Below, piece after piece: positions 1-64,000 of a stretch of 64,000 nt of DNA. The notes beneath the pieces are model-generated. The model was not told where the DNA came from. It worked only from the letters and a program-made list of their open reading frames with translations, and did no database searches. The DNA comes from Pseudoscleropodium purum (lineage: Eukaryota; Streptophyta; Bryopsida; Hypnales; Brachytheciaceae). Made by a program: the position numbers and the translations under genes. Positions within the stretch are counted from its first letter, which is position 1, and every line of letters begins with the position of its first letter. Location of the stretch: contig OZ017802.1 of NCBI GenBank assembly GCA_963969395.1, positions 21,049,410 through 21,113,409 of the forward strand. Reading direction: 5' to 3'.

Positions 1-1112
1 AGTTTGTGTTTAAAAGAATGAATTGCAGTGGATGTATGCAATATTTTCAAGTTGGAGCAAGTAGTTGAATTTATAGATTCTAAACTTGAATTGATAGTTG
101 TGTAGATGATGAAATCCTATTAGGAGAGATGTGCAAGAAAAAGAACCAAATTGTGATATTTTGATAGGATGCTTTGAGCCTAATTGGAAATTTTTCTAAT
201 TGATGGAGTTGTAGTGTAGAACTTCTTTGCAAGTATGTTAATTTTTATAAACAAAAACGTTAAACTTATAAGTTGTAAATGGTGATTGTGACCACCAATT
301 CAGAGTATAAAAAGTGGAAATTTTTCAAATTGTATTTGATGTGTTTGATGTACTTAGTTGGTGATCACTTTGTGCCTAATTGGAGCATGTTGGGATGTTG
401 AATGTATACAATTAAATTCCAATTTGGTGTATATGTGTGAATTAAGAGTGAAAATTTATATTCCTATTTGGGCTATGTGTTAATTGAGATTGTGACATTG
501 TGTGTGTTAATTTCCAAATGGTGAATGAGTGTCAAGCTGTTAATTCCAATTAGGTGGGCAATCAATGGAATGTGTATAAAGCATTGAGAATGATGTGTAA
601 AATCCAAATTGGTGATCTTGGTTCCTTGTGAAGAAGACAAATAAATTTGTAGTTATTGAATTAAGTTGGTAGAATGTCAAACAAGTTGGAAATATTGAGT
701 CTGCTAAGTTGAATTTGCAAAGATTAAAACCGAGTTGGAGAAAGACTCGGGTTGATTTGGAGAAGAATCATAAATCCAAGTTGGGTTTGTAGTGTCATTG
801 TAATAATGTTTTTGGTGATGAAATTCCAAATTGGATTAACTATTAGCATTGATTTCCTACTTAACCGTCTCCCTTTGAACGAACTTATTATACTAATAGG
901 TCATTATCCTTCTTCAATATTTGGTGTCACTGCCGTGGAGACAACTAAGTAGGGTAGCTATAAAAAATAAAAATAAAGTTTTAAAAAATGAATTGCTAAT
1001 AGGTTTATCCCTAAAGTATTGACACCAAAATGATTTTATCATATTCATTTAATTGATATTGATGTAGTGCATCAAGAAGATTTTTATCTATTGGATATTA
1101 TTTCTAAATAAA
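1..1112. other. AT-rich DNA without a recognisable gene
   Basis: No convincing coding region. Short phrases built on CCAAATTGG or CCAATTTGG recur every 50-150 bases up to about 840, so this may be a decayed repeat. The 66-codon frame at 752-952 has no recognisable domain and no support. Confidence 0.4.
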
Positions 1113-1935
1113 ATGATGGATTTTTCAAGAAGAAATCCAATACCATATTATGTTCAAACTCAATATGATATTCATGGAAGACCATTGAATGTTAATCCAA
1201 TTAATATGGAATTTCAAAATACACATGTTCAATCTTATTTGTGTGAATCCGAGGTTAGAGGAGATGATGCTAAAATTAATCATTATATCTTGGAGGAATA
1301 AAATTCAGTGAAGAGAAACTTAGAACAATTTACCAAGACATATTATGAGAAAAAATATTCTTGGCAAACTTCAATTAATTTTTTGGTGGCACAACACGAT
1401 AAGGCTAAGATGGATCTTTTAACAATTAGTCATAAAGCTCAAGATAACCAAAAGAATTATGAACTATATATTCAATCTCTAAAAAATGAATTATCTACAA
1501 AAGAAAATGATTTATCAGAAGCGTTGGAAGAAAATTTAAAAAGTCAAATATAAAAATATGTTTAAGACTTGAGATAGAAGAATTATTGAAAGAAAAACAT
1601 AAATTTGAAAAAAATGAGGCAAATGCGAAGCTCAAGATGAACCAATTGGAAGTTGATTATTCTACAAAAATGAATAAGTTTTTTTTTACATTTGCATCTT
1701 CTATATACTTGCTAAATTTCAAAAGAAAAGAAGGAGTTTTGCAAAAGATTCCCAAAGTTGTCTAAACTATTAGAAAATTTTGGGGCAATATAGTTTTTGA
1801 TCCAAACACTCAATCAAAAAAAGATTACATTCCCATGACGGGGTATATGTTTACATCTTTTATCAAAATTTCATAAATATGTGCCTAAAATTGACTTCAT
1901 AGAAACTTACCTAGATTTTCAATTGTTCATGTAAT
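1113..1935 (+). pseudogene. Decayed coiled-coil protein gene
   Basis: The frame from the ATG at 1113 runs 62 codons to a TAA at 1299, then continues in the same frame for about 84 more codons. These code for a charged, heptad-rich stretch (for example YIQSLKNELSTKENDLSEAL) typical of a coiled coil. After a TAA near 1551 the coiled-coil coding continues in another frame (LRLEIEELLKEKHKFEKNEA, from about 1562) and, past another stop near 1763, on to FWGNIVFDPNTQSKKDYIPM and about 1875. Coding-like composition carried across two stops and a frameshift points to a broken gene rather than chance frames. I do not recognise the family. It may be a repeat-borne gene or a dead host gene; no neighbour clarifies its role. 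Confidence 0.45.
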
Positions 1936-3670
1936 GGACAATTGTCCTTTAGGTATTAATCTTACTTTACATATCCTATATGGATTATTTTACCCAATAT
2001 TATTTACTTGTATAAAGAGGTTCTTCTTTTCACCTTCAAACTTATAAGTAGTTATGGAAGCTAGTTGCCTTTGTCAACTAGCTTTAGAAGCCACTTAATT
2101 TGACTTATTTGACTTCATTTGTTTGAATTGTCAATTTAAAAACCTTGTATTGTGATGCCTTGTTGTATAATGAAAGTCAGACTAAGTTAATGATTTTTGC
2201 AAAAGTCTTCCTATTCTTGAAGATTTTTACAAAAGCCAATCCAAATAACAATGTAACCCAAACACATTTGATAGGCTCCCTACTTGACTTTTAATATCTT
2301 GGTTTCTTACTCTGAAGCAACTCTCTAGAAGCATCAAATGTCTTTGAATGTCATTTTACATGTAGGTATCTCATGTTGATATATTCAACTACAAAATATG
2401 AGGTCTTGTTTAGGATATAGTCTTGTCTAATTTAGTATATAAATTAAAAACCTATATAGATGTCATTTAGTGTTTTGTAAGTGTCAAGTGATACTCTAAA
2501 CATGAGAAGGAAACTCAAACCTTTAGAGGGTTTCTTTTTATTTTCCATTCCAAAATGTGGGTGTCCTGAATACCTTTTGTCAAATTTTTATATTGTACTT
2601 ATTGAGTGCATTGAAATTTTGGTCAATGGAGATGTGAAGGAGATATCAAATCCTAAGGCATCTAGGCAGGACTTTTAGAGGTAGTACATATGTATTTGAC
2701 AAGCTAAGGAAGAACTTAGATGGAATCAAGGTCTTAGAGGCGTTTCATACTACATTCCAAATCCCAACTTTCTAAGCTCCAATTCAAGGCCAAATCCCAA
2801 CTTTCTTGGATTGTTGAAGGTGAATAATAAATAATAAATGTAGGACTTGGGATTCATAGTGCGAAGACCAAAGTCTCATCTATAACTTCCAACTTGTCTT
2901 TTATATAATATTATATAACAATTATGTCAAAAATTATTTTAGGGGCACTTTTAGCATCAAATTTGCAATGGATAGATTTGGAAAAAATTCAACCAAGTAG
3001 GATGCCTGGTATGGTATATTTTTATTTACTTCATATTTAAAATAATTGTCTAGATTTTGAAGTTAAATTGGGTTTCTATTTGGCTATACCTTGTTTGGCG
3101 TCCAAGTCCCACTTCTTTGGTGCCAAAACTTCCAAAAAGTGATCCCATTTAGGTGTTTTGGAGTGATGTGGAAATTAGGACTTGGGACATAGTATTAAGT
3201 CCTTAATTCCAATTTTAGCAGGGATGCTAGTATGTGAGCTTATGAGCGTAAGCCTATGAGCCTACATTTTTTTTGTTCCATTTAGAGTTTGTATATCCAT
3301 CAAGAACCTATGACCATAAAATTAGATATAAGGATTTTCAATCCGAATGAATAACAAATGAATATGCGACAATGTGATTTTGTACCAAAAAATTGAACAA
3401 ATGTATTTCCAAAAATTGAGATATAGTCAAAATAGATAGTGTTTGTAAGCAAGTATATGATAAAAATAGATGTAATGGTTTAAGATGTCTCACTACAAAG
3501 TACTTAAACATAAAATTAGGATACATCATAACAACATTATAGGAATGACATTATGAAGTCTAAAATAGAAGGAGCAACAAACATGGGTGGTAAAGGCTGA
3601 ATATAATATGGTGATAAGCAAAGGCTCTAAACATTACAAATACTAAATCATAAATAATGTTTTTGAATGA
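1936..3670. other. AT-rich DNA, no supported gene
   Basis: Only short frames are present. A coding-like scrap (GSTYVFDKLRKNLDGIKVLE) can be read at about 2680-2740 on the plus strand, but nothing extends it. No RNA gene or element end was recognised. Confidence 0.35.
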
Positions 3671-4595
3671 TTAATCCATAAAGGACCATTGTCTCTTCAG
3701 GGGACAAATGGGATTTTAGGTAGGTACCTACGGGTTGAAATTTTTTCCTTATTTTTTGAAACTTTTTTTGAAGATAGAAAAATTGATTAGCTTCATGGGA
3801 AAATAATTTTTTTTCAATTGGTGTCTGCAAAAAAAAGTTATGCCCAAATAAGCTCAAATAGGAGGCGGAGGACAACAAAAAAAAATTTGAAATTTTTTTT
3901 TTTACTTTGAAATTTTTTTTTCCTCATAGATTATATTTTTGTGTACATGTGAAGATTGGATTCATTCCATTTAAATTTTTTATGAGAAAATTATGGACAA
4001 TCTTGTTTTGGGGGCAATTAAAGCATCTTCTTGAAAAAATAACTTGTAGGATTCATTTTTTAATGCAATTTTTACAATTTAAAAAAAAAGTTTCACATGG
4101 TTAATCTTTTTTGCTAGAAAAATCTCACCACTGGAATTAGTGCATTTCAATTTCATTTTAGAGATATGAATATTTTAGATTTCCTTCTATCTCATACCTA
4201 CTTATGTTTAGCAATTTTTTAAAGAATAAAAGTTAAGTTTTTTTGAAAATTTTGAATTTTTTCTAAACTCTCAACTCAATTTTATACAATAAAGATTTAA
4301 AGCTCAAAATGATGTAGTGCAAAAAATTAAAGTTAAAAATGTTCAAAGTTAAAAAATCTAATCCCACAATGTGCTGAAAAACTTGTTTTTTCCACTTTAA
4401 ACGCAGATATTATGCAATCTGTGTGGTCAAAAATTCTGAAATTTTATCCACACATTCTCATAATAGTTACGTGTAAGATCCTATGATTAAATGTGAAAAA
4501 AAAACTATTGAAGTTTTTTTTTACCTTTTGCCATAGAAATGGCAGTTTTGAGTGTTTTTTGGCCAAAAAAAAGGCCTTGGTCCTTTAGGGGTTAA
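3671..4595 (+). mobile_element. TTAA-flanked non-autonomous element, copy A
   Basis: TTAA at 3671-3674 and at 4592-4595 flank a 917-bp block. Its ends are inverted: the left end reads TCCATAAAGGACCATTG, and the right end, reverse-complemented, reads CCCCTAAAGGACCAAGGCC. The same block recurs at 62,888-63,806 and 48,871-49,800, with end fragments near 14,040 and 54,641. A TTAA target site and CCC-type ends are typical of the piggyBac superfamily, so a piggyBac-like non-autonomous element is inferred. It contains no protein-coding frame; the small frames inside are not shared between copies in a way that suggests coding. Confidence 0.65.
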
Positions 4596-5209
4596 GTGAT
4601 AAATGTAGTCTTCATTATAGATCTTTATATAAATTTAAAAGATGAAAATGGTATGCCTATTCTATTTTATTTTTATAACTACACTTGAAAATAAAAACAA
4701 AAATATCTTAAACATTGAATATTACAAATAAATATAGTAGTCATATGTTATACACCAAATAAATGTACTAACCCTAAATGACCTAAACAATAATTTTTTT
4801 AATCAATGTCCTTCTTTTTTGAATTGTCCTTTTAAAAAAATATATACTTTAAAAATAATAATAATTTCTAAAAGATAGTATAAATACATAATTAATTTAA
4901 ATGGTAGTAGTTTGATTTAATTCCAAGTTAAATTCCATTTTGTGGAATTTTATAAAGCTTAGTGATAGAGTGTGATTCAAGGCTCATGATTTACAAAAGA
5001 ATGTAGTATTCCACAACAATATATACACTATCTTCATATAATAAAAAATAGTGGGTGAAGGATCCATTCCGCAACATCAAAAGGCTTTTTTTTCTCAATA
5101 GCCAATTACCATATACAAAATATAAATTAGAATAATATAATGATTGAATAAAAAGGCTCAAAAAATATTATTATTTAAATAATAAAAATAGACAAGTACT
5201 CACTTGAGC
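4596..5209. other. AT-rich spacer
   Basis: Homopolymer-rich DNA with poly-A and poly-T runs. Nothing was recognised between the TTAA element and the minus-strand pseudogene that follows. Confidence 0.4.
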
Positions 5210-6720
5210 CTACCAATCATTTAGCTTTATGAAGCTTCTTAGAAAAGTCAATGTCATTGAATTTTACTTTAAAAAATTTGAAAGCCTCACAAAAAGTAGA
5301 AGACTTGTTCACATCTTTAATCAATTGATCTTCAAAAAAGTGTTCATTGTTGAACTTGCCAACATCCAAAGTTTCTCTTAAATCATCTCAAAACTTTCAT
5401 CATGAGTTTCATAGTAACACTTCACTTGCTCCAAGAAAATTGTGATGTACTTAGGATATGCTATTGAGAGCTGCTTCTTCAATATAAATGACAAGCTACC
5501 TTTACCCTATCAACAACTTTAAAGACCCATTCATCAATTGCACTTGGAGTTTAATTTGATGAATTGTGGTACTTTTCACAAAAATTTCTTAAGTTATAAT
5601 AAAAATATTTTTCAATTTTTGCTTCACAAAGTAAGTGATGTATAAGAATAAACAAAATATTATAATGTATAATAGAGCAGTATAATATCAATTCAAATTA
5701 ACAACAAGAACAAAAGAAAGACCTAAAAATTGAAAAAAAATATGAAATTGAAAATAAAACTTTAGAAACAAACCTTAAATATGACTCCTTTTAGAGCTTG
5801 AAAAGTCGGAGTGAACTAAGTTCTTTAATTTGACTTTTGTTTGGCTTTAGCTACAATAAGATCTTCTTTGGAGACAAATTTTTCAAAATATGAGAATGAT
5901 TGCCTAGCAACACTTCAAATGTGATGAAGTTTGTAAAGAGATTTACGAAAACATGGAAATTTTGATTTCTCATAGCAAAATAAGATTTATTGTATTAAAA
6001 TATGTAAAGTGAACATAAAATAAAACAAGGTAGAATAAAGACAATTGTAATGGTCCAAACCAAACAAGCTTTAGAGATTAAGAAATAAAAATAAATAAAA
6101 AATGATAATGAAATATAAAGAATTACCAATTAACATAATGTAATGCTACCAATATAATTGCAATGTACCTCTTGACCTCCAAAACAATACTTTCAATAAT
6201 ATAATGCCACATGAAGTCATCTATATAATTAGGATTGATAATAGACAACCATGCTTGTAGGCGGTAGTTGATATCCCACAACATAAATATTTTGCTAAAG
6301 AAAACTTTGAGATTTTTATCACTTTTCAATTCTTTCTCAAATGCAACATTTGCTTGTATCTAATTGGCACTCCGGATTTCAATAATTAATATCATTTGTA
6401 ACATCTACTATCTTCCCTTCATTATTCTTCAAAACTACATAAAAAATTCCATTTCCTTCTATATAACCATAAGTAACAAAATGTGCAACTAAATTCATGG
6501 CATCATTCTTCAAAAAAGGCCTAACAACCAGCAAAAAAATTATATAACATTAAAGAATATTGATTTTTGATTTTGTTCTTAGTTAATACCTCAACCCTTC
6601 AAGACAAGAAAAAGTGTTCATAGTCTCTTTTAAAAAGCCATGCAACTCCTGTTGATCTTTAGAAAGAAGTTGAAGTATAGCATCTAATCTTTGTGCTTTT
6701 GGATTTCTTTGTGTCACCAT
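5210..6720 (-). pseudogene. Decayed multi-exon gene, unrecognised family
   Basis: Read on the minus strand, an ATG at 6720-6718 opens a coding exon (MVTQRNPKAQRLDAILQLLS...) to about 6592, ending GAG before GTATTAAC. An acceptor (GTTGTTAG) near 6520 then restores the frame exactly as ...GLRPFLKNDAMNLVAHFVTY. That exon meets a TGA after NDINY and continues, shifted by two bases, through an in-frame TAG to FSKIFMLWDINYRLQAWLSI and LVALHYVNW at about 6126, next to a GTAATT donor. Further coding-like pieces lie near 5820-5960 (SVARQSFSYFEKFVSKEDLI) and 5210-5420 (KFNNEHFFEDQLIKDVNKSS), with stops and frame changes. The correct splice phase across the first intron makes this a real former gene. 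I do not recognise the product. It could instead be a very degenerate transposon gene. Confidence 0.5.
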
Positions 6721-6777
6721 CTTTGAAATCATGTTTAAATCCAGATTAAATAAAATTCAGATTGTGTATATGTATTG

Positions 6778-7720
6778 TACAACAAACAAATTTGAATCCC
6801 CCAAATCGTAGCCGTTGATCCAGAAAGGCCCTAAATTTTCAGCGTTTGACTAATTTTTGCATATACAACAAACAAATTTGAATCTCCAAAATCGTAGCTG
6901 TTAACGACTAGGGGTCTAGGAAGGCCCAAATTTTTTTAGCATTTGACTAATTTTTGCATATACAACAAACAAATTTGAATCTCCAAAATCGTAGCCGTTA
7001 ACAACTAGGGGTCTAGGAAGGCCCAAAAAATTTTAGTGTTTGACTAATTTTTGCATATACAACAAACAAATTTGAATCTCTAAAATCATAGCCATGAACA
7101 GTTGGGGGTTTAGGATGGTCCAAAAATTTTCAACATTTAACTAATTTTTGCATATACAACAAAAAAATTTGAATGTCTAAAATCGTAGCCATGAACGGTT
7201 GGGGGTTTAGGATGGCCCAAAAATTTTCAACGTTTAACTAATTTTTGCATATACAACAAACAAATTTGAATCCCCAAAACCGTAGCCTTTAATGGTTGGG
7301 GGTCTAAGAAGGCCCCAAATTTTTCAACATTTAACTAATTTTCACATATACAACAAACAAATTTGAATCTTCAAAACTGTAGCCATTAATGGCTAGGGAT
7401 CTGAGAAGGCCCAAAATTTTTCAGTATTTAACTAATTTTTGCATATACAACAAACATATTTGAATCTCCAAAATCATAGCTATTAGTGGTTGGGGTCTAG
7501 GAAGGCCCCAAAAATTTCAACATTTGACTAATTCTTACATATGTTGGAAACAAATTTGAATCTTGAAAACTGTAGCCATTAACAACTAGGGGTTTAGGAA
7601 CGCCCAAAAAATTCAGCATTTGACCTAATTCTTATATATGCTACAAAAAAATCTGAACCTCCAAAACCATAGTTGTTAAAAGCTAGAGTTTAAGACGGCC
7701 CAATAAAATTTTAAGTTTTA
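6778..7720. repeat. Tandem satellite, ~96-bp unit, about 10 copies
   Basis: The phrase ACAACAAACAAATTTGAAT recurs at about 6779, 6866, 6962, 7050, 7147, 7250, 7349, 7447, 7543 and 7640. Each copy is followed by a conserved block containing CGTAGCCGTTAA, then GGGGTCTAGGAAGGCCC and a TTTGACTAATTTTTGCATAT link. Divergence rises toward the right edge, as expected when exchange keeps the centre of an array uniform. Confidence 0.85.
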
Positions 7721-8639
7721 TTCACATAGATTCAACAACTCTAAGTTTTGAGCGATTCTAGAGGAGATGACAAGTTCTTTATACAAGTGGGATGGCAGGA
7801 GGTAAAACAATCCATGTGGGATATGTAAATTAGGATTACTAGGAGCTCAACCACTCCTACCTAGTTTAGTTAAAAGTAGGAATTGTGTTCAACATAGAAC
7901 TTTGGACCTCATTTTTTCATAGTAGAATAAATTTTTTTTAAACTTTGAACTAAGAAAAGTTTGGAAATCAAATTAAATTTCATCACTAAAAATTTGTTTG
8001 AGATTTCATGTCTCTAAAAGAAAGTTATGGACAAAATTTAGATAGGGGTTGGATGTGACAATTTCTTTGATATTTTCAAACAATCTCTTTGAGTTTTGTC
8101 CATAAATTTCTTTCAAAGACTCAAAATCACAAATAGATTACTTGGAAGGAAATTGAACTTGATTTTCCAACTTTTCTTAGTTCAAACTTTTTTGAAAAAA
8201 ATCATTCTATTGTGCCAAAATGAGGTTTGAAGTTTTATACTAAATACAATTGTTGCATTTTGACAATGAGTGGTTAAGCTCTCATCTTCAAATTTTTCCA
8301 TACCTATTAAAAATTCTTAAAGACAATGGGTTTCATTATAAAAATAATCTCTCAATCCTTCAATTTCATTAAATGTCAATGAAGTAGTTCTTTCATTCAA
8401 CCATCAAAAAAAAATTTGGTAGTAGATGGTCAAATAATATTTAATATAATTATGGTTAGATGAATTGTTATTGGATTCTTTTGATTTTTGACAAACCATC
8501 TTTACATTTTTTTATAAATTTAAATGTTTGGTCCTAGATTGAAAAAAAAATTGGCACTTGTTTTTTAGTATAATTAATTCGAATTTGCTATCCAAATATG
8601 GTATTTGTTTAAAATGATTGTCGATGGACTTGAAAGTGA
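7721..8639. other. AT-rich spacer
   Basis: No gene or element was recognised. Contains two related stretches in opposite orientation (about 7,900-8,050 and 8,060-8,230, both around TTTGAACTAAGAAAAGTT and its complement), which may be the arms of an old inverted repeat. Confidence 0.35.
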
Positions 8640-9839
8640 AATTGATCTCGTAAGATATGCAACCAAGTCATGACCTTGAGAACTGCTTTGTCATATTTGA
8701 TCACGTGAAGAAGGTGAAATCATGGACAACTATCACTTGTCACATTTATGACTCTACTTATTGCAAAGCCATGAATATTGCCATTTGTGATATGCAAATT
8801 GCTTAGGATAGTGAAAGCTAGCTCATTTTAGGCATTATCTTAGGTCATTGTAGAAAATAGGGTGTTGGATCCAACCTTCAAAGGTTTCATGTGTGATAGT
8901 GTTCAAGACAACTTTAATATAATTTACATTATATATAAGTCGGGCGATTCATTTGTTCCAATGATAGACTATGAAAGGATTTGCTTGTTCCATTGGGCAA
9001 CAAACATGCATAAATTCACAAAGAAGCTAATCAACAAAGAATTCTTGAACCAACATATCTGACTCTACATGCAATACAAGTATACAACATAAATGTTTGA
9101 AGTGAACAAGATGTATTTAGAAATCAAAGTTTGGTAGTGCTCTTCTAATGTTGCATTAAAATCGGCAATTCATGTTCTTATTGGGGCATTAGATCACATT
9201 TTAATAATTTCGATACATTAGTGGGGTGTATTCATTGAAACAATATTATCTTTAACATCTTTTTTTTCTTCCTATTTTCTATCCTAAACTCTAAATTATA
9301 AACTATTTGAATAATGACTTCATTCATCATCTTTGCAAAAATTGAAGATAGAAGAACTAGTAGATGTCCCAATGTGCAACCTCAAAGAAACAATGCACTA
9401 CAAATGAATGCAAACATTTGAGAAATGTAAATCTAAAATGTTAGTTGCCACATGTAATGACTAGGTTGGAGTCTTCATGCACATGACCAACTATATGATT
9501 TACCTTTGTGAGGGCCCTTCTAGAAAAGGCCCCTTTAAAAAGGGTTTGAAATTGAAGAGAATAAAGACATATAGAAATGGAAAGAAAATCACAAACGCCC
9601 TTAGTGAGATGCTTGGAATAGAAGACATCTACACTCAAATTCTGCATTTAGAGATGGAAGAGATATTCGAGTCCAACAAAAAGAAATTGGATCTTCTGAT
9701 CAATTTTGAAGGTGATTCTCATCAAAGAAGATTCTCACCAAAGAAGATTAATTTCTTTCATCTTTGGGCTCAAACTAAATTAGTCATTGCTAGAGTGCAT
9801 CTCCAGATTGTACATTTGAGGAGTTTAATATGGTCATGA
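8640..9839 (+). pseudogene. MULE-type transposase relic
   Basis: Pieces of one degenerate reading can be followed with several stops and frame changes: SWTTITCHIYDSTYCKAMNI and ICDMQ (about 8722-8800), LDPTFKGFMCDSVQDNFNII then SGDSFVPMIDYERICLFHWA (8862-9000), WGVF (about 9220), then NYMIYLCEGPSRKGPFKKGL onward in an open frame at 9477-9839. The order (WTT..CH.YDS.YCK, then FMADSAQ.N-like, then ERTC.FHW-like, then a GPS.KGP-like stretch) resembles MULE/FAR1-related transposases known from plants, from memory rather than a search. No intact frame and no element ends were found, so it is a dead remnant. Confidence 0.5.
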
Positions 9840-11086
9840 CTCATACTTAATCTATAGTGGATTAGTGGAAACAAATAGCAATACATTGGAATGATACATA
9901 GAGAGAATTTCATACAAGTCAAGTAAGCAATATCATACCATTTAAAAGTGTATACATGCCAAATGCCAAATATTGATTGTTAAGCATGAAAAATTCATTG
10001 TTGTCCCTACTTACAAAGGGTAGAAGCATGAGAATAAGGACACAACAGTTCTAACTAAGCCAATTTTTGGTTTTGTACAAACCAAATTGCATGATACATC
10101 ATGGAATCTAAGATTTTCCATATTTTTACCCAAATCGAGATCCCCAAGGTCTAGCATGTTCTTACTCATGCCAATCTTACTTGTACCAAAATCATTAAGC
10201 TTCAAAAAGGTGGATTTTGCCTACAATCCACCAATCCGATGTCACCTTGACATTTAATCACTTTGTTTAGGATATTTGAACTTGTGTCATGGACTCATTC
10301 TTGACTAGCACATACTTAAAGAATCTCCACCATTTGAAATAGCAACCAAGTTTGCCAAAGCAATAAGGCATCCATTAAAAATCACCAAAATCAATGGAAA
10401 AGTATAAAGAATGTTACTGCAAATATGATTAATATGAACTTCCTTTTCTGCCTTAGACTTAGTACTATTATTATGCTTTTGTCTAGGACTAACCTTAACC
10501 AAAAGGTCCATAACATCACACTTTGCAATTTTCCATTTCATATTTGTCTTCATTATAAAAGTATGAATGGGACTTCCATTGGAAAGTGTGGCATTTATAA
10601 AAACTGCAAATACCTTTATTACATCTTTTATTACTTTTGCAAAGTAGATTATAAGACACACACATTCATCTATGCTCTTCTTCTTAGTTTGGATGAAGTT
10701 GAGCAAGTGCTTGTTGTTGTTAGAACCATTAAGATATGCAAATGAGAAAGTGCTTGTTGTTGTTAGAATCATTAAGATGTGTGAATGAGCAAGTTAATTG
10801 ACAAGTATTAGCATGATATAAAGTAGATATGTAGTACTAATATATTATCTTCAAAATCTTCAAATTTGAGTAGCAAAATCTTATATTCATATTCCAATAT
10901 GTATTCCTTGCTATAATGTAAGAATATTTTATTACGTACACAATATTCTACATCCTATGATAGTTTTATTGAAATTGTCTTTTTCTCATTTTTAGAATTG
11001 CCTCTAAATTATTTGTATTCTCACTTAATCAATCCACTCTAGGACGACCTTTTAGAACATGATATAAATTTCAAAACATGCAATAG
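9840..11086. other. AT-rich DNA with a local duplication
   Basis: A ~44-bp unit (core AAGTGCTTGTTGTTGTTAGA) is duplicated in tandem at 10701-10743 and 10744-10787. A 155-codon frame exists on the minus strand at 10305-10772, but it has no recognisable domain and overlaps the duplicated DNA, so it is not called as a gene. Confidence 0.4.
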
Positions 11087-11432
11087 CACCAACTCAGGGT
11101 TGACAGGACGGTCGGATGTCCGGGACGTTCGGACGCGGACGCTGTGTCCGCAGCGTCTGTTGACATTCGCGGACGCCATCCGCCCCGTCCACCTGTCCCC
11201 CCGTCCGCCCCGTTTGCCCCGATACCCGTCCGCCCGGTTACGGCCGTCCGATTGACACGCGGATTGATTTGGTCTACATGATCTGGGCGTCCGCCTCAGG
11301 CCGTCCGCTCCGCCCGTCCGCCTTTCGACGGTGGGAGGGACGCTGCGTCCGCTGGCATCCGCGAGGACGGACGTCCAGATTACGGACACCTTTTTCGGGC
11401 GGACGTAGAGATTCGTCAATCTTGCACCAACT
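11087..11432. mobile_element. 330-bp non-autonomous hAT element with 8-bp target duplication
   Basis: CACCAACT is repeated exactly at 11087-11094 and 11425-11432. Between them lies a 330-bp GC-rich block (11095-11424) that stands out sharply from its AT-rich surroundings. It begins CAGGGTTGACAGGACGGTCG; its right end, reverse-complemented, begins CAAGATTGACG (8 of the first 10 match). The interior is dense in CGGACG/CGTCCG. The left end closely resembles the left end of the giant hAT element at 38,774 (CAGGGTTGTCAAATCGGACG, followed by a related GGACGTCCCGGACG block). Eight-base duplications and CAGGG ends fit the hAT superfamily. Frames called inside it on either strand are artefacts of its GC-rich composition. 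Confidence 0.85.
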
Positions 11433-14035
11433 TCCCAAGCTTTGGGATCTAAAATACACGGTCATGGGTCCCATGGTAATAGGTCATATTTTCTAAATAT
11501 AATAAATTTTAATGGAAAAACATCAGTCTTTTATCTATTTAAACAAAAGAAATTTAGAAATTACATTATATTCTAAATTTCTAGGCTCTAGGCTCACACA
11601 ATCCTTGCTTACACATTCACATGCTAGCATTGTTGAATTTTTAGCTCTCCACCAATCAAATTTTGAGAATTCAATGGAACTTGGGAATTGAAATGTAGTG
11701 TGAAATGACCTTTAATGAGAAGAGTGAGGGGAGCTCTCCATCCAAGAAATTCTTGCCTTGCCCCCTAAAATCTAATTATGGAAATAATTTTGTAGGCTTG
11801 CCATTGACACTAAATGCTTTCCTTTTTGGGGACTTTAGAAGTTTCTTTCAACTCATGGGGCCAAAGTAATTGTGCAACCCTACAATATGTAAACACTCAT
11901 GATATTTAACAACTAAATGCCCAAGGAGATTCCTCCTCCAAAATCACCTCTAAATTGTCATTTCTAAAATGAAAGTATAATTTTTTTATAATAATTTTTT
12001 GAAAGAATCCAACCATAGATAACTTACAACTACCAAATAAGTATATACTCTAATTTTCAAAGACTGAAAATTCAAACTATGGATTTTGAGATTTTTTCAA
12101 TTGATTGAAGTTATGTTCCTCCCTCCTCTAAGGTAGAATGACTCTGTAAGATCACGACTTCACAGAAGAATTTTTTTCCATTTTAGACTAAAAATAATTA
12201 TGAATAGTTAAAAACATGCATATTAATTTTCATAAAGATTGGAGAAAATAGAAGATTATTTTCAAAGCCTTGCAATGAAGTCAAGAACATTGAAAAAACA
12301 AATATTTCACTTGATTGTACCCATTCACTATATGCTCCAATCAATCAGTCCTTGTCCACTTACATACATATAGAATTTTTTTTTATTGGGATGGCTTTTG
12401 ATGGGCTAGGTTTTTCTTCCAAAACAACCTATATTTTTTGTAGTATTTGACTTTAAAAATTCACCAAAAGTGGAGTCTTGTCCCAAATCAAAAGTTTATA
12501 CTAGTTGTACGTAGAAAGACAATTTGAAAAACTACATGAGGAAAATATGAAATTTCAGAAAAAATATTTAGGAATCCCTTGAAGTTTGACATTGATGACA
12601 AAAATGGTTGATTGGGCATTTAATCAAAACTCTTTGAAAGAACAATTTTTAGACTCAAAAGATTTTCAATATTGCAAAGTTATTTTATTAGCTCCATCTT
12701 TTTTTTTGACAATCCAACAATTTCCTACACAAATACTCAATTATAGCTTTGAAATTTGTTAAACACTTGTATATAATAAATTTTATTTATAAACATGGTT
12801 AAAATTAGAACTTTTAGGTATGAAGATACCATTCATGTTTTTTTACGGGTTTAGAAATGAACCAAGTTTGAACTATTTTTTCTTCTAATGTGGATTATAT
12901 TAGAAGATGTCCTCACATGACCAAATTGTGGTAAGATATGCTTACAATTCAAGCTAGCATAGCTTCCAATGAAACTTAGAGTGCAATTAATGACAAATTT
13001 TTCAATAGTATCTATAGACTTTAAAGATGCATAGGTAAAGTGGCTAGCTATGATGGGCCACCACATATAGAGTGTTCTTTATATTTATTGATTTTTGCTA
13101 TGCACATGTTGAAAGCGAATCAACATATAAATGTAAATCTTTTATTTATTCTTTATGAATCTTTTTGAAATCAAACACTCATAGTTCACAATAAAGATTG
13201 TAGGTTTTGTTTTATTTGAAGGTAGACAATTTTGAGCTTTAGGCACCTGAATTTATTAGAAGGTGGCATTTTGGACACCCAAAAATTTCAAAGAGTAGTA
13301 TTTTGACATCCAAAAATTCAAGAAAAGTGCCATTCTAAATTTTGAGGAAGGTATCAAATTTATATCCTAGTCTAGTTGATAACCTATCTAATAAAGGGAA
13401 GTTTAAGAGAACATACTTGAATTGGAGTGTTTGACACTCTTTACTTCTATTTTATCTTTTACAATTATAGTCAATCATCTTCTAATAGTTATCTAAATTT
13501 TAAAAAGTTCCAAATTGACAGAAAAGTTTTCCAATGTCATTTTCCAATTTTCAGTTTTTAAGATATTTTAAAGTGGGTCCATTTCATATTAAGATTTCTA
13601 CTTTCAAGCTTTTTGTAATTAGGAAACAAACACATTAGAAGACTTTCAATTGCATTGGAGGGCTGCGAGTTCCTTGAGGTTTTCAGACCCTGAGAATTCA
13701 CTACACGTGTTGCTTGATGTGGCACAACAATTGCTATGTCATTAAAAAAATTAAAATTTTTTTTTCAACTATTTTTTCATTTAGAATTTTTTCAAAAATA
13801 AATCTAATAGCGGACGTTCCTTAGCTGCTAAGGGAACAACATTGGGAACGGTCCTGAAACAGCCCTCCGAACCCCCCTCTAAATCTTCTAATGCTATGTT
13901 GATTCAACAATCTCTTAATGTTGATAATTTACTATTAAGAACATGTAATGGTATTTTCATTGTAGTTATTTTTTTTAAAAAGAAAATTTTAACCTATCAT
14001 AAAATAATAAAAATGCCAAATATAATAACACAATT
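11433..14035. other. AT-rich DNA, no supported gene
   Basis: Nothing coding was recognised. A small palindrome (GTTCCTTAGC, one base, GCTAAGGGAAC) lies at about 13816-13838 in a locally GC-richer patch (13,810-13,880). No repeat boundary could be fixed. Confidence 0.35.
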
Positions 14036-14200
14036 TTAATTCCTAAAGGACCAAGGCCTTTTTTTTAATTTTTTTTATCATAATCCTCATGATACTGCCA
14101 TTTTTTTTGTAGGATTTTGCACTAGATTAGTATGATAAGAATTTGTAGAAGAAATTTTAGAAACTTTGATATGTAGAAGGTAAAATATTTGCATTTGAAG
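14036..14200 (-). mobile_element. End fragment of the TTAA-flanked element family, copy D
   Basis: TTAA at 14036-14039 is followed by TTCCTAAAGGACCAAGGCC, the reverse complement of the right end of copies A and C. Family-like sequence (ACTGCCATTTT, TAGGATTTTGCAC) continues to about 14,200. No matching left end was found downstream, so this is a truncated copy. Confidence 0.55.
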
Positions 14201-15119
14201 TGAATAAATAACATTGAATCAAACAATTGTGTGCTTGAGGGGTGTGACATTGCACTTGGCTTATACATTACTAAAAACTAATACTTTGAAGAATAGAAAG
14301 GGTGGGGGGGGGGGGGGGGGCATCTTTTTTAGCAATAAAATCATGAAGTGTATGTATACAAGAATACAATGACTTTTTCTTTGAAGCAGGCCATCCATTG
14401 TAACTTTGAAACTATAAGGTGAACCTAAAAATCATATTTTGCAAACAAAATTATATTTCTATGCACGAATTACATTTTCAGAGAAGGTTGTACATCAATC
14501 ATTCTATAGAAGTCATGCAACATTAATTTTTGACAATTTTAGAAGAATTAAGTCTTATTCCATAATATCTATTGCTCTTCAATATTTTCTGTTACATTTT
14601 CAAGTCATTTTGCAAGTATTTTCCATACGTATCTTCCACCTACATCACAATATAATCAACTAAGTACAATTTTTATCAAATCTAAATAATTAATAGTCCA
14701 CATGAAGACGTCAACCCATGTGTGTTCAAAGATTTTCATTTGTTTGAATCCTTTAATGAATCCAATTGCCATTTTAATTACCAAACCATCCACTCAATTT
14801 CCAAGCCCTTTTTTATTAATCCTTTTGGACTACTTTGATTATTGAAGCTACCTTCTTGTGTTGTCATTGAGTTGTCACTTTGATCTCACATTGTTTTTTT
14901 GCTCTTGCTTTGTTATAGTAGGAATTATAGTCGAAAAGCTATAAAACGAGTGTTTAAACAAGAATTGGTCGAAGTCCCTATTAATATGGTAATTTGTCCC
15001 CCTAAAAGTTCAAAGTGCATAAACAACTCTAATTCTTTGCTCCTATAATCTAACTTAGTGTCTAAGAGGTTAATTAGGTGTCTGAGGAATGTTTAGAAAG
15101 TCCAAGAGATAATGTGAGC
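14201..15119. other. AT-rich DNA with a 17-base G run
   Basis: A run of 17 G lies at 14304-14320, preceded by GGGT. Otherwise only short unsupported frames, including 14439-14663. Confidence 0.4.
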
Positions 15120-17180
15120 TTTCAATTCATCACTTGGCACTCACCTTTTTTTTAACAATTTAAAGATAGATTTATTATACAAAAGTCCCCAAAACAATGT
15201 TGAATCAAATCAGGTATATTACATGCGGACATGCCAATATAGCATTTAGTATAAAATAGAGTGTTATACTATAATTTGTCCAAAATCAACTAAAAATCTA
15301 GAAAATCTAAATGTAAATAGACTAAAAACTTAGAAGTTGTAGAAATTATAAATATTGAGTGAAAGTAGTCAAAGAGAACTCTAGTAAGATCTCTAGATCA
15401 AGTTCTAAAGATAGGTTATAGTTTCTTAGTCAAATCCAAGAAATAGTAGAAACTCCAGTTGTTAGCCTACAAGTGATACTAACTCAAGACAAACTAGTGT
15501 AGGATATCTACAGCTAAAGTAAGGTGTTCTCAAATTGAAATTAAATTAGGAATCCAAGAGCAAAATCGTTTGCCAAGATTCATCTTCATGTAAAAGATTT
15601 CCTATTCATCAATAATGAATGGAAGTAGTGGGATTTGATTCTCATTCAACAATTGTGCAAAGTAAGAATATGAGCTTTTACATTTTTTGTAGAATTCCAT
15701 AAGACTAATGAAAAGGCCCATCAAAATTCCAAATTTTTTGACCAACAAAAGATCTTTTTAATGGTCAACTACCAAAATCTATAATGGAAAATTCTTAAAA
15801 ATTATCCAATTTGTAATAGAATATTACTAAATTTTTTTATAGATTTTTGTAACAAATAACATTCTCCAACAAATTTCACAACATTTTGATAGCCAAAGGT
15901 ATCCAAACTGGCAAGATTCCTCAAAACCACCAAAATTAAACATGATTTGCAAAATTGACTAGCAATTCAAGAGCATGAAAAATTAGAAGAAGGTCAAAGC
16001 ATGGTCTTTACTTGCTCCATTATACTTTCTAAAGAACTTAGGCTAGTTGCTTTCTTCAAAAAAGGTAAATTTTAAAAATAGGATTTATATCATTTTCTAG
16101 TTTTAAGTTAGCATTAGGTTTTGTGAGTGTCCATTTGTTATCTGAGACTTCCTATTTTATTTTTATTAGTATTTTGAATGTAAATTATTATACAAAAAGC
16201 CCTAAAAGAGTGAAAAGCCAAAATAGATATGTCACACACTATTATAGTATTTGGTCCTAAATAGCTTATTTTTTTGAAACCAAATCCAAATCCCACATGT
16301 AAATAGGGTAGAAACCTCAAAATTGTACATATTGTAGTTATTGAATAGAATTGCCCAAATTGTCTAAACCTGCCTTACATGTGACAAAACATGGCTAAAT
16401 TGATTTAAGGGAAACCTATGTGAAAATCCTAAGTCAATCTTGAAGAAAGGTTTCAGTTTCCCTATTTTATCAACAAAATAGTAGAAACCTCAACTATTAG
16501 CCTATAGGTGAAGAAAACTCAAGATGGACCAAAGGAGGGCATCTACAACAAAAATATGGTATTTCTAGGTGTAAATTATGCTAAAATTTCAACGCTGAAA
16601 TTGATTTACTAAGATTCCCTTCTTTGTGAAAGATTCCCTATTCACTAGAAGTTAAAGGAGATAATTGAATTTGATTCTCCTTCTTTGATTGTGCAAAGTA
16701 AGAATATAAGCTTTCACATCTTTTGTAAAATTCTTTTAGAGGTTCTACAAAAAAATTTGGAATTTTTTGGTAGTTAGAAGATATTCTTCCACATGGTCAA
16801 TAACCAAATTTCACAATGGAAAATTCATAAAAATCACACAAACTACAATAAAATCTCACTAAAAGAATAAATTAGATTTTTGTATGCTAATATCACGCTC
16901 TAAAAAATTTCAAGACATTTCAAGAGCCAAAGGATCCAAAATTGGTAGGATTCTTCTAAGACTAACAAATTTGAAGGTTAAGTGGAGTTGACTAGCAAAT
17001 CAGGAGTGTATAAAGTTGGAATGGGGCCCAGATTGGGTCTTTTTTTATTCCCTTGTACATACTTAAGGACCGAAGCTAGTTACTTTCCACAGAAAAGTCA
17101 ACCTCTAAAAATTAGATTTTCAAACCTTTTGAATTTTAATCTAATGCTAACTTTCAATGAGATTTGGGCGTACAAAAAGA
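15120..17180 (+). repeat. Two direct copies of a ~1-kb degenerate repeat
   Basis: 15,120-16,130 and 16,131-17,180 follow the same order of phrases: a CATCACTTGG- or TATCTGAGAC-type start, an AAAAGCCC...AAAG tract, a GTCACACACTATTATAGTATTTGG-type line, GTAGAAACTCCAGTTGTTAGCCTACA-type sequence, and a TGAAAGATTCCCTATTCA-type line. A third copy lies at 23,700-24,760 and an inverted one at 28,280-29,510. No frame is shared, so these are non-coding repeat parts or dead transposon segments. Confidence 0.5.
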
Positions 17181-20090
17181 AGTAGAGGATCTTATGGAAT
17201 AAAATTGGCTTTTTGAAGCCAATAGATCAATCCATTTGTGATTTGGATTCTTTCTGCAAATGTTAGAGTTTAGGACCAAAACTTGTAGATTAGATTGAAA
17301 ATTTTAGTGATAAGATTACTATGTAGGAAAGGGAGGGGGTGAATACCCTTGAAAACATATATAAGAGCATTCATTTTCCTCTCAATTTATCCCTTTAAGC
17401 CATTTTTTGGCTTTGCTACACTATTGGGTCCATTTATTTGGATTTTGGCCATATGAGGCAAAGTTGCCAATTTCATGTGTTTTGAGAGCATTTCAAGCTC
17501 CATTGTTGTTGTTTTCTAAGATTTCTTTGAAGAACATTGGGGTTCCTTCAACATTTGATCTTGTATATACTTGTTGAAGTTATTGTCACTAACTTGTTAA
17601 AGTTTTCAGTTGAGTTCTGTGTCGTACTAATCCTAGAAATACATATCATTGTACCTTGGCAATGCCCCTTTGGGGAGCTTCTAGTTTATATTTGTAAGCT
17701 TCTAAACTTTTAAATGGAAAATTCCTTTGTTGAGAAATCCTCTAGAGTTTGAGGTTGTTGTAGTAACTTGTTCATATCCTTGTCTTGCACTAACAATTGG
17801 TTGTACCTACTTGTTGTTGTTGGCATAACCAAATATGTGAAGTTCAAGTCCTTGATTTGATTTGGTTGAAGTTTGATAGAATTTAGAGTATTTACAAAGT
17901 ATCAACAAAGCTTTGACTCTACAAAAAATGCATGAGGCTTGGTATTTAATTATGTACTAAATCATCAAATTCAATTTCCCAACCCTTGCTTAAAACCACC
18001 ATCTTTAGTTTCCAAAAGGGTAGACTATGTAGGATTAATTGTCTATGACCCACAAAAATAGTCTTCTTCCTTCAAATTTTCAATTGTCTTGCTAGACATC
18101 AAAGATTCAATAGCCCCCCAAGCCAATAAGAGAAGGTCAAGCTAGCTAGTACTAGCTAGCCAACCATTGGATTGAGGGAGTTAAGATTTGAAGAGCCGAG
18201 GTTTCAACGAGCTAGGGACTTGGGAAAATCAAGGATTTGGAGGAACTAGGGAAAATTGTGGAGTTGAAAAATTGGATTCTAAATCAAATTTTCACATCTA
18301 AGAGAGTAGAAGTAGGGGATAGAGTACAATAGGGGGGATAGTAGAAGAAAGAAAATACAATAGAATAGGGGAAGAGAAATCATAATACAAAGAGGTTCCT
18401 ACAAAAATCCAAACTTCACTCTCATTTATGTGAATTGCTTCAAATTCAAGGGATTCAAGTGCAAGTGAGGGTTAGGAGAGAAGGGAAGGTGTCTTTGAAG
18501 TTGAATTTATGCATCAAGTAAGATTAGGCAAAAATCTGAAAGGAGTCATTTGGACCATAAGAAGAGAGATTACACAAATAGTTGACTAAGATAAGGTTAG
18601 GAAAAGTTCAAAGTCAATCATTGTCTTGGAAATTGCATCCAATATTCTATTTTCATTAAAAACCAATAATGAGGATAAACAAATGGAGGGAGAATAGTGT
18701 TGGAAGAAAAAGAAGGAATAGGAAGGGAAAGAAAAGAAGAAGCTCAAAACTTCCCAAACTTGTATTAAAACCATATTTTCAAGCAATGAGCAAAAATTTC
18801 AAGAAGGAATCAAATATGGAAAAAGACAAGGAGTTCAAAGATGTTCTTGACCATCTTCTAAATGAGGCATATTCCAACGTGACACCTTAATTACTCTAAT
18901 TTCTATTCAATTTCTAAGATTAGTCATTTTTACACTTAGCCGAATTACAAGTGCAAGTCAGAGTGTCAAGATTAGGTTTTCTCCAGCTTTCAGATAGAAA
19001 ATCTTGTAAAGCTTGTTTAAAGGTTTTCAAAAATGTATAACACTTAGAAATCGGAGTCAAATTGAAAAAGATATCAATGGATGAAGTTTAGGAATTGTAG
19101 TGGATGAAAATTGTTCAATTTCATGCCAAAAGAACAAGAATGGAAAATTAGATAGTGTTAAAATTTTAGAAGTCAAGAAAATAATTGAAAGTTAATTTCG
19201 AATTGCAAATTGGTAAAAAACTACAAATCAAGTTTGAAGTACCGATTAGTGGTCAAACTTCATTCACTCATAACTTTCACTAGGAAAGTCCAAATCTAGA
19301 TTTCTTTTTTAGCAATTTACATAGGTAAAACTAGAATCTACAAGGAACAAATTTCAAAGTTTACAACAATAAATTGATAAAAGAAATTCTGAACCTTAGG
19401 AACGAAGTAGGAAGTAGATTAAAACCTTTTAAAGACAACCTAGTAGAAACTTAGAAATAGAGTTAGATAAAGTGAACTAAGAAGAGTCCAAAACTACTTT
19501 GATTCAAAATAAGACTCAAAACTCCAATAGTTATAGAAGAATGAAGTTTGGGTCAAGAAACAAATGAAGTTAGTGGAGAAGTGTCCATCCAAGTCCAAAT
19601 TTGGAATATGACTAGAAGTTAGTAACTTAAAGCTAGGGTTTAAAATTCACAATCAATTGAAATAGGAAAGATGTTGAAAAGGGTGGATGAAGTTTAGATA
19701 GTCTCTTGAAGGCTCCAACTTCATCTGGTCCTAACTTCTTGTAGGAATTTTCAAATCTTGCAAGTCTTATGTTTTTAGAAATGACATGATTTCAAATACA
19801 ACTTAGATAGGTTAAATTTAGATTATAGATACTTTTGTTAGGAAACTACAAGAGCTTAAAAACTTTGGTTTGTTATAATTAATCTTTGCAATTAGGGTAG
19901 TTTTGGTGATTTCTTTGTGGATTTATAGAACTTTAGCTTTTAGGAACTTAGAAAAGATTTATTGCTTGGAAGACAAAATGGAGTGACATTAAGCACCCAT
20001 TAGAACTAAAACTTGAAATACAAGAACTTGGTTGTGCTTGTGAATTTACCAAGAATTAGTATATAAACGCTCACAAGTTTCAATGATTTT
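17181..20090 (+). repeat. Degenerate multi-kb repeat unit 1
   Basis: Starts with a TTTGTGATTTGGATTCTTTC-type line, then an ATATAAGAGCATTCATTTTCCTC line, a GCCATTTTTTGGCTTTG...GGGTCCATTTA line, and later GGATGAAGTTTA with CAAACTTCATTCACTCATAA, ending near 20,080 with TTAGGAACTTAGAAAAGATT. The same order is seen in units 2 (20,091-23,600) and 3 (24,760-27,620). The 73-codon basic frame at 18669-18890 lies in this unit and is not kept in the others. Superfamily unknown; no polymerase or transposase coding was seen. Confidence 0.5.
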
Positions 20091-23000
20091 TTCAAGAAGG
20101 AAAATGGGATGGAGGATTTCCAAAACTAGAAGTGATCTTCCGAAGCCAATGCCGCAATCTTTTTGTGATTTGAAGTCTTTTTTCAAAAGTTAGAATTTTG
20201 GATCAACATAGAAAGTAGAAATCAAAGGATTAGGATAAAAATTCTAATTGATAAGTTTAGTAGTAGGAAAATGAAGGGATGTAAGTGCCTTTGGAAATGT
20301 ATATAAAGGCACTTATTCTCCTCTCAAGATTCCCTTTTTTGTTTATGTTTTGACTTTGTTGTATTCATTTAGTTGTATTTTGACCATTTTTGAGCCAAAT
20401 CACCAAACAATCATATTTTGAAGCCTTTGTGCTTTAAATGTGTGTTTTTCAAGCTTCCTTTTAAGGACATTGGAATACCTTCAAATTTTTTCTTGTAAAT
20501 AGTTTTTTGTACTTGTTTCACTATCTATTTTTTTTAATTAATTGATACAATTTGTACTAATCCTAAAGAGACCTACTTCTATACCTTGGCTATGCTACTT
20601 AGGGAGGTCTCTATTGCTATTTGAGTAGAATGTTGTACTAATATGGTTGTACTAACATCTTGTACAAATGTATGTTGAACTACATGTGTGTATATAAATT
20701 TTTTTGTGCTAATTGGGGTGCACGAACGTGTTTAGTAGCATATTAGTTATACACTCACTTGTTCTAGTTTCCATCCTTCCCCTAGAGAGCAAAATTTTGG
20801 TTTTAAGTTCTAAAAATTTTTGGTTAGATTTGCAAAAAATACTTAGATGGTAAAGCTTTGACCTTTTAAAGTTTAAAAACTATTAGATAGAGTTGTAGGA
20901 ATTTCCTAGACAATGAAGCTTTGACTTTTTAAATTTTAGAATTATTGGTTAGATTTACAAAATTCTTTAGAACAATGGAGCTTTAAATCGCCATGTTTTG
21001 GAAAACTTCCAAAAATTAAACAAGTGTACCCAAATTGTTCTCCAAAGTTTTGTTTACCAAATATAATTTTGAAACACTCAAGTTTAGTTTCTAAAATTAT
21101 AGTGACCAAAAACCTCCAAGTAATTTGCGATTCTCATGTCAAAAATTAGTGTATAGTATTACCAATTTATCATTTCCATAGTACAAAGAATTATGTCCCT
21201 CCAAAGTTAATTCCTAGTGTTTGAAAAAATTCCAAGAAAAGGCCAAAAAATTGGCCAAATCAGTCAAAGCTACAAAATTATCAAAAACTTGAAATACTTG
21301 AGAGGGGTTTGGCCTAACTCAGCACTGCCACGTCAACGAGCCCAATTAGCCAAAAATTAGATCTAACCAATTGAATGTTGCTATAAGTCCTAAGGCCCAG
21401 TCAATAAAAAAAAGAATTTGGCCAAGTGATAGCCACTACATCAACATGAGGGTCTTACCAACCAGTAGTTGCCATGTGGTTCGACCAAATTGGTTTCTAT
21501 ATATTTGTATACAAATATTGCTATTGATACTAGTCTAGCTCTTCTCTATTGTCACTATTAGTTTAGTTCTTTCTTGACTACCATATAAGTCTAGTTCTTC
21601 CCTAGCTGCGGATTGGTCTTATTTTCTCTTAATTGATTACTAATTTTTGGTTTTCTATCTAGCTCTAAATTGAAACAAAATTGACACACCAAAAAATTAT
21701 GTACTAGAATTATAGATGGAGCCAAGGGAGGAGTAGAAGTAGAGTAGGAAGGAAAAATAGAGGGAGAAGAAAAATAATCAAAGCATTGTCAAAAAGTTGT
21801 CAAAAACATTGCCAAAAACTTCTAAGGGTATAAAAACTAGACATCAACTACTAGAGTCAGAACTAAATGGTAAAAATATAGGAGAATCATGATGCAAACC
21901 AAATAGGAAGGTGGCAAATTCAAAAAACATTTCTCAAAACTAGTAGAATGAGAGTTGGGGGTGTGTAGAATGATAAATATCGGTAGGTGAATGATTCAAC
22001 AATTTGCAATCAAGATAGGATTAGGAAGAAATCCAAGAGAATTTACATGAGCCATTAGGAAATAGATTAGTGCATTATTGACTTGAAGGGGAGAACTATG
22101 AGGTTGCCTTGAAAATTATTTTCTTAAAATTTGTGATAAATATTCCAATTCCAAGTCAATTATTAGAATACCAATAATTGAATAGAGTAATTTTGAATGA
22201 AAAGGAGTAAAGAAAAAAAAGGAATGAAGAGTGGAAAGAAGGAAATTTAGAATTAAATAGAAAGTAGTTTGAAGTTCTATTTCACTACTTGTACAAAGAA
22301 TCCAACATTATCAAGCGGTAAGCACAAATCCAAAGGGGAAAAATGGAAAAAAGAAGAGTTTGAAGGCACCTTCAACCACCTAATTGATGAAGTACAATTC
22401 CAATTAAGTTACTAAATCCTTCCTCTTTCATTTGATTATCTTAATTAGTAACTTTAAACCTTTATCAAATTACAAGCTAGATACATACCATTAAAGTTAT
22501 ATTTCAATTAAATTTTGGCTTTTGAACCTTATATTAGAGGTCTAAAGGTTTCCAAAAACATAAGATACTTAGAAAATAGAGCTAAAATATGAAAGAAATA
22601 GGCAGATGAAGTTTAAAAGTTAGATTGGATGAAAACTAGTTCATTTCATCCGAAAGAAAAAGAATGGAATCTTAGGAAGTAATAAAAATTCAAAGGTTAA
22701 AAATAAAATTAGAAGTTAATTTTAAATTGTAGATTGGTTGTAATTAGTGGGTGAAGTTTGAAGTACTAATTAGTGGTCAAACTTCATCCTTTCATAACTT
22801 TCTCTAGAAGGATTCTGATTTTAAGTGACATATCAATTTAGATATTTTTTATATAGTAATTTAAGGAACAAGTCTTAAAAGTCCAAAAATAATAAATTCA
22901 TAGAAATAATTCAACGTCCTTGACATGAACTAGATGATAAGTTAGAATCTTTTGGAAACAACTATGTAAGAAATTAAATGTAAAACCTTGTAGAAGAAGT

Positions 23001-23600
23001 TTACAGAAATTTGAAACTAAATCAACTTTAAAAAATACCTAAAAACATAGAAGATGCAAAAGTTGAAGTTGAGAATGGGAAATGGATGAAATTAAGTATA
23101 GTCTATCCATCCAAGATTAGACTTAGGATTTGGACAATAGGTTTTAATTTAAACACTTAGCAAATATTCCAAGTCAACTTAAAATAGGAAACATTAGAAC
23201 AATATGGATGAAGTTTAAGGTGCCTTACAAAGGCCAAACTTCATCCAATCATAATTTTTGCTAGAAGTGTCTTATTTTTATGAATTTTATGTTTTTGGAA
23301 ATAGTATATGATGTTCTTTGACTTTAATATGCTAACTTGTGGTTGTAATTTTTTTCTCCAAAAAACATAGCGGCCTTAGTTAGTTTGGCCATTTGGGCCA
23401 ATAATAGCAAATAGGTTAGGATTTATTGAATTTTTTGCAAGTTTATGGCATTTAGGCACTTAGAAAAGATCAATTACTTGGTAGGCACAATAGACAATGC
23501 CTAGGCATTCAATTAGCATAAAATTTACACAAAGCTAGAATTTGGTTGTGTTCGTCAAAATGCCAAGGGTGAGCATTGAAACACTCACACTAAAGTATGG
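20091..23600 (+). repeat. Degenerate multi-kb repeat unit 2
   Basis: Matches unit 1 in order: TTTGTGATTTGAAGTC near 20,160, GGCACTTATTCTCCTCTCAA near 20,310, CAAACTTCATCCTTTCATAA near 22,780, and TTAGGCACTTAGAAAAGATC near 23,453. Divergence between units is high, so the amplification is old. Confidence 0.5.
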
Positions 23601-23699
23601 AGGGGGATAACTTTAGAGTTACTACAAATTTCAATAACAACTCAAAAATGACAACAAGTTAGTGAAAAACAAACACAATTAAATACATACAAGAACAAG

Positions 23700-26600
23700 C
23701 TTAGAAGAAAATTTGAACTCCCAATTCATCACTTGGGACTCATTATTTTCTAATTTTTTATTTTTACATAATTAAGTATAGTTTCATTTTCAAAAAGCCT
23801 CCAAAAGAGTGTAAAACCAAAATAGGTATGCCACATGCCAATATAGTATTTGATCCTAAATAGATTATTTTTCTAAAGTAAATCCAAATTCCACACATAA
23901 ATAGGGTAGAAACTTGAAATTTGTACAAATTGTAGATATTTAATAAAAACTGCCCAAATTGTCTAAACATGCCTTGCATGTAACAAATGATAGCTAAATT
24001 GGTCCAAGGAAACCTATGTGCAAATCCTAAGTTGATTGTTAAAGAAGTTTCAATTTTCCATTTCATTTTGCAAAATAGTGGAAACTCCAATTATTAGCCT
24101 ACATGTGAAAAAAACTCAAGATGAACCAAAAGAAGGCATCAACAACAGAAGTATGACATTTTGAGGTGAAAATCATGCTAGGATTCGTATGGAAAAATCA
24201 AGTTGTGAAGATTCTCTTCTATATGAAAGATTTTTTGTCCAACAAATATTAAAGAAAATAGCATAATTTGATTCTACTTCTTCATGTATAAAGTAAGAAT
24301 ATAAGCTTGCACATCTTTTTTGAAATTTTATGAGAGGTTCTACAAAAATTTCCAAATTTTTTTATAGTCAAAAGATCCTCTCCTAGACAATCAACCTCTA
24401 AAATTTATAATAGGAAATTTGAAGAAATTATCCAAGGTGGAGAAAATTCATACTAAAAATCAAACAAAATGTTTTTATGCTAATAACACACTTCAACAAG
24501 TTTCATGACATTTTGATAGCCAAAATACCCACAAACTGAAACATTATGACAAAGTTGATTAGTGTTTTGGGAGCATATGAAATTGGAATGGGGCCCAAGT
24601 TAGGTCTTTTTTATTCCCTCATGCTTATTGAAAAGCCTAGACTAGTTGTTGTTTTTAATAGAAAATTGAATCTCCAAAAGTTGGATTTTAAATCCCTTTG
24701 GTTTTAAGTTGGTATTAGGTTTTGATGAGTTTTTTGTGATAGATAAAGGATTAGAGAATTTTGAGATTGAAAATGGCATTTTGAAACCAATCATTCAATT
24801 CATTTGTGATTTGGAATCTTTCTCCAAAAGTTAAAATTTTGGATCATCGTACAAAGTAAAAAAAATGAAGATTAGAATGAAAATTCTAATTGATAATTTT
24901 ACCACGTAGAAAATAAGAGGAGGTGAGCACCCTTGAAACATAGAGAAGGGCACTCATTCTCCTTTCAAAACACCCCTTATAACCAATTTTTGGCATGTTG
25001 ACACATTTGGGTCCATTTAGTTTGATTTTGGCCGTTTTTTAGCTAAATTTGCCAAGCATGTGTGTTTTTGAAGATTTCAAGCTCCAAATTATTGGTGTTT
25101 TGAAAAGCTTTGAAGGACTTGGAAAAGTTGGGATCCTTTCAAATCTTATTACTTTATCTTATGAATGTTGGAATTGTTGTACTAATCCTAAAATACCCCC
25201 TCCCCCCACCTTACATTGGCAATGCCGCTTTGGGGGCCTTTTGTGTGAGTTTAAAAAAAGTTTTAGTGTACTAATCAACTCTTGCATTAACTTGTGTAAG
25301 TTTTAATTTCATACTAACACATAGTCGTACTAACCAAATTTTACTAACACATGTTGTAAACCGTCCAACTCATGATACTAATCTCTCCAAATCTTGTGAA
25401 ATCTTTTCATGATTTCTAACTAGATGGTGAAGCTTTGAACTTAAGAGTTTTGGAAATTATAATATGTTTTGAAATTTCCAATTAGATGGCAAAGCTTTGA
25501 ATTTGGGAGTCTTGGAACAATTATCTTATCTTAGCCAATACTTTGTTGCAATTATTGATAATTAAGCCCCAAGCTTAGTTTTTAAATATCCAAATATTGT
25601 CAACTTAAGAAGTGTTTACAAATTTAGACAAGCAAGTCACAAATTAGTGTGCAAAAGCCAAAGCTAGCTTTAAAATAATGCCACACAAGTGAGGTTTAGG
25701 TTTATAATTTAGCATTTTGGATTTTTTCTTGCCCAAACTCCTTCTCCCAAGGCCTCCAAAAGGGGCTTTGCAGCATGAGCTTCCACCAAGGCTTCACAAC
25801 CAAGGGCCTTCTACATAGGGACTCCTACACCAAAGACCTCTCCCATAGGTCTCCACAATTAGGGGCTCCCGGACCATCAAAATTTTGGACAAAAATTATT
25901 TGGTGAAGGCCATTTAGGAGGAGATTAGAGAGAAATAGGAATTAGAATCCAAATTAATTTCAAAGGAGAAGGGGGATTAGGGGGAGAAGATTCTAAAATA
26001 AAAAAAAATTGTCAAATAGCTCAAACTAATACCAAATCTCATTTGCACCATAACTTAAAAGCTCTTAACAATTAGAAGCCAAGAAGAAGAAGGAAGAGTA
26101 GTTTGAGAAATGTGATAGTTTAACTAGGGAGAAAATTAGGAAGGATATCCATGAAAATTTGATTAGCCATTAGGAGTGAGGATATTAAATAGTTGATTGG
26201 GGAATAGATGCCCTAATTGTCAACTACCCTCTAGAAGACAGTGGCAAAAAATTCTATTGTACTTAAATGTCAAATAGTAGAAAATTCAAGATAGCATAAA
26301 ATAATCTTAGAAAGAAAAAAGTGGGCAGAAAGAGAAGCTTAGATATAAATAGCTCTAATTAGAAGGTGAACTTTTAAGTAATTATAACAAACAATTTATA
26401 CTTTGACACATAGTAGTGAGGAAAATGTCAAAATTTGAAGAAATACAACTGCCTAAGTGGAAGACTTCAAGGACGTTAAGATGAAGTATACTCTAAGGTA
26501 TGTTACTAAACCTTTATTTTCACTTGAAATTGTTTTAATTAATAAATTAGAATTAGAATTGAGGTTTAGGATCAACTAAGACTATTAGGACAAAGCATCA

Positions 26601-27620
26601 GGTCGAGTTTGAATTTGGAATCCTCTATTTTAAAGTGTATAGGTTTTCAAAAACATAAAATAAGTATAAATCAAAGTTAAAAAAAAGATATAGGTGGATA
26701 AAGTTTAAGTGTTAGAATGGATGAAACTTAGAAAAGTTCAACCAAAAAGAACAAGAATGAAAACTTAAAAAGTAAATACCTACTAGAACTCAAAAGTAAA
26801 GTTAAAAATGAGTTTCAACTTGTAAATTAGGAAAACATCATGGATGAAGTTTGAAAAGTTGATTAGCAACCAAACTTCATCCATGCATAATTTGCACTAG
26901 GAAAGTCCAAATTGTAAATACCTTATCATTTTAGAAATCTAAAATTATCCTATACTAGTTAAAAAATTAGTTCTAAAAATAATAAATTTATAGAAGTAGC
27001 ATCAATACATAGAATCAAGGTTGCAAAGCTAAGGGCTTGAGCAATCAATTGAAAGAAGTACATTAGGATTAGAAGCTCTTAGAAGAAGTTCATAGAATCC
27101 AACCATAGTTCAAACCTTAAAAATAACTCAAAACTTTAGAAGTTATAGAAGGATGAAGTTTGGTTGAAAAATTGGATGAAAGTTGTAACTAAGTATCTAT
27201 CTAAGTCCAAACTTGTGATTTAGGAAGTAACTTATAACCTAAACATTTAGCCTAAGTTAATTGAAATTAGGAGCTAGGATAAAAGGGTAGATGAAGTTTA
27301 CATAGCCCTTCCTAAAGCTAAATTTTATTCAGCCATATCTTTTGCTAAAAAGGTCAAATCATTTTGGATTTTATATTTTTCTAAATGGAATGACAAAATT
27401 TTTTATTTTGTCTTGATAAATTAAGACTATAATCACTTTCTTTAGAAAACCTTAATAGCCATAGCAGTTGGGTTGTATTTTTGCAATTGGGATAGATTTT
27501 GGTGGCTTTTTTTTTTGCAAGTTTAGGGCATTTAAGCTAAAGAAAAAACTCATTACTTAAAAAGGCACAATGACAACGCCTAGGCACCCTTTAGAGCAAG
27601 AACTCATGCCAAAAATAGAG
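23700..27620 (+). repeat. Repeat prefix plus degenerate unit 3
   Basis: 23,700-24,760 is a third copy of the 1-kb prefix (CATCACTTGGGACTCATT; GCCACATGCCAATATAGTAT). 24,760-27,620 follows the unit order again: TTTGTGATTTGGAATCTTTC, GGGCACTCATTCTCC, two GGATGAAGTTT / AACTTCATCC sections, and a final GGGCATTTAAGC line near 27,525. The low-complexity frames inside (23764-24090 minus, 24173-24355 minus, 25049-25306 plus) are not called as genes. Confidence 0.5.
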
Positions 27621-28279
27621 TTAGGGGGAGATGCATGATTGAGTGGCTCACAAACAACATCATACAAGTTCATATATGAATGAGTTTGTGATACATTTGA
27701 TGAGTTAATGGATTTTCATCCATTGGCATGTTCATCCATTGGATTTTCAACATCAATCCCATCTAAAGATTTTTATGTTGTATGGTTTTGAAGAAAAAAA
27801 TAGAAAACAACTTTTTCTGATCCTTATGTAGACTTTGGAAAAAAAGGCTCAAATCAAACCCTTTAAAAGTCCATAACTACACTTCCACAAATGATTTTAC
27901 TTATTAGGAATTGAATTCTAGGCCTCTAGACCTAAAACACAATATATAGTAAGTTGGTATCCCAATAGTATGTTCTTTTTCTTCATGAAAATCCCCAAAG
28001 AAAATTACATTCCTAGTTTGCTACAGTCCATATTTTCAACTTCAAAAATCTCTAACTCCTATAATTTAAGATGAAATGTAGAGAAATCAAACACAATCTT
28101 CAACACAATAAAATTTTCTATGTATGCACAAATTTTTACATTCAATGGTGTAAGTTTACTATGTTTAATTCACCTTTGAATACAAAATACTTCTTAAAAA
28201 TAGCATTGTGATACAAAAAGTGAGCCACCCAACCATGCACTCACCCTCAAGGTACTAACAAAATGATATATGAGGGGTT

Positions 28280-29510
28280 AGAAAAGGTGTTTTGAGAGGA
28301 GAATGAGTGCCCTTAAATATTTTTCCAAGAACATTCACCTCTTCTCATTTTCCTAGTGGTAACCTTATCAATTAATATTTTCATCCTAATCTTTGAATTT
28401 TCAACTTTCTATGTATGTTTAAAACTCAAAATTTTGGAGAAACAATCCAAACCACAAACAAATTGCATCATTGACTCCAAAGACAATTTTTAGTTAGGAT
28501 AGCATCCCTTCTCTTTTCCATCGCAAAAATGTCATCAAAACCTAGCATTAACTTAAAACTAAAAAAGGGCAAAAAAAATCAACTTTTAGTATTTACCTTT
28601 TCTAAAGAAAGTAACTAAACTAGAATCTTCAAATGATATAAGGGGATTAAAAAAGTCACTGATTTGACCTCATTTCAATTTCATATACTCTAAAAATACC
28701 AATCAACTCTATGATCCATGTTCAATTTTGCCAATTTTTGTACAATCTTGTTGATTTGGATACTTTTGGATATTGTAATGTCATGAAATTTTTTGAAGTT
28801 GTGATTATAAAAAAAATTATAATAATTTTTAGTGAGATTTTATTGCAACTTCAGTAAATTCTATAAATTTTCCATCGTAAGTTTTGGAAGTTGCCTATTT
28901 GAAAGAGGTTCTTTAGCAAATTAGCAAAATACAGAATTTTTTATGGAACCTTTCATGAAATTCTTCAAAAACATTGCAAGCTCGTATTTTTATTTTGCAC
29001 ATTTGAGGAAGGAGAATAAAATCCTGCAATCTCATTTAATTACTACAACAAAAAATCTTTCACAAGGATGGGAATCTTGGCAAAACCAATTTTGTCATTG
29101 GACTCCTTGCATGATTTCAATTAAAAAATACTGTGCTTTAGATGTAGATGCTCTACATTGGTCCATCTTGAATTCTTGACACATATAGATTAACAATTGG
29201 GGTTTCTATTATTTCTTGAAATCAATTGAGAAACTAAAACCTATCCTTGGGAATTGATTTAGAGATCTCATTTGGATTCTTTTACATTACTTTAGCCAAA
29301 AAGAGTCACATGCTTGGTAGGTTTAGGCAATTTGGGCACTATTCATTCAATATTTATATTTTCTATGATTTTTAGTTTTTTAGTCTATTCACATGCAAGG
29401 TTTTGGATAATTTTTATCACTCTATTTTGGACCAAATATCATATTGGCATATAATATATCTAATTTGGTTCAATACTCTTAGGAGTTTTTTACATAATAA
29501 AACCTAATTA
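28280..29510 (-). repeat. Inverted copy of the 1-kb repeat prefix
   Basis: GAGAGGAGAATGAGTGCCCT at 28,296 is the reverse complement of the AGGGCACTCATTCTCCT line at 24,945. Sequence to about 29,510 mirrors 23,700-24,980, including GGACCAAATATCATATTGGC near 29,430. It forms a large, diverged inverted repeat with the copy at 23.7 kb. Confidence 0.5.
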
Positions 29511-31535
29511 AAACTTTAAAAACAAGACATGTGGGCCTTATATAATCACCTACCAAAATTATATATTATATGTCTACATCAAAGAATTTGTTCTTACAAC
29601 TTGTAGATGGAGATTATTCTTAGGAATTGAATAAAACTATTTATAAAGCCTAGAGATAAGTAGTCATTGGATAAACAAATATATGTTATTTTAAGAGCAT
29701 GTTATTGTGGTAGTATAATCTTTTTTCTAGGTTCTTTGATTGAGCATGATTAAATAAGATCTGACCATTAAGGTTGTGTCTGGTAACATGATCACATTAG
29801 GGGAATAGCATCATATGCAACTCTCATGGCTCCATAGTTGTTAAGTCATTTCTCATAACAATGCATTCTTTTCACATTAGCTAGTCCATAATCCCAACTA
29901 TAAAGTCGTAGATGATGGTTGCACACCTAATAATAAGTTCTTGAAAGTATATGATAGTAACAGTTCATCTACTAGAAAAACTTTAAACCTTAATAACTTT
30001 TGCATGTAGTATTAAAATAACAAATTTTTTGTTAGTTGAAATTCTCTTTTATTTTCTAATAACATCTTATTACACTTTGATCAATATAGTTGTACAACCT
30101 AAGTAAGTTCAATGCTAGAAGTGTGATTTTTGGGTGTCTCATACCATACAATGTTGGTTGTTTGCCACCTTCTCAATGCTCATGGATGTAATAATAGTGA
30201 TCTTGACAAATATATGAGCAAGTGACAATAGTGTGCCACAAAATACTTGAATTCACAAACCCTGTATAATTAGAGTTGCATGCTTTCCTCCAAAAAATTG
30301 GGGAAAAATGTCCTCTTCATTTTGACATACTTGTTTGTCTAGTTGATAGTGCACATATACTTAAGAAACAACATTTCTTGTAATGATACATTTTACAATT
30401 TGGACTATATAAGGTGGGTACATCCAAAAGCGCAATAATTTGGACTATGTTGGGATAATTTGAAGATTGCCTAGTTGATAGTGAATACAAGTTAGTAAAG
30501 AGATGTGTTAAAAAGGAAGTAATGCACAATCAATTTTTTGCACTTGACAAAAATGATATTACAATAAGGATATAAAGTTTTTTAATTTCTTCTTAAACAA
30601 GTGAAATGAAAATTTCATTGTTGGAGGTAAAATACAAAGTTACTAGCCACAAGTGGTTTACACTACTAGAAAATTCAATTGTTTTGGTGTTTTGGCCACA
30701 TTGATTTGGTTACTTTTTGACAGAAATCTATTGAAAATCATGTTACTTCATTGTCAAAGACAAGTAGTTATTACCTCTTTTGAATGCATAGTGACAAATT
30801 AAACAATCAAAACTCCAATTTTGTTTTCATTTAAATTTTATTTAATCCCTTCTCCTCCCTCCATTTCATTGAAACAATTTCTTTTAAATTTTATTCTTCC
30901 ACCCCTTTGTAGTTTCTAATTGGGGTGGAACTGGCAATTGATATGGGATATATCCCATATTCCTTATCAGTACTTCATATCCCGTATTGGTATCTTGTAT
31001 TTGTACCTATATCACATATCATATATATATATACACTCGTACCTGTACACATGCCATATTTGTATTCAAGATCAACGGTATCGGGGGGATTTAAAAAAAT
31101 CAACATCTATCAAATTTTCAAGCCAGAGGAAGGAGGAAATGGAGGATTAAGAGTATACAACCTCTTTTCAGTGCATAGTTTGTCACAATGTTCGATAATC
31201 CAAACAACAGAGCTTTTCTATAGACTTTCAAGCAATCCAAATAACTTGATTTCTTGGTGTGGTGATTACAAAACCATCTACACTTATGTACAATACATGG
31301 GATAAGCAATCCAAACCTGCCTTGAATTCTACCTATTTTTGAAGGCTTGGGTTTGATATCTATTTGTCTACAAACTTTTAGAGCTTATCAACAATGTGAT
31401 GAAGCAATAATAATTTGCAACTATAATCCATTATTAAACCTACTTTGATGTGACAATGAATTACATACAATGAGATTAACCCAAATATTACTTACTTAAG
31501 ATTCAAAAAAACAAAGATTGATTATCTTAATGCTC
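29511..31535. other. AT-rich DNA, no supported gene
   Basis: A short (TA)n tract lies at about 31020-31032. CACTACTAGAAAA at 30661 resembles the terminus of CACTA transposons, but no matching right end was found. The frame at 30925-31305 is AT-driven and unsupported. Confidence 0.35.
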
Positions 31536-33190
31536 TTGAAAATGATCCACAGAGCCTTTGAAGCCATGGATACAAGCTGAATGAAGCTGCATGTCCATCA
31601 TTAGCAAATTGAACCCCCATCTTCACTTCTGGATTCATGAATGCCTTGGAACAACTTTGAACCACCTCTACTTATTACATACTGAATAGCGCTACAAAAA
31701 CAACAGTGTCAATAATTACAAACCTTAAGAAAGAATGGTTTAGGATTTAATGTAAAGCTCTTCTAAGGTAGCATTTCAGCAAAGAAAACTAAGATGAACA
31801 ATACACTATTGTCCCTTACTACCAATAAATCATCTATTCATATAATTTGTTGGTCTTCGATTAGCATGTAGTGTAGGAATGAATTAGCTAGATATCTAAA
31901 ACCACCAATCTTGAATTGAAATGGGGTTATGTATCACCTATAGTAGCCTACAACCTCACTTTGACATTGCATAAGAAACTTGTATATAATGGCAAAAAAA
32001 AATGATCTAAACAGGTTTGGCACTTAACCCAAGGTAATTCCTAGACTGCTCTATAGCAATCTCAAGAAGTCACTTGTAGCTACATATTGGTTGAAATGCT
32101 TAAAATGTCATTAATGGTATCCTCCACCTTAATTAAGATGTGAGTGAAATTCAATTCAAAGACCAAAAGTGGTGATCTACTTTATTACTTATCAACTTGT
32201 TTAATATACTCAAAGCAAAGGTTGTGGCTAGTAATGTACAAATCTACGTTATGACTCTATAGAAACTCCAAAATAAGGATCGGTCAAATTGTTTTAAAAA
32301 TTCTTTTTAACTTCATTTTTGAAAAAAAAAAATGGCCAAAGTGCTAAACTAAGAAATGGGAAGAGAAGAAAGACTAATCTTTAGGATTAGTAGGACGTGC
32401 TTGACTAGCTCTAGGATACCACCACAACAAACCAATACTACAAATCATATGATGGCCCAAAACAATCTCCCATGTTGCTACAAATGACTCCAAAACCAGA
32501 CTCAAATTTGATACACCACAATAGAGATGAATTAAAATTTCATTTGAAGACTGCCAAATTCTAACAAAACCTTGACATTAGAGGATTGAAGTCTCTTTTT
32601 TAACTATCTCCAACAAATTCTTTTTGGCATATTTATCATGATTCAACAAAATAACTTTGAATTGAACAATTGATGCCGCTTCAATGTTCTTGCAAAAAAA
32701 CTTAAAGTCTAACTGTTTTTCGTTGCTAAACTATTGCAAAAAGCCAAAAATGGCAGGAGAAGTTTTACAAATGGCCTTTTTTGGTAGAATGTATTCAATA
32801 TATTTATACCTTAAGTAGTGAATCAAGATCCTCTTGTCAAGGCCCACTTCCTCTGCAATCAAATGTCCTTTTCTATTCTGGACCCCAGTAAGTTACTTAT
32901 CCACAAAGAGAGTTGTATACATCGATGAAGAAAAACTCTACAAACCTTTCACAACGCCCTGCAATACAGTTTCAAAACTTAATAATTACTTTAAATCAGT
33001 CATGTTTAATCTGTTAGAGAATGTAGGAGAATGACGTGTATCACAACCGATGAAACCCAAATTTGGAAAGTGCTAGTTTCAGAAGAATTAATTACCCTTG
33101 TGAGAAGAACCACAGAGTAGGGTATCTCCGATTTGCAACAATGTATCCCTTAATGGTTCAGCCCATTCAATTGGTTTGATTAAAATTCCG
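31536..33190 (-). pseudogene. Fragments of a decayed multi-exon gene, unrecognised
   Basis: On the minus strand several coding-like pieces are bounded by splice-like sites. 33190-33096 follows a pyrimidine tract and TTGCAG and reads GILIKPIEWAEPLRDTLLQI...GSSHK up to a GGTAATT donor. Near 32,830-32,905 is VQNRKGHLIAEEVGLDKRIL. Near 32,580-32,690, after TTTTTTTGCAAG, is NIEAASIVQFKVILLNHDKY. Near 32,000-32,080 is LLEIAIEQSRNYLGLSAKP. A 39-base exon reading KSFTLNPKPFFLK lies near 31,725-31,763 between CTTAG and GTTTGT. The last piece at 31,535-31,690 reads VQSCSKAFMNPEVKMGVQFA and YPWLQRLCGSFSRAL. Splice phases do not all agree and stops occur (for example TAATAA before VEVVQSC, which would be CAACAA before C-to-T change). 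I do not recognise the family. Confidence 0.45.
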
Positions 33191-33450
33191 CTGCAATTGT
33201 TACCACATAGAGAGAGAGAGATGCAGGGACAAGTATTTCTGAGTTTCTGAGTCTAAATTCTAAAGCTCAAGATTGCACACTGGAACCTTGCACTAGAATT
33301 TAAGGGCCTTGACAAACCTTATTAGCACATGCCAAAGAGCAAGCTTTGTATTCCACTAGAAGAGGTCGACTCTTTTAACATATTTTGAAAACTCGAAGTA
33401 GAGGCGAACGTGCTGGGAAGAATTTCTGAGGTTCAAAACGGCACCGGAGC

Positions 33451-33763
33451 CAATTTGGCTCTCTTTGCAACATTTCAGAGCTTCTTCTGCATGTGGAATC
33501 TTCTATCTGGATTTTATTAGGGTTTGAAGCTTGGGATGGAGGATGATACAAGTTCCCAACAGGCTGTGTCAAAGCTCTCGACTCCTACTACAAGAAAGTA
33601 GAGAAATCTTGCAGTAGAAATCGAGAGCTTTGACACAGCCTGTTGGGAACTTGTGTCATCTTCTACCCCAATCCTCAAACCCTGATAAAACCTGATAAAA
33701 CCTGGATAGAAGATTCCACATGCAGAAGAAGCTTTGAAATGCTGCAAAGAGAGCCAAACCTGG
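33451..33763. repeat. Long inverted repeat (131 and 143-bp arms, 39-bp loop)
   Basis: 33451-33581 and 33621-33763 are near-perfect reverse complements. The innermost 33 bases of the arms match exactly (AAGCTCTCGA against TCGAGAGCTT and onward), as do 22 bases around ATTCCACATGCAGAAGAA; the right arm has a 12-base duplication (CTGATAAAAC repeated). Transcription in either direction would give a hairpin of about 310 nt. It could be a young hairpin small-RNA locus or a foldback element. Frames running through it (33375-33572 and 33517-33813, minus) are products of the palindrome. Confidence 0.85.
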
Positions 33764-35985
33764 GAATATGGAGTCAAGCGTGGGATGCCCCAGCTACTTG
33801 TCGATAATACCATGTGTTGTAAAATCAGTGATACGTTCCTCTAGCAACACAATGTCTAGCTTAATCTTCAATGACTTATCATATATTCCAAAGCATTCTT
33901 TTTTCTTCATCTACTTCGGCCGAGGGGGCTTCTCGCCACCTTCGGGTGCTTCACCTCCAAACCCAAACTTGTCAAACCTAGTCATCGATTTTACAATGTA
34001 TAAACCAACCCTACAAATCCGAGCACTTGTTGAAGATGCTGTTCCAACCAAAAACTCAAGCTTCCATGCTTCCAACAACATTCCCCGATGTCAACATTCC
34101 GTAGCCCCAGCACCAAAGCTTCCAAGCTCAAGGGAGATTAAGCGTCTCTTAAAAGTGCTCCGTAAAAAAATTATAAGTAAAGTGACAGATTGAGAGTTCA
34201 CACAACTCAACATTCCTTTACCACCAAGATGTGATTTTGTATTTCATCAAAGCACCAAATGTTTAATGCCATAATTATTTGAAAATCCAACTTCTTCATA
34301 TATATATTACACTCAAATTTTTCTACAAATTTCAACTCCTAGTCTTCTATACTGTGTTATTTTTTGACTTGCTGAAGTTGGGATTCTAAATCTGGAAGCA
34401 ACTCTATACTTCCAAGCCTATACCTTTTACTTCAACGACAATTCTATACATGAAATTGTTTCTTTGTTTCTACAATTATCCCTTGATGGATGCCGTAGCC
34501 AATTTTTTACTAATAAGTGACAATGAATCATTCTATATTGGACAAAAGTGCAACTATTCATTCTCAAAATTGTGTGAAAAAAGGAAGTCTTGTGTAGGAG
34601 TTTGACTTCCAATGAATGCATTGAGATTTTTTTTAACCAATCATTCACACAATACCAAAATGGATGATTTCCATTGTCATGAGTCCATCCTTCAAGGGTT
34701 TAATAACAATGAAGTTATTCATCAAACCTTTTAGGTCTGCAGCATCCTTCTTAGGTTAATATAATCAAACTTCTTAATAAGAATCGATCAGTCTTGCACA
34801 AGTAAAAAAATTCATAATACTCTACAATAGGAAGAATACAAATTCTTGGGGGGTCTTTTTTAATCAAATTTTGGCCTGTTGTACATGCAGATACACACAT
34901 TGTACCACTTGTAATCATGGCACGTGTCCAAATTTCATTGCATAGAAATGCTATCGCAATTTCTGAGGTGTCTGAAAACATTTAATAGTCACTTTCTGTC
35001 CAGTATAACACAGCCAGGCAGCTCTGGAAGGTTATCTAGATATCTAGATATCTGGAGTATCCTAAGGATTAAATAGCTTTTTGTTTAGGCTCGAAGCGGC
35101 GATTGAAGGTTTCTGTTGCAAAAAGATCCTTACTGTACTAGCTTTAGACTAGACTCTGTTATAAATTACAGTCACTCGTCATGGTACAGTTTGACTTATT
35201 CATTTTTTATGGAAGGAAAATGGCATTACATTATCTGCCCGCTTGATAGATGTTTGTCTGACATTGGATTTGAATTCAGTGAACAAGTAACGGGATTGTC
35301 AGAGCTTTCAAATGGTCACTCATAACATTATTCTAAGCTTAGAGAGTTAGAGTCTACTAAACCTCCTGAGTAACCTCTGACTTCGCATGACAGTTCAAGG
35401 AATTTCAGACAGGTTTGAGCTCAGTCTGAACAAGAACTCATCAAGCCAATCTCTCAGTCATTGTTCACATGCGAGAGTTATTGCAGAGCTTGAACTTCGA
35501 TTGAATTGGCATCGACTTTGCTCGAGAAATACAAACTAGTAACGTACGTATGCTCTGCCTGTTAGTCATGCATGTTACGCTTAATTCGAAGCTTCCGATC
35601 GATGTGTAGTGGTCACTGGCAAGAAATTAATGAAGCATGACCAAATTGTGCACGTCACTCTATTACTACGTACATCAAAATGCAACACAGGTCAAGAAAA
35701 CTTTCAAGACATCGATCATAAACAACACGTCAAGGAACTTGCAGCTCTCCGTCTGGTCCTGTATTCAAATTTTGTAAAGCAACCACAGGTTGTAGTAGAC
35801 CTTTTCATTCAACTAGATCTACCGGAAAAAAATGGTATGGAAGCTAGCAAAGCTCCATGACTTTTATTGGCCACGGCAGCTAGGCACTGCTCCAGCCGCT
35901 ACCTACATATATAGTATCGCCCTCAGCAAAGTACTGAATAGCTGATAGTGTTGCAGTTAGCTCAATGGTGCCCAGACTGAATGAA
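33764..35985. other. Locally GC-richer DNA, no secure gene
   Basis: A 141-codon frame at 33768-34193 (plus) contains FGRGGFSPPSGASPPNPN but no recognisable domain; it starts at the edge of the inverted repeat and may be a fragment. A short ATCTAGAT/ATCTAGATATC palindromic run lies at 35,033-35,055. The rest, up to the 3' end of the germin-like gene, holds nothing I can name. Confidence 0.35.
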
Positions 35986-37299
35986 TCAATACTTGATGCC
36001 GCACATCTTGGCGCACACTTTGTCCAACGAGGGGTTGGGGTTGGCGGTGACGCTGGCTAGAATTTTCATGATCTCCGCGTCCTCGAGTCCCGTGGTGGCC
36101 CGAATAGTCACGATTGGCAAGTTGAAGAAGGCCACGGCCGTGGTTTGGGTTCCAGGGTCACGGTGGGGGAAACTGGCAATGAATTGCGCCTCCTTACACC
36201 CCAAGTTCTGGGCGAAATGTATCAAACCTGCACAACAGCGTACGATGAATTCAACTTAATTACGATTCTAGAAGTACGTAGAAGGTATCAGTGGGGACAT
36301 TGAAGAACTTCACAAGTGAAAACCCGACCCCCTGTTCAAACAACATTTTGAGGGTGGAAAAGCTGCTACGTATTGTTTCAACCTCAGTCAACTGTTGGTA
36401 CGTTCCCCAATGTTGTTTCAACACGTGACTGCGCTAGTGGTAAGGGACAAATCCCACAACACGGGAGAGGGTATACGCGGAAGACGATGAAGTCCTAAGC
36501 TTCTAATAATCTGAAGTACAGTACAGATCGAGGACCCTAATGCATGTATACAACCAATCATGGCCAATGTGATTGACTCCAATTACAGAAACCCCTTTTC
36601 GTTTGCATGCTGTGGGACAAGTTCCATTACCTTGAGGAATGATGACAGTTTGGCCTTTCGTGACGTTTCCTCCGATGAAGTGTCGCCCACCATTTTCTTC
36701 CGCAAACCCGAACAACAGATCGCCTGCTCGATGGATCAAAACATCGATGAAATCCAGTTCAAAAAACATGTAATTTCTAGACCATCAACTACGCCAAACT
36801 GCACACCAATCTACACATCATGCTGACTGTACACAGCAGCTGAAGCTTCCAGCTTCGAATGAGCTAGAATATGCAATTACACCGCAATAGCTCACAAATC
36901 TCGTAACGCGAGGGGGATCAAGGAGTTTGTAGAGTGCCAGAGGAGTACGTCCCTACCTTCAGTCACATGAGAAATTTGAGTGGCTCGTGGGTGATTGTGA
37001 GGCTGATTGATAGCACAAGGGCCAACCGTGACCAAATTCTGCGAAGCTCCGTCACCAGGCAGAGTGGCAAGAGCAGGGTTGAAGTCCACGAACATGGGTC
37101 GGAGGTTCCCAAACGGCGTCTTGTCAGTCGTCCTCTCAAACTTGAACACGAAGTCATTGTCGCCGAATGCCTGCCGTTGCATCAGCTCCGTCATGAAGTC
37201 CAGGTCGGTCATATCAGCAGCCATGGCGCCAGAGACGGAGCAACCAACGATCATGGCAGCAGCTAGGAACAGCACTGAAGCTCTCATGGCAGCAGCCAT
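35986..37299 (-). CDS. Germin-like protein (cupin), three exons
   Basis: Secreted single-domain cupin of 225 residues. Exons on the minus strand: 37299-36957, 36723-36631 and 36227-35986, with donors GAAG/GTAGGG and CAAG/GTAATG and acceptors GAGCAG/GC and GTGCAG/GT; all phases agree and the protein reads through to TGA. Residues 1-27 form a signal peptide (hydrophobic VLFLAAAMIVGC, then SGAMA). Germin box 1 is QPHNHPRATQISHVTEG at 99-115 and box 2 is PQGLIHFAQN at 144-153. Three of the usual four metal ligands are present (His101, His103, His149), but the Glu of HxHxxxxE is Gln108. The N-terminal Cys found in many germins is absent; Cys residues are at 20, 95, 156 and two near the C terminus. 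Germins form apoplastic metal-binding oligomers, some with oxalate oxidase or superoxide dismutase activity; the Gln makes normal Mn binding doubtful. Family certain, activity not. Confidence 0.9.
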
Positions 37300-37374
37300 T
37301 GGGACGACTCAATCAAACCAGATGGGCTCGATCACAACTGGGGACTCACAACAATTGGGAACCAAACAGCAATT

Positions 37375-37386
37375 GGATATATACTC
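37375..37386 (-). promoter_or_regulatory. Likely TATA box of the germin-like gene
   Basis: Minus-strand GGAGTATATATCC lies about 75 bases upstream of the ATG at 37299. A second TATA-like stretch (TATATGTATATAACC) lies further up, near 37,462-37,476. Spacing fits a plant core promoter with a short leader; position only, no expression evidence. Confidence 0.4.
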
Positions 37387-38765
37387 CCGAAGCTAAGACA
37401 CGATATCCCTCCCTGAGTAATGCCTTCACTCTCAAGGATTCTGGATCGTCTGAGCTGCCGGTTATATACATATAGCGCAATAGAAAATTCTTCGCACGTT
37501 GTTGAACTCCGTCTAGACTTTCGGTTGAATCTGTTCAGACTCGTCAGTCAATTTCAACGCGCAAGGTCCAAGGCACTGACTTTCCTCATCACTAAGCGGC
37601 AGAAGCATTATTTTCCTTCCCGACTATTCCGAAACATCTGCTCAATCTCCGGTTAGAATCTCTAAGTTAATCCCTCAGAGATCAACCAAACATGGATGAT
37701 GAATGTTATGGAAATTGTACTTCATTCAACTGATATTCATTGAGAAAGCTTCATAATTGAATGAAAAGAAGATAGAATGTCCCACTTGAATAGGGAAAGT
37801 TTCAATTATTTGTCATAAATTTTGAGAGGCAATCCCATTACATTTGAGTCAAGCACTTAGGTGTTCCCATTGAAATTAGATCTCGTCCAGCATAACATTT
37901 ATAACATGCATTGTCACTACCTTCTTGGCTCTACAATAAATGGTATACTGTAAAGTATTCTGCACCCAACAGTGCATCGTCAGTTGCTAAGTGGACAAGT
38001 GGATGCTCAGTGTGATGAGCAGGGTCATGAAAAACAGGCAGTGGGCATGAATGGTACTCATGAATGTGCCAAGTAACTGAATGTTATGAAGTCTGCGAAA
38101 TTTCATTAACCGCCTGTCTTTCAACTGTTGCGCGTGTTAGCGTGTCTCTTTCTTATTATAGGAGTCGGAGAATTCGAGTCTGTGAGCGAGTGACAGATAG
38201 CGTATGCTTTAAATTTGATGCTTTATTATTGTTCTGCAAGCGGCTGGTGAGTTAGGTTTTGTTTGCGATTTCTCAGGATGCGGAGAACAGAGCCCGGGTC
38301 TCCCAGCAATTTGTCGTTTAGTAGGCTCAACGAAAAACTTCAGTGAGTTTGCAGGTGTATTATTTTGCAGGGTGGCATGGCCGCTTATTACATCACGAGG
38401 ATAAGACTGACGAATGTGCAGAGGGAGGGAAATATTTAATGACTTGATTTTTTGTTTTTTTGTTTTTTTGTTTTTGACACAAATGAAACGAAATTAGTGG
38501 CTTATTCTTTCATCGCACAGCTAGAGCAAGTGGATATTGACATTAACTTACATTATTGATTTCAAACTTGCTTGCGCACAACACTCAACAATAATTCATG
38601 TGTCCTGTTGCTTGGATACCGGGAGTTCATGGGTTGGATTCAATTTTTTTAATTTTTTAATTTTTTTTCCCTCTCCCTTGCATCTTAGCCCCTCTTATTT
38701 GTTGAAACTGTTGAAAATATTGAATTGAAACTTTCCGTGCATTGTTGGTAAGGTAGGAGGCTCAT
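37387..38765. other. Upstream region of the germin-like gene
   Basis: No gene recognised. Contains a short T-rich microsatellite (TTTTTTTG repeated) at 38447-38475. This is the DNA between the germin promoter and the left edge of the giant hAT insertion. Confidence 0.4.
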
Positions 38766-38773
38766 AAGTAGAC

Positions 38774-38793
38774 CAGGGTTGTCAAATCGGACG
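38774..38793 (+). repeat. Left terminal inverted repeat of the giant hAT
   Basis: CAGGGTTGTCAAATCGGACG; pairs with the right end at 55258-55277. It is followed by CGGACG repeats and a block at 38806-38826 (containing GGACGTCCCGGACGGACGGA) that also occurs at the right end in the same orientation. Confidence 0.9.
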
Positions 38794-38970
38794 CTTCAGG
38801 GTCACCGGACGTCCCGGACGGACGGACAAAACGGACGGACGGACGGACGGACTTGTCCAACCCTAAGCGGACACTTCGGGCAGGAAATTCTGCCCCTAAT
38901 CAAAATTTTCCCTACTCCTGACCGGAAGTGTTTGACGTGGCCAGCCACGTTGCAATCAGCGCGCTGACGT

Positions 38971-39125
38971 AGAGGCGGGGACGTACTTAGGTTTGGGCAG
39001 GGACGTCATGGTGAGGCGGGGACTTACTTTTGTCTGGGCGGGGACGTCATGATTAGGCGGGGACGTACTTTTGTCTGGGCGGGGACGTACTTCGGTATGG
39101 GCGGGGACGTATTCGTGTCTAGGCG
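38971..39125 (+). repeat. Left subterminal array of the GGGCGGGGACGTACTT motif
   Basis: Seven copies of a motif close to GGGCGGGGACGTACTT, spaced about 20-27 bases, about 200 bases inside the left end. The right-end array at 55023-55111 has the motif in the opposite orientation. Such inverted subterminal arrays are where hAT transposases commonly bind; that role is inferred here. Confidence 0.75.
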
Positions 39126-39815
39126 TGTTTGGGGTTATTCTAAAGTCTTCTATATTATTTCCGAAAAGACAATGCTTTGCTGACCTTTTAATTACTCTAC
39201 CTACTTTGATCAAAAAAGATATCTGAGTGAATGTTTTGGTGCCCCATTTGTTATCCTCTAAAGTAAAATACTTTAATTACCAAACCATTGTTAGTCACTA
39301 TTTATGGATGATCTCTTTTTTCTCCAAAGGACCACACAATTTTATTTCTTGTTTTAAAAAAAAATAGAAAGTGATTGCTTTTATGGCCCCTTGGGCTTTG
39401 GTTACCTTAACTCCTGCTTTTGATAGAAAAAAAAAAGAAGTAGTCAATGCTTACATACACCACTGCTTTTATATTCCAATTATCTACAATTCTATGAATT
39501 CATTAAATTATTCATTTCATGAGAAATTAATACATTTCACTTTCCTAAGTTTCCTCTTACAAAGTCATGGATATGGACAAGATAATTCAAATGCATCACA
39601 CAACATCAAGCTACAAGCAATATATATGCATGTTTCTTTGCGAAAAACACAAATAATCTGGGATTTCGTCCATACATAATCCAATAACATGACTATGAAA
39701 ATGAGACTTCCAGACTTTGTCAACTTGTGCTCCTGTCATATTGTTACCTCACAACTTACTACTCATTCTTTACACATAGGTCATTTTAAGAATTGCCTAC
39801 ATGTCCTACGTGTGC
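39126..39815. other. AT-rich left arm of the giant hAT
   Basis: Between the subterminal array and the 3' end of the transposase. No supported coding; the 102-codon frame at 39371-39679 has no recognisable domain. Confidence 0.4.
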
Positions 39816-42800
39816 TCATGGTTCGCCTACATCTTTGAAACGACTTGATCGGCGAACTGCTTGAGTAGAAGGGCCTGCTCGCTCAACATGGCGAATGAGC
39901 AAATCGTCGTCATCCGGGGCTTCATCACAGTCCTCGTCGTACTCATCATCCCCGTCTGCATAATCTTCACTTCCAACATGTTCATCTCCGTCTGTTTGTT
40001 GACCTTCAAACTTTGAGTTCTCATTGCGGACCTCCGTGATTCTATTTCCACCACTACGGTTCAACCGCAACATTTTGTGTCTTCTAGCATCTGGGTCCTC
40101 CGCATCAGAATTTATAACTGGGCCTCCAAGAATCACAAATGCTGGGGTTGAGGATGTAGGTCCCGGAGTATAAGTCTGCAAAAATGGCAATACTTGTTGC
40201 TCAGCTAACCTGACTCCGACTCCACGATGCGGACGTTTGCGAGCTATTGACACTGTGTCTCCGTGGTCTCCATCATTGTTTCTTCCTCCACGACCACCAC
40301 GACCACCAGAACCACGAGTAGTATATTGACCCACCGCATGGACTACAGTGCTTTCAGAGGGTCTACCATTTGCTCCGATATTGGGAGCATTATCCACTAC
40401 GACATTTCCATCTCCCACTGAGCGTAACCCTTCTTGAAAAGATTTGGGATTGGAATTTCCAGATATATTCGGAGAAGAATGTTGCTGAGGGGGCACAAAC
40501 GTACGATGCTCTTGCATTGTACTAGGAATTGCTACAGAAGAGGGTGGATGGATACGATCGACTCCTCGAGCGCCTCCTCTGTTCCGTACACGTTGGACAT
40601 CAAATAGCCTCGGAATATTACCAGTTGGTTCAATTATGTCGATGGTCTCGCTTGTCCTTGTATTTTCGAGGCTCGCTCTCAAATGTCTATGTACATCTGC
40701 GTTGACGTTGTTAGGTCCGCCCAGCCTATTGTTGCTTACAATCATTGGAGCATCCTCAATAGGCCCTTCATGGTCTAGAACTGTAGGGTTTGTGCCATTT
40801 CCTCCATTTCCACCATTTCCACCATTTTCATCATCTCTATTTTCACGATTGTTTTGAGGTGGAGGAATGTCATCATCATTGTCTTCATCGTTGTCGTTGT
40901 CGTCATTTTGAACATTGTCATCTCCAACTATGGCTTCATCCTCTTCTACAGGAAAAACAAAAGGATCTACTTCATTACCAATTTCATCTTCTTGTTCTTC
41001 CTGATGTATAGGAGATGGACTAAGACGAGGATTGGGAGCCCAAGGTCCCCAAGCTTCATGACGAATGTTGTCTTCCATATCATCTTCTTCCCCGTAATAG
41101 TTTCTTGCTTCTTCGCGGTGGTCCATGTCTCGCCCCCAACCATGTGGGTTTGCTTGGGGTGCAGGTGGTGGCCGATTCGCTTCCATGTCGTCTTCTTCTT
41201 CTTCTGTCGCTAGCATAGCATCAAATTCTCGATGGCGGTTAGGTTCATCGACTGGAATGGGTCCAAGTTCATCCGGATCCGAATCCTCTGATACGTTGTT
41301 CAAATCATACCAACGAACTGGATCTGCTCCAGGTTTTTGACGAAGGACGCGACTGTTGGTATAAATGTACACCAAAATCTCAGCCTTCTCCACTGCTAGA
41401 CGATTTCTGTTCCTGTTGTGGACGAAGGAATACATACTGAAATTTCGTTCACAAGACGATGCTGAACATGTAAGGGCTAAAACACGCTTCGCAATTTTGG
41501 ACAAGAAGCAATCTCCAATTGCTTTCCACCATCGATGTGGAAGTAACTTTGCTTCCCGAATGTCCTGTGATGCGTCAGGACTATAGGGTCCTTCACCCTC
41601 CACGTATTGCACATATTCTTGTATGACGTCATCAAAACGCACACCCACCACATCCTTCATTTTTTGAACAACCCGATGTAGTGCACGAAGGGCCGTTCCA
41701 TCTTCCCTTAGAGCTGGGTTGTCCTTGATATAAGGATTCAACAATGCCCCAGCATAGTGCACGTCGGTAAAAAACATGTTCCACCTCTCCTCAAATGTCT
41801 CTTCCATGACCGTAGCTAGGTGATCCGGAAGGAAGAAAGGACCCTCTCTGAGTTGAAAAACATGTCGTCGCAACCTATGCATTGTGATCCATGCCTTGCC
41901 CATAGCTGGTTCCCGTCCATCAAACACACGCAAGGCCTTCAAAACGTCTTCCACAATGAACACGTAATTTTTACACCTCTGCCAAAATGTTAAATCATCA
42001 ATGGTATTCAGTACGCACATTGCGTCCCTCCGGTTCTGCGGTCCATTTTGCCTATTCCGAAGTGCTGCAACATAATTTTGGACTCGTGGTTGTCCTCCCA
42101 ACTGCTCCAAGACAGGTTTTAGTGTCACCAGTCGTTGCAACATGAGAAAGTGCGAAGCAAAACGAGTTTCAGCCGGTACTACAAGCTGCAAGTTTGGACT
42201 CAACTCCCGGAAAGTTGACATTGTTGCATGGTGATTTCTGATATAATTGCACACTGTCTTTGCCCTTGCTATTAAATCTTTGAAATCCAGCAACTTGGCC
42301 CAATCTTCAAGCAACAAATCCAGTGCATGTGCCGCGCACCCTTGCTTAAAGATGTGCGGATATGTGCGAACTACGTCATCCATTGCACCGAGCATGTTAC
42401 TCGCATTGTCTGTACAAATTTGAGTTACATTATTGGGACCCACTTTCTCAATGAAGGTTTTCAATTGGTCTGCTATATAGACCATTGTCTTGTTCTGCCC
42501 TGTAGTGTTGATGGACCCCATAAACACATCACCTGCGGGACATGACATCATGACATTCATGAGAGGCCGTCGATTTACATCGTCCCAACCATCCGTGCAA
42601 ATCGTTACCCCATAATTTTTTACTGCAAAACTTGTTTTTGCAGATATCTCATTCTCAATCTGTAGCTTCTTCGGTTCAATCAAGTTTGTTCTCAATTGGT
42701 GGTACGAAGGTGGAGAATATTCAAATCGTGCCAAAGAAGTTGCCTTGACTGCCTCAATGAAAGCAGGATTTCTTGTAATGTTGAAGGGTACATTTGCCTC

Positions 42801-43319
42801 ATAAAAAAAGCTTGCCCACTTTTCATCCAACTCTTTCCTCTTTGCAATGTTGAAGGCATCTACCATTTGTTGTTGATGTAATGATCTTGATCTTGTGAAA
42901 TTCGATGCTGCTTCATTGTTTGATGTTGGTAGTTGGTCTTCATTTTCATTTAGAACCTCCAAACGCCTTCTTCCCCCTCTTTCTCCTTCATTCCGAGCAT
43001 GTTCGTTTATATTTTCCGTGGCAACATTTGGAGCTGCTACGGATGGATCGCTCGGAATTGATTCACCGTCGTGTGGGTCCTCCAAATTTGTGCGTTGTGG
43101 AACAAATCCAGCGCAGTTGGCAAATTTATGTCTCACCGCTCGAGGTATTTTGGAACACAATGCTCGCTCACTTTTTGCTTTATAACTGTAGTGTGCAAAA
43201 GCACGCTCCCGTTTGTAAGCCGTTGTCCCGCCACAAAAGACACATGTGACTTTAGATCCATCAATAGAGAAATCATACCACGGTTCCCACTCTCTTGTGG
43301 TTTTTCGATTTGTCGCCAT
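39816..43319 (-). CDS. hAT transposase with long C-terminal extension
   Basis: Cuts and rejoins the element by recognising its ends. Uninterrupted frame of 1,167 codons from the ATG at 43319 (a GTG lies just upstream) to TGA at 39816. Order: BED-type zinc finger at about 10-70 (C26, C29, H43, C55); a DUF659-type hAT catalytic core at about 230-380 with ICTDGWDD (D243), QICTDNASN (D304) and the hAT-typical C328..H331 in CAAHALDLLLED; hAT dimerisation region at about 595-665 with LLPHRWW and SSCERNFS (E624 as the third acidic residue), then RNRNRLAVEKAEILVYIY. All three catalytic acids are present. Roughly 480 residues follow that ordinary hAT transposases lack: acidic runs, GGNGGNGGNG, an RGG-like GSGGRGGRGGRN at about 1000 and a very acidic tail. 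They look disordered and may bind nucleic acid or activate transcription. Looks functional. TATA box and motif array lie upstream. Confidence 0.92.
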   Translation of the reverse strand: MATNRKTTREWEPWYDFSIDGSKVTCVFCGGTTAYKRERAFAHYSYKAKSERALCSKIPRAVRHKFANCAGFVPQRTNLEDPHDGESIPSDPSVAAPNVATENINEHARNEGERGGRRRLEVLNENEDQLPTSNNEAASNFTRSRSLHQQQMVDAFNIAKRKELDEKWASFFYEANVPFNITRNPAFIEAVKATSLARFEYSPPSYHQLRTNLIEPKKLQIENEISAKTSFAVKNYGVTICTDGWDDVNRRPLMNVMMSCPAGDVFMGSINTTGQNKTMVYIADQLKTFIEKVGPNNVTQICTDNASNMLGAMDDVVRTYPHIFKQGCAAHALDLLLEDWAKLLDFKDLIARAKTVCNYIRNHHATMSTFRELSPNLQLVVPAETRFASHFLMLQRLVTLKPVLEQLGGQPRVQNYVAALRNRQNGPQNRRDAMCVLNTIDDLTFWQRCKNYVFIVEDVLKALRVFDGREPAMGKAWITMHRLRRHVFQLREGPFFLPDHLATVMEETFEERWNMFFTDVHYAGALLNPYIKDNPALREDGTALRALHRVVQKMKDVVGVRFDDVIQEYVQYVEGEGPYSPDASQDIREAKLLPHRWWKAIGDCFLSKIAKRVLALTCSASSCERNFSMYSFVHNRNRNRLAVEKAEILVYIYTNSRVLRQKPGADPVRWYDLNNVSEDSDPDELGPIPVDEPNRHREFDAMLATEEEEDDMEANRPPPAPQANPHGWGRDMDHREEARNYYGEEDDMEDNIRHEAWGPWAPNPRLSPSPIHQEEQEDEIGNEVDPFVFPVEEDEAIVGDDNVQNDDNDNDEDNDDDIPPPQNNRENRDDENGGNGGNGGNGTNPTVLDHEGPIEDAPMIVSNNRLGGPNNVNADVHRHLRASLENTRTSETIDIIEPTGNIPRLFDVQRVRNRGGARGVDRIHPPSSVAIPSTMQEHRTFVPPQQHSSPNISGNSNPKSFQEGLRSVGDGNVVVDNAPNIGANGRPSESTVVHAVGQYTTRGSGGRGGRGGRNNDGDHGDTVSIARKRPHRGVGVRLAEQQVLPFLQTYTPGPTSSTPAFVILGGPVINSDAEDPDARRHKMLRLNRSGGNRITEVRNENSKFEGQQTDGDEHVGSEDYADGDDEYDEDCDEAPDDDDLLIRHVERAGPSTQAVRRSSRFKDVGEP

Positions 43320-43543
43320 CACAACTTACAAGTTGGAACTCCTCACTTGTGCTTGTATTGTCTTCTACAACTTTGTACCTGTAAAAGTAGTTAGCGTTGG
43401 TTCCCTACTTGAACTGATTTTTACATCACCTCAGCCGAGAACCAAGGCCGCTTTCCACCCAATAAACTCTATCAAGGAGCTCTGAGAGGTCCGAGAATGA
43501 TGAGGTCCAGGGGAAAACGTGCCTTTAGTTCTGCCTACTCGTC

Positions 43544-43551
43544 CTTATATA
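43544..43551 (-). promoter_or_regulatory. TATA box of the transposase gene
   Basis: Minus-strand TATATAAG, 225 bases upstream of the ATG, with the GC-rich motif array starting about 35 bases further upstream. The same arrangement is found at the other three genes of the element. Confidence 0.55.
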
Positions 43552-43583
43552 CTCCCTCCTGGTGTCTAGTAGAACTCCACGTA

Positions 43584-44425
43584 AGGGCGCGGACGTACTA
43601 TACAAGGGCGGGGACGTACTAGAGAGGGGCGGGGACGTACTTGTCAGGGCGGGGACTTAGGGACTCCCGACTCCCGCACTCCTGACTCCCGCACTCCCGA
43701 CTCCCGCCCCAAAAGGCGTTCGGGCGAAGACGTCAGGGCGGGGACGTACTTGACAGGGCGGGGACGCTAGGGCGGGGACTCAGGGACTCCCGACTCCCGC
43801 ACTCCCGACTCCCGCCCCAGAAGGCGTTCAGGCGAAGATGTCAAGGCGGGGACGTACTTGTCGGGGCGGGGACGCTAGGGCAGGGACTCAGGGACTCCCG
43901 ACTCCCGCACTCCCGCCCCAGAAGGCGTTCGGGCGAAGACGTCAGGGCGGGGACGTACTTGTCAGGGCGGGGACTCAGGGACTCCCGACTCCCGCACTCC
44001 CGACTCCCGCCCCAGAAGGCGTTCGGGCGAAGACGTCAGGGCGGGGACGTACTTGACAGGGCGGGGACGCTAGGGCGGGGACTCAGGGACTCCCGACTCC
44101 CGCACTCCCGACTCCCGCCCCAGAAGGCGTTCGGGCGAAGACGTCAAGACGGGGACGTACTTGTCAGGGCGGGGATACTAGGGCGAGGACTCAGGGACTC
44201 CCGACTCCCGCACTCCCGCCCCAGAAGGCGTTCGGGCGAAGACGTCAGGGCGGGGACGTACTTGTAGGGGCAGGGACGTACTTGTCCAGGCGGGGACGCT
44301 AGGGCGGGGACTCAGGGACTCCCGACTCCCGCACTCCCGATTCCACGCGTCAAGGCGTTCGGGCAGGGACTTCAGGGCGGGGACGTTGGGGCGGGGACGT
44401 AGTCGCGGGGATGCTAGGCGGGGGA
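43584..44425. repeat. GC-rich tandem array upstream of the transposase
   Basis: About seven units of 94-127 bp. The anchor AAGGCGTTCGGGCGAAG recurs at 43713, 43821, 43922, 44016, 44124, 44225 and 44352. Each unit combines one to three copies of GGGCGGGGACGTACTT with a block of ACTCCCGACTCCCGC repeats. It sits directly upstream of the transposase TATA box. The plus-strand frames here (43838-44056, 43959-44267) are products of the repeat. Likely a regulatory array; the unit shifts suggest slippage or unequal exchange. Confidence 0.85.
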
Positions 44426-44954
44426 GAGATTCAAATCAGTTTTGGGTTTCCCTCCTCAAAACCTTCGAGGGAAGACATTTCAAATACTTGTACTTGCACT
44501 CTACAGCTGCCCCCATTTTTGCAGATTTCCTAAGATATGAAGTATTCAAGCATTAATTACTCATTCACTACATCATTCTAAATATCAAAGATAGATGCTA
44601 CAAAAAATGCGGTTTTAGTATTTAAGAAATTGTGTATAACAAATCAATTGAAGAAACGTTGAATTCGTCAAAAACGGGAAACATCAAATAAATTACGCGT
44701 GAATTGGAAAAAAATGACAAAGAGAATTGCAACAACATTAAGGATTGGACAGAAATATGTAGAATCCATAGAGAGACATTGCAACCGGTTTTTTAAAAGG
44801 AAGGCTATACATTTAAAAAGTGGCACAAAAATGGAAGGAAGAAATGAGAGAATAAAAAAATGGTAGAATATATGGGTGTAAGAAATGAACGGTTTATCGA
44901 AATGAAGGTACATGAAGAAGTTAGAGAACCAAAAAAAATAACTACGAGATGCAT
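44426..44954. other. AT-rich spacer inside the giant hAT
   Basis: Between the GC-rich array and the 56-bp minisatellite; no gene recognised. The frame at 44668-44913 (minus) is unsupported. Confidence 0.4.
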
Positions 44955-45800
44955 CACATGGAGGAAGACATATAAGTTACAGAATCAAATGAAAGAAATT
45001 TCGGGATAAAAATGTGAGGTGAGATAGATGATTTAGAGAATGAAATGAAAAAAATAATCGAATAATCATGTAAGGGGAGATAAATAATTCAGAGAACCAA
45101 ATAAAAAAATACTGAAATAATCATATGAGGGTAGATAAATAAGTTAGACAAACAAATGGGCAAAAAATTGGAATAACCGTATAGGGGGGGGAGATAAACA
45201 AAAGAGAGACTCAAATAAATAACAAATTGACTAACCAAGAAAGGGGACATAAACAAAAGAGAGACTCAAATAAATAAAAATTTGGATTAACCATATGAGG
45301 GGTTATAAACAAAAGAGAGACTCAAATAAATAAAAAATTGGATTAACCATATGAGGGGACATAAACAAACGAGAGACTCAAATAAATAAAAAATTGAATT
45401 AACCATATGAGGGGACATAAACAAACGAGAGACTTGAATAAATAAAAAATTGGATTAACCATATGGGGGGACATAAACAAACGAGAGACTTGAATAAATA
45501 AAAAATTGGATTAACCATATGGGGGGACATAAACAAACGAGAGACTCAAATAAATAAAAATTTGAATTAACCATACATGGGGACATAAACAAAAGAGAGA
45601 CTTGAATAAATAAAAAATTGGATTAACCATATGTGGGGTTATAAACAAAAGAGAGACTCAAATAAATAAAAAATTGGAATAATTTAACGACGGGATATAA
45701 GCTATAGAAACAAATGAAGAAAATAACGGAATTACCATATATGGGGATATAAAAATGTTTGAGAATCAAATGAAAATTTGTTGGACTCATCATACAAGGG
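44955..45800. repeat. 56-bp minisatellite
   Basis: Copies begin with ATAAACAAA at 45194, 45249, 45305, 45361, 45417, 45473, 45529, 45585 and 45641, so the period is 56 (55 once). The unit contains GAGAGACTCAAATAAATAAA and ATTAACCATATGAGGGG. More diverged units extend left to about 44,955 and right to about 45,800. It has no coding frame. Confidence 0.88.
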
Positions 45801-45861
45801 TTGAAATTGAATGAAATGTGAGCATTTTTTATTATGCTGTGAAATGGTTCAGGATTTAGGC

Positions 45862-45886
45862 TAAGGGTTTAGGGTTTAGGGTTTAA
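45862..45886. repeat. Short interstitial telomere-type repeat
   Basis: Three full TTTAGGG-type units in tandem, the plant telomere sequence. Short telomere-type boxes (AAACCCTAA) also occur in plant promoters; here it lies about 400 bases upstream of the RING gene, so either reading is possible. Confidence 0.6.
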
Positions 45887-46074
45887 CAATTTTTTTTATT
45901 TATCCTTTTAACTATTAGTAATGTTAATTTATTTTTCTCTTGGATGATGGGAGCTTTACGGGTCTTTGACAACTCACATGAAATAAAAGATGAGTGACAT
46001 TAAATGCAAGGTACAAGGTAAATCTTCCAAAATCTTTTTTTTTTATTCTAATTTTCTCCACCTACCGCCAGCGA

Positions 46075-46173
46075 CGAGTACGTCCCCGCCCAGGGCAGAA
46101 ACGTCCCCGCCTATTTTGAGTACGTCCCCGCCCTGACAGCGCGGACCAGCAGTATATATGCGCGTCCCCGCCC
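46075..46173 (-). promoter_or_regulatory. Motif array and TATA box of the coiled-coil/RING gene
   Basis: Four copies of the motif in minus orientation (TACGTCCCCGCCC; starts near 46078, 46101, 46120 and 46163) surround a TATATATG at 46153-46160, which lies 130 bases upstream of the ATG at 46289. This is the same motif as in the end arrays and at the other promoters. Confidence 0.65.
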
Positions 46174-46288
46174 TTTTAGCAACTGCCTCACAAACTCCCG
46201 TGTGCTCCACCTCTAAGCTGGTTGCCTAGGCGTCCTTGTGAGGTCCTTTTTATATTACGCTCTTTACTTCAACCCAAACCGCCGTGTG

Positions 46289-48499
46289 ATGGACCCTGCA
46301 GTGAAGATGACGAAGGCCGAACGAGACAGAACAAGAAAGAGGACTGGACAGAAGCAACGGAAACGGATGAAAGTTTTAAACAATCCGTTGAAGTTGGCAT
46401 TCAGGGGATGGGAAGATGAACCTGATCCATGGAATATGGACACTTGTGCCAATTACATTGAATGGTGCCACATTGGCAAGTCTTTTCCCATAGCCCGGCA
46501 CAACTATCACCGTCGCTTCCACAAGGCCAATTTGAGGTTCTGTACCGACGACGCATTTAAGAATCGTTGCATTGAAGTCTATCAAGTGTTATACGATAGA
46601 CCAACGGTGGAACGCAATGAAATTAACCTTTTCATTGCAAGAGGGGTACATGCAGAGGTCAAGCTAGGGAAGAGGGTGGATTGGTCAACCATCAAGGAGA
46701 GAGGTTCCAAAATAAAAGTTCCTCATTCCACCAATGGATTGATTCCAATGGGTGTACGAAGGTACCCTAACGGCGGATTGGGGTTCGTGAGGCCACTGAC
46801 TGAGTTGCCCCCTAACACATATGTAACCAGTGACTCTTCTCCTGATGATGACTCCGACGGGACGCGCACTCCACCGCGTGCTCTAGGTAATAGAATGGAA
46901 CATCGGGTAAAAAGAAGAAGGGAGAAGGAAATGACCACAGAAGAAGTTGTCTCGGAAGCAGTTTTAAATGACCGACTACAAGATTCAATGGAAGTAGAAG
47001 ATCTTCGGCTACCAAATGAAGCTGTCGAAAGTGAAGAAGATACAATCCCAGCCTTGAAGAGTAACCTCAACGAAAAAAGAAAGGAAATTCAAAACTTGTT
47101 AGAAGACACTCACAAGTTGAAGGTCGAGATCCAACAAAAGAACGATGTCATTGACCGACAGTCCCAAGAAATTGCCCGCCTTACAAGAGCTCTACAAGTT
47201 GGTAATGTATTCAGCAAAGGCCACGTTGGTGAAGGTCTACACAAAGCTGGTCACCTGTCTCACTTTACTGTAGGTGCCGAAGAGCTAGAAGTGCTTCGTG
47301 GAAAAAATGTCGAGCTCCAGAAACATTTGGATGCATTGGTGTCACAGTATTATGAGTGGAAGTTGGCGTGTATATTTACTGTGGACAAGAACCGACAAAT
47401 GGGAGCAGAATTGAAGAAAATTGCCAATCATTATGCAGTGCACAATCAAGAACGTGTTTTTGGCTTAACATCATGGGAACTAATGGATGAGTTATTCTCG
47501 GACAAAATGGAGACCAAAGTTGGAGTTGGAAATTAGACCATCATTGATTGGCCTCGAAATGGGTGGGATTTTGAAAATGAAAGGTCTGTCCATGTGACTA
47601 AACCGAGTACATTGTTGTGGCCAAAACCACCGAGCTTTGTGTTCGATGGTACACAATGTCCAATGTGTTTGAATGCCTTTGGCCCCGAAGGTGGATTCCA
47701 ATTGGGCACATGTGAGCATTTGTATCATCCAATTTGTTTGATTGCATTAATGGTCAATCGAAGGCGTTGCGTACTTTGCAAGGCTCCTTTCCATGAGCGT
47801 TTGTACAAGCTATTTGGCTTGTACGAGCATATGCCACCAAGCTGGGAATTTGATGTAATGAATGCTCCAGATCATCCACAGAAATGGGGAGAAGACCTCA
47901 TTTGGAATTGGCGTTATAAGGATCACTCTTTAGAGGTCTCTGGGCTTTCCAACAACTGGGGATGGGAATCAAACCCAACTGAAGTTGTTCGTGTGTGCCA
48001 CAATTTGATTAAAGGCACGGACGCTATTAGTGAAGGAAGAAGAAATTTCTTCTACCAATGCTTCAATGGCTATTGGGATGGAAATGAGCATCAATTTCGA
48101 TTTGGACCACATCCAAAGGGTTGGATTTGGGGCAACGACGGACAACGTATCACCGATGACGACGGAGTTCAACTTGTGGATCCTGGTGAATATGTACCTC
48201 CTACCGCACGAGAAAGAGTGATGATGTCTGAATCTGAATGGAGAGAGCAATTCAAAAATGATGCTGTAGACTTCTTGCTAGAAGAACACAGTCCGGGAAC
48301 TCGTATAGCTCTTCAAGAACTTCAACAATCTCAAATTCTGAGGGGCCTACTGGAGGAGGATGGACCAGCAAGACGAACACGCGGTGCAATGCGGCGACTT
48401 CGTTTGGACTCCAATGAAGATGATATTCCAATGTCCGGGACGCATGACACCGAGGCCGGTACAAGTGGTACCGCAAATAGCCTAGTTCATTTGGACTAA
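46289..48499 (+). CDS. Coiled-coil / RING-H2 cargo gene with one in-frame TAG
   Basis: From the ATG at 46289 the frame runs 415 codons to TAG at 47534-47536, then stays open in the same frame for 320 more codons to 48499, with no ATG near the restart. The two halves are therefore read as one former gene of about 737 codons. Order: basic start (MTKAERDRTRKRTGQKQRKR); a ~140-residue domain of unknown family (DTCANYIEWCHIGKSF to STNGLIPMGV) shared with the paralogue at 50,535; an acidic DDDSDGTRTPPR link; a coiled coil at about 255-310; then, past the stop, a RING at about 457-500 with ligands C-x2-C, CEHLYH, C and CVLC (C3H2C3, RING-H2). About 230 residues with several Trp and an acidic tail follow. 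RING-H2 proteins are usually ubiquitin ligases; the target is unknown. The TAG is either a nonsense mutation or leaves a RING-less 415-residue product. Confidence 0.75.
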
Positions 48500-48870
48500 G
48501 TGCACTTTTGCGTACTTCAAGCATTTGGAAAAATGTAAATATATAGCTATGTAAAGGCTGCTAGTTTTTATCTTTTTAGCTACTATTATATGTGTGGAAC
48601 TTTGTTTGATTACATTGTTGACTTTGTCCAATTTTTCAATACCATATTGTGCGACACATATGAAATAAAAATGCTCTTTTTATGACCTACGTATTACTTT
48701 CATTTTTAAAGTTTAAGGTGCATACAACTGGAAATGATTTCTTGGTAATGCAACTTTAGAATGTTTTTGGTTTCTTGAATCCCTGAGTCCCAGCCCAACG
48801 TCCCCGTCCAAGTGTCCAAAGTCGAATCATGACACCTTTGAAGGAGTTTGGGGGTTTGGGAGTTATGAAT
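48500..48870. other. Spacer 3' of the RING gene
   Basis: AT-rich; a single GTCCCCGTCCAAG stretch near 48,800 is a possible degenerate motif copy. Nothing else recognised. Confidence 0.35.
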
Positions 48871-49800
48871 TCAAAAAGTCCCATTGTTCCTAAGGGAGAC
48901 AAATGCATTTTTGGGCAAGTATGTACGGGCTGAATTTTCGTCCAGATTTTTCACAATGCCTTTTTTCAGAGAAAAAAATTGATAAGCTTCATGGAAATAT
49001 AATTTTTTTTCAATAGGTGTATGGGAACAAAAATTATGCCCAAATAAGCTCAAAATAGTGGACAAGAGGCAGTTCGGTCAGCCAAAAAATTTTCGGCATA
49101 CTTTGAATTTTTTCTGCGGAATTTTTTTTCTCATAGATTAAATTTTTGTCTATCTGGAAAGCTTTGATTAATTTCATTTGGATTTGTTATGAGGAAGTTA
49201 TGGACATTCTAGTTTTTCTGGCAATTACAGCATGTTCTTGGAAAAAACGACTTGCACGATTCATTTGTCAATGCATGCTTTGCATTTTTTCCAAAAAAAA
49301 TAAATTTGCGTGGTTTGATTTACTTTGTAGAACAATCTTCCTATTAGATTAGTGCATTTTAATTCCATCTACCCCATATTGATATTTTAGGTTTTCATTT
49401 TGTCTAGTACATATTTCTAGTTACCAATTGTTTTAAGAATGAAAATTAAGTTTTCATTTTTTTTTTTTTTTCTTTGGACTCTGAACTCTAATCTCCACTA
49501 TGAAGATTTAAAGCTCGGAGCTTTGTAGTGCAAAAATTTTAAGTTGAAAATGTTCAAAGTCAAAAAATCCAATTGCTCAATGTGTGGAAAAGCTTGCTTT
49601 TTCTACTTTAAACGCAAATATCTTGCAATTTATTCAATCACAATTTTTGGTTTTTTTCCCACACTAGTTTATACTAGTCAGGTGTAATATCCTACGGTTA
49701 GATGTGAAAATAAATGAATTTCAATATTTTCTTAGTCTTTGCTATAGAAATGGCAGTTTTGAGTGTTTTTGGGCTAGATAAGGCCTTGGCCCTTTAGGGA
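48871..49800 (+). mobile_element. TTAA-family element, copy B, nested in the giant hAT
   Basis: Collinear with copies A and C over its length: GTCCCATTGTTCC start, TGTACGGGCTGAATTTT, AAGTTATGGACATTCT, GAAATGGCAGTTTTGAGTG, and the end GGCCTTGGCCCTTTAGGGA. The flanking TTAA is decayed (TTCA and TTAC). It inserted into the giant element between the RING gene and its paralogue, so it is younger than the assembly of that region. Confidence 0.65.
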
Positions 49801-50534
49801 TTACACTTTAACTCACAAAAAACGGGAGCTATTCAATTCATAAGGAATGTGCATACAATACAAATACACACCTAAAAAATTAAAATGGCACTATATACAT
49901 ATGAAATGTCTAAAAGTTTGCAAAAGAGCAAAATGAATTTCTTATGAATGCAAAAGTTTGACAATTAGATCACAAAATAGAATTAAAAAAGTAAAAAAAG
50001 TAAAAATTATATTGAAAGACACATTTCAATGTACACATTGCTGGATTAGAATTCACGCCCTAATTAATATTTATATGAATTATGTAATTTAATTTTTTTT
50101 CTAAATTTTTTATTTATTGCATTAACACCTAATGGACCAGGGTTATTTTTTAAAAAGACATTGTGCAAAAAGCCAATTTTTGGGTATGTTATTAAAAATT
50201 CAAAAATTCAAAAAGAATTGTTTCATAAAAAATTCAACCAAACATCCTTGAAGTTCAGTACTTTACAAAAGTATGGTCAAGATATGAGATGTTTAAGTAA
50301 AAATAAGTATGAACCCTAAACCAACACAATAAATGTATATGAAATGAAGCAATCCAATTTTGCAAGTGACACGTCTTTAGCCAAAAATAATTTTTGTATT
50401 TTGGATGGGTAATACCGTAGAATATGAATATATTGATAAAAATTGTCTCATTACATGAGCACAACTGTACAGAACTAAAAAAGAACATGAAAATTTAAAA
50501 ACCTCGAGATAGCTATGTAATTGGATATTGCTAA
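49801..50534. other. AT-rich spacer inside the giant hAT
   Basis: No gene or element end recognised between the nested element and the 3' end of the RING-less paralogue. Confidence 0.4.
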
Positions 50535-51449
50535 CTAATTCCTTGATGTAGCAAGCTCTAAAGCATGTTCCAATCGTGCAATTTCTTGTCTGAGATTGCT
50601 GATGACTTGGTTCTTTTCTTCCAACGCCGCCCTCGACGTGTGCCTGTAATCGTGCAGACGATTAATTTCTTCGTGTTTTTCAACAAGTTCGTTCCTCAAG
50701 GCCGAGATTGTATCATATACATTTCTTCTATTTTCAGTGGGTTGTGCGTAAACTTCCTCGTGCACTTCATTTTGGATTTCATGTTGAGGTTGAGGATCTC
50801 GAGCATATTGTAGGGCCCTCCTCCGCCTACCACGTTGTTCCCCTTTGGCCGTCAGAGGACGCGGTGGAGTACGTGCTCCATCTGAATCGTCATCCGTCAT
50901 AGAATCCTCGGTGTCATCATGAGCTGTAGGGGGATTTACGATTGTCTTCAAGTGCCCCAACCCACCTTCGGGAAACGTTAGAACACCCATTGGAATCAGT
51001 CCATTGCTTGGATGAGGAACTTTTATTTTGGAACCTCTCTCCTTGATGGTTGACCAATCCACCCTCTTCCCTAGCGTGACCTCTGCGTGTACTCCTCTTG
51101 CAATGAAAAGGTGAACTTCATTGCGCTCCACCTTTGCTCTATTGTAAAGGACTTGGTAGACTTCAATGCACCGATTTTTGAATGCATCATTCATGCAATA
51201 TCGCAAATTTGCTTTGTGGAAGTATCGGTGGTAGTGGTGTCGTTCTTCAGGAAAGGCCTTGTCGATGTGACACCACTCAATGTAATCCGCACACGTGTCC
51301 ATGCTCCACGGGTCCTGTACTTCCTCCCACCCCTTGAAAGCAATTTTTAACGGATTTCGTAAAACATGCATCCGCTTCTTCTATACCTGTCCACTTCTCT
51401 TTCTTGTTTTGTCTCGCTCGTTTTTCGTCATCCGTGGTGATGTGTCCAT
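50535..51449 (-). CDS. RING-less paralogue of the coiled-coil cargo gene, with one in-frame TAG
   Basis: From the ATG at 51449 the frame reads MDTSPRMTKNERDKTRKRSG QV, meets a TAG at 51383-51381, and continues in the same frame (KKRMHVLRNPLKIAFKGWEE...) to the TAG at 50535. The N-terminal match to the RING gene (MTKAERDRTRKRTGQKQRKR) spans the stop, which falls where the other copy has Gln. The shared domain (MDTCADYIEWCHIDKAF to GLIPMGV) is about 80% identical by eye, and the DDDSDGARTPPR link and a coiled coil (ISALRNELVEKHEEINRLHD...) are kept. The protein ends after the coiled coil, so the RING half is missing. An ATG at 51371 could start a 278-residue product just downstream of the stop. 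A partner or competitor of the RING protein through the coiled coil is inferred. Confidence 0.72.
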
Positions 51450-51577
51450 TGCACGATGTTTGTGCAACAAAAATGACGTGGAATGTGATGTAGGGCCCAC
51501 TGAGACGCCCAGACAACCAGCTCAGAGGTGGCGCACGAGGGAGTTCAGAGGGCAGAAAGTGAGGAGGCGGGCACGGC

Positions 51578-51756
51578 CTTTTATACCGGGGAGCGCGGAC
51601 GTCAAGGCAGGGGCGGGGACGTACTCGCATCCAGGGCGGGGACGTACTGGGTATAGGCGGGGACGTACTCGCGACAGGGCGGGGACGAACTGGGGGCAGG
51701 GCGGGGACGTACTCGCGGGGTGGGCGGGGAAGTGGTTTTTGCCTTCCCTATATATT
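51578..51756. promoter_or_regulatory. Divergent promoter with central motif array
   Basis: A minus-strand TATAAAAG (51585-51578) serves the paralogue, 130 bases from its ATG. A plus-strand TATATATT (51749-51756) serves the kinase, 147 bases from its ATG. Between them are about seven copies of GGGCGGGGACGTACT at 51,606-51,730. The array is thus shared by two divergent genes. Confidence 0.65.
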
Positions 51757-51902
51757 TTTTTTTTGCTCATTTTGACATTGCCAGGCCTTCACTTTTAGCC
51801 TCACGTGTTAGTTCGCGATTTGCGGCCTATACAGTGAGTCGGAGGGTGCACAGGTGTGGCGCTTTATTTGTACGGGAGATTTTCGAATTTTTTTCGAATA
51901 CT

Positions 51903-53480
51903 ATGGCTGCATCAGGAAGTGGTTCAACGGGGAAACGCCCAATGGCCTGGGACTTGGATGTGCCCATCGAAGAAATAGTTGTTGCCGAGCAGAGCACTCA
52001 ACCGTCATCATCTTCGAATCCGACATCATCAAGTCATAAGAAAGTAAAACCGGCGCGACCCGATTGGCCTCCGATAGAGTACACACAAAAGGCACGATCA
52101 ATAGGTGTGGATTTTTATCGACGACGGAGTTTAGCAATGTTGGAAAGGGAGTACGTCAACAAGAACGAAAATGGTTACCATGAACTCTTGGAGAAGCTAC
52201 GTTACGAGATTGAAGTGACTATGGAATCATCTGAAGACTTCAACAATTACCAAGATTATTGGTTAGCTTCGGAGTGGCTTAAAAAAACTGTGAAGGCTTT
52301 GGCAACAAATATCGTGACGCAATGGCGTTACGATGCTAATAAAAAGGAGAATAGAACTGACTGGGATGTTGCAGACGAGGAACTTTTTGCAAAACTATCG
52401 ATGATCGAGACATTTTGCCAAGGTTTTTCAAAATCACAGGCACGAGGAAAATTACCATGGAAGGAATCGATGGAGAATGCTGTATTGACGCACTGCGTTA
52501 GTGGAACGTTTCAGTGGCTTGACAGCTCAATAAAAGTTGTACAGATGCCGGGATTTACAACGGAAGGAGGGTATGGGACTGTGATGAAGGTGCACATCAC
52601 AAGACTGAACAACATGCCAATGTGGATGGATTTTGCCGAGAAACGTCTCAAAGAAGAGAATCAGAAGAAAAAACGTTTGGAAATCATAAATGAGGCTGGA
52701 GGATGTCCCGTGAAGCATCCGGGCATCATCAGACTTTCGTATTTGAATCCCAAAACAATGGCCGGTTATTCGTTGTGGTGAAATGGTGGATCTTTGGCAA
52801 GTTTTTGGAAGAATATGGACAACAAGGTTTCTGAGGTGCTGGAAATCGAAGACATTGTTAAGCAACACGACTCAGAGCTGAGCAAAGCGCAACTGGAATG
52901 GGTTGCAACATATAGGAAAAATCGCGTTGCATTGGCGTTGTCCTTGCTTGTGACAGTCTGGAAATGTCACAATGAGAACTACATGCACAACGATTTATCT
53001 CCATCCAATGTGTTGCTACATTTTGACCCTTGGAAGAAGAATAGAATATGCATTGGTATATGTGATTGGGGAATATCAAGCCGAGTTGTGGAGAAGAAGC
53101 CATCAAAATATGGCTATGACAGCATGGAAAAGCTAGCGAAAGTGAAGTAGGTGAAAAAATTTGTTGCTCCAGAATTGTTCTATGTATACGGAAGTATAGG
53201 TTCAGAGAACTCGCTGGAAGTGATGCAACGAAGGCATCTGTATAGTGTAGCAGCTGATACATATTCCGTAGGATGGATAGCACAAAAGATTTGGAATGAG
53301 GAGTGGGATTCCCAGTACTTCGTTAAAGAAAAATGCATGAATTATGCATTACTTAAAATACATCTTCAAAGCTTGCAGAAGGAAGATGTGAATGATCGGG
53401 CAACTATAGGAGATGTTCTGGAGACACTGAGAAAACCACCGTACGGTTGGCTAATGCCAGAATGTTGTTATCGTAGATAG
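51903..53480 (+). CDS. Divergent protein kinase cargo gene with two in-frame stops
   Basis: One frame of 526 codons from the ATG at 51903 to TAG at 53480, broken by TGA (codon 293, 52779-52781) and TAG (codon 416, 53148-53150). Residues 1-210 form a family-specific N-terminal part with a Ser-rich stretch at 31-45. The kinase domain follows: glycine loop EGGYGTVMKV (221-230), likely ATP lysine K247 in FAEK, hinge SLW-stop-NGGSLASF, catalytic loop HNDLSPSNVLL (D364, N369; HND instead of HRD), DWG instead of DFG at 388-390, and VAPELF (APE, 422-424) just after the second stop. The C lobe runs to PPYGWLMPECCYRR. All catalytic residues survive although the frame is broken. At the TGA, a TGG-TGG pair appears to have become TGG-TGA. 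It is probably a recently disabled kinase gene unless the stops are suppressed. The substrate is unknown. Confidence 0.72.
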
Positions 53481-54477
53481 GAGTTTAGAAGTCGTATATA
53501 TTCTAGAAGAGGTGGTAGAAGAAGAAGAGGTTATGAAGGACGTAGTGTGAGTTCTTTGAACATGCTTTATGTACTCGGAATTATCCGAGAATTATATTAT
53601 TTTAAAAAAGTAAAAATTTTCTGACACTTGCGTTTACCTTAATTACTTAATGTTTTGGAGTATTTTTTTACTATAAACATTCCAAAATTGCCATTTTTAC
53701 TGCGAGGACCAAAATGTAATAAAATAAAAAAATTAAACACATATAACGGTAGGATTTTGCAATAAGCTAATTTAAAAAGATGTGAAATGAATTCCCGATA
53801 TTTTTGCTTGGAAGATTGGGAGATATGGACAGTTTGAAAGTTGAAACAAATAGGATTACTTTATTTCATTGGAGGGTATAATGTTGGCTAAAACTAAAAC
53901 AATACTTATTCCTGCAAAGAATTAAACAAGTGTGGGCTTCCTTTAAAAAAGTGTGAGCTTTGTTTTGGAAAAAATTTGTAGAATACAAAAAATTGGGAGT
54001 ATTACAGTCAAAAGTTCTAGTCTTGGAGGGAGGGAGTGAATTGGAGAATTAAGAAAAATTTCAAAGCATGTGGATTTCAGTTTGGAGAGTCTTTATGGAA
54101 AGAAAAAAATGGAAATGTTGGGGACTTCCGGACTTGGGGTTTAGGTTTGTTGAGTCTTTGTGGAATGCAAAACAGAAAAAAGAGGGTTTAAGTTTAAGAT
54201 TTTAATTTTTTAGGGATTTGTTGGATTGAATTTTTGGGGGGGAGTACGTGGGTTTAGATTTGGTGGAAGTTGGTGGAAGATTCAAAAATTTCGGAGTGTG
54301 TGGGACTGTGGATTTATTGTTAGAGGGACTTGATGCAATGGAAAAAGATAGGGAGGGTTTGTTTTTGCATTTGGCTAAAATTGATGGATTAAAAAAATAT
54401 TTGGGAGTGTATTAGTTTAGGTTTAGAAGGGCGTGGAGTAATAATTTTTTTGGGGGGGGGATTACGGTTTAGGTTTA
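53481..54477. other. Right arm of the giant hAT, part 1
   Basis: AT-rich to about 54,000, then a G- and T-rich stretch to 54,470 with several G runs (54,235-54,242; 54,451-54,460). No gene recognised. Confidence 0.4.
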
Positions 54478-54645
54478 CCAAAGACTTCATAAATTTTTAC
54501 CATATGATTTCAGTCAAGTAAAGTATAAGATCCTACAATTAGATTCTATTTTTTATTTGTTTGTTTGTTTTGTTAGATGAATGCAATAGAAGGGGCAATT
54601 TTGAGTGGTTTTGGACAAACAAATGATCTTGGTCCTTTAGGAGTT
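54478..54645 (+). mobile_element. Right-end fragment of the TTAA element family, copy E
   Basis: TAAGATCCTACAATTAGAT, GGGGCAATTTTGAGTGGTTTT and the end GATCTTGGTCCTTTAGGAG match the right 165 bases of copies A-C and run directly into TTAA at 54642-54645. No left end was found, so this copy is truncated. Confidence 0.55.
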
Positions 54646-55022
54646 AAAATGTAAGATATAAAAGTAAGAAGACTATATTCAATTAGACAAGATGTTTCAC
54701 CATTTCTAAGTATATGAACCAGGTGAAAAATGGCTAAATGAAGATCCAACATTATCCCATGAACGTCCAGAGTCATCTCTAGAATTGAGAATTTTGGAAA
54801 AAACCGTTATAATGTGTGGTTTCAAATAATATTTCGAAAGTCACATACAAAGGAAAGTTATAGATTTAGAGTTTTAGATTCCATCCATACGGTTAGATTC
54901 ATCAATGTTATCTCCATTATTTTTTTACAAATTTTGAAAGGGGAAATCCAAAATTCCTTCTAAATTCAATTACAAGCAAAATATTATCAATTTTTCAATC
55001 AAATTTGTTGGATTAGATTTGA

Positions 55023-55111
55023 AATACGTCCCCGCCCCGAAATACGTCCCCGCCCTGGAACAAGTCCCCACCCAGGAGTACGTCCCCGCCCTAGAATACG
55101 TCCCCGCCCTA
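55023..55111 (-). repeat. Right subterminal array of the GGGCGGGGACGTACTT motif
   Basis: Five copies (one degenerate) reading AATACGTCCCCGCCC on the plus strand, about 165 bases inside the right end and inverted relative to the left array at 38971-39125. A frame at 55019-55345 here simply translates the repeat. Confidence 0.75.
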
Positions 55112-55257
55112 ATGCCACGCTGGACGCCACGTGTTGACGATTTTCGTTTCCATTGGGTGATTTTTCATCCGCTAAAAGTCAGCTGCCCATTGACCATTTC
55201 GGACGGACACAACTTCAATCGGACGTCCCGGACGGACGGATGGACGGACAGTCTGTC

Positions 55258-55277
55258 CGTCCAGTTTGACAACCCTG
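55258..55277 (-). repeat. Right terminal inverted repeat of the giant hAT
   Basis: Ends CCAGTTTGACAACCCTG. The block at 55220-55240 contains GGACGTCCCGGACGGACGGA, identical to and in the same orientation as the block near the left end. Confidence 0.9.
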
Positions 55278-55285
55278 AAGTAGAC

Positions 55286-57779
55286 CACTTAAGCATTGGA
55301 ATTGAATTTTGGGCAAGTGAAACTTCTCAAAATATTTTTCAATAAATTTTCCTTGAAAAGAGGAATTGGCATCTCATCCAAGTTGTTTCATATTTTTTGG
55401 ATTATTTTTTATTTAGTTATGAATTTTCAAACAAAAAATGTCATAGGTCCTTATTTATGATCCTAGGTCTATCATAAAGTGTTCACTACAACTTCTAAAG
55501 AGAAATGGAAAAAGTAAGGAGACTGATTGGCTCTTGCAATAATAAATAATATTTTTTCTTGATTTTCCAATGATTGTGGAGGTCCATTTAAGAACCACCT
55601 CCAATCCATTCCAATACCATTTATAGGGGCAGTTCAAAATATCCAAGTGGAATTTGAGCCTCCCAACTTACAAGGTTGTGCATTGAGGTTGAAAGGTCAA
55701 ATATGCACAAACTCAAATTTCCACCTTCAAAGGCAACAATTAGTTTTACATCTAAAATAAATGCGACAATCAAGTGTCACTGCAAGGCATCCTCTTCTTT
55801 GGTCAAGAACCAATTGTTTTTGCTATTGATGTAGGTTTTCTTTTGAGTGGATAGTGAGAGAATGTGAATTTCAAAGAAAAACATAAATCATTTTCAAAGG
55901 GGTACAAGTAGCATTCAACAATTAGCCATTAAACTTTTCCAAAAATTAGAAAGTAGATACACGTTTCACTTTGTCATTGGCTAGAAATTTGACATGAATG
56001 CTTGTGACATCCCTTCAAAACCCCATACTTGTATTTGTATACGATATGCTTCATCTGCAAACAATATGGGACAATGTATATTTGTATAGCCGGATCATGT
56101 ATATGTATATACTTTATACATTTCCCATATATTCCACGTATATTTCATATGTTGTACATATTTTGTATTTCATGTTTGTCTTATGTGTCTATATATGTAT
56201 TATTTATTTTTCAAGATTAGATTTTTGGCATTAGAGGGATAGGGGGATTTTTATTTACAAAATCAACAACTTTCGATTTTTCCAAAGAAGGGAGATGCAT
56301 TAATTGCAACATGAACTTGGGTGTATCATTACATGAGATAATAAGGCTACAATCTAATATTCGAATGATTAGTTTCAATAATACAAGAGGGATTTAAGAA
56401 CGGAGTTATAGATGAAATCTAAAGTTATATTCAATTTAAACTTAACAACACTTTTTTATGCAATTAATATGGAAAAAATTAGTCCTATAGAATTTTTATT
56501 TTTAATCCCTAAAAAAATAGGGCACATTTTGCATTAATGAAAAATGAATTAGTATATTTAGTAATAAAAAATTCTCAAAACAAAATGATGCAATAGACGC
56601 ACCAAAGAACTACATAATCCAACTAATGCTTTTCTAATTTTGATTTTGTACCTTAGTCTTGTATCCAAACCAAGAACTTTACTAGTTTTCATCAAAAATT
56701 GTTGGATTTCAAACAAGAATCATTTGTCACTATTGGAAAAAAAAGAACAATGACCAATGTATATAAAGTAAACAAAAACAAAATATGTTACTAAATTTGT
56801 GAGAGGTCAAATATAATTAATAATCAATTAAAAAAATTCTCACATGGAAATCTTGAGGCAAAAGAAAAGATGAGAGAGAAAAAAAAATGAGCGTGAACAA
56901 CAAAAAGCAAGAAGACAACAAACAACAAGTAGATAATAAACAACAAGATAGCAAATAACAAATAAGGACAACAAAAAGGAGAAAGATATTAAAAAAGATG
57001 ATAAGTGAAAGGAAAATAGAAAAACATGAATTGTTGCATTTAGAAAGTGATGATTAATCTAAAGAGGCGGCGACTAACCTAAACCCTAACGATGAATGAA
57101 AAAGACAAAATCTCCACCGTTCATCTTAAAAAATTGCATATGCAATATGAAGTTGCCTCATCACAATTGTCATAATGTGTTTTATGACTACACTATGACT
57201 AGTATATAACCAACCAATGACTAGTGAAATGCACTTACATCATGCTACATGTTAGATACCAAAAGCTCAAGAATATATGATTGGTACCATGACTAGCCAA
57301 CACAACTAAAAAAGATGGTTGGAGTATGATTGTTTGATTGGTAGACAATATATTTGTAAATATATCATTTGCATACAAAAATATATTAGCAAAGCTCCTT
57401 CAAGTTACCAAATGTCCAAAAATGACTACTCTATAACTTTATACAATTGTATTTCAATCATTTACAAGTCATTCATACATGATTAAGGCAACCAATAATT
57501 GCTCAATGATTGAATGTAAGATTTTTATTATATTATTATATTGGTCCACAATGTTTGTGTTAGATGAACTCAAACTTTTTGCAAATTATTCTTAGACAAC
57601 TATAAAGATAAAAAACCAATATCCCTAGAACTTGATTCATGTACAATGAGCTCAATGAATTAAAACATATGCAATATGAATATAATATGTGATAAATCCA
57701 AGGAAATGTAAATTTTGAAAGCAAAAGTGTAAAAAGAATAAGGTCAAGTATTTATTTCATGACTAATCGATGAAACATG
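55286..57779. other. AT-rich DNA right of the giant hAT
   Basis: No gene supported. A TATA/TGTA-rich low-complexity stretch at about 56,030-56,220 gives rise to two overlapping frames that are not called. Short AACAACAA-rich stretches lie at 56,890-56,980. Confidence 0.4.
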
Positions 57780-59350
57780 GCTATTTGTTAGGATTCAAAA
57801 AGGAGATGGTGTGAGCTAGTTTTCACTCCACCCTTGAGAGAAGACATGCACAATTGGGTTCTAATTGGTTTTTGTTGGTTTTTGCTATTAGATGTCTAAA
57901 TGTGTGTCTAAACATCATCCAATTGTCCTTCCAAGAAATGGACAAGTATTTACTAACAACAAGTTTTCATTATTTCAACTTTCAACAAACTAGTTGCAAA
58001 TTGCAAAAGTTAGCAATTTAGGGGGCTTAGGCCAATGTAAACCAAAGACTCTAGACTTTAGAAGTGGAGTTTCTATAATTATATTCTTATTTATACCAAC
58101 TTGTATATTATGGTTTGCCCATTCCAAAATGATAAAAAAAACTTAAAGATTGGACCTTCCTAACAAAAGTTATAGGTGGATGAAGTTTTGACCCCCATTT
58201 GAACAAAAAAATTTCATCCATCAATATCTCTCAACTTATCAATCCAAACTAAATTTGTGTTTCAAGGTAATGTTTCAAAAAAATCTATTTTTTAGATCTG
58301 AAGTTTCACTCATATTGATCAAATTACTAAAACTTTCATCCAAATCTAAACTAAAACTAAATTTCATCCTAATCTATATTCTTCAATATTGATCTGTTTT
58401 CCAAGTTTAAATTAGTTTCAAAATTCCTAAAATATTCTTCATACAATATCACTTTTATTTTGTTTTTTGCCAATTGTCTTCAAAAGATTCCATCTAATTT
58501 TCTATTGGTTGATTTTAATTTGGTATGTTTAAATTGTTCTTAAGTATTTTTTATTGATAGAACAAAAAATTATATTTCTAGAAATATAAGATACTAAAAA
58601 TTCAAACCTTTAATTAAAAAGTTATTAATAGATGAAATTTTGACCGCTAACTAGTCTTCTAAGACTTCATTCACCAAATATTTTTAACCTAAAACATCAA
58701 ATTAACTTATAATTTTATTTCTAATTTCTAAATTTTTTCTAGATTTTAATGTTCTTTTCAAGATTTTTTTGGATGAGATTCTTAGTTTTTCATCCATTTC
58801 TATTACTAGAGTTCCTCTATTGATAGCTTCCTTGTTTTTAGTCTATATTTAAGTGTAATATGCTTTTGAAATTTTTTTGAAATCTTCTATAAGGAAATGA
58901 TACTAAAATTAGAATTCAAATTATCTGTTGATGTTTGACCTATGTATTCACTTTTCTACTTGCAATTTAGATTCTTGAAAATAAAAACAAAATAATGAAG
59001 GCCCATAGTATTTATACCTTAGAGTTGACTTCCAACATGGTTCAAGTTTTCCACACTTCAAGGTAAATGGTGTTGGATGATGAGCCAAGCTCCATCTTGT
59101 AATTTTTGTTTTTATTATTGTTTTTAGTTTTAGTTTTAGTTTTAGTTTTTTAGTGTATCCACTAATTTGATAGATTTACAATTTATAGAACAACACTTTA
59201 CTCTATATTCTAATTCCTAATTTTTTCTCTCTAATTTTATTTATGTATATTCTTTTCTCTACTATTCTTTCTTCTACTATTTTTTTCAGTCTCACACTAT
59301 TTTTTGCGCAATTACAAAGCTACTTTTGATTTTTAGGACTAATTTTTTGT
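57780..59350 (-). repeat. Degenerate repeat related to the 17-27 kb units, reversed
   Basis: The AAACTTCATCCA / GGATGAAGTTT section seen in the three units at 17-27 kb recurs here (58,170-58,220; 58,620-58,680), followed by lines that run in the opposite order. A TTTTAG microsatellite lies at 59,121-59,153. Boundaries are uncertain. Confidence 0.35.
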
Positions 59351-62300
59351 GCTAAACCAAAAATACTAGCCAACAACTCAAGCATAATGTTGCCATGGCA
59401 TCTATGCTTGTCCTTTTGTTTTTTAAGCTTTAAATGCCCTTATTGACTTGCTGACTAGATTTTTTATTTTTTTTAGAACCATAAGAAAGCAACTTAAACA
59501 CAAAGTCGCAAAGCATCTATTTGGATAATTTAAACTACTCTCATTGACTTCTATTACAAGACTATTAATTTCATCTAGAACCACAAATATTTAATGATGT
59601 CTCGATTTTTACTTTAGGAATGTAACGTGTCCTATACTATTGTCTCTATTCTAATGTCAACTTTGATTTTTTGGAGAAAGATTCCCCTCTCTCACATTTA
59701 AACCTCCTAACCTCACTTTAGTATTTCAATTTTTGTTGCTTCTCACTCTTCCTTTACTCTCCAAGTGATGCTCTTGATTTTTGCAATGAAAATGTGAACT
59801 TGTACTTTGAGTTGCTTGTAGAATTAAGACTTGGTTTGTGGAAGAAAAAAATTATGGTCTTTATATTATTTACCTTATCCAATACTCTCTATCTCCTTAT
59901 TTCCCATTTTCTCACTCCTTGACTTTTCCAACTTCTCTCTCTACTTCACACTAACTATCCACTTCTTTGTTCCTTCTCCTCCATGTCCCCTTCCTCTCTT
60001 TCCTTTAATTTCCTCCCTTGGTCTCACCTTCCACTCTTCCTACTTCTTTTTTAATTTATTAGCTTTATCCTTTGGACATAGACTATGGCAATGATTCCAC
60101 ATCAACTTTGGTTTCTGAATCTAAGTTTCCAATTTTTATCTACAACCCTATTCACATTGCACAACATTGAGATGGAAGGATCTAAGTCAAACAAAGAGTG
60201 GGCTCTTTCCATGATCCTTTACCTGGCATGTATGTTTTTGTTTGAAGGAGGTCTAATTGGTCAGGGGTCCTGACTAGTTGAAGAGGGGGTCCAACTAGTC
60301 GAACCCTTCTCTAGATCACTTCCACTTTTTACTTTTTCTAAACTTTATTTTTTTCTCTTGTTTCTTTTCTTCCTAGAGATTCATTGAAATATTGAAGCAT
60401 AAACTTTAAGTCATACTATGGATGTAATTGTAAATGACGAGGAAAGATTGGTCTTTGACACAAGTCTTTGATACAGGTCTTTGATATATTGTGTTGAATT
60501 TTGTGAATAGGTTAGACTTGTATAGGTTAGATTTATATATGTTAGTTTTATATAGGTTAGACTTATATAGATTACATATCTTAAGTGAGATGTTTTGCAA
60601 TAAATCTAAAAAAGATCCTTTTTAAAAATATAATGGAAATGTTAGTTTATCAAATTTGATAAGATTTTTTGCTTGAAATGGACGACAATCATGGGTGACA
60701 GTTGTATGGTGGAAAAATATCCTAGATAAAAAAATACTTGACCTTCCACTTTCCACCTTCTACAAAGCTTCTTCATTTCCTATTTTTCTCTTGTTTTCTT
60801 CTTCAAGCTCCTTCATTTCCTATTATGCTCTTTTTTTCTTCATTGATTGCTTGTAAATTTGTTCTTTTTTCCATTTGCAATGGCTACTAGTAAAATGGTG
60901 TTCTTTGTTGTACAGATAATGAGAACACTTGAGATGTAATGTTTGAAAGAAAGATTCTAAGTTGATACAATGCCTATGATTATATTCATGCAAACAAAAT
61001 AAGAAATCATGGTTATGCTTACTTATACTATGATATAGTATACTTATACTTATACTATGATAGAGAGTGTTTGACAACTATCATTTTGTCACTTTCTACA
61101 CCTTTCATAGAACACCATCAAACCAAACTCCAATGAAAGAATTGTATGAGGGTGAAAAGTTTTGCTATGAAACCTAAGAGTGGTGGTGGATTTCAGAAAG
61201 GAGACATGCCATGGGTCATTTTTGTTCAATTTATTACTCATATAAGGTTGGTACCCCTATAATTGCGATATATCTTAAAGTGCAATCTAAAATAAGCTCC
61301 ATAATGGTATAAGCATCAACTATAAGTAGTCAATTAGTGAGATAAGGTGTTTTGAGATTACATGAGTGTCATTAAAGCTGAGTACAGAGGCTTGAATGCT
61401 GACATCACATGAGGATTTTAAGCCTTTGACATTTTTTAATGTAAACTGCATTTTGATTGGATTCTTATTTGTTGCTTGTTGCATTAGGAGCTTGTTTGTT
61501 GCTTTACAAGCCTGCACTTTTTTGGAATATTAATGACATGATTTAAGCTCCCATTCTTTCACTTTTGACACCTTGGAAGGGGGAGCTTTGGAATGTGGCC
61601 ACTCAATTTGAAGTCTACCTATGAGCTATTTTAATCACTCTACTTTCAAAACTTTGTACCCCTACTATGGTCTCATATTTGTCAGAATCAAAAGATTGAT
61701 TGTACATTTTTTCTTTTTCTACACATCTCTTTGTTGTATTGGTTTTTTTTATTAACTATTTAGCCTTCAAATTACCCAATTTGTGACAATTTAGGGTGTA
61801 CCCACCTTAATAGTTCTTCCAATTGTTCTAAGATTCTTCCTTTTCTACATAGAGGATTTCACAAAAGATTTCAAGAAACGGTATCACAAAAACTTTCCAA
61901 TGGCTACATTTGATATAGTTGTAGTTGGAATTAAGGGTCATCATTAGGATATGTTTTAAATAGTTGTTATTGACAAATTCACCTATGATGACCATGATGC
62001 AATTGGTTTTATACAAGCATTTCAAAAGGTATATTTGAAGATTCAAGAAAATTTTAATGTAGGAGAATGTGTACTTGTGTTCAAGCATCAAAATATGATT
62101 GTTTTTTTAAAACTGAAGCCTATAGTAAGCATTTATTTACCCACCTTTAGTATATGATTGAGTACAACCATATTCTTTATAATTTATGGGTTTCTTAAAC
62201 TGAGTTGGATGCGTAGAAATTAGTCCATTATGCCCTCCAAACAACAAATCTTTTTAGAGTGCCCAAGTATACTCAAATGTACAAAAACAACCAAAATGTA

Positions 62301-62887
62301 CAAGTTAAATGCAAATTATTAAGGTAGTTGACCAAATGAACTAAGCCACTATGGTTTCTTATACAAGATAAGATAGACCAAAACTAATAGCTCAAGCTTA
62401 TAGAGAATTCTTTTTCCTTTTCAAAAATGTAAAATTTGACCCTAGATGATTCTCCTAGCCAAAGTTATAGGTGGATGAAGTTTGACCACCACTTGATTTA
62501 TCAAACTTCATCTATGGTTTTGCCTTAGTTTTCTATTTCAATTTCATTTGAAAATTTATCAAAATTCTTAGGATATTGAACTCTATCGCAATCTAAAGTT
62601 TGGCCTCTATTGGTTATTTTTAAAAAAATTCATCTAAATTTGGCCTATTATTTCACCTTTCTATATCTTCTTAGTTTTTTGGTCTCTTCTCAAGTGTGAA
62701 GTATCTATGGATTTCTAATAGCTTGTTCTACAAGACTTTATTATAAACTTTCTTCTTTAATCTATCTTCTAAGCTCTTAATAAAAAAAATCCTTGATTTT
62801 TAATCCTCAAAACAACTTCTATCAATTTACTACTTTTAGAGTTTTATAATTTTTCCTTATAGAGATTAATTTTAGATTTCTTGATTA
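59351..62887. other. AT-rich DNA with a short tandem repeat
   Basis: A 15-17 bp unit (core TATAGGTTAGACTT) is repeated about four times at 60,507-60,577. Another AAACTTCATC section lies near 62,470-62,520. The frames at 59831-60094 and 60823-61077 are pyrimidine- or AT-driven and unsupported. Confidence 0.4.
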
Positions 62888-63806
62888 TTAACCTCTAAAG
62901 GACCATTGTTCCTTTGGAGGACAAATAGAATTGTGGGTAGGTACCTACGGGCTGAATTTTTGTTGTGATTTTTTGATACTTTTTTTGAAGATAGAAAAAC
63001 TGATAAGCTTTATGAGAATATAATTTTTTTCACAACCAGTGCCTGGGAACAATAATTATGACCAAATAAGCTCAAACGAGGGGATGAGAGGCAGTCTGGG
63101 CAGCAAAAAAAATTTGCAAAAATATTTTTTTTCCTCATAGATCATATTTTTTTCTACCCGAAAAGCTTTGATTCATTTCATTTGGATTTGTTATAAGAAA
63201 GTTATGGACATTCTTGTTTTTCAGATAGTTAAAGTATCTTCTTGAAAAAAATAACTTGTAGGATTCATTTTTGAATGCAATTTTTCAAGTTTTTCAAGTT
63301 TTTTTATTTTGCATGGTTTAGTTTACTTGCTAGAACAATCTCGCCATTGGAATTAGTGCATTTTAATTCCGTCTAAAATATACTAATATTTTAGATTTTC
63401 CTTCTATCTAGTACCTACTTCTACTTAACAATTTTTTTAAGAATGAAAATTAAGTTTTTTTTAATTTCTTTTTTTTCCCTAGACTCTCAATTCAATTCTC
63501 CACTATACAGATTTAAATCTCAAAACTCTATAGTGCAAAAAAATTTAGTTAAAAATGTTCAAAGTCAAAAAATCCAGTCCCACAATGTGCTCAAAAACTT
63601 GTTTTTTCCACTTTAAACACAAGTATCTTGCAATTTGTGCAGTGAAAAATTATGAATTTTTTTCACACTTTTTTATACTAGTGAGGTGTAAGATCCTATG
63701 GTTAGATGTGGAAAAAAAATTAAATGTTTTTTTACTCTTTGCTATAGAAATGGCAGTTTTCAGTGTTTCTTGGCAAAAAAAAGGCCTCGGTCCTTTAGGG
63801 GGTTAA
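62888..63806 (+). mobile_element. TTAA-flanked non-autonomous element, copy C (complete)
   Basis: TTAA at 62888-62891 and 63803-63806 flank 911 bp. The left end CCTCTAAAGGACCATTG and the right end reversed CCCCCTAAAGGACCGAGGCC share TAAAGGACC. The left end can also fold on itself (CTAAAGGA with TCCTTTGG). Best-preserved copy of the family. The 83-codon frame at 63555-63806 lies inside it, stops in the target TTAA and is not a gene. Confidence 0.7.
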
Positions 63807-64000
63807 GACACTTGTTGATTGAACTTTTTTACTAAAAGTTATTGATGGATGAAGTTTGAATTCTAATCAGTTCTTAAAACTTCATTTGCTAATTTTTTTA
63901 ATCTATAATTTGAAATCAACTTCGAATTTCATCTATAAGTTTCAAGTGATTACTACTTTTTGATCCTATAATCTTGTTTCAAAGTTTAGGTTTAACTACT
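63807..64000. other. Repeat-derived AT-rich end of window
   Basis: GATGGATGAAGTTTGAATTC near 63,845 and AAACTTCATTTGC belong to the same degenerate family as 17-27 kb; the copy runs off the window. Confidence 0.35.

Follow-up and report, generated by a model that had tools for sequence, protein, structure and literature searches.

A multicopy 16-17-kb hAT transposon with a kinase gene, a RING gene and a RING-less paralogue beside its transposase

Organization of the element

Within the window (the whole stretch of 64,000 nucleotides that was analysed), positions 38766-55285 constitute a single transposition unit of about 16.5 kb, which is bounded by terminal inverted repeats (TIRs) and target site duplications (TSDs) and contains the following features.

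38766-38773: left 8-bp TSD, AAGTAGAC
38774-38793, + strand: left TIR, CAGGGTTGTCAAATCGGACG, followed by GGACGGACGG-rich subterminal sequence until about 38860
38974-39113: left subterminal array of GGCGGGGACGTACT-like units
39816-43319, - strand: hAT transposase, 1167 aa, open, with DUF659 and the hAT dimerisation region
43545-44403, - strand: transposase promoter region, with a TATA box near 43551 and a motif array at 43586-44403
44972-45682: 56-bp minisatellite between the transposase and the RING promoter
46077-46158, + strand: RING promoter, with a motif array at 46077-46132 and a TATA box at 46153
46289-48499, + strand: RING gene, read without introns, encoding a conserved N-domain, a coiled coil and RING-H2
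48854-49803: 0.95-kb dispersed repeat nested within the element
50535-51449, - strand: RING-less paralogue (N-domain and coiled coil), 304 aa
51585-51754: bidirectional promoter, with a TATA box at 51585 (paralogue), an array at 51612-51713 and a TATA box at 51749 (kinase)
51903-53480, + strand: protein kinase with K, HND, DWG and APE motifs
55023-55108: right subterminal motif array, in the opposite orientation to the left array
55258-55277, - strand: right TIR
55278-55285: right 8-bp TSD, AAGTAGAC

The left TIR CAGGGTTGTCAAATCGGACG is identical to the reverse complement of 55258-55277 at 18 of 20 positions. When all identical 8-mers of the window at a spacing of 1-25 kb were ranked, the AAGTAGAC pair had the best inverted flanks (18/20) among 60,895 pairs, the runner-up reaching 15/20, and a search allowing up to two mismatches found no internal TIR in the window's element. 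The claim of the original prediction that the block moved as one unit was thus borne out by the AAGTAGAC duplication, the TIR match and the open transposase.

The transposase matched the Pfam families DUF659 (PF04937, E = 8.7e-36) and Dimer_Tnp_hAT (PF05699, E = 7.1e-9), both above the cut-off; 46 relatives reached E <= 1e-10, among them three named Closterium or Chara. In an alignment of 16 rows, the D of CTDNA and the E of SCERN, putative catalytic acidic residues of the hAT transposase, were invariant. The element combines the features expected of a hAT transposon, namely a transposase with a dimerisation region, 8-bp TSDs and short TIRs.

The RING domain of the second protein gave profile matches to RNF24, RNF38 and Arkadia (E = 1.9e-7 to 0.004), while its Pfam zf-RING_2 match (1.8e-5) lay below the curated cut-off. 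Foldseek returned 1iym as the best hit (probability 0.97, E = 0.48) and nothing at E <= 0.001, and the structure model of the protein was weak (mean pLDDT 58.7). As judged from sequence and model, the protein has the zinc ligands and fold of a RING-H2 domain, and its ligase activity is putative. Its conserved N-domain had no Pfam match above the cut-off and no match at E <= 0.1 to sequences of solved structures. Between the RING protein and the paralogue, this domain showed dN of 0.18 and dS of 0.94, a sign of constraint over a long time; the N-domain tree did not resolve whether the two window proteins are sister sequences. A Pkinase domain was found in all 13 kinase members, and the K, HND, DWG and APE residues were invariant in all 13 alignment rows, again in keeping with long-lasting constraint. 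The structure model was weak here as well (pLDDT 68.3). The original prediction placed the RING gene, its paralogue and the kinase inside the unit; their presence was confirmed, but it had not reported that they carry one (a TAG), one and two in-frame stops, respectively, in the window copy. In 11 fully read copies (the window's and ten others), the three reading frames are open in four, eight and four, respectively.

One kind of GC-rich tandem motif sits just inside both ends and upstream of all four genes. With up to two mismatches it has 29 matches in the window, 28 of them within the element (0.02 expected), and a TATA box adjoins the motif array at each of the four window genes. Because the motif stands at both ends and, together with a TATA box, before each gene, the ends and the genes look co-regulated. 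In the transposase promoter array, the number of units varies among copies. The 0.95-kb dispersed repeat also occurs in the window at about 3660-4595 and 62884-63807 and is present in all 11 aligned copies. The repeat arrays common to both ends and all four promoters did not appear in the original prediction.

Recent copies, their decay and older relatives

In the 313-Mb genome, the exact 13-bp element end occurs in 26 facing pairs with a spacing of 15.8-34 kb. Perfect 8-bp TSDs, each of a different sequence, flank 21 pairs, three more match at seven of eight positions, and two pairs have none. The TIRs match at 17-19 of 20 positions in all 26 pairs, 13 of these positions being identical by construction since the pairs were picked by the exact 13-bp end. 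The transposase, RING gene, RING-less paralogue and kinase were found in identical order and orientation in all 11 fully read copies, which are 98.4-98.9% identical with star-like relationships. Gene-content probes were positioned by distance within 15 other end pairs; those for the kinase hit the kinase in 13 pairs, nothing in one and the far end of the element in another, and those for RING hit the RING gene in nine and other parts of the element in six. Ten of 18 unpaired exact TIR matches were read, of which two are true element ends and eight lack the subterminal sequence; two of the eight unread ones adjoin recent copies. The block is thus one copy of a multicopy 16-17-kb hAT DNA transposon that moves as a unit and generates 8-bp TSDs, as had been anticipated in the form of several insertions sharing gene order and having their own duplications, and the element is present as about thirty near-identical copies.

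RING matches were also sought genome-wide, with the best candidates scored. Among the matches listed, the 30 recent RING loci coincide with the 30 recent transposase loci, and each recent RING locus lies inside an element or adjoins a lone exact element end. All other listed RING matches correspond to the paralogue or to older relatives that have decayed, and none is an intact host gene. Cargo genes outside such elements, the observation that would speak against the original prediction, did not turn up among the RING matches listed.

Next, we examined differences between the recent copies. The 490 private coding differences comprised 318 amino-acid-changing (N), 30 stop and 142 silent (S) changes, compared with neutral expectations of 318.2, 33.7 and 138.1. 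In each gene, 80-92% of private differences were C:G to T:A, favouring CG and CHG contexts. This C-to-T decay explains why three of the four genes in the window copy contain stop codons; these genes were apparently broken through methylation-driven decay. The kinase had an excess of silent private changes (49 versus 37.3 expected), in which the other three genes differ. Differences common to at least two copies comprised 49 N, 2 stop and 12 S (expected 40.2, 4.1 and 18.6); as amino-acid changes are not depleted in this class, selection during the burst is not visible. From these patterns we infer a recent burst that probably produced the roughly 30 copies, followed by silencing through host CG/CHG methylation and, at present, roughly neutral decay. 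Reading the in-frame stops as recoding, readthrough or editing was rejected, as 30 of 32 are private to one copy and they occur in all four genes in a number that fits the neutral spectrum. CG decay rates were 3.22% in the motif arrays and 3.06% in coding sequence (p = 0.66); shielding of the arrays from methylation was therefore unsupported, and the silenced copies bear no trace of an array-protecting protein.

The gene set also has an older history. Among the matches listed there are 21 older decayed RING loci, and at 13 of 15 tested the kinase lies head-to-head upstream of RING. After one older locus had shown this pairing, 12 of 14 further loci tested showed it as well, compared with none of 14 control stretches taken from the window; at the other two of the 15 loci the kinase was not found. 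The kinase and RING genes are thus an old pair. At one locus, C42:18.97M, no transposase was found within the 18.5 kb read around the two genes. Of six older transposase loci among the matches listed, two are on the same strand as an older RING gene, at distances of 6.4 kb and about 25 kb, and near the other four no older RING gene was found among the matches listed. A contig deposited as part of a cyanobacterial MAG (L001) contains an open RING gene with 47% amino acid identity (pS 0.82, pN 0.375, likewise indicating long-term constraint), with arrays upstream and downstream, a TATA box adjoining the motif array as in the window, and a terminus, TTTTTGACAACCCTG, of the same kind as that of the window's element; its 1.9 kb upstream of RING contain no kinase or transposase. 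No relative was found when viral contigs were scanned with the RING, transposase, kinase and TIR sequences, and plasmid records gave no match for the left part of the element.

Because 13 of 15 older loci tested pair the kinase with RING, this gene set seems to have belonged to the element for a long time and to be fixed in it, in contrast to cargo that is recent or varies. The original prediction of a giant hAT lineage with regulatory-type genes is supported; the uptake of these genes from a host is putative, as the RING matches listed include no donor gene.

Comparison with known systems and possible roles of the accessory genes

Typical hATs carry only a transposase. The present element is like DUF659-type members of the superfamily in its transposase domains, 8-bp TSDs, short TIRs and subterminal repeats, and it differs in its length of about 16.5 kb and its three further conserved genes. 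MULEs have a MULE transposase and 9-bp-type duplications. The VANDAL (MULE) elements of Arabidopsis, as described in the available parts of the source, contain several genes (VANA/VANB/VANC) and short tandem-repeat motifs in non-coding and terminal regions, which vary between related elements (PMC5735166). The present element likewise has several genes and, in its non-coding sequence, arrays of a tandem motif, and its repeats also differ between relatives (ACGTCCCCGCCC here, GACGTCCGCGCCCC in L001). However, VANDALs belong to another superfamily, since the present element has a hAT transposase and 8-bp TSDs and does not qualify as a MULE, and VANC is not described as a kinase or RING protein in the parts of that source available (PMC5735166). 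VANDAL-type anti-silencing is putative for the present element, whose arrays are no less CG-decayed than its coding sequence.

A likeness of another kind involves Ulp1, which belongs to the ubiquitin-like pathway. According to an excerpted source, KIU Vandal elements are plant DNA transposons that keep a Ulp1 domain (PMC13317346). They share with the present element the retention of a ubiquitin-like-pathway domain by a plant DNA transposon, and differ in combining Ulp1 with a MULE instead of RING-H2 plus a kinase with a hAT. The fungal ToxhAT, a large hAT-named element of about 14 kb, moves a non-transposase gene, as given in excerpts of two sources (PMC12506042, PMC11857905). Its host and cargo are different, and the gene set here recurs across about 30 copies and, in part, in older relatives. 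Starships, as portrayed in the excerpts available, are also large gene-bearing elements but are based on a tyrosine recombinase, unlike the hAT-type transposase and constant gene set found here.

Taken together, the anatomy and history very probably reflect an autonomous multi-gene hAT that underwent a recent burst of copies and is now decaying. That its parts are separate elements lying side by side (nested or composite), or a misassembly, might be suggested by the internal arrays, which resemble the ends, and by the nested 0.95-kb repeat; with the same content at different sites and different perfect TSDs in 11 of 11 full copies, and no internal TIR at up to two mismatches in the window's element, we regard the chance of such an artefact as negligible.

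The kinase, the RING gene and the shortened RING copy beside the transposase suggest that the element supplies a regulatory toolkit of its own. The prediction that the kinase and the RING protein serve the element, like VANDAL accessory genes, seems to us about evenly balanced. A host kinase and RING gene captured once might instead hitch-hike without any role for the element, which would agree with the roughly neutral private mutations of the recent copies and with the observation in the excerpted source that plant DNA transposons commonly capture fragments of their hosts (PMC13317346). We consider such passive cargo unlikely, because both families are conserved across deep divergence, the two genes occur together at 13 of the 15 older loci tested and have the promoter motif of the transposase and ends, and the RING matches listed include no intact host donor. 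Still less probable, and in our view rather remote, is a benefit to the host, as genes of Starship-type giant elements can confer: the proteins are of a regulatory type and fungi have giant cargo elements, according to the excerpts available, but the 11 copies read decay roughly neutrally and their gene set is constant, not variable.

The transposase, or the N-domain of the RING protein and paralogue, may bind the motif arrays. Binding at the ends would assemble an excision complex, and binding in the promoters would co-regulate all four genes. The RING-H2 protein and kinase could act in trans for the element, targeting host silencing factors or the transposase through ubiquitination or phosphorylation, and the paralogue might compete or partner through the common N-domain and coiled coil. 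More tentatively, and with a probability clearly below even, an ancient giant hAT lineage may encode a post-translational counter-defence, in which the kinase and RING-H2 protein would disarm silencing or license the transposase, the genes would be expressed from the arrays that form the ends, and arrays and binder would co-evolve between lineages as in VANC systems.

In the usual view, a DNA transposon consists of its transposase and passengers. The cut-and-paste element described here retains both a kinase and a ubiquitin-ligase-like gene in what appears to be a stable old toolkit wired to its end repeats. As about 30 recent copies and at least 21 older RING loci exist in one genome, the role of the accessory genes is directly testable.

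The giant hAT element and its copies

The block at window positions 38766-55285 is flanked by AAGTAGAC duplications, and its inverted ends match at 18 of 20 positions. Among 60,895 pairs of identical 8-mers spaced 1-25 kb apart in the window, this pair has the best inverted flanks (18/20; runner-up 15/20), which upholds the original observation that the block is one unit bounded by matching ends and identical duplications. The features are as follows.

38766-55285: giant hAT element, 16.5 kb
inside the element: transposase gene with DUF659 and a hAT dimerisation region
inside the element: RING gene with an N-domain, a coiled coil and a RING-H2 domain
inside the element, strand opposite to the RING gene: RING-less paralogue, aligning with the RING gene over 513 nt at 78%
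inside the element: protein kinase gene
3660-4595, 48854-49803 and 62884-63807: 0.95-kb dispersed repeat, copies 74-78% alike, the second nested in the hAT and the others in the flanks
6825-7666: 97-bp tandem repeat, 8.7 copies
15362-29525: several 0.5-1.4-kb stretches mutually repeated at 65-72% identity, direct and inverted
36892-37308: reading frame, presumably germin-like

The 313-Mb assembly (52 contigs, eleven large ones together about 312 Mb) contains 70 matches to the exact 13-bp end and 3 to a reversed control pattern, a count that covers exact matches only and that short or diverged derivatives may escape. Fifty-two of these ends form 26 facing pairs, spaced mostly 16-20 kb and no less than 15.8 kb apart. 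We read the window's element and ten further pairs in full (11 copies), and the remaining 15 pairs at their junctions. All 11 full copies have perfect 8-bp duplications, each copy's different, and agree in the order and orientation of all four genes; thus, further insertions of the kind that had been predicted do exist. In the 15 junction-read pairs, the duplications were perfect in 10, had one mismatch in 3 and were absent in 2, and short probes placed by distance matched the kinase in 13 pairs and RING in 9, with the remaining RING probes landing elsewhere within the element. RING protein matches of at least 96% mark 30 loci among the matches listed, 26 of them inside pairs and the other 4 next to an unpaired exact end, and transposase matches of at least 96% mark the same 30 among those listed.

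No hAT with this gene set appears among the open-access literature matches listed on giant hATs or those bearing genes, on hATs combined with RING or kinase genes, and on hATs of bryophytes, and a text search of one review of giant transposons did not find the word hAT. As far as the matched parts of these sources describe them, the nearest systems are ToxhAT of fungi and Vandal elements with an Ulp1 domain.

Divergence and decay of the recent copies

Over their whole length, the 11 copies are 98.4-98.9% identical. Their two-state differences comprise 787 private and 126 shared ones, the commonest shared pattern having 7 sites, as would be expected of a short burst. Pooled over the four genes, the 490 private coding differences comprise 318 amino-acid, 30 stop and 142 silent changes, nearly the numbers expected under neutrality (318.2, 33.7 and 138.1, respectively); the kinase departs from this expectation, with 49 silent private changes against 37.3 expected, and the other three genes do not. 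No constraint is visible in the shared coding differences, because 49 amino-acid, 2 stop and 12 silent changes were observed against 40.2, 4.1 and 18.6 expected.

C:G to T:A changes account for 80-92% of the private differences per gene, and the frequency of change at CG and CHG sites was roughly three to eight times that at CHH sites. Since CG and CHG targets are a sign of plant-type DNA methylation, the recent copies are probably silenced and now decaying. Open reading frames are left in 2 (transposase), 4 (RING), 8 (paralogue) and 4 (kinase) of the 11 copies. The CpG observed/expected ratio is 0.34 in the left flank (window 1-38765), 0.18 in the right flank (55286-64000) and 0.7-1.2 in the element genes and arrays; the flanking DNA is depleted in CpG, and the element may be a young insertion there.

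Motif arrays and their possible role

The motif GGCGGGGACGTACT, allowing up to 2 mismatches, has 29 matches in the window, of which 28 lie within the element (expected number 0.02). Its arrays cluster inside both ends, upstream of the transposase, upstream of the RING gene, and between the paralogue and the kinase, which have one array in common; units are often 18-23 bp apart and vary in number between copies. All four promoters have a TATA box following the array, as does L001, a contig from another source, where the motif is the variant GACGTCCGCGCCCC. Written as ACGTCCCCGCCC, the motif is directed outward at either end of the element, and in the promoters of the transposase, the RING gene and the paralogue it is directed downstream.

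One element-encoded DNA-binding protein would use the arrays both for cutting the ends and for driving the element genes. VANC targets in Arabidopsis VANDAL elements are likewise tandem repeats in non-coding regions that differ between related elements, according to the matched part of the source (PMC5735166), and this likeness is one of resemblance, not membership. The kinase and the RING protein, in turn, would target host silencing or the transposase. Against an anti-silencing role, the arrays have decayed as much as the coding sequence, though in copies already silenced.

Older loci and distant relatives

Older RING relatives, taken like the older transposase loci from the best candidates scored in the genome searches, comprise 32 stretches grouped into at least 21 loci (identity mostly 40-60%, range 30-61%), with in-frame stops in 30 of the 32. 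At C42:18.97M, the kinase lies head-to-head with the older RING gene, array motifs are present between the two, and a degenerate terminus, CATGGTTGTCATA then GGACGGAC, follows 1.4 kb beyond the kinase end; no transposase was found in the 18.5 kb read. With 3 kb upstream read at each, a kinase precedes RING at 12 of 14 further older loci (the count leaves out six loci where the match starts deep within the protein) and in none of 14 control stretches taken from the window on either side of the element. Transposase linkage is weaker: among six older transposase loci in the matches listed, two have an older RING gene on the same strand, at distances of 6.4 kb and about 25 kb, and the remaining four have none nearby. 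Because the kinase's head-to-head partner in the window's element is the paralogue, the latter may be a truncated duplicate that took the RING gene's place beside the kinase. Between the old kinase and RING genes of L101 (C42:18963501-18973000), a short GC-rich stretch at about 8320-8690, starting with AGGGTTGACAGGACGG and ending with TCGTCAACCCTA, resembles a miniature element akin to the ends of the giant hAT.

Protein relatives numbered 32 for RING, 15 for the kinase and 46 for the transposase, the last including distant ones in the streptophyte algae Closterium and Chara. These named algal kin, the sequence contexts of the decay and the putative germin-like frame make a plant the likely host. 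The 4.9-kb contig L001 is evidently eukaryotic, although it is filed under a cyanobacterial MAG. Its RING gene is open, with the array upstream and another downstream, followed by the end CAGGGTTGTCAAAAAGGACGG (read inward); the second end is absent from the contig, and the 1.9 kb upstream of RING contains no kinase or transposase. The RING genes of the window and L001 differ with pN 0.375 and pS 0.82, indicating purifying selection over this distance. The L001 flank past the element end (4832-4906) is an inverted copy, at 93-96%, of sequence that precedes the RING array (816-910).
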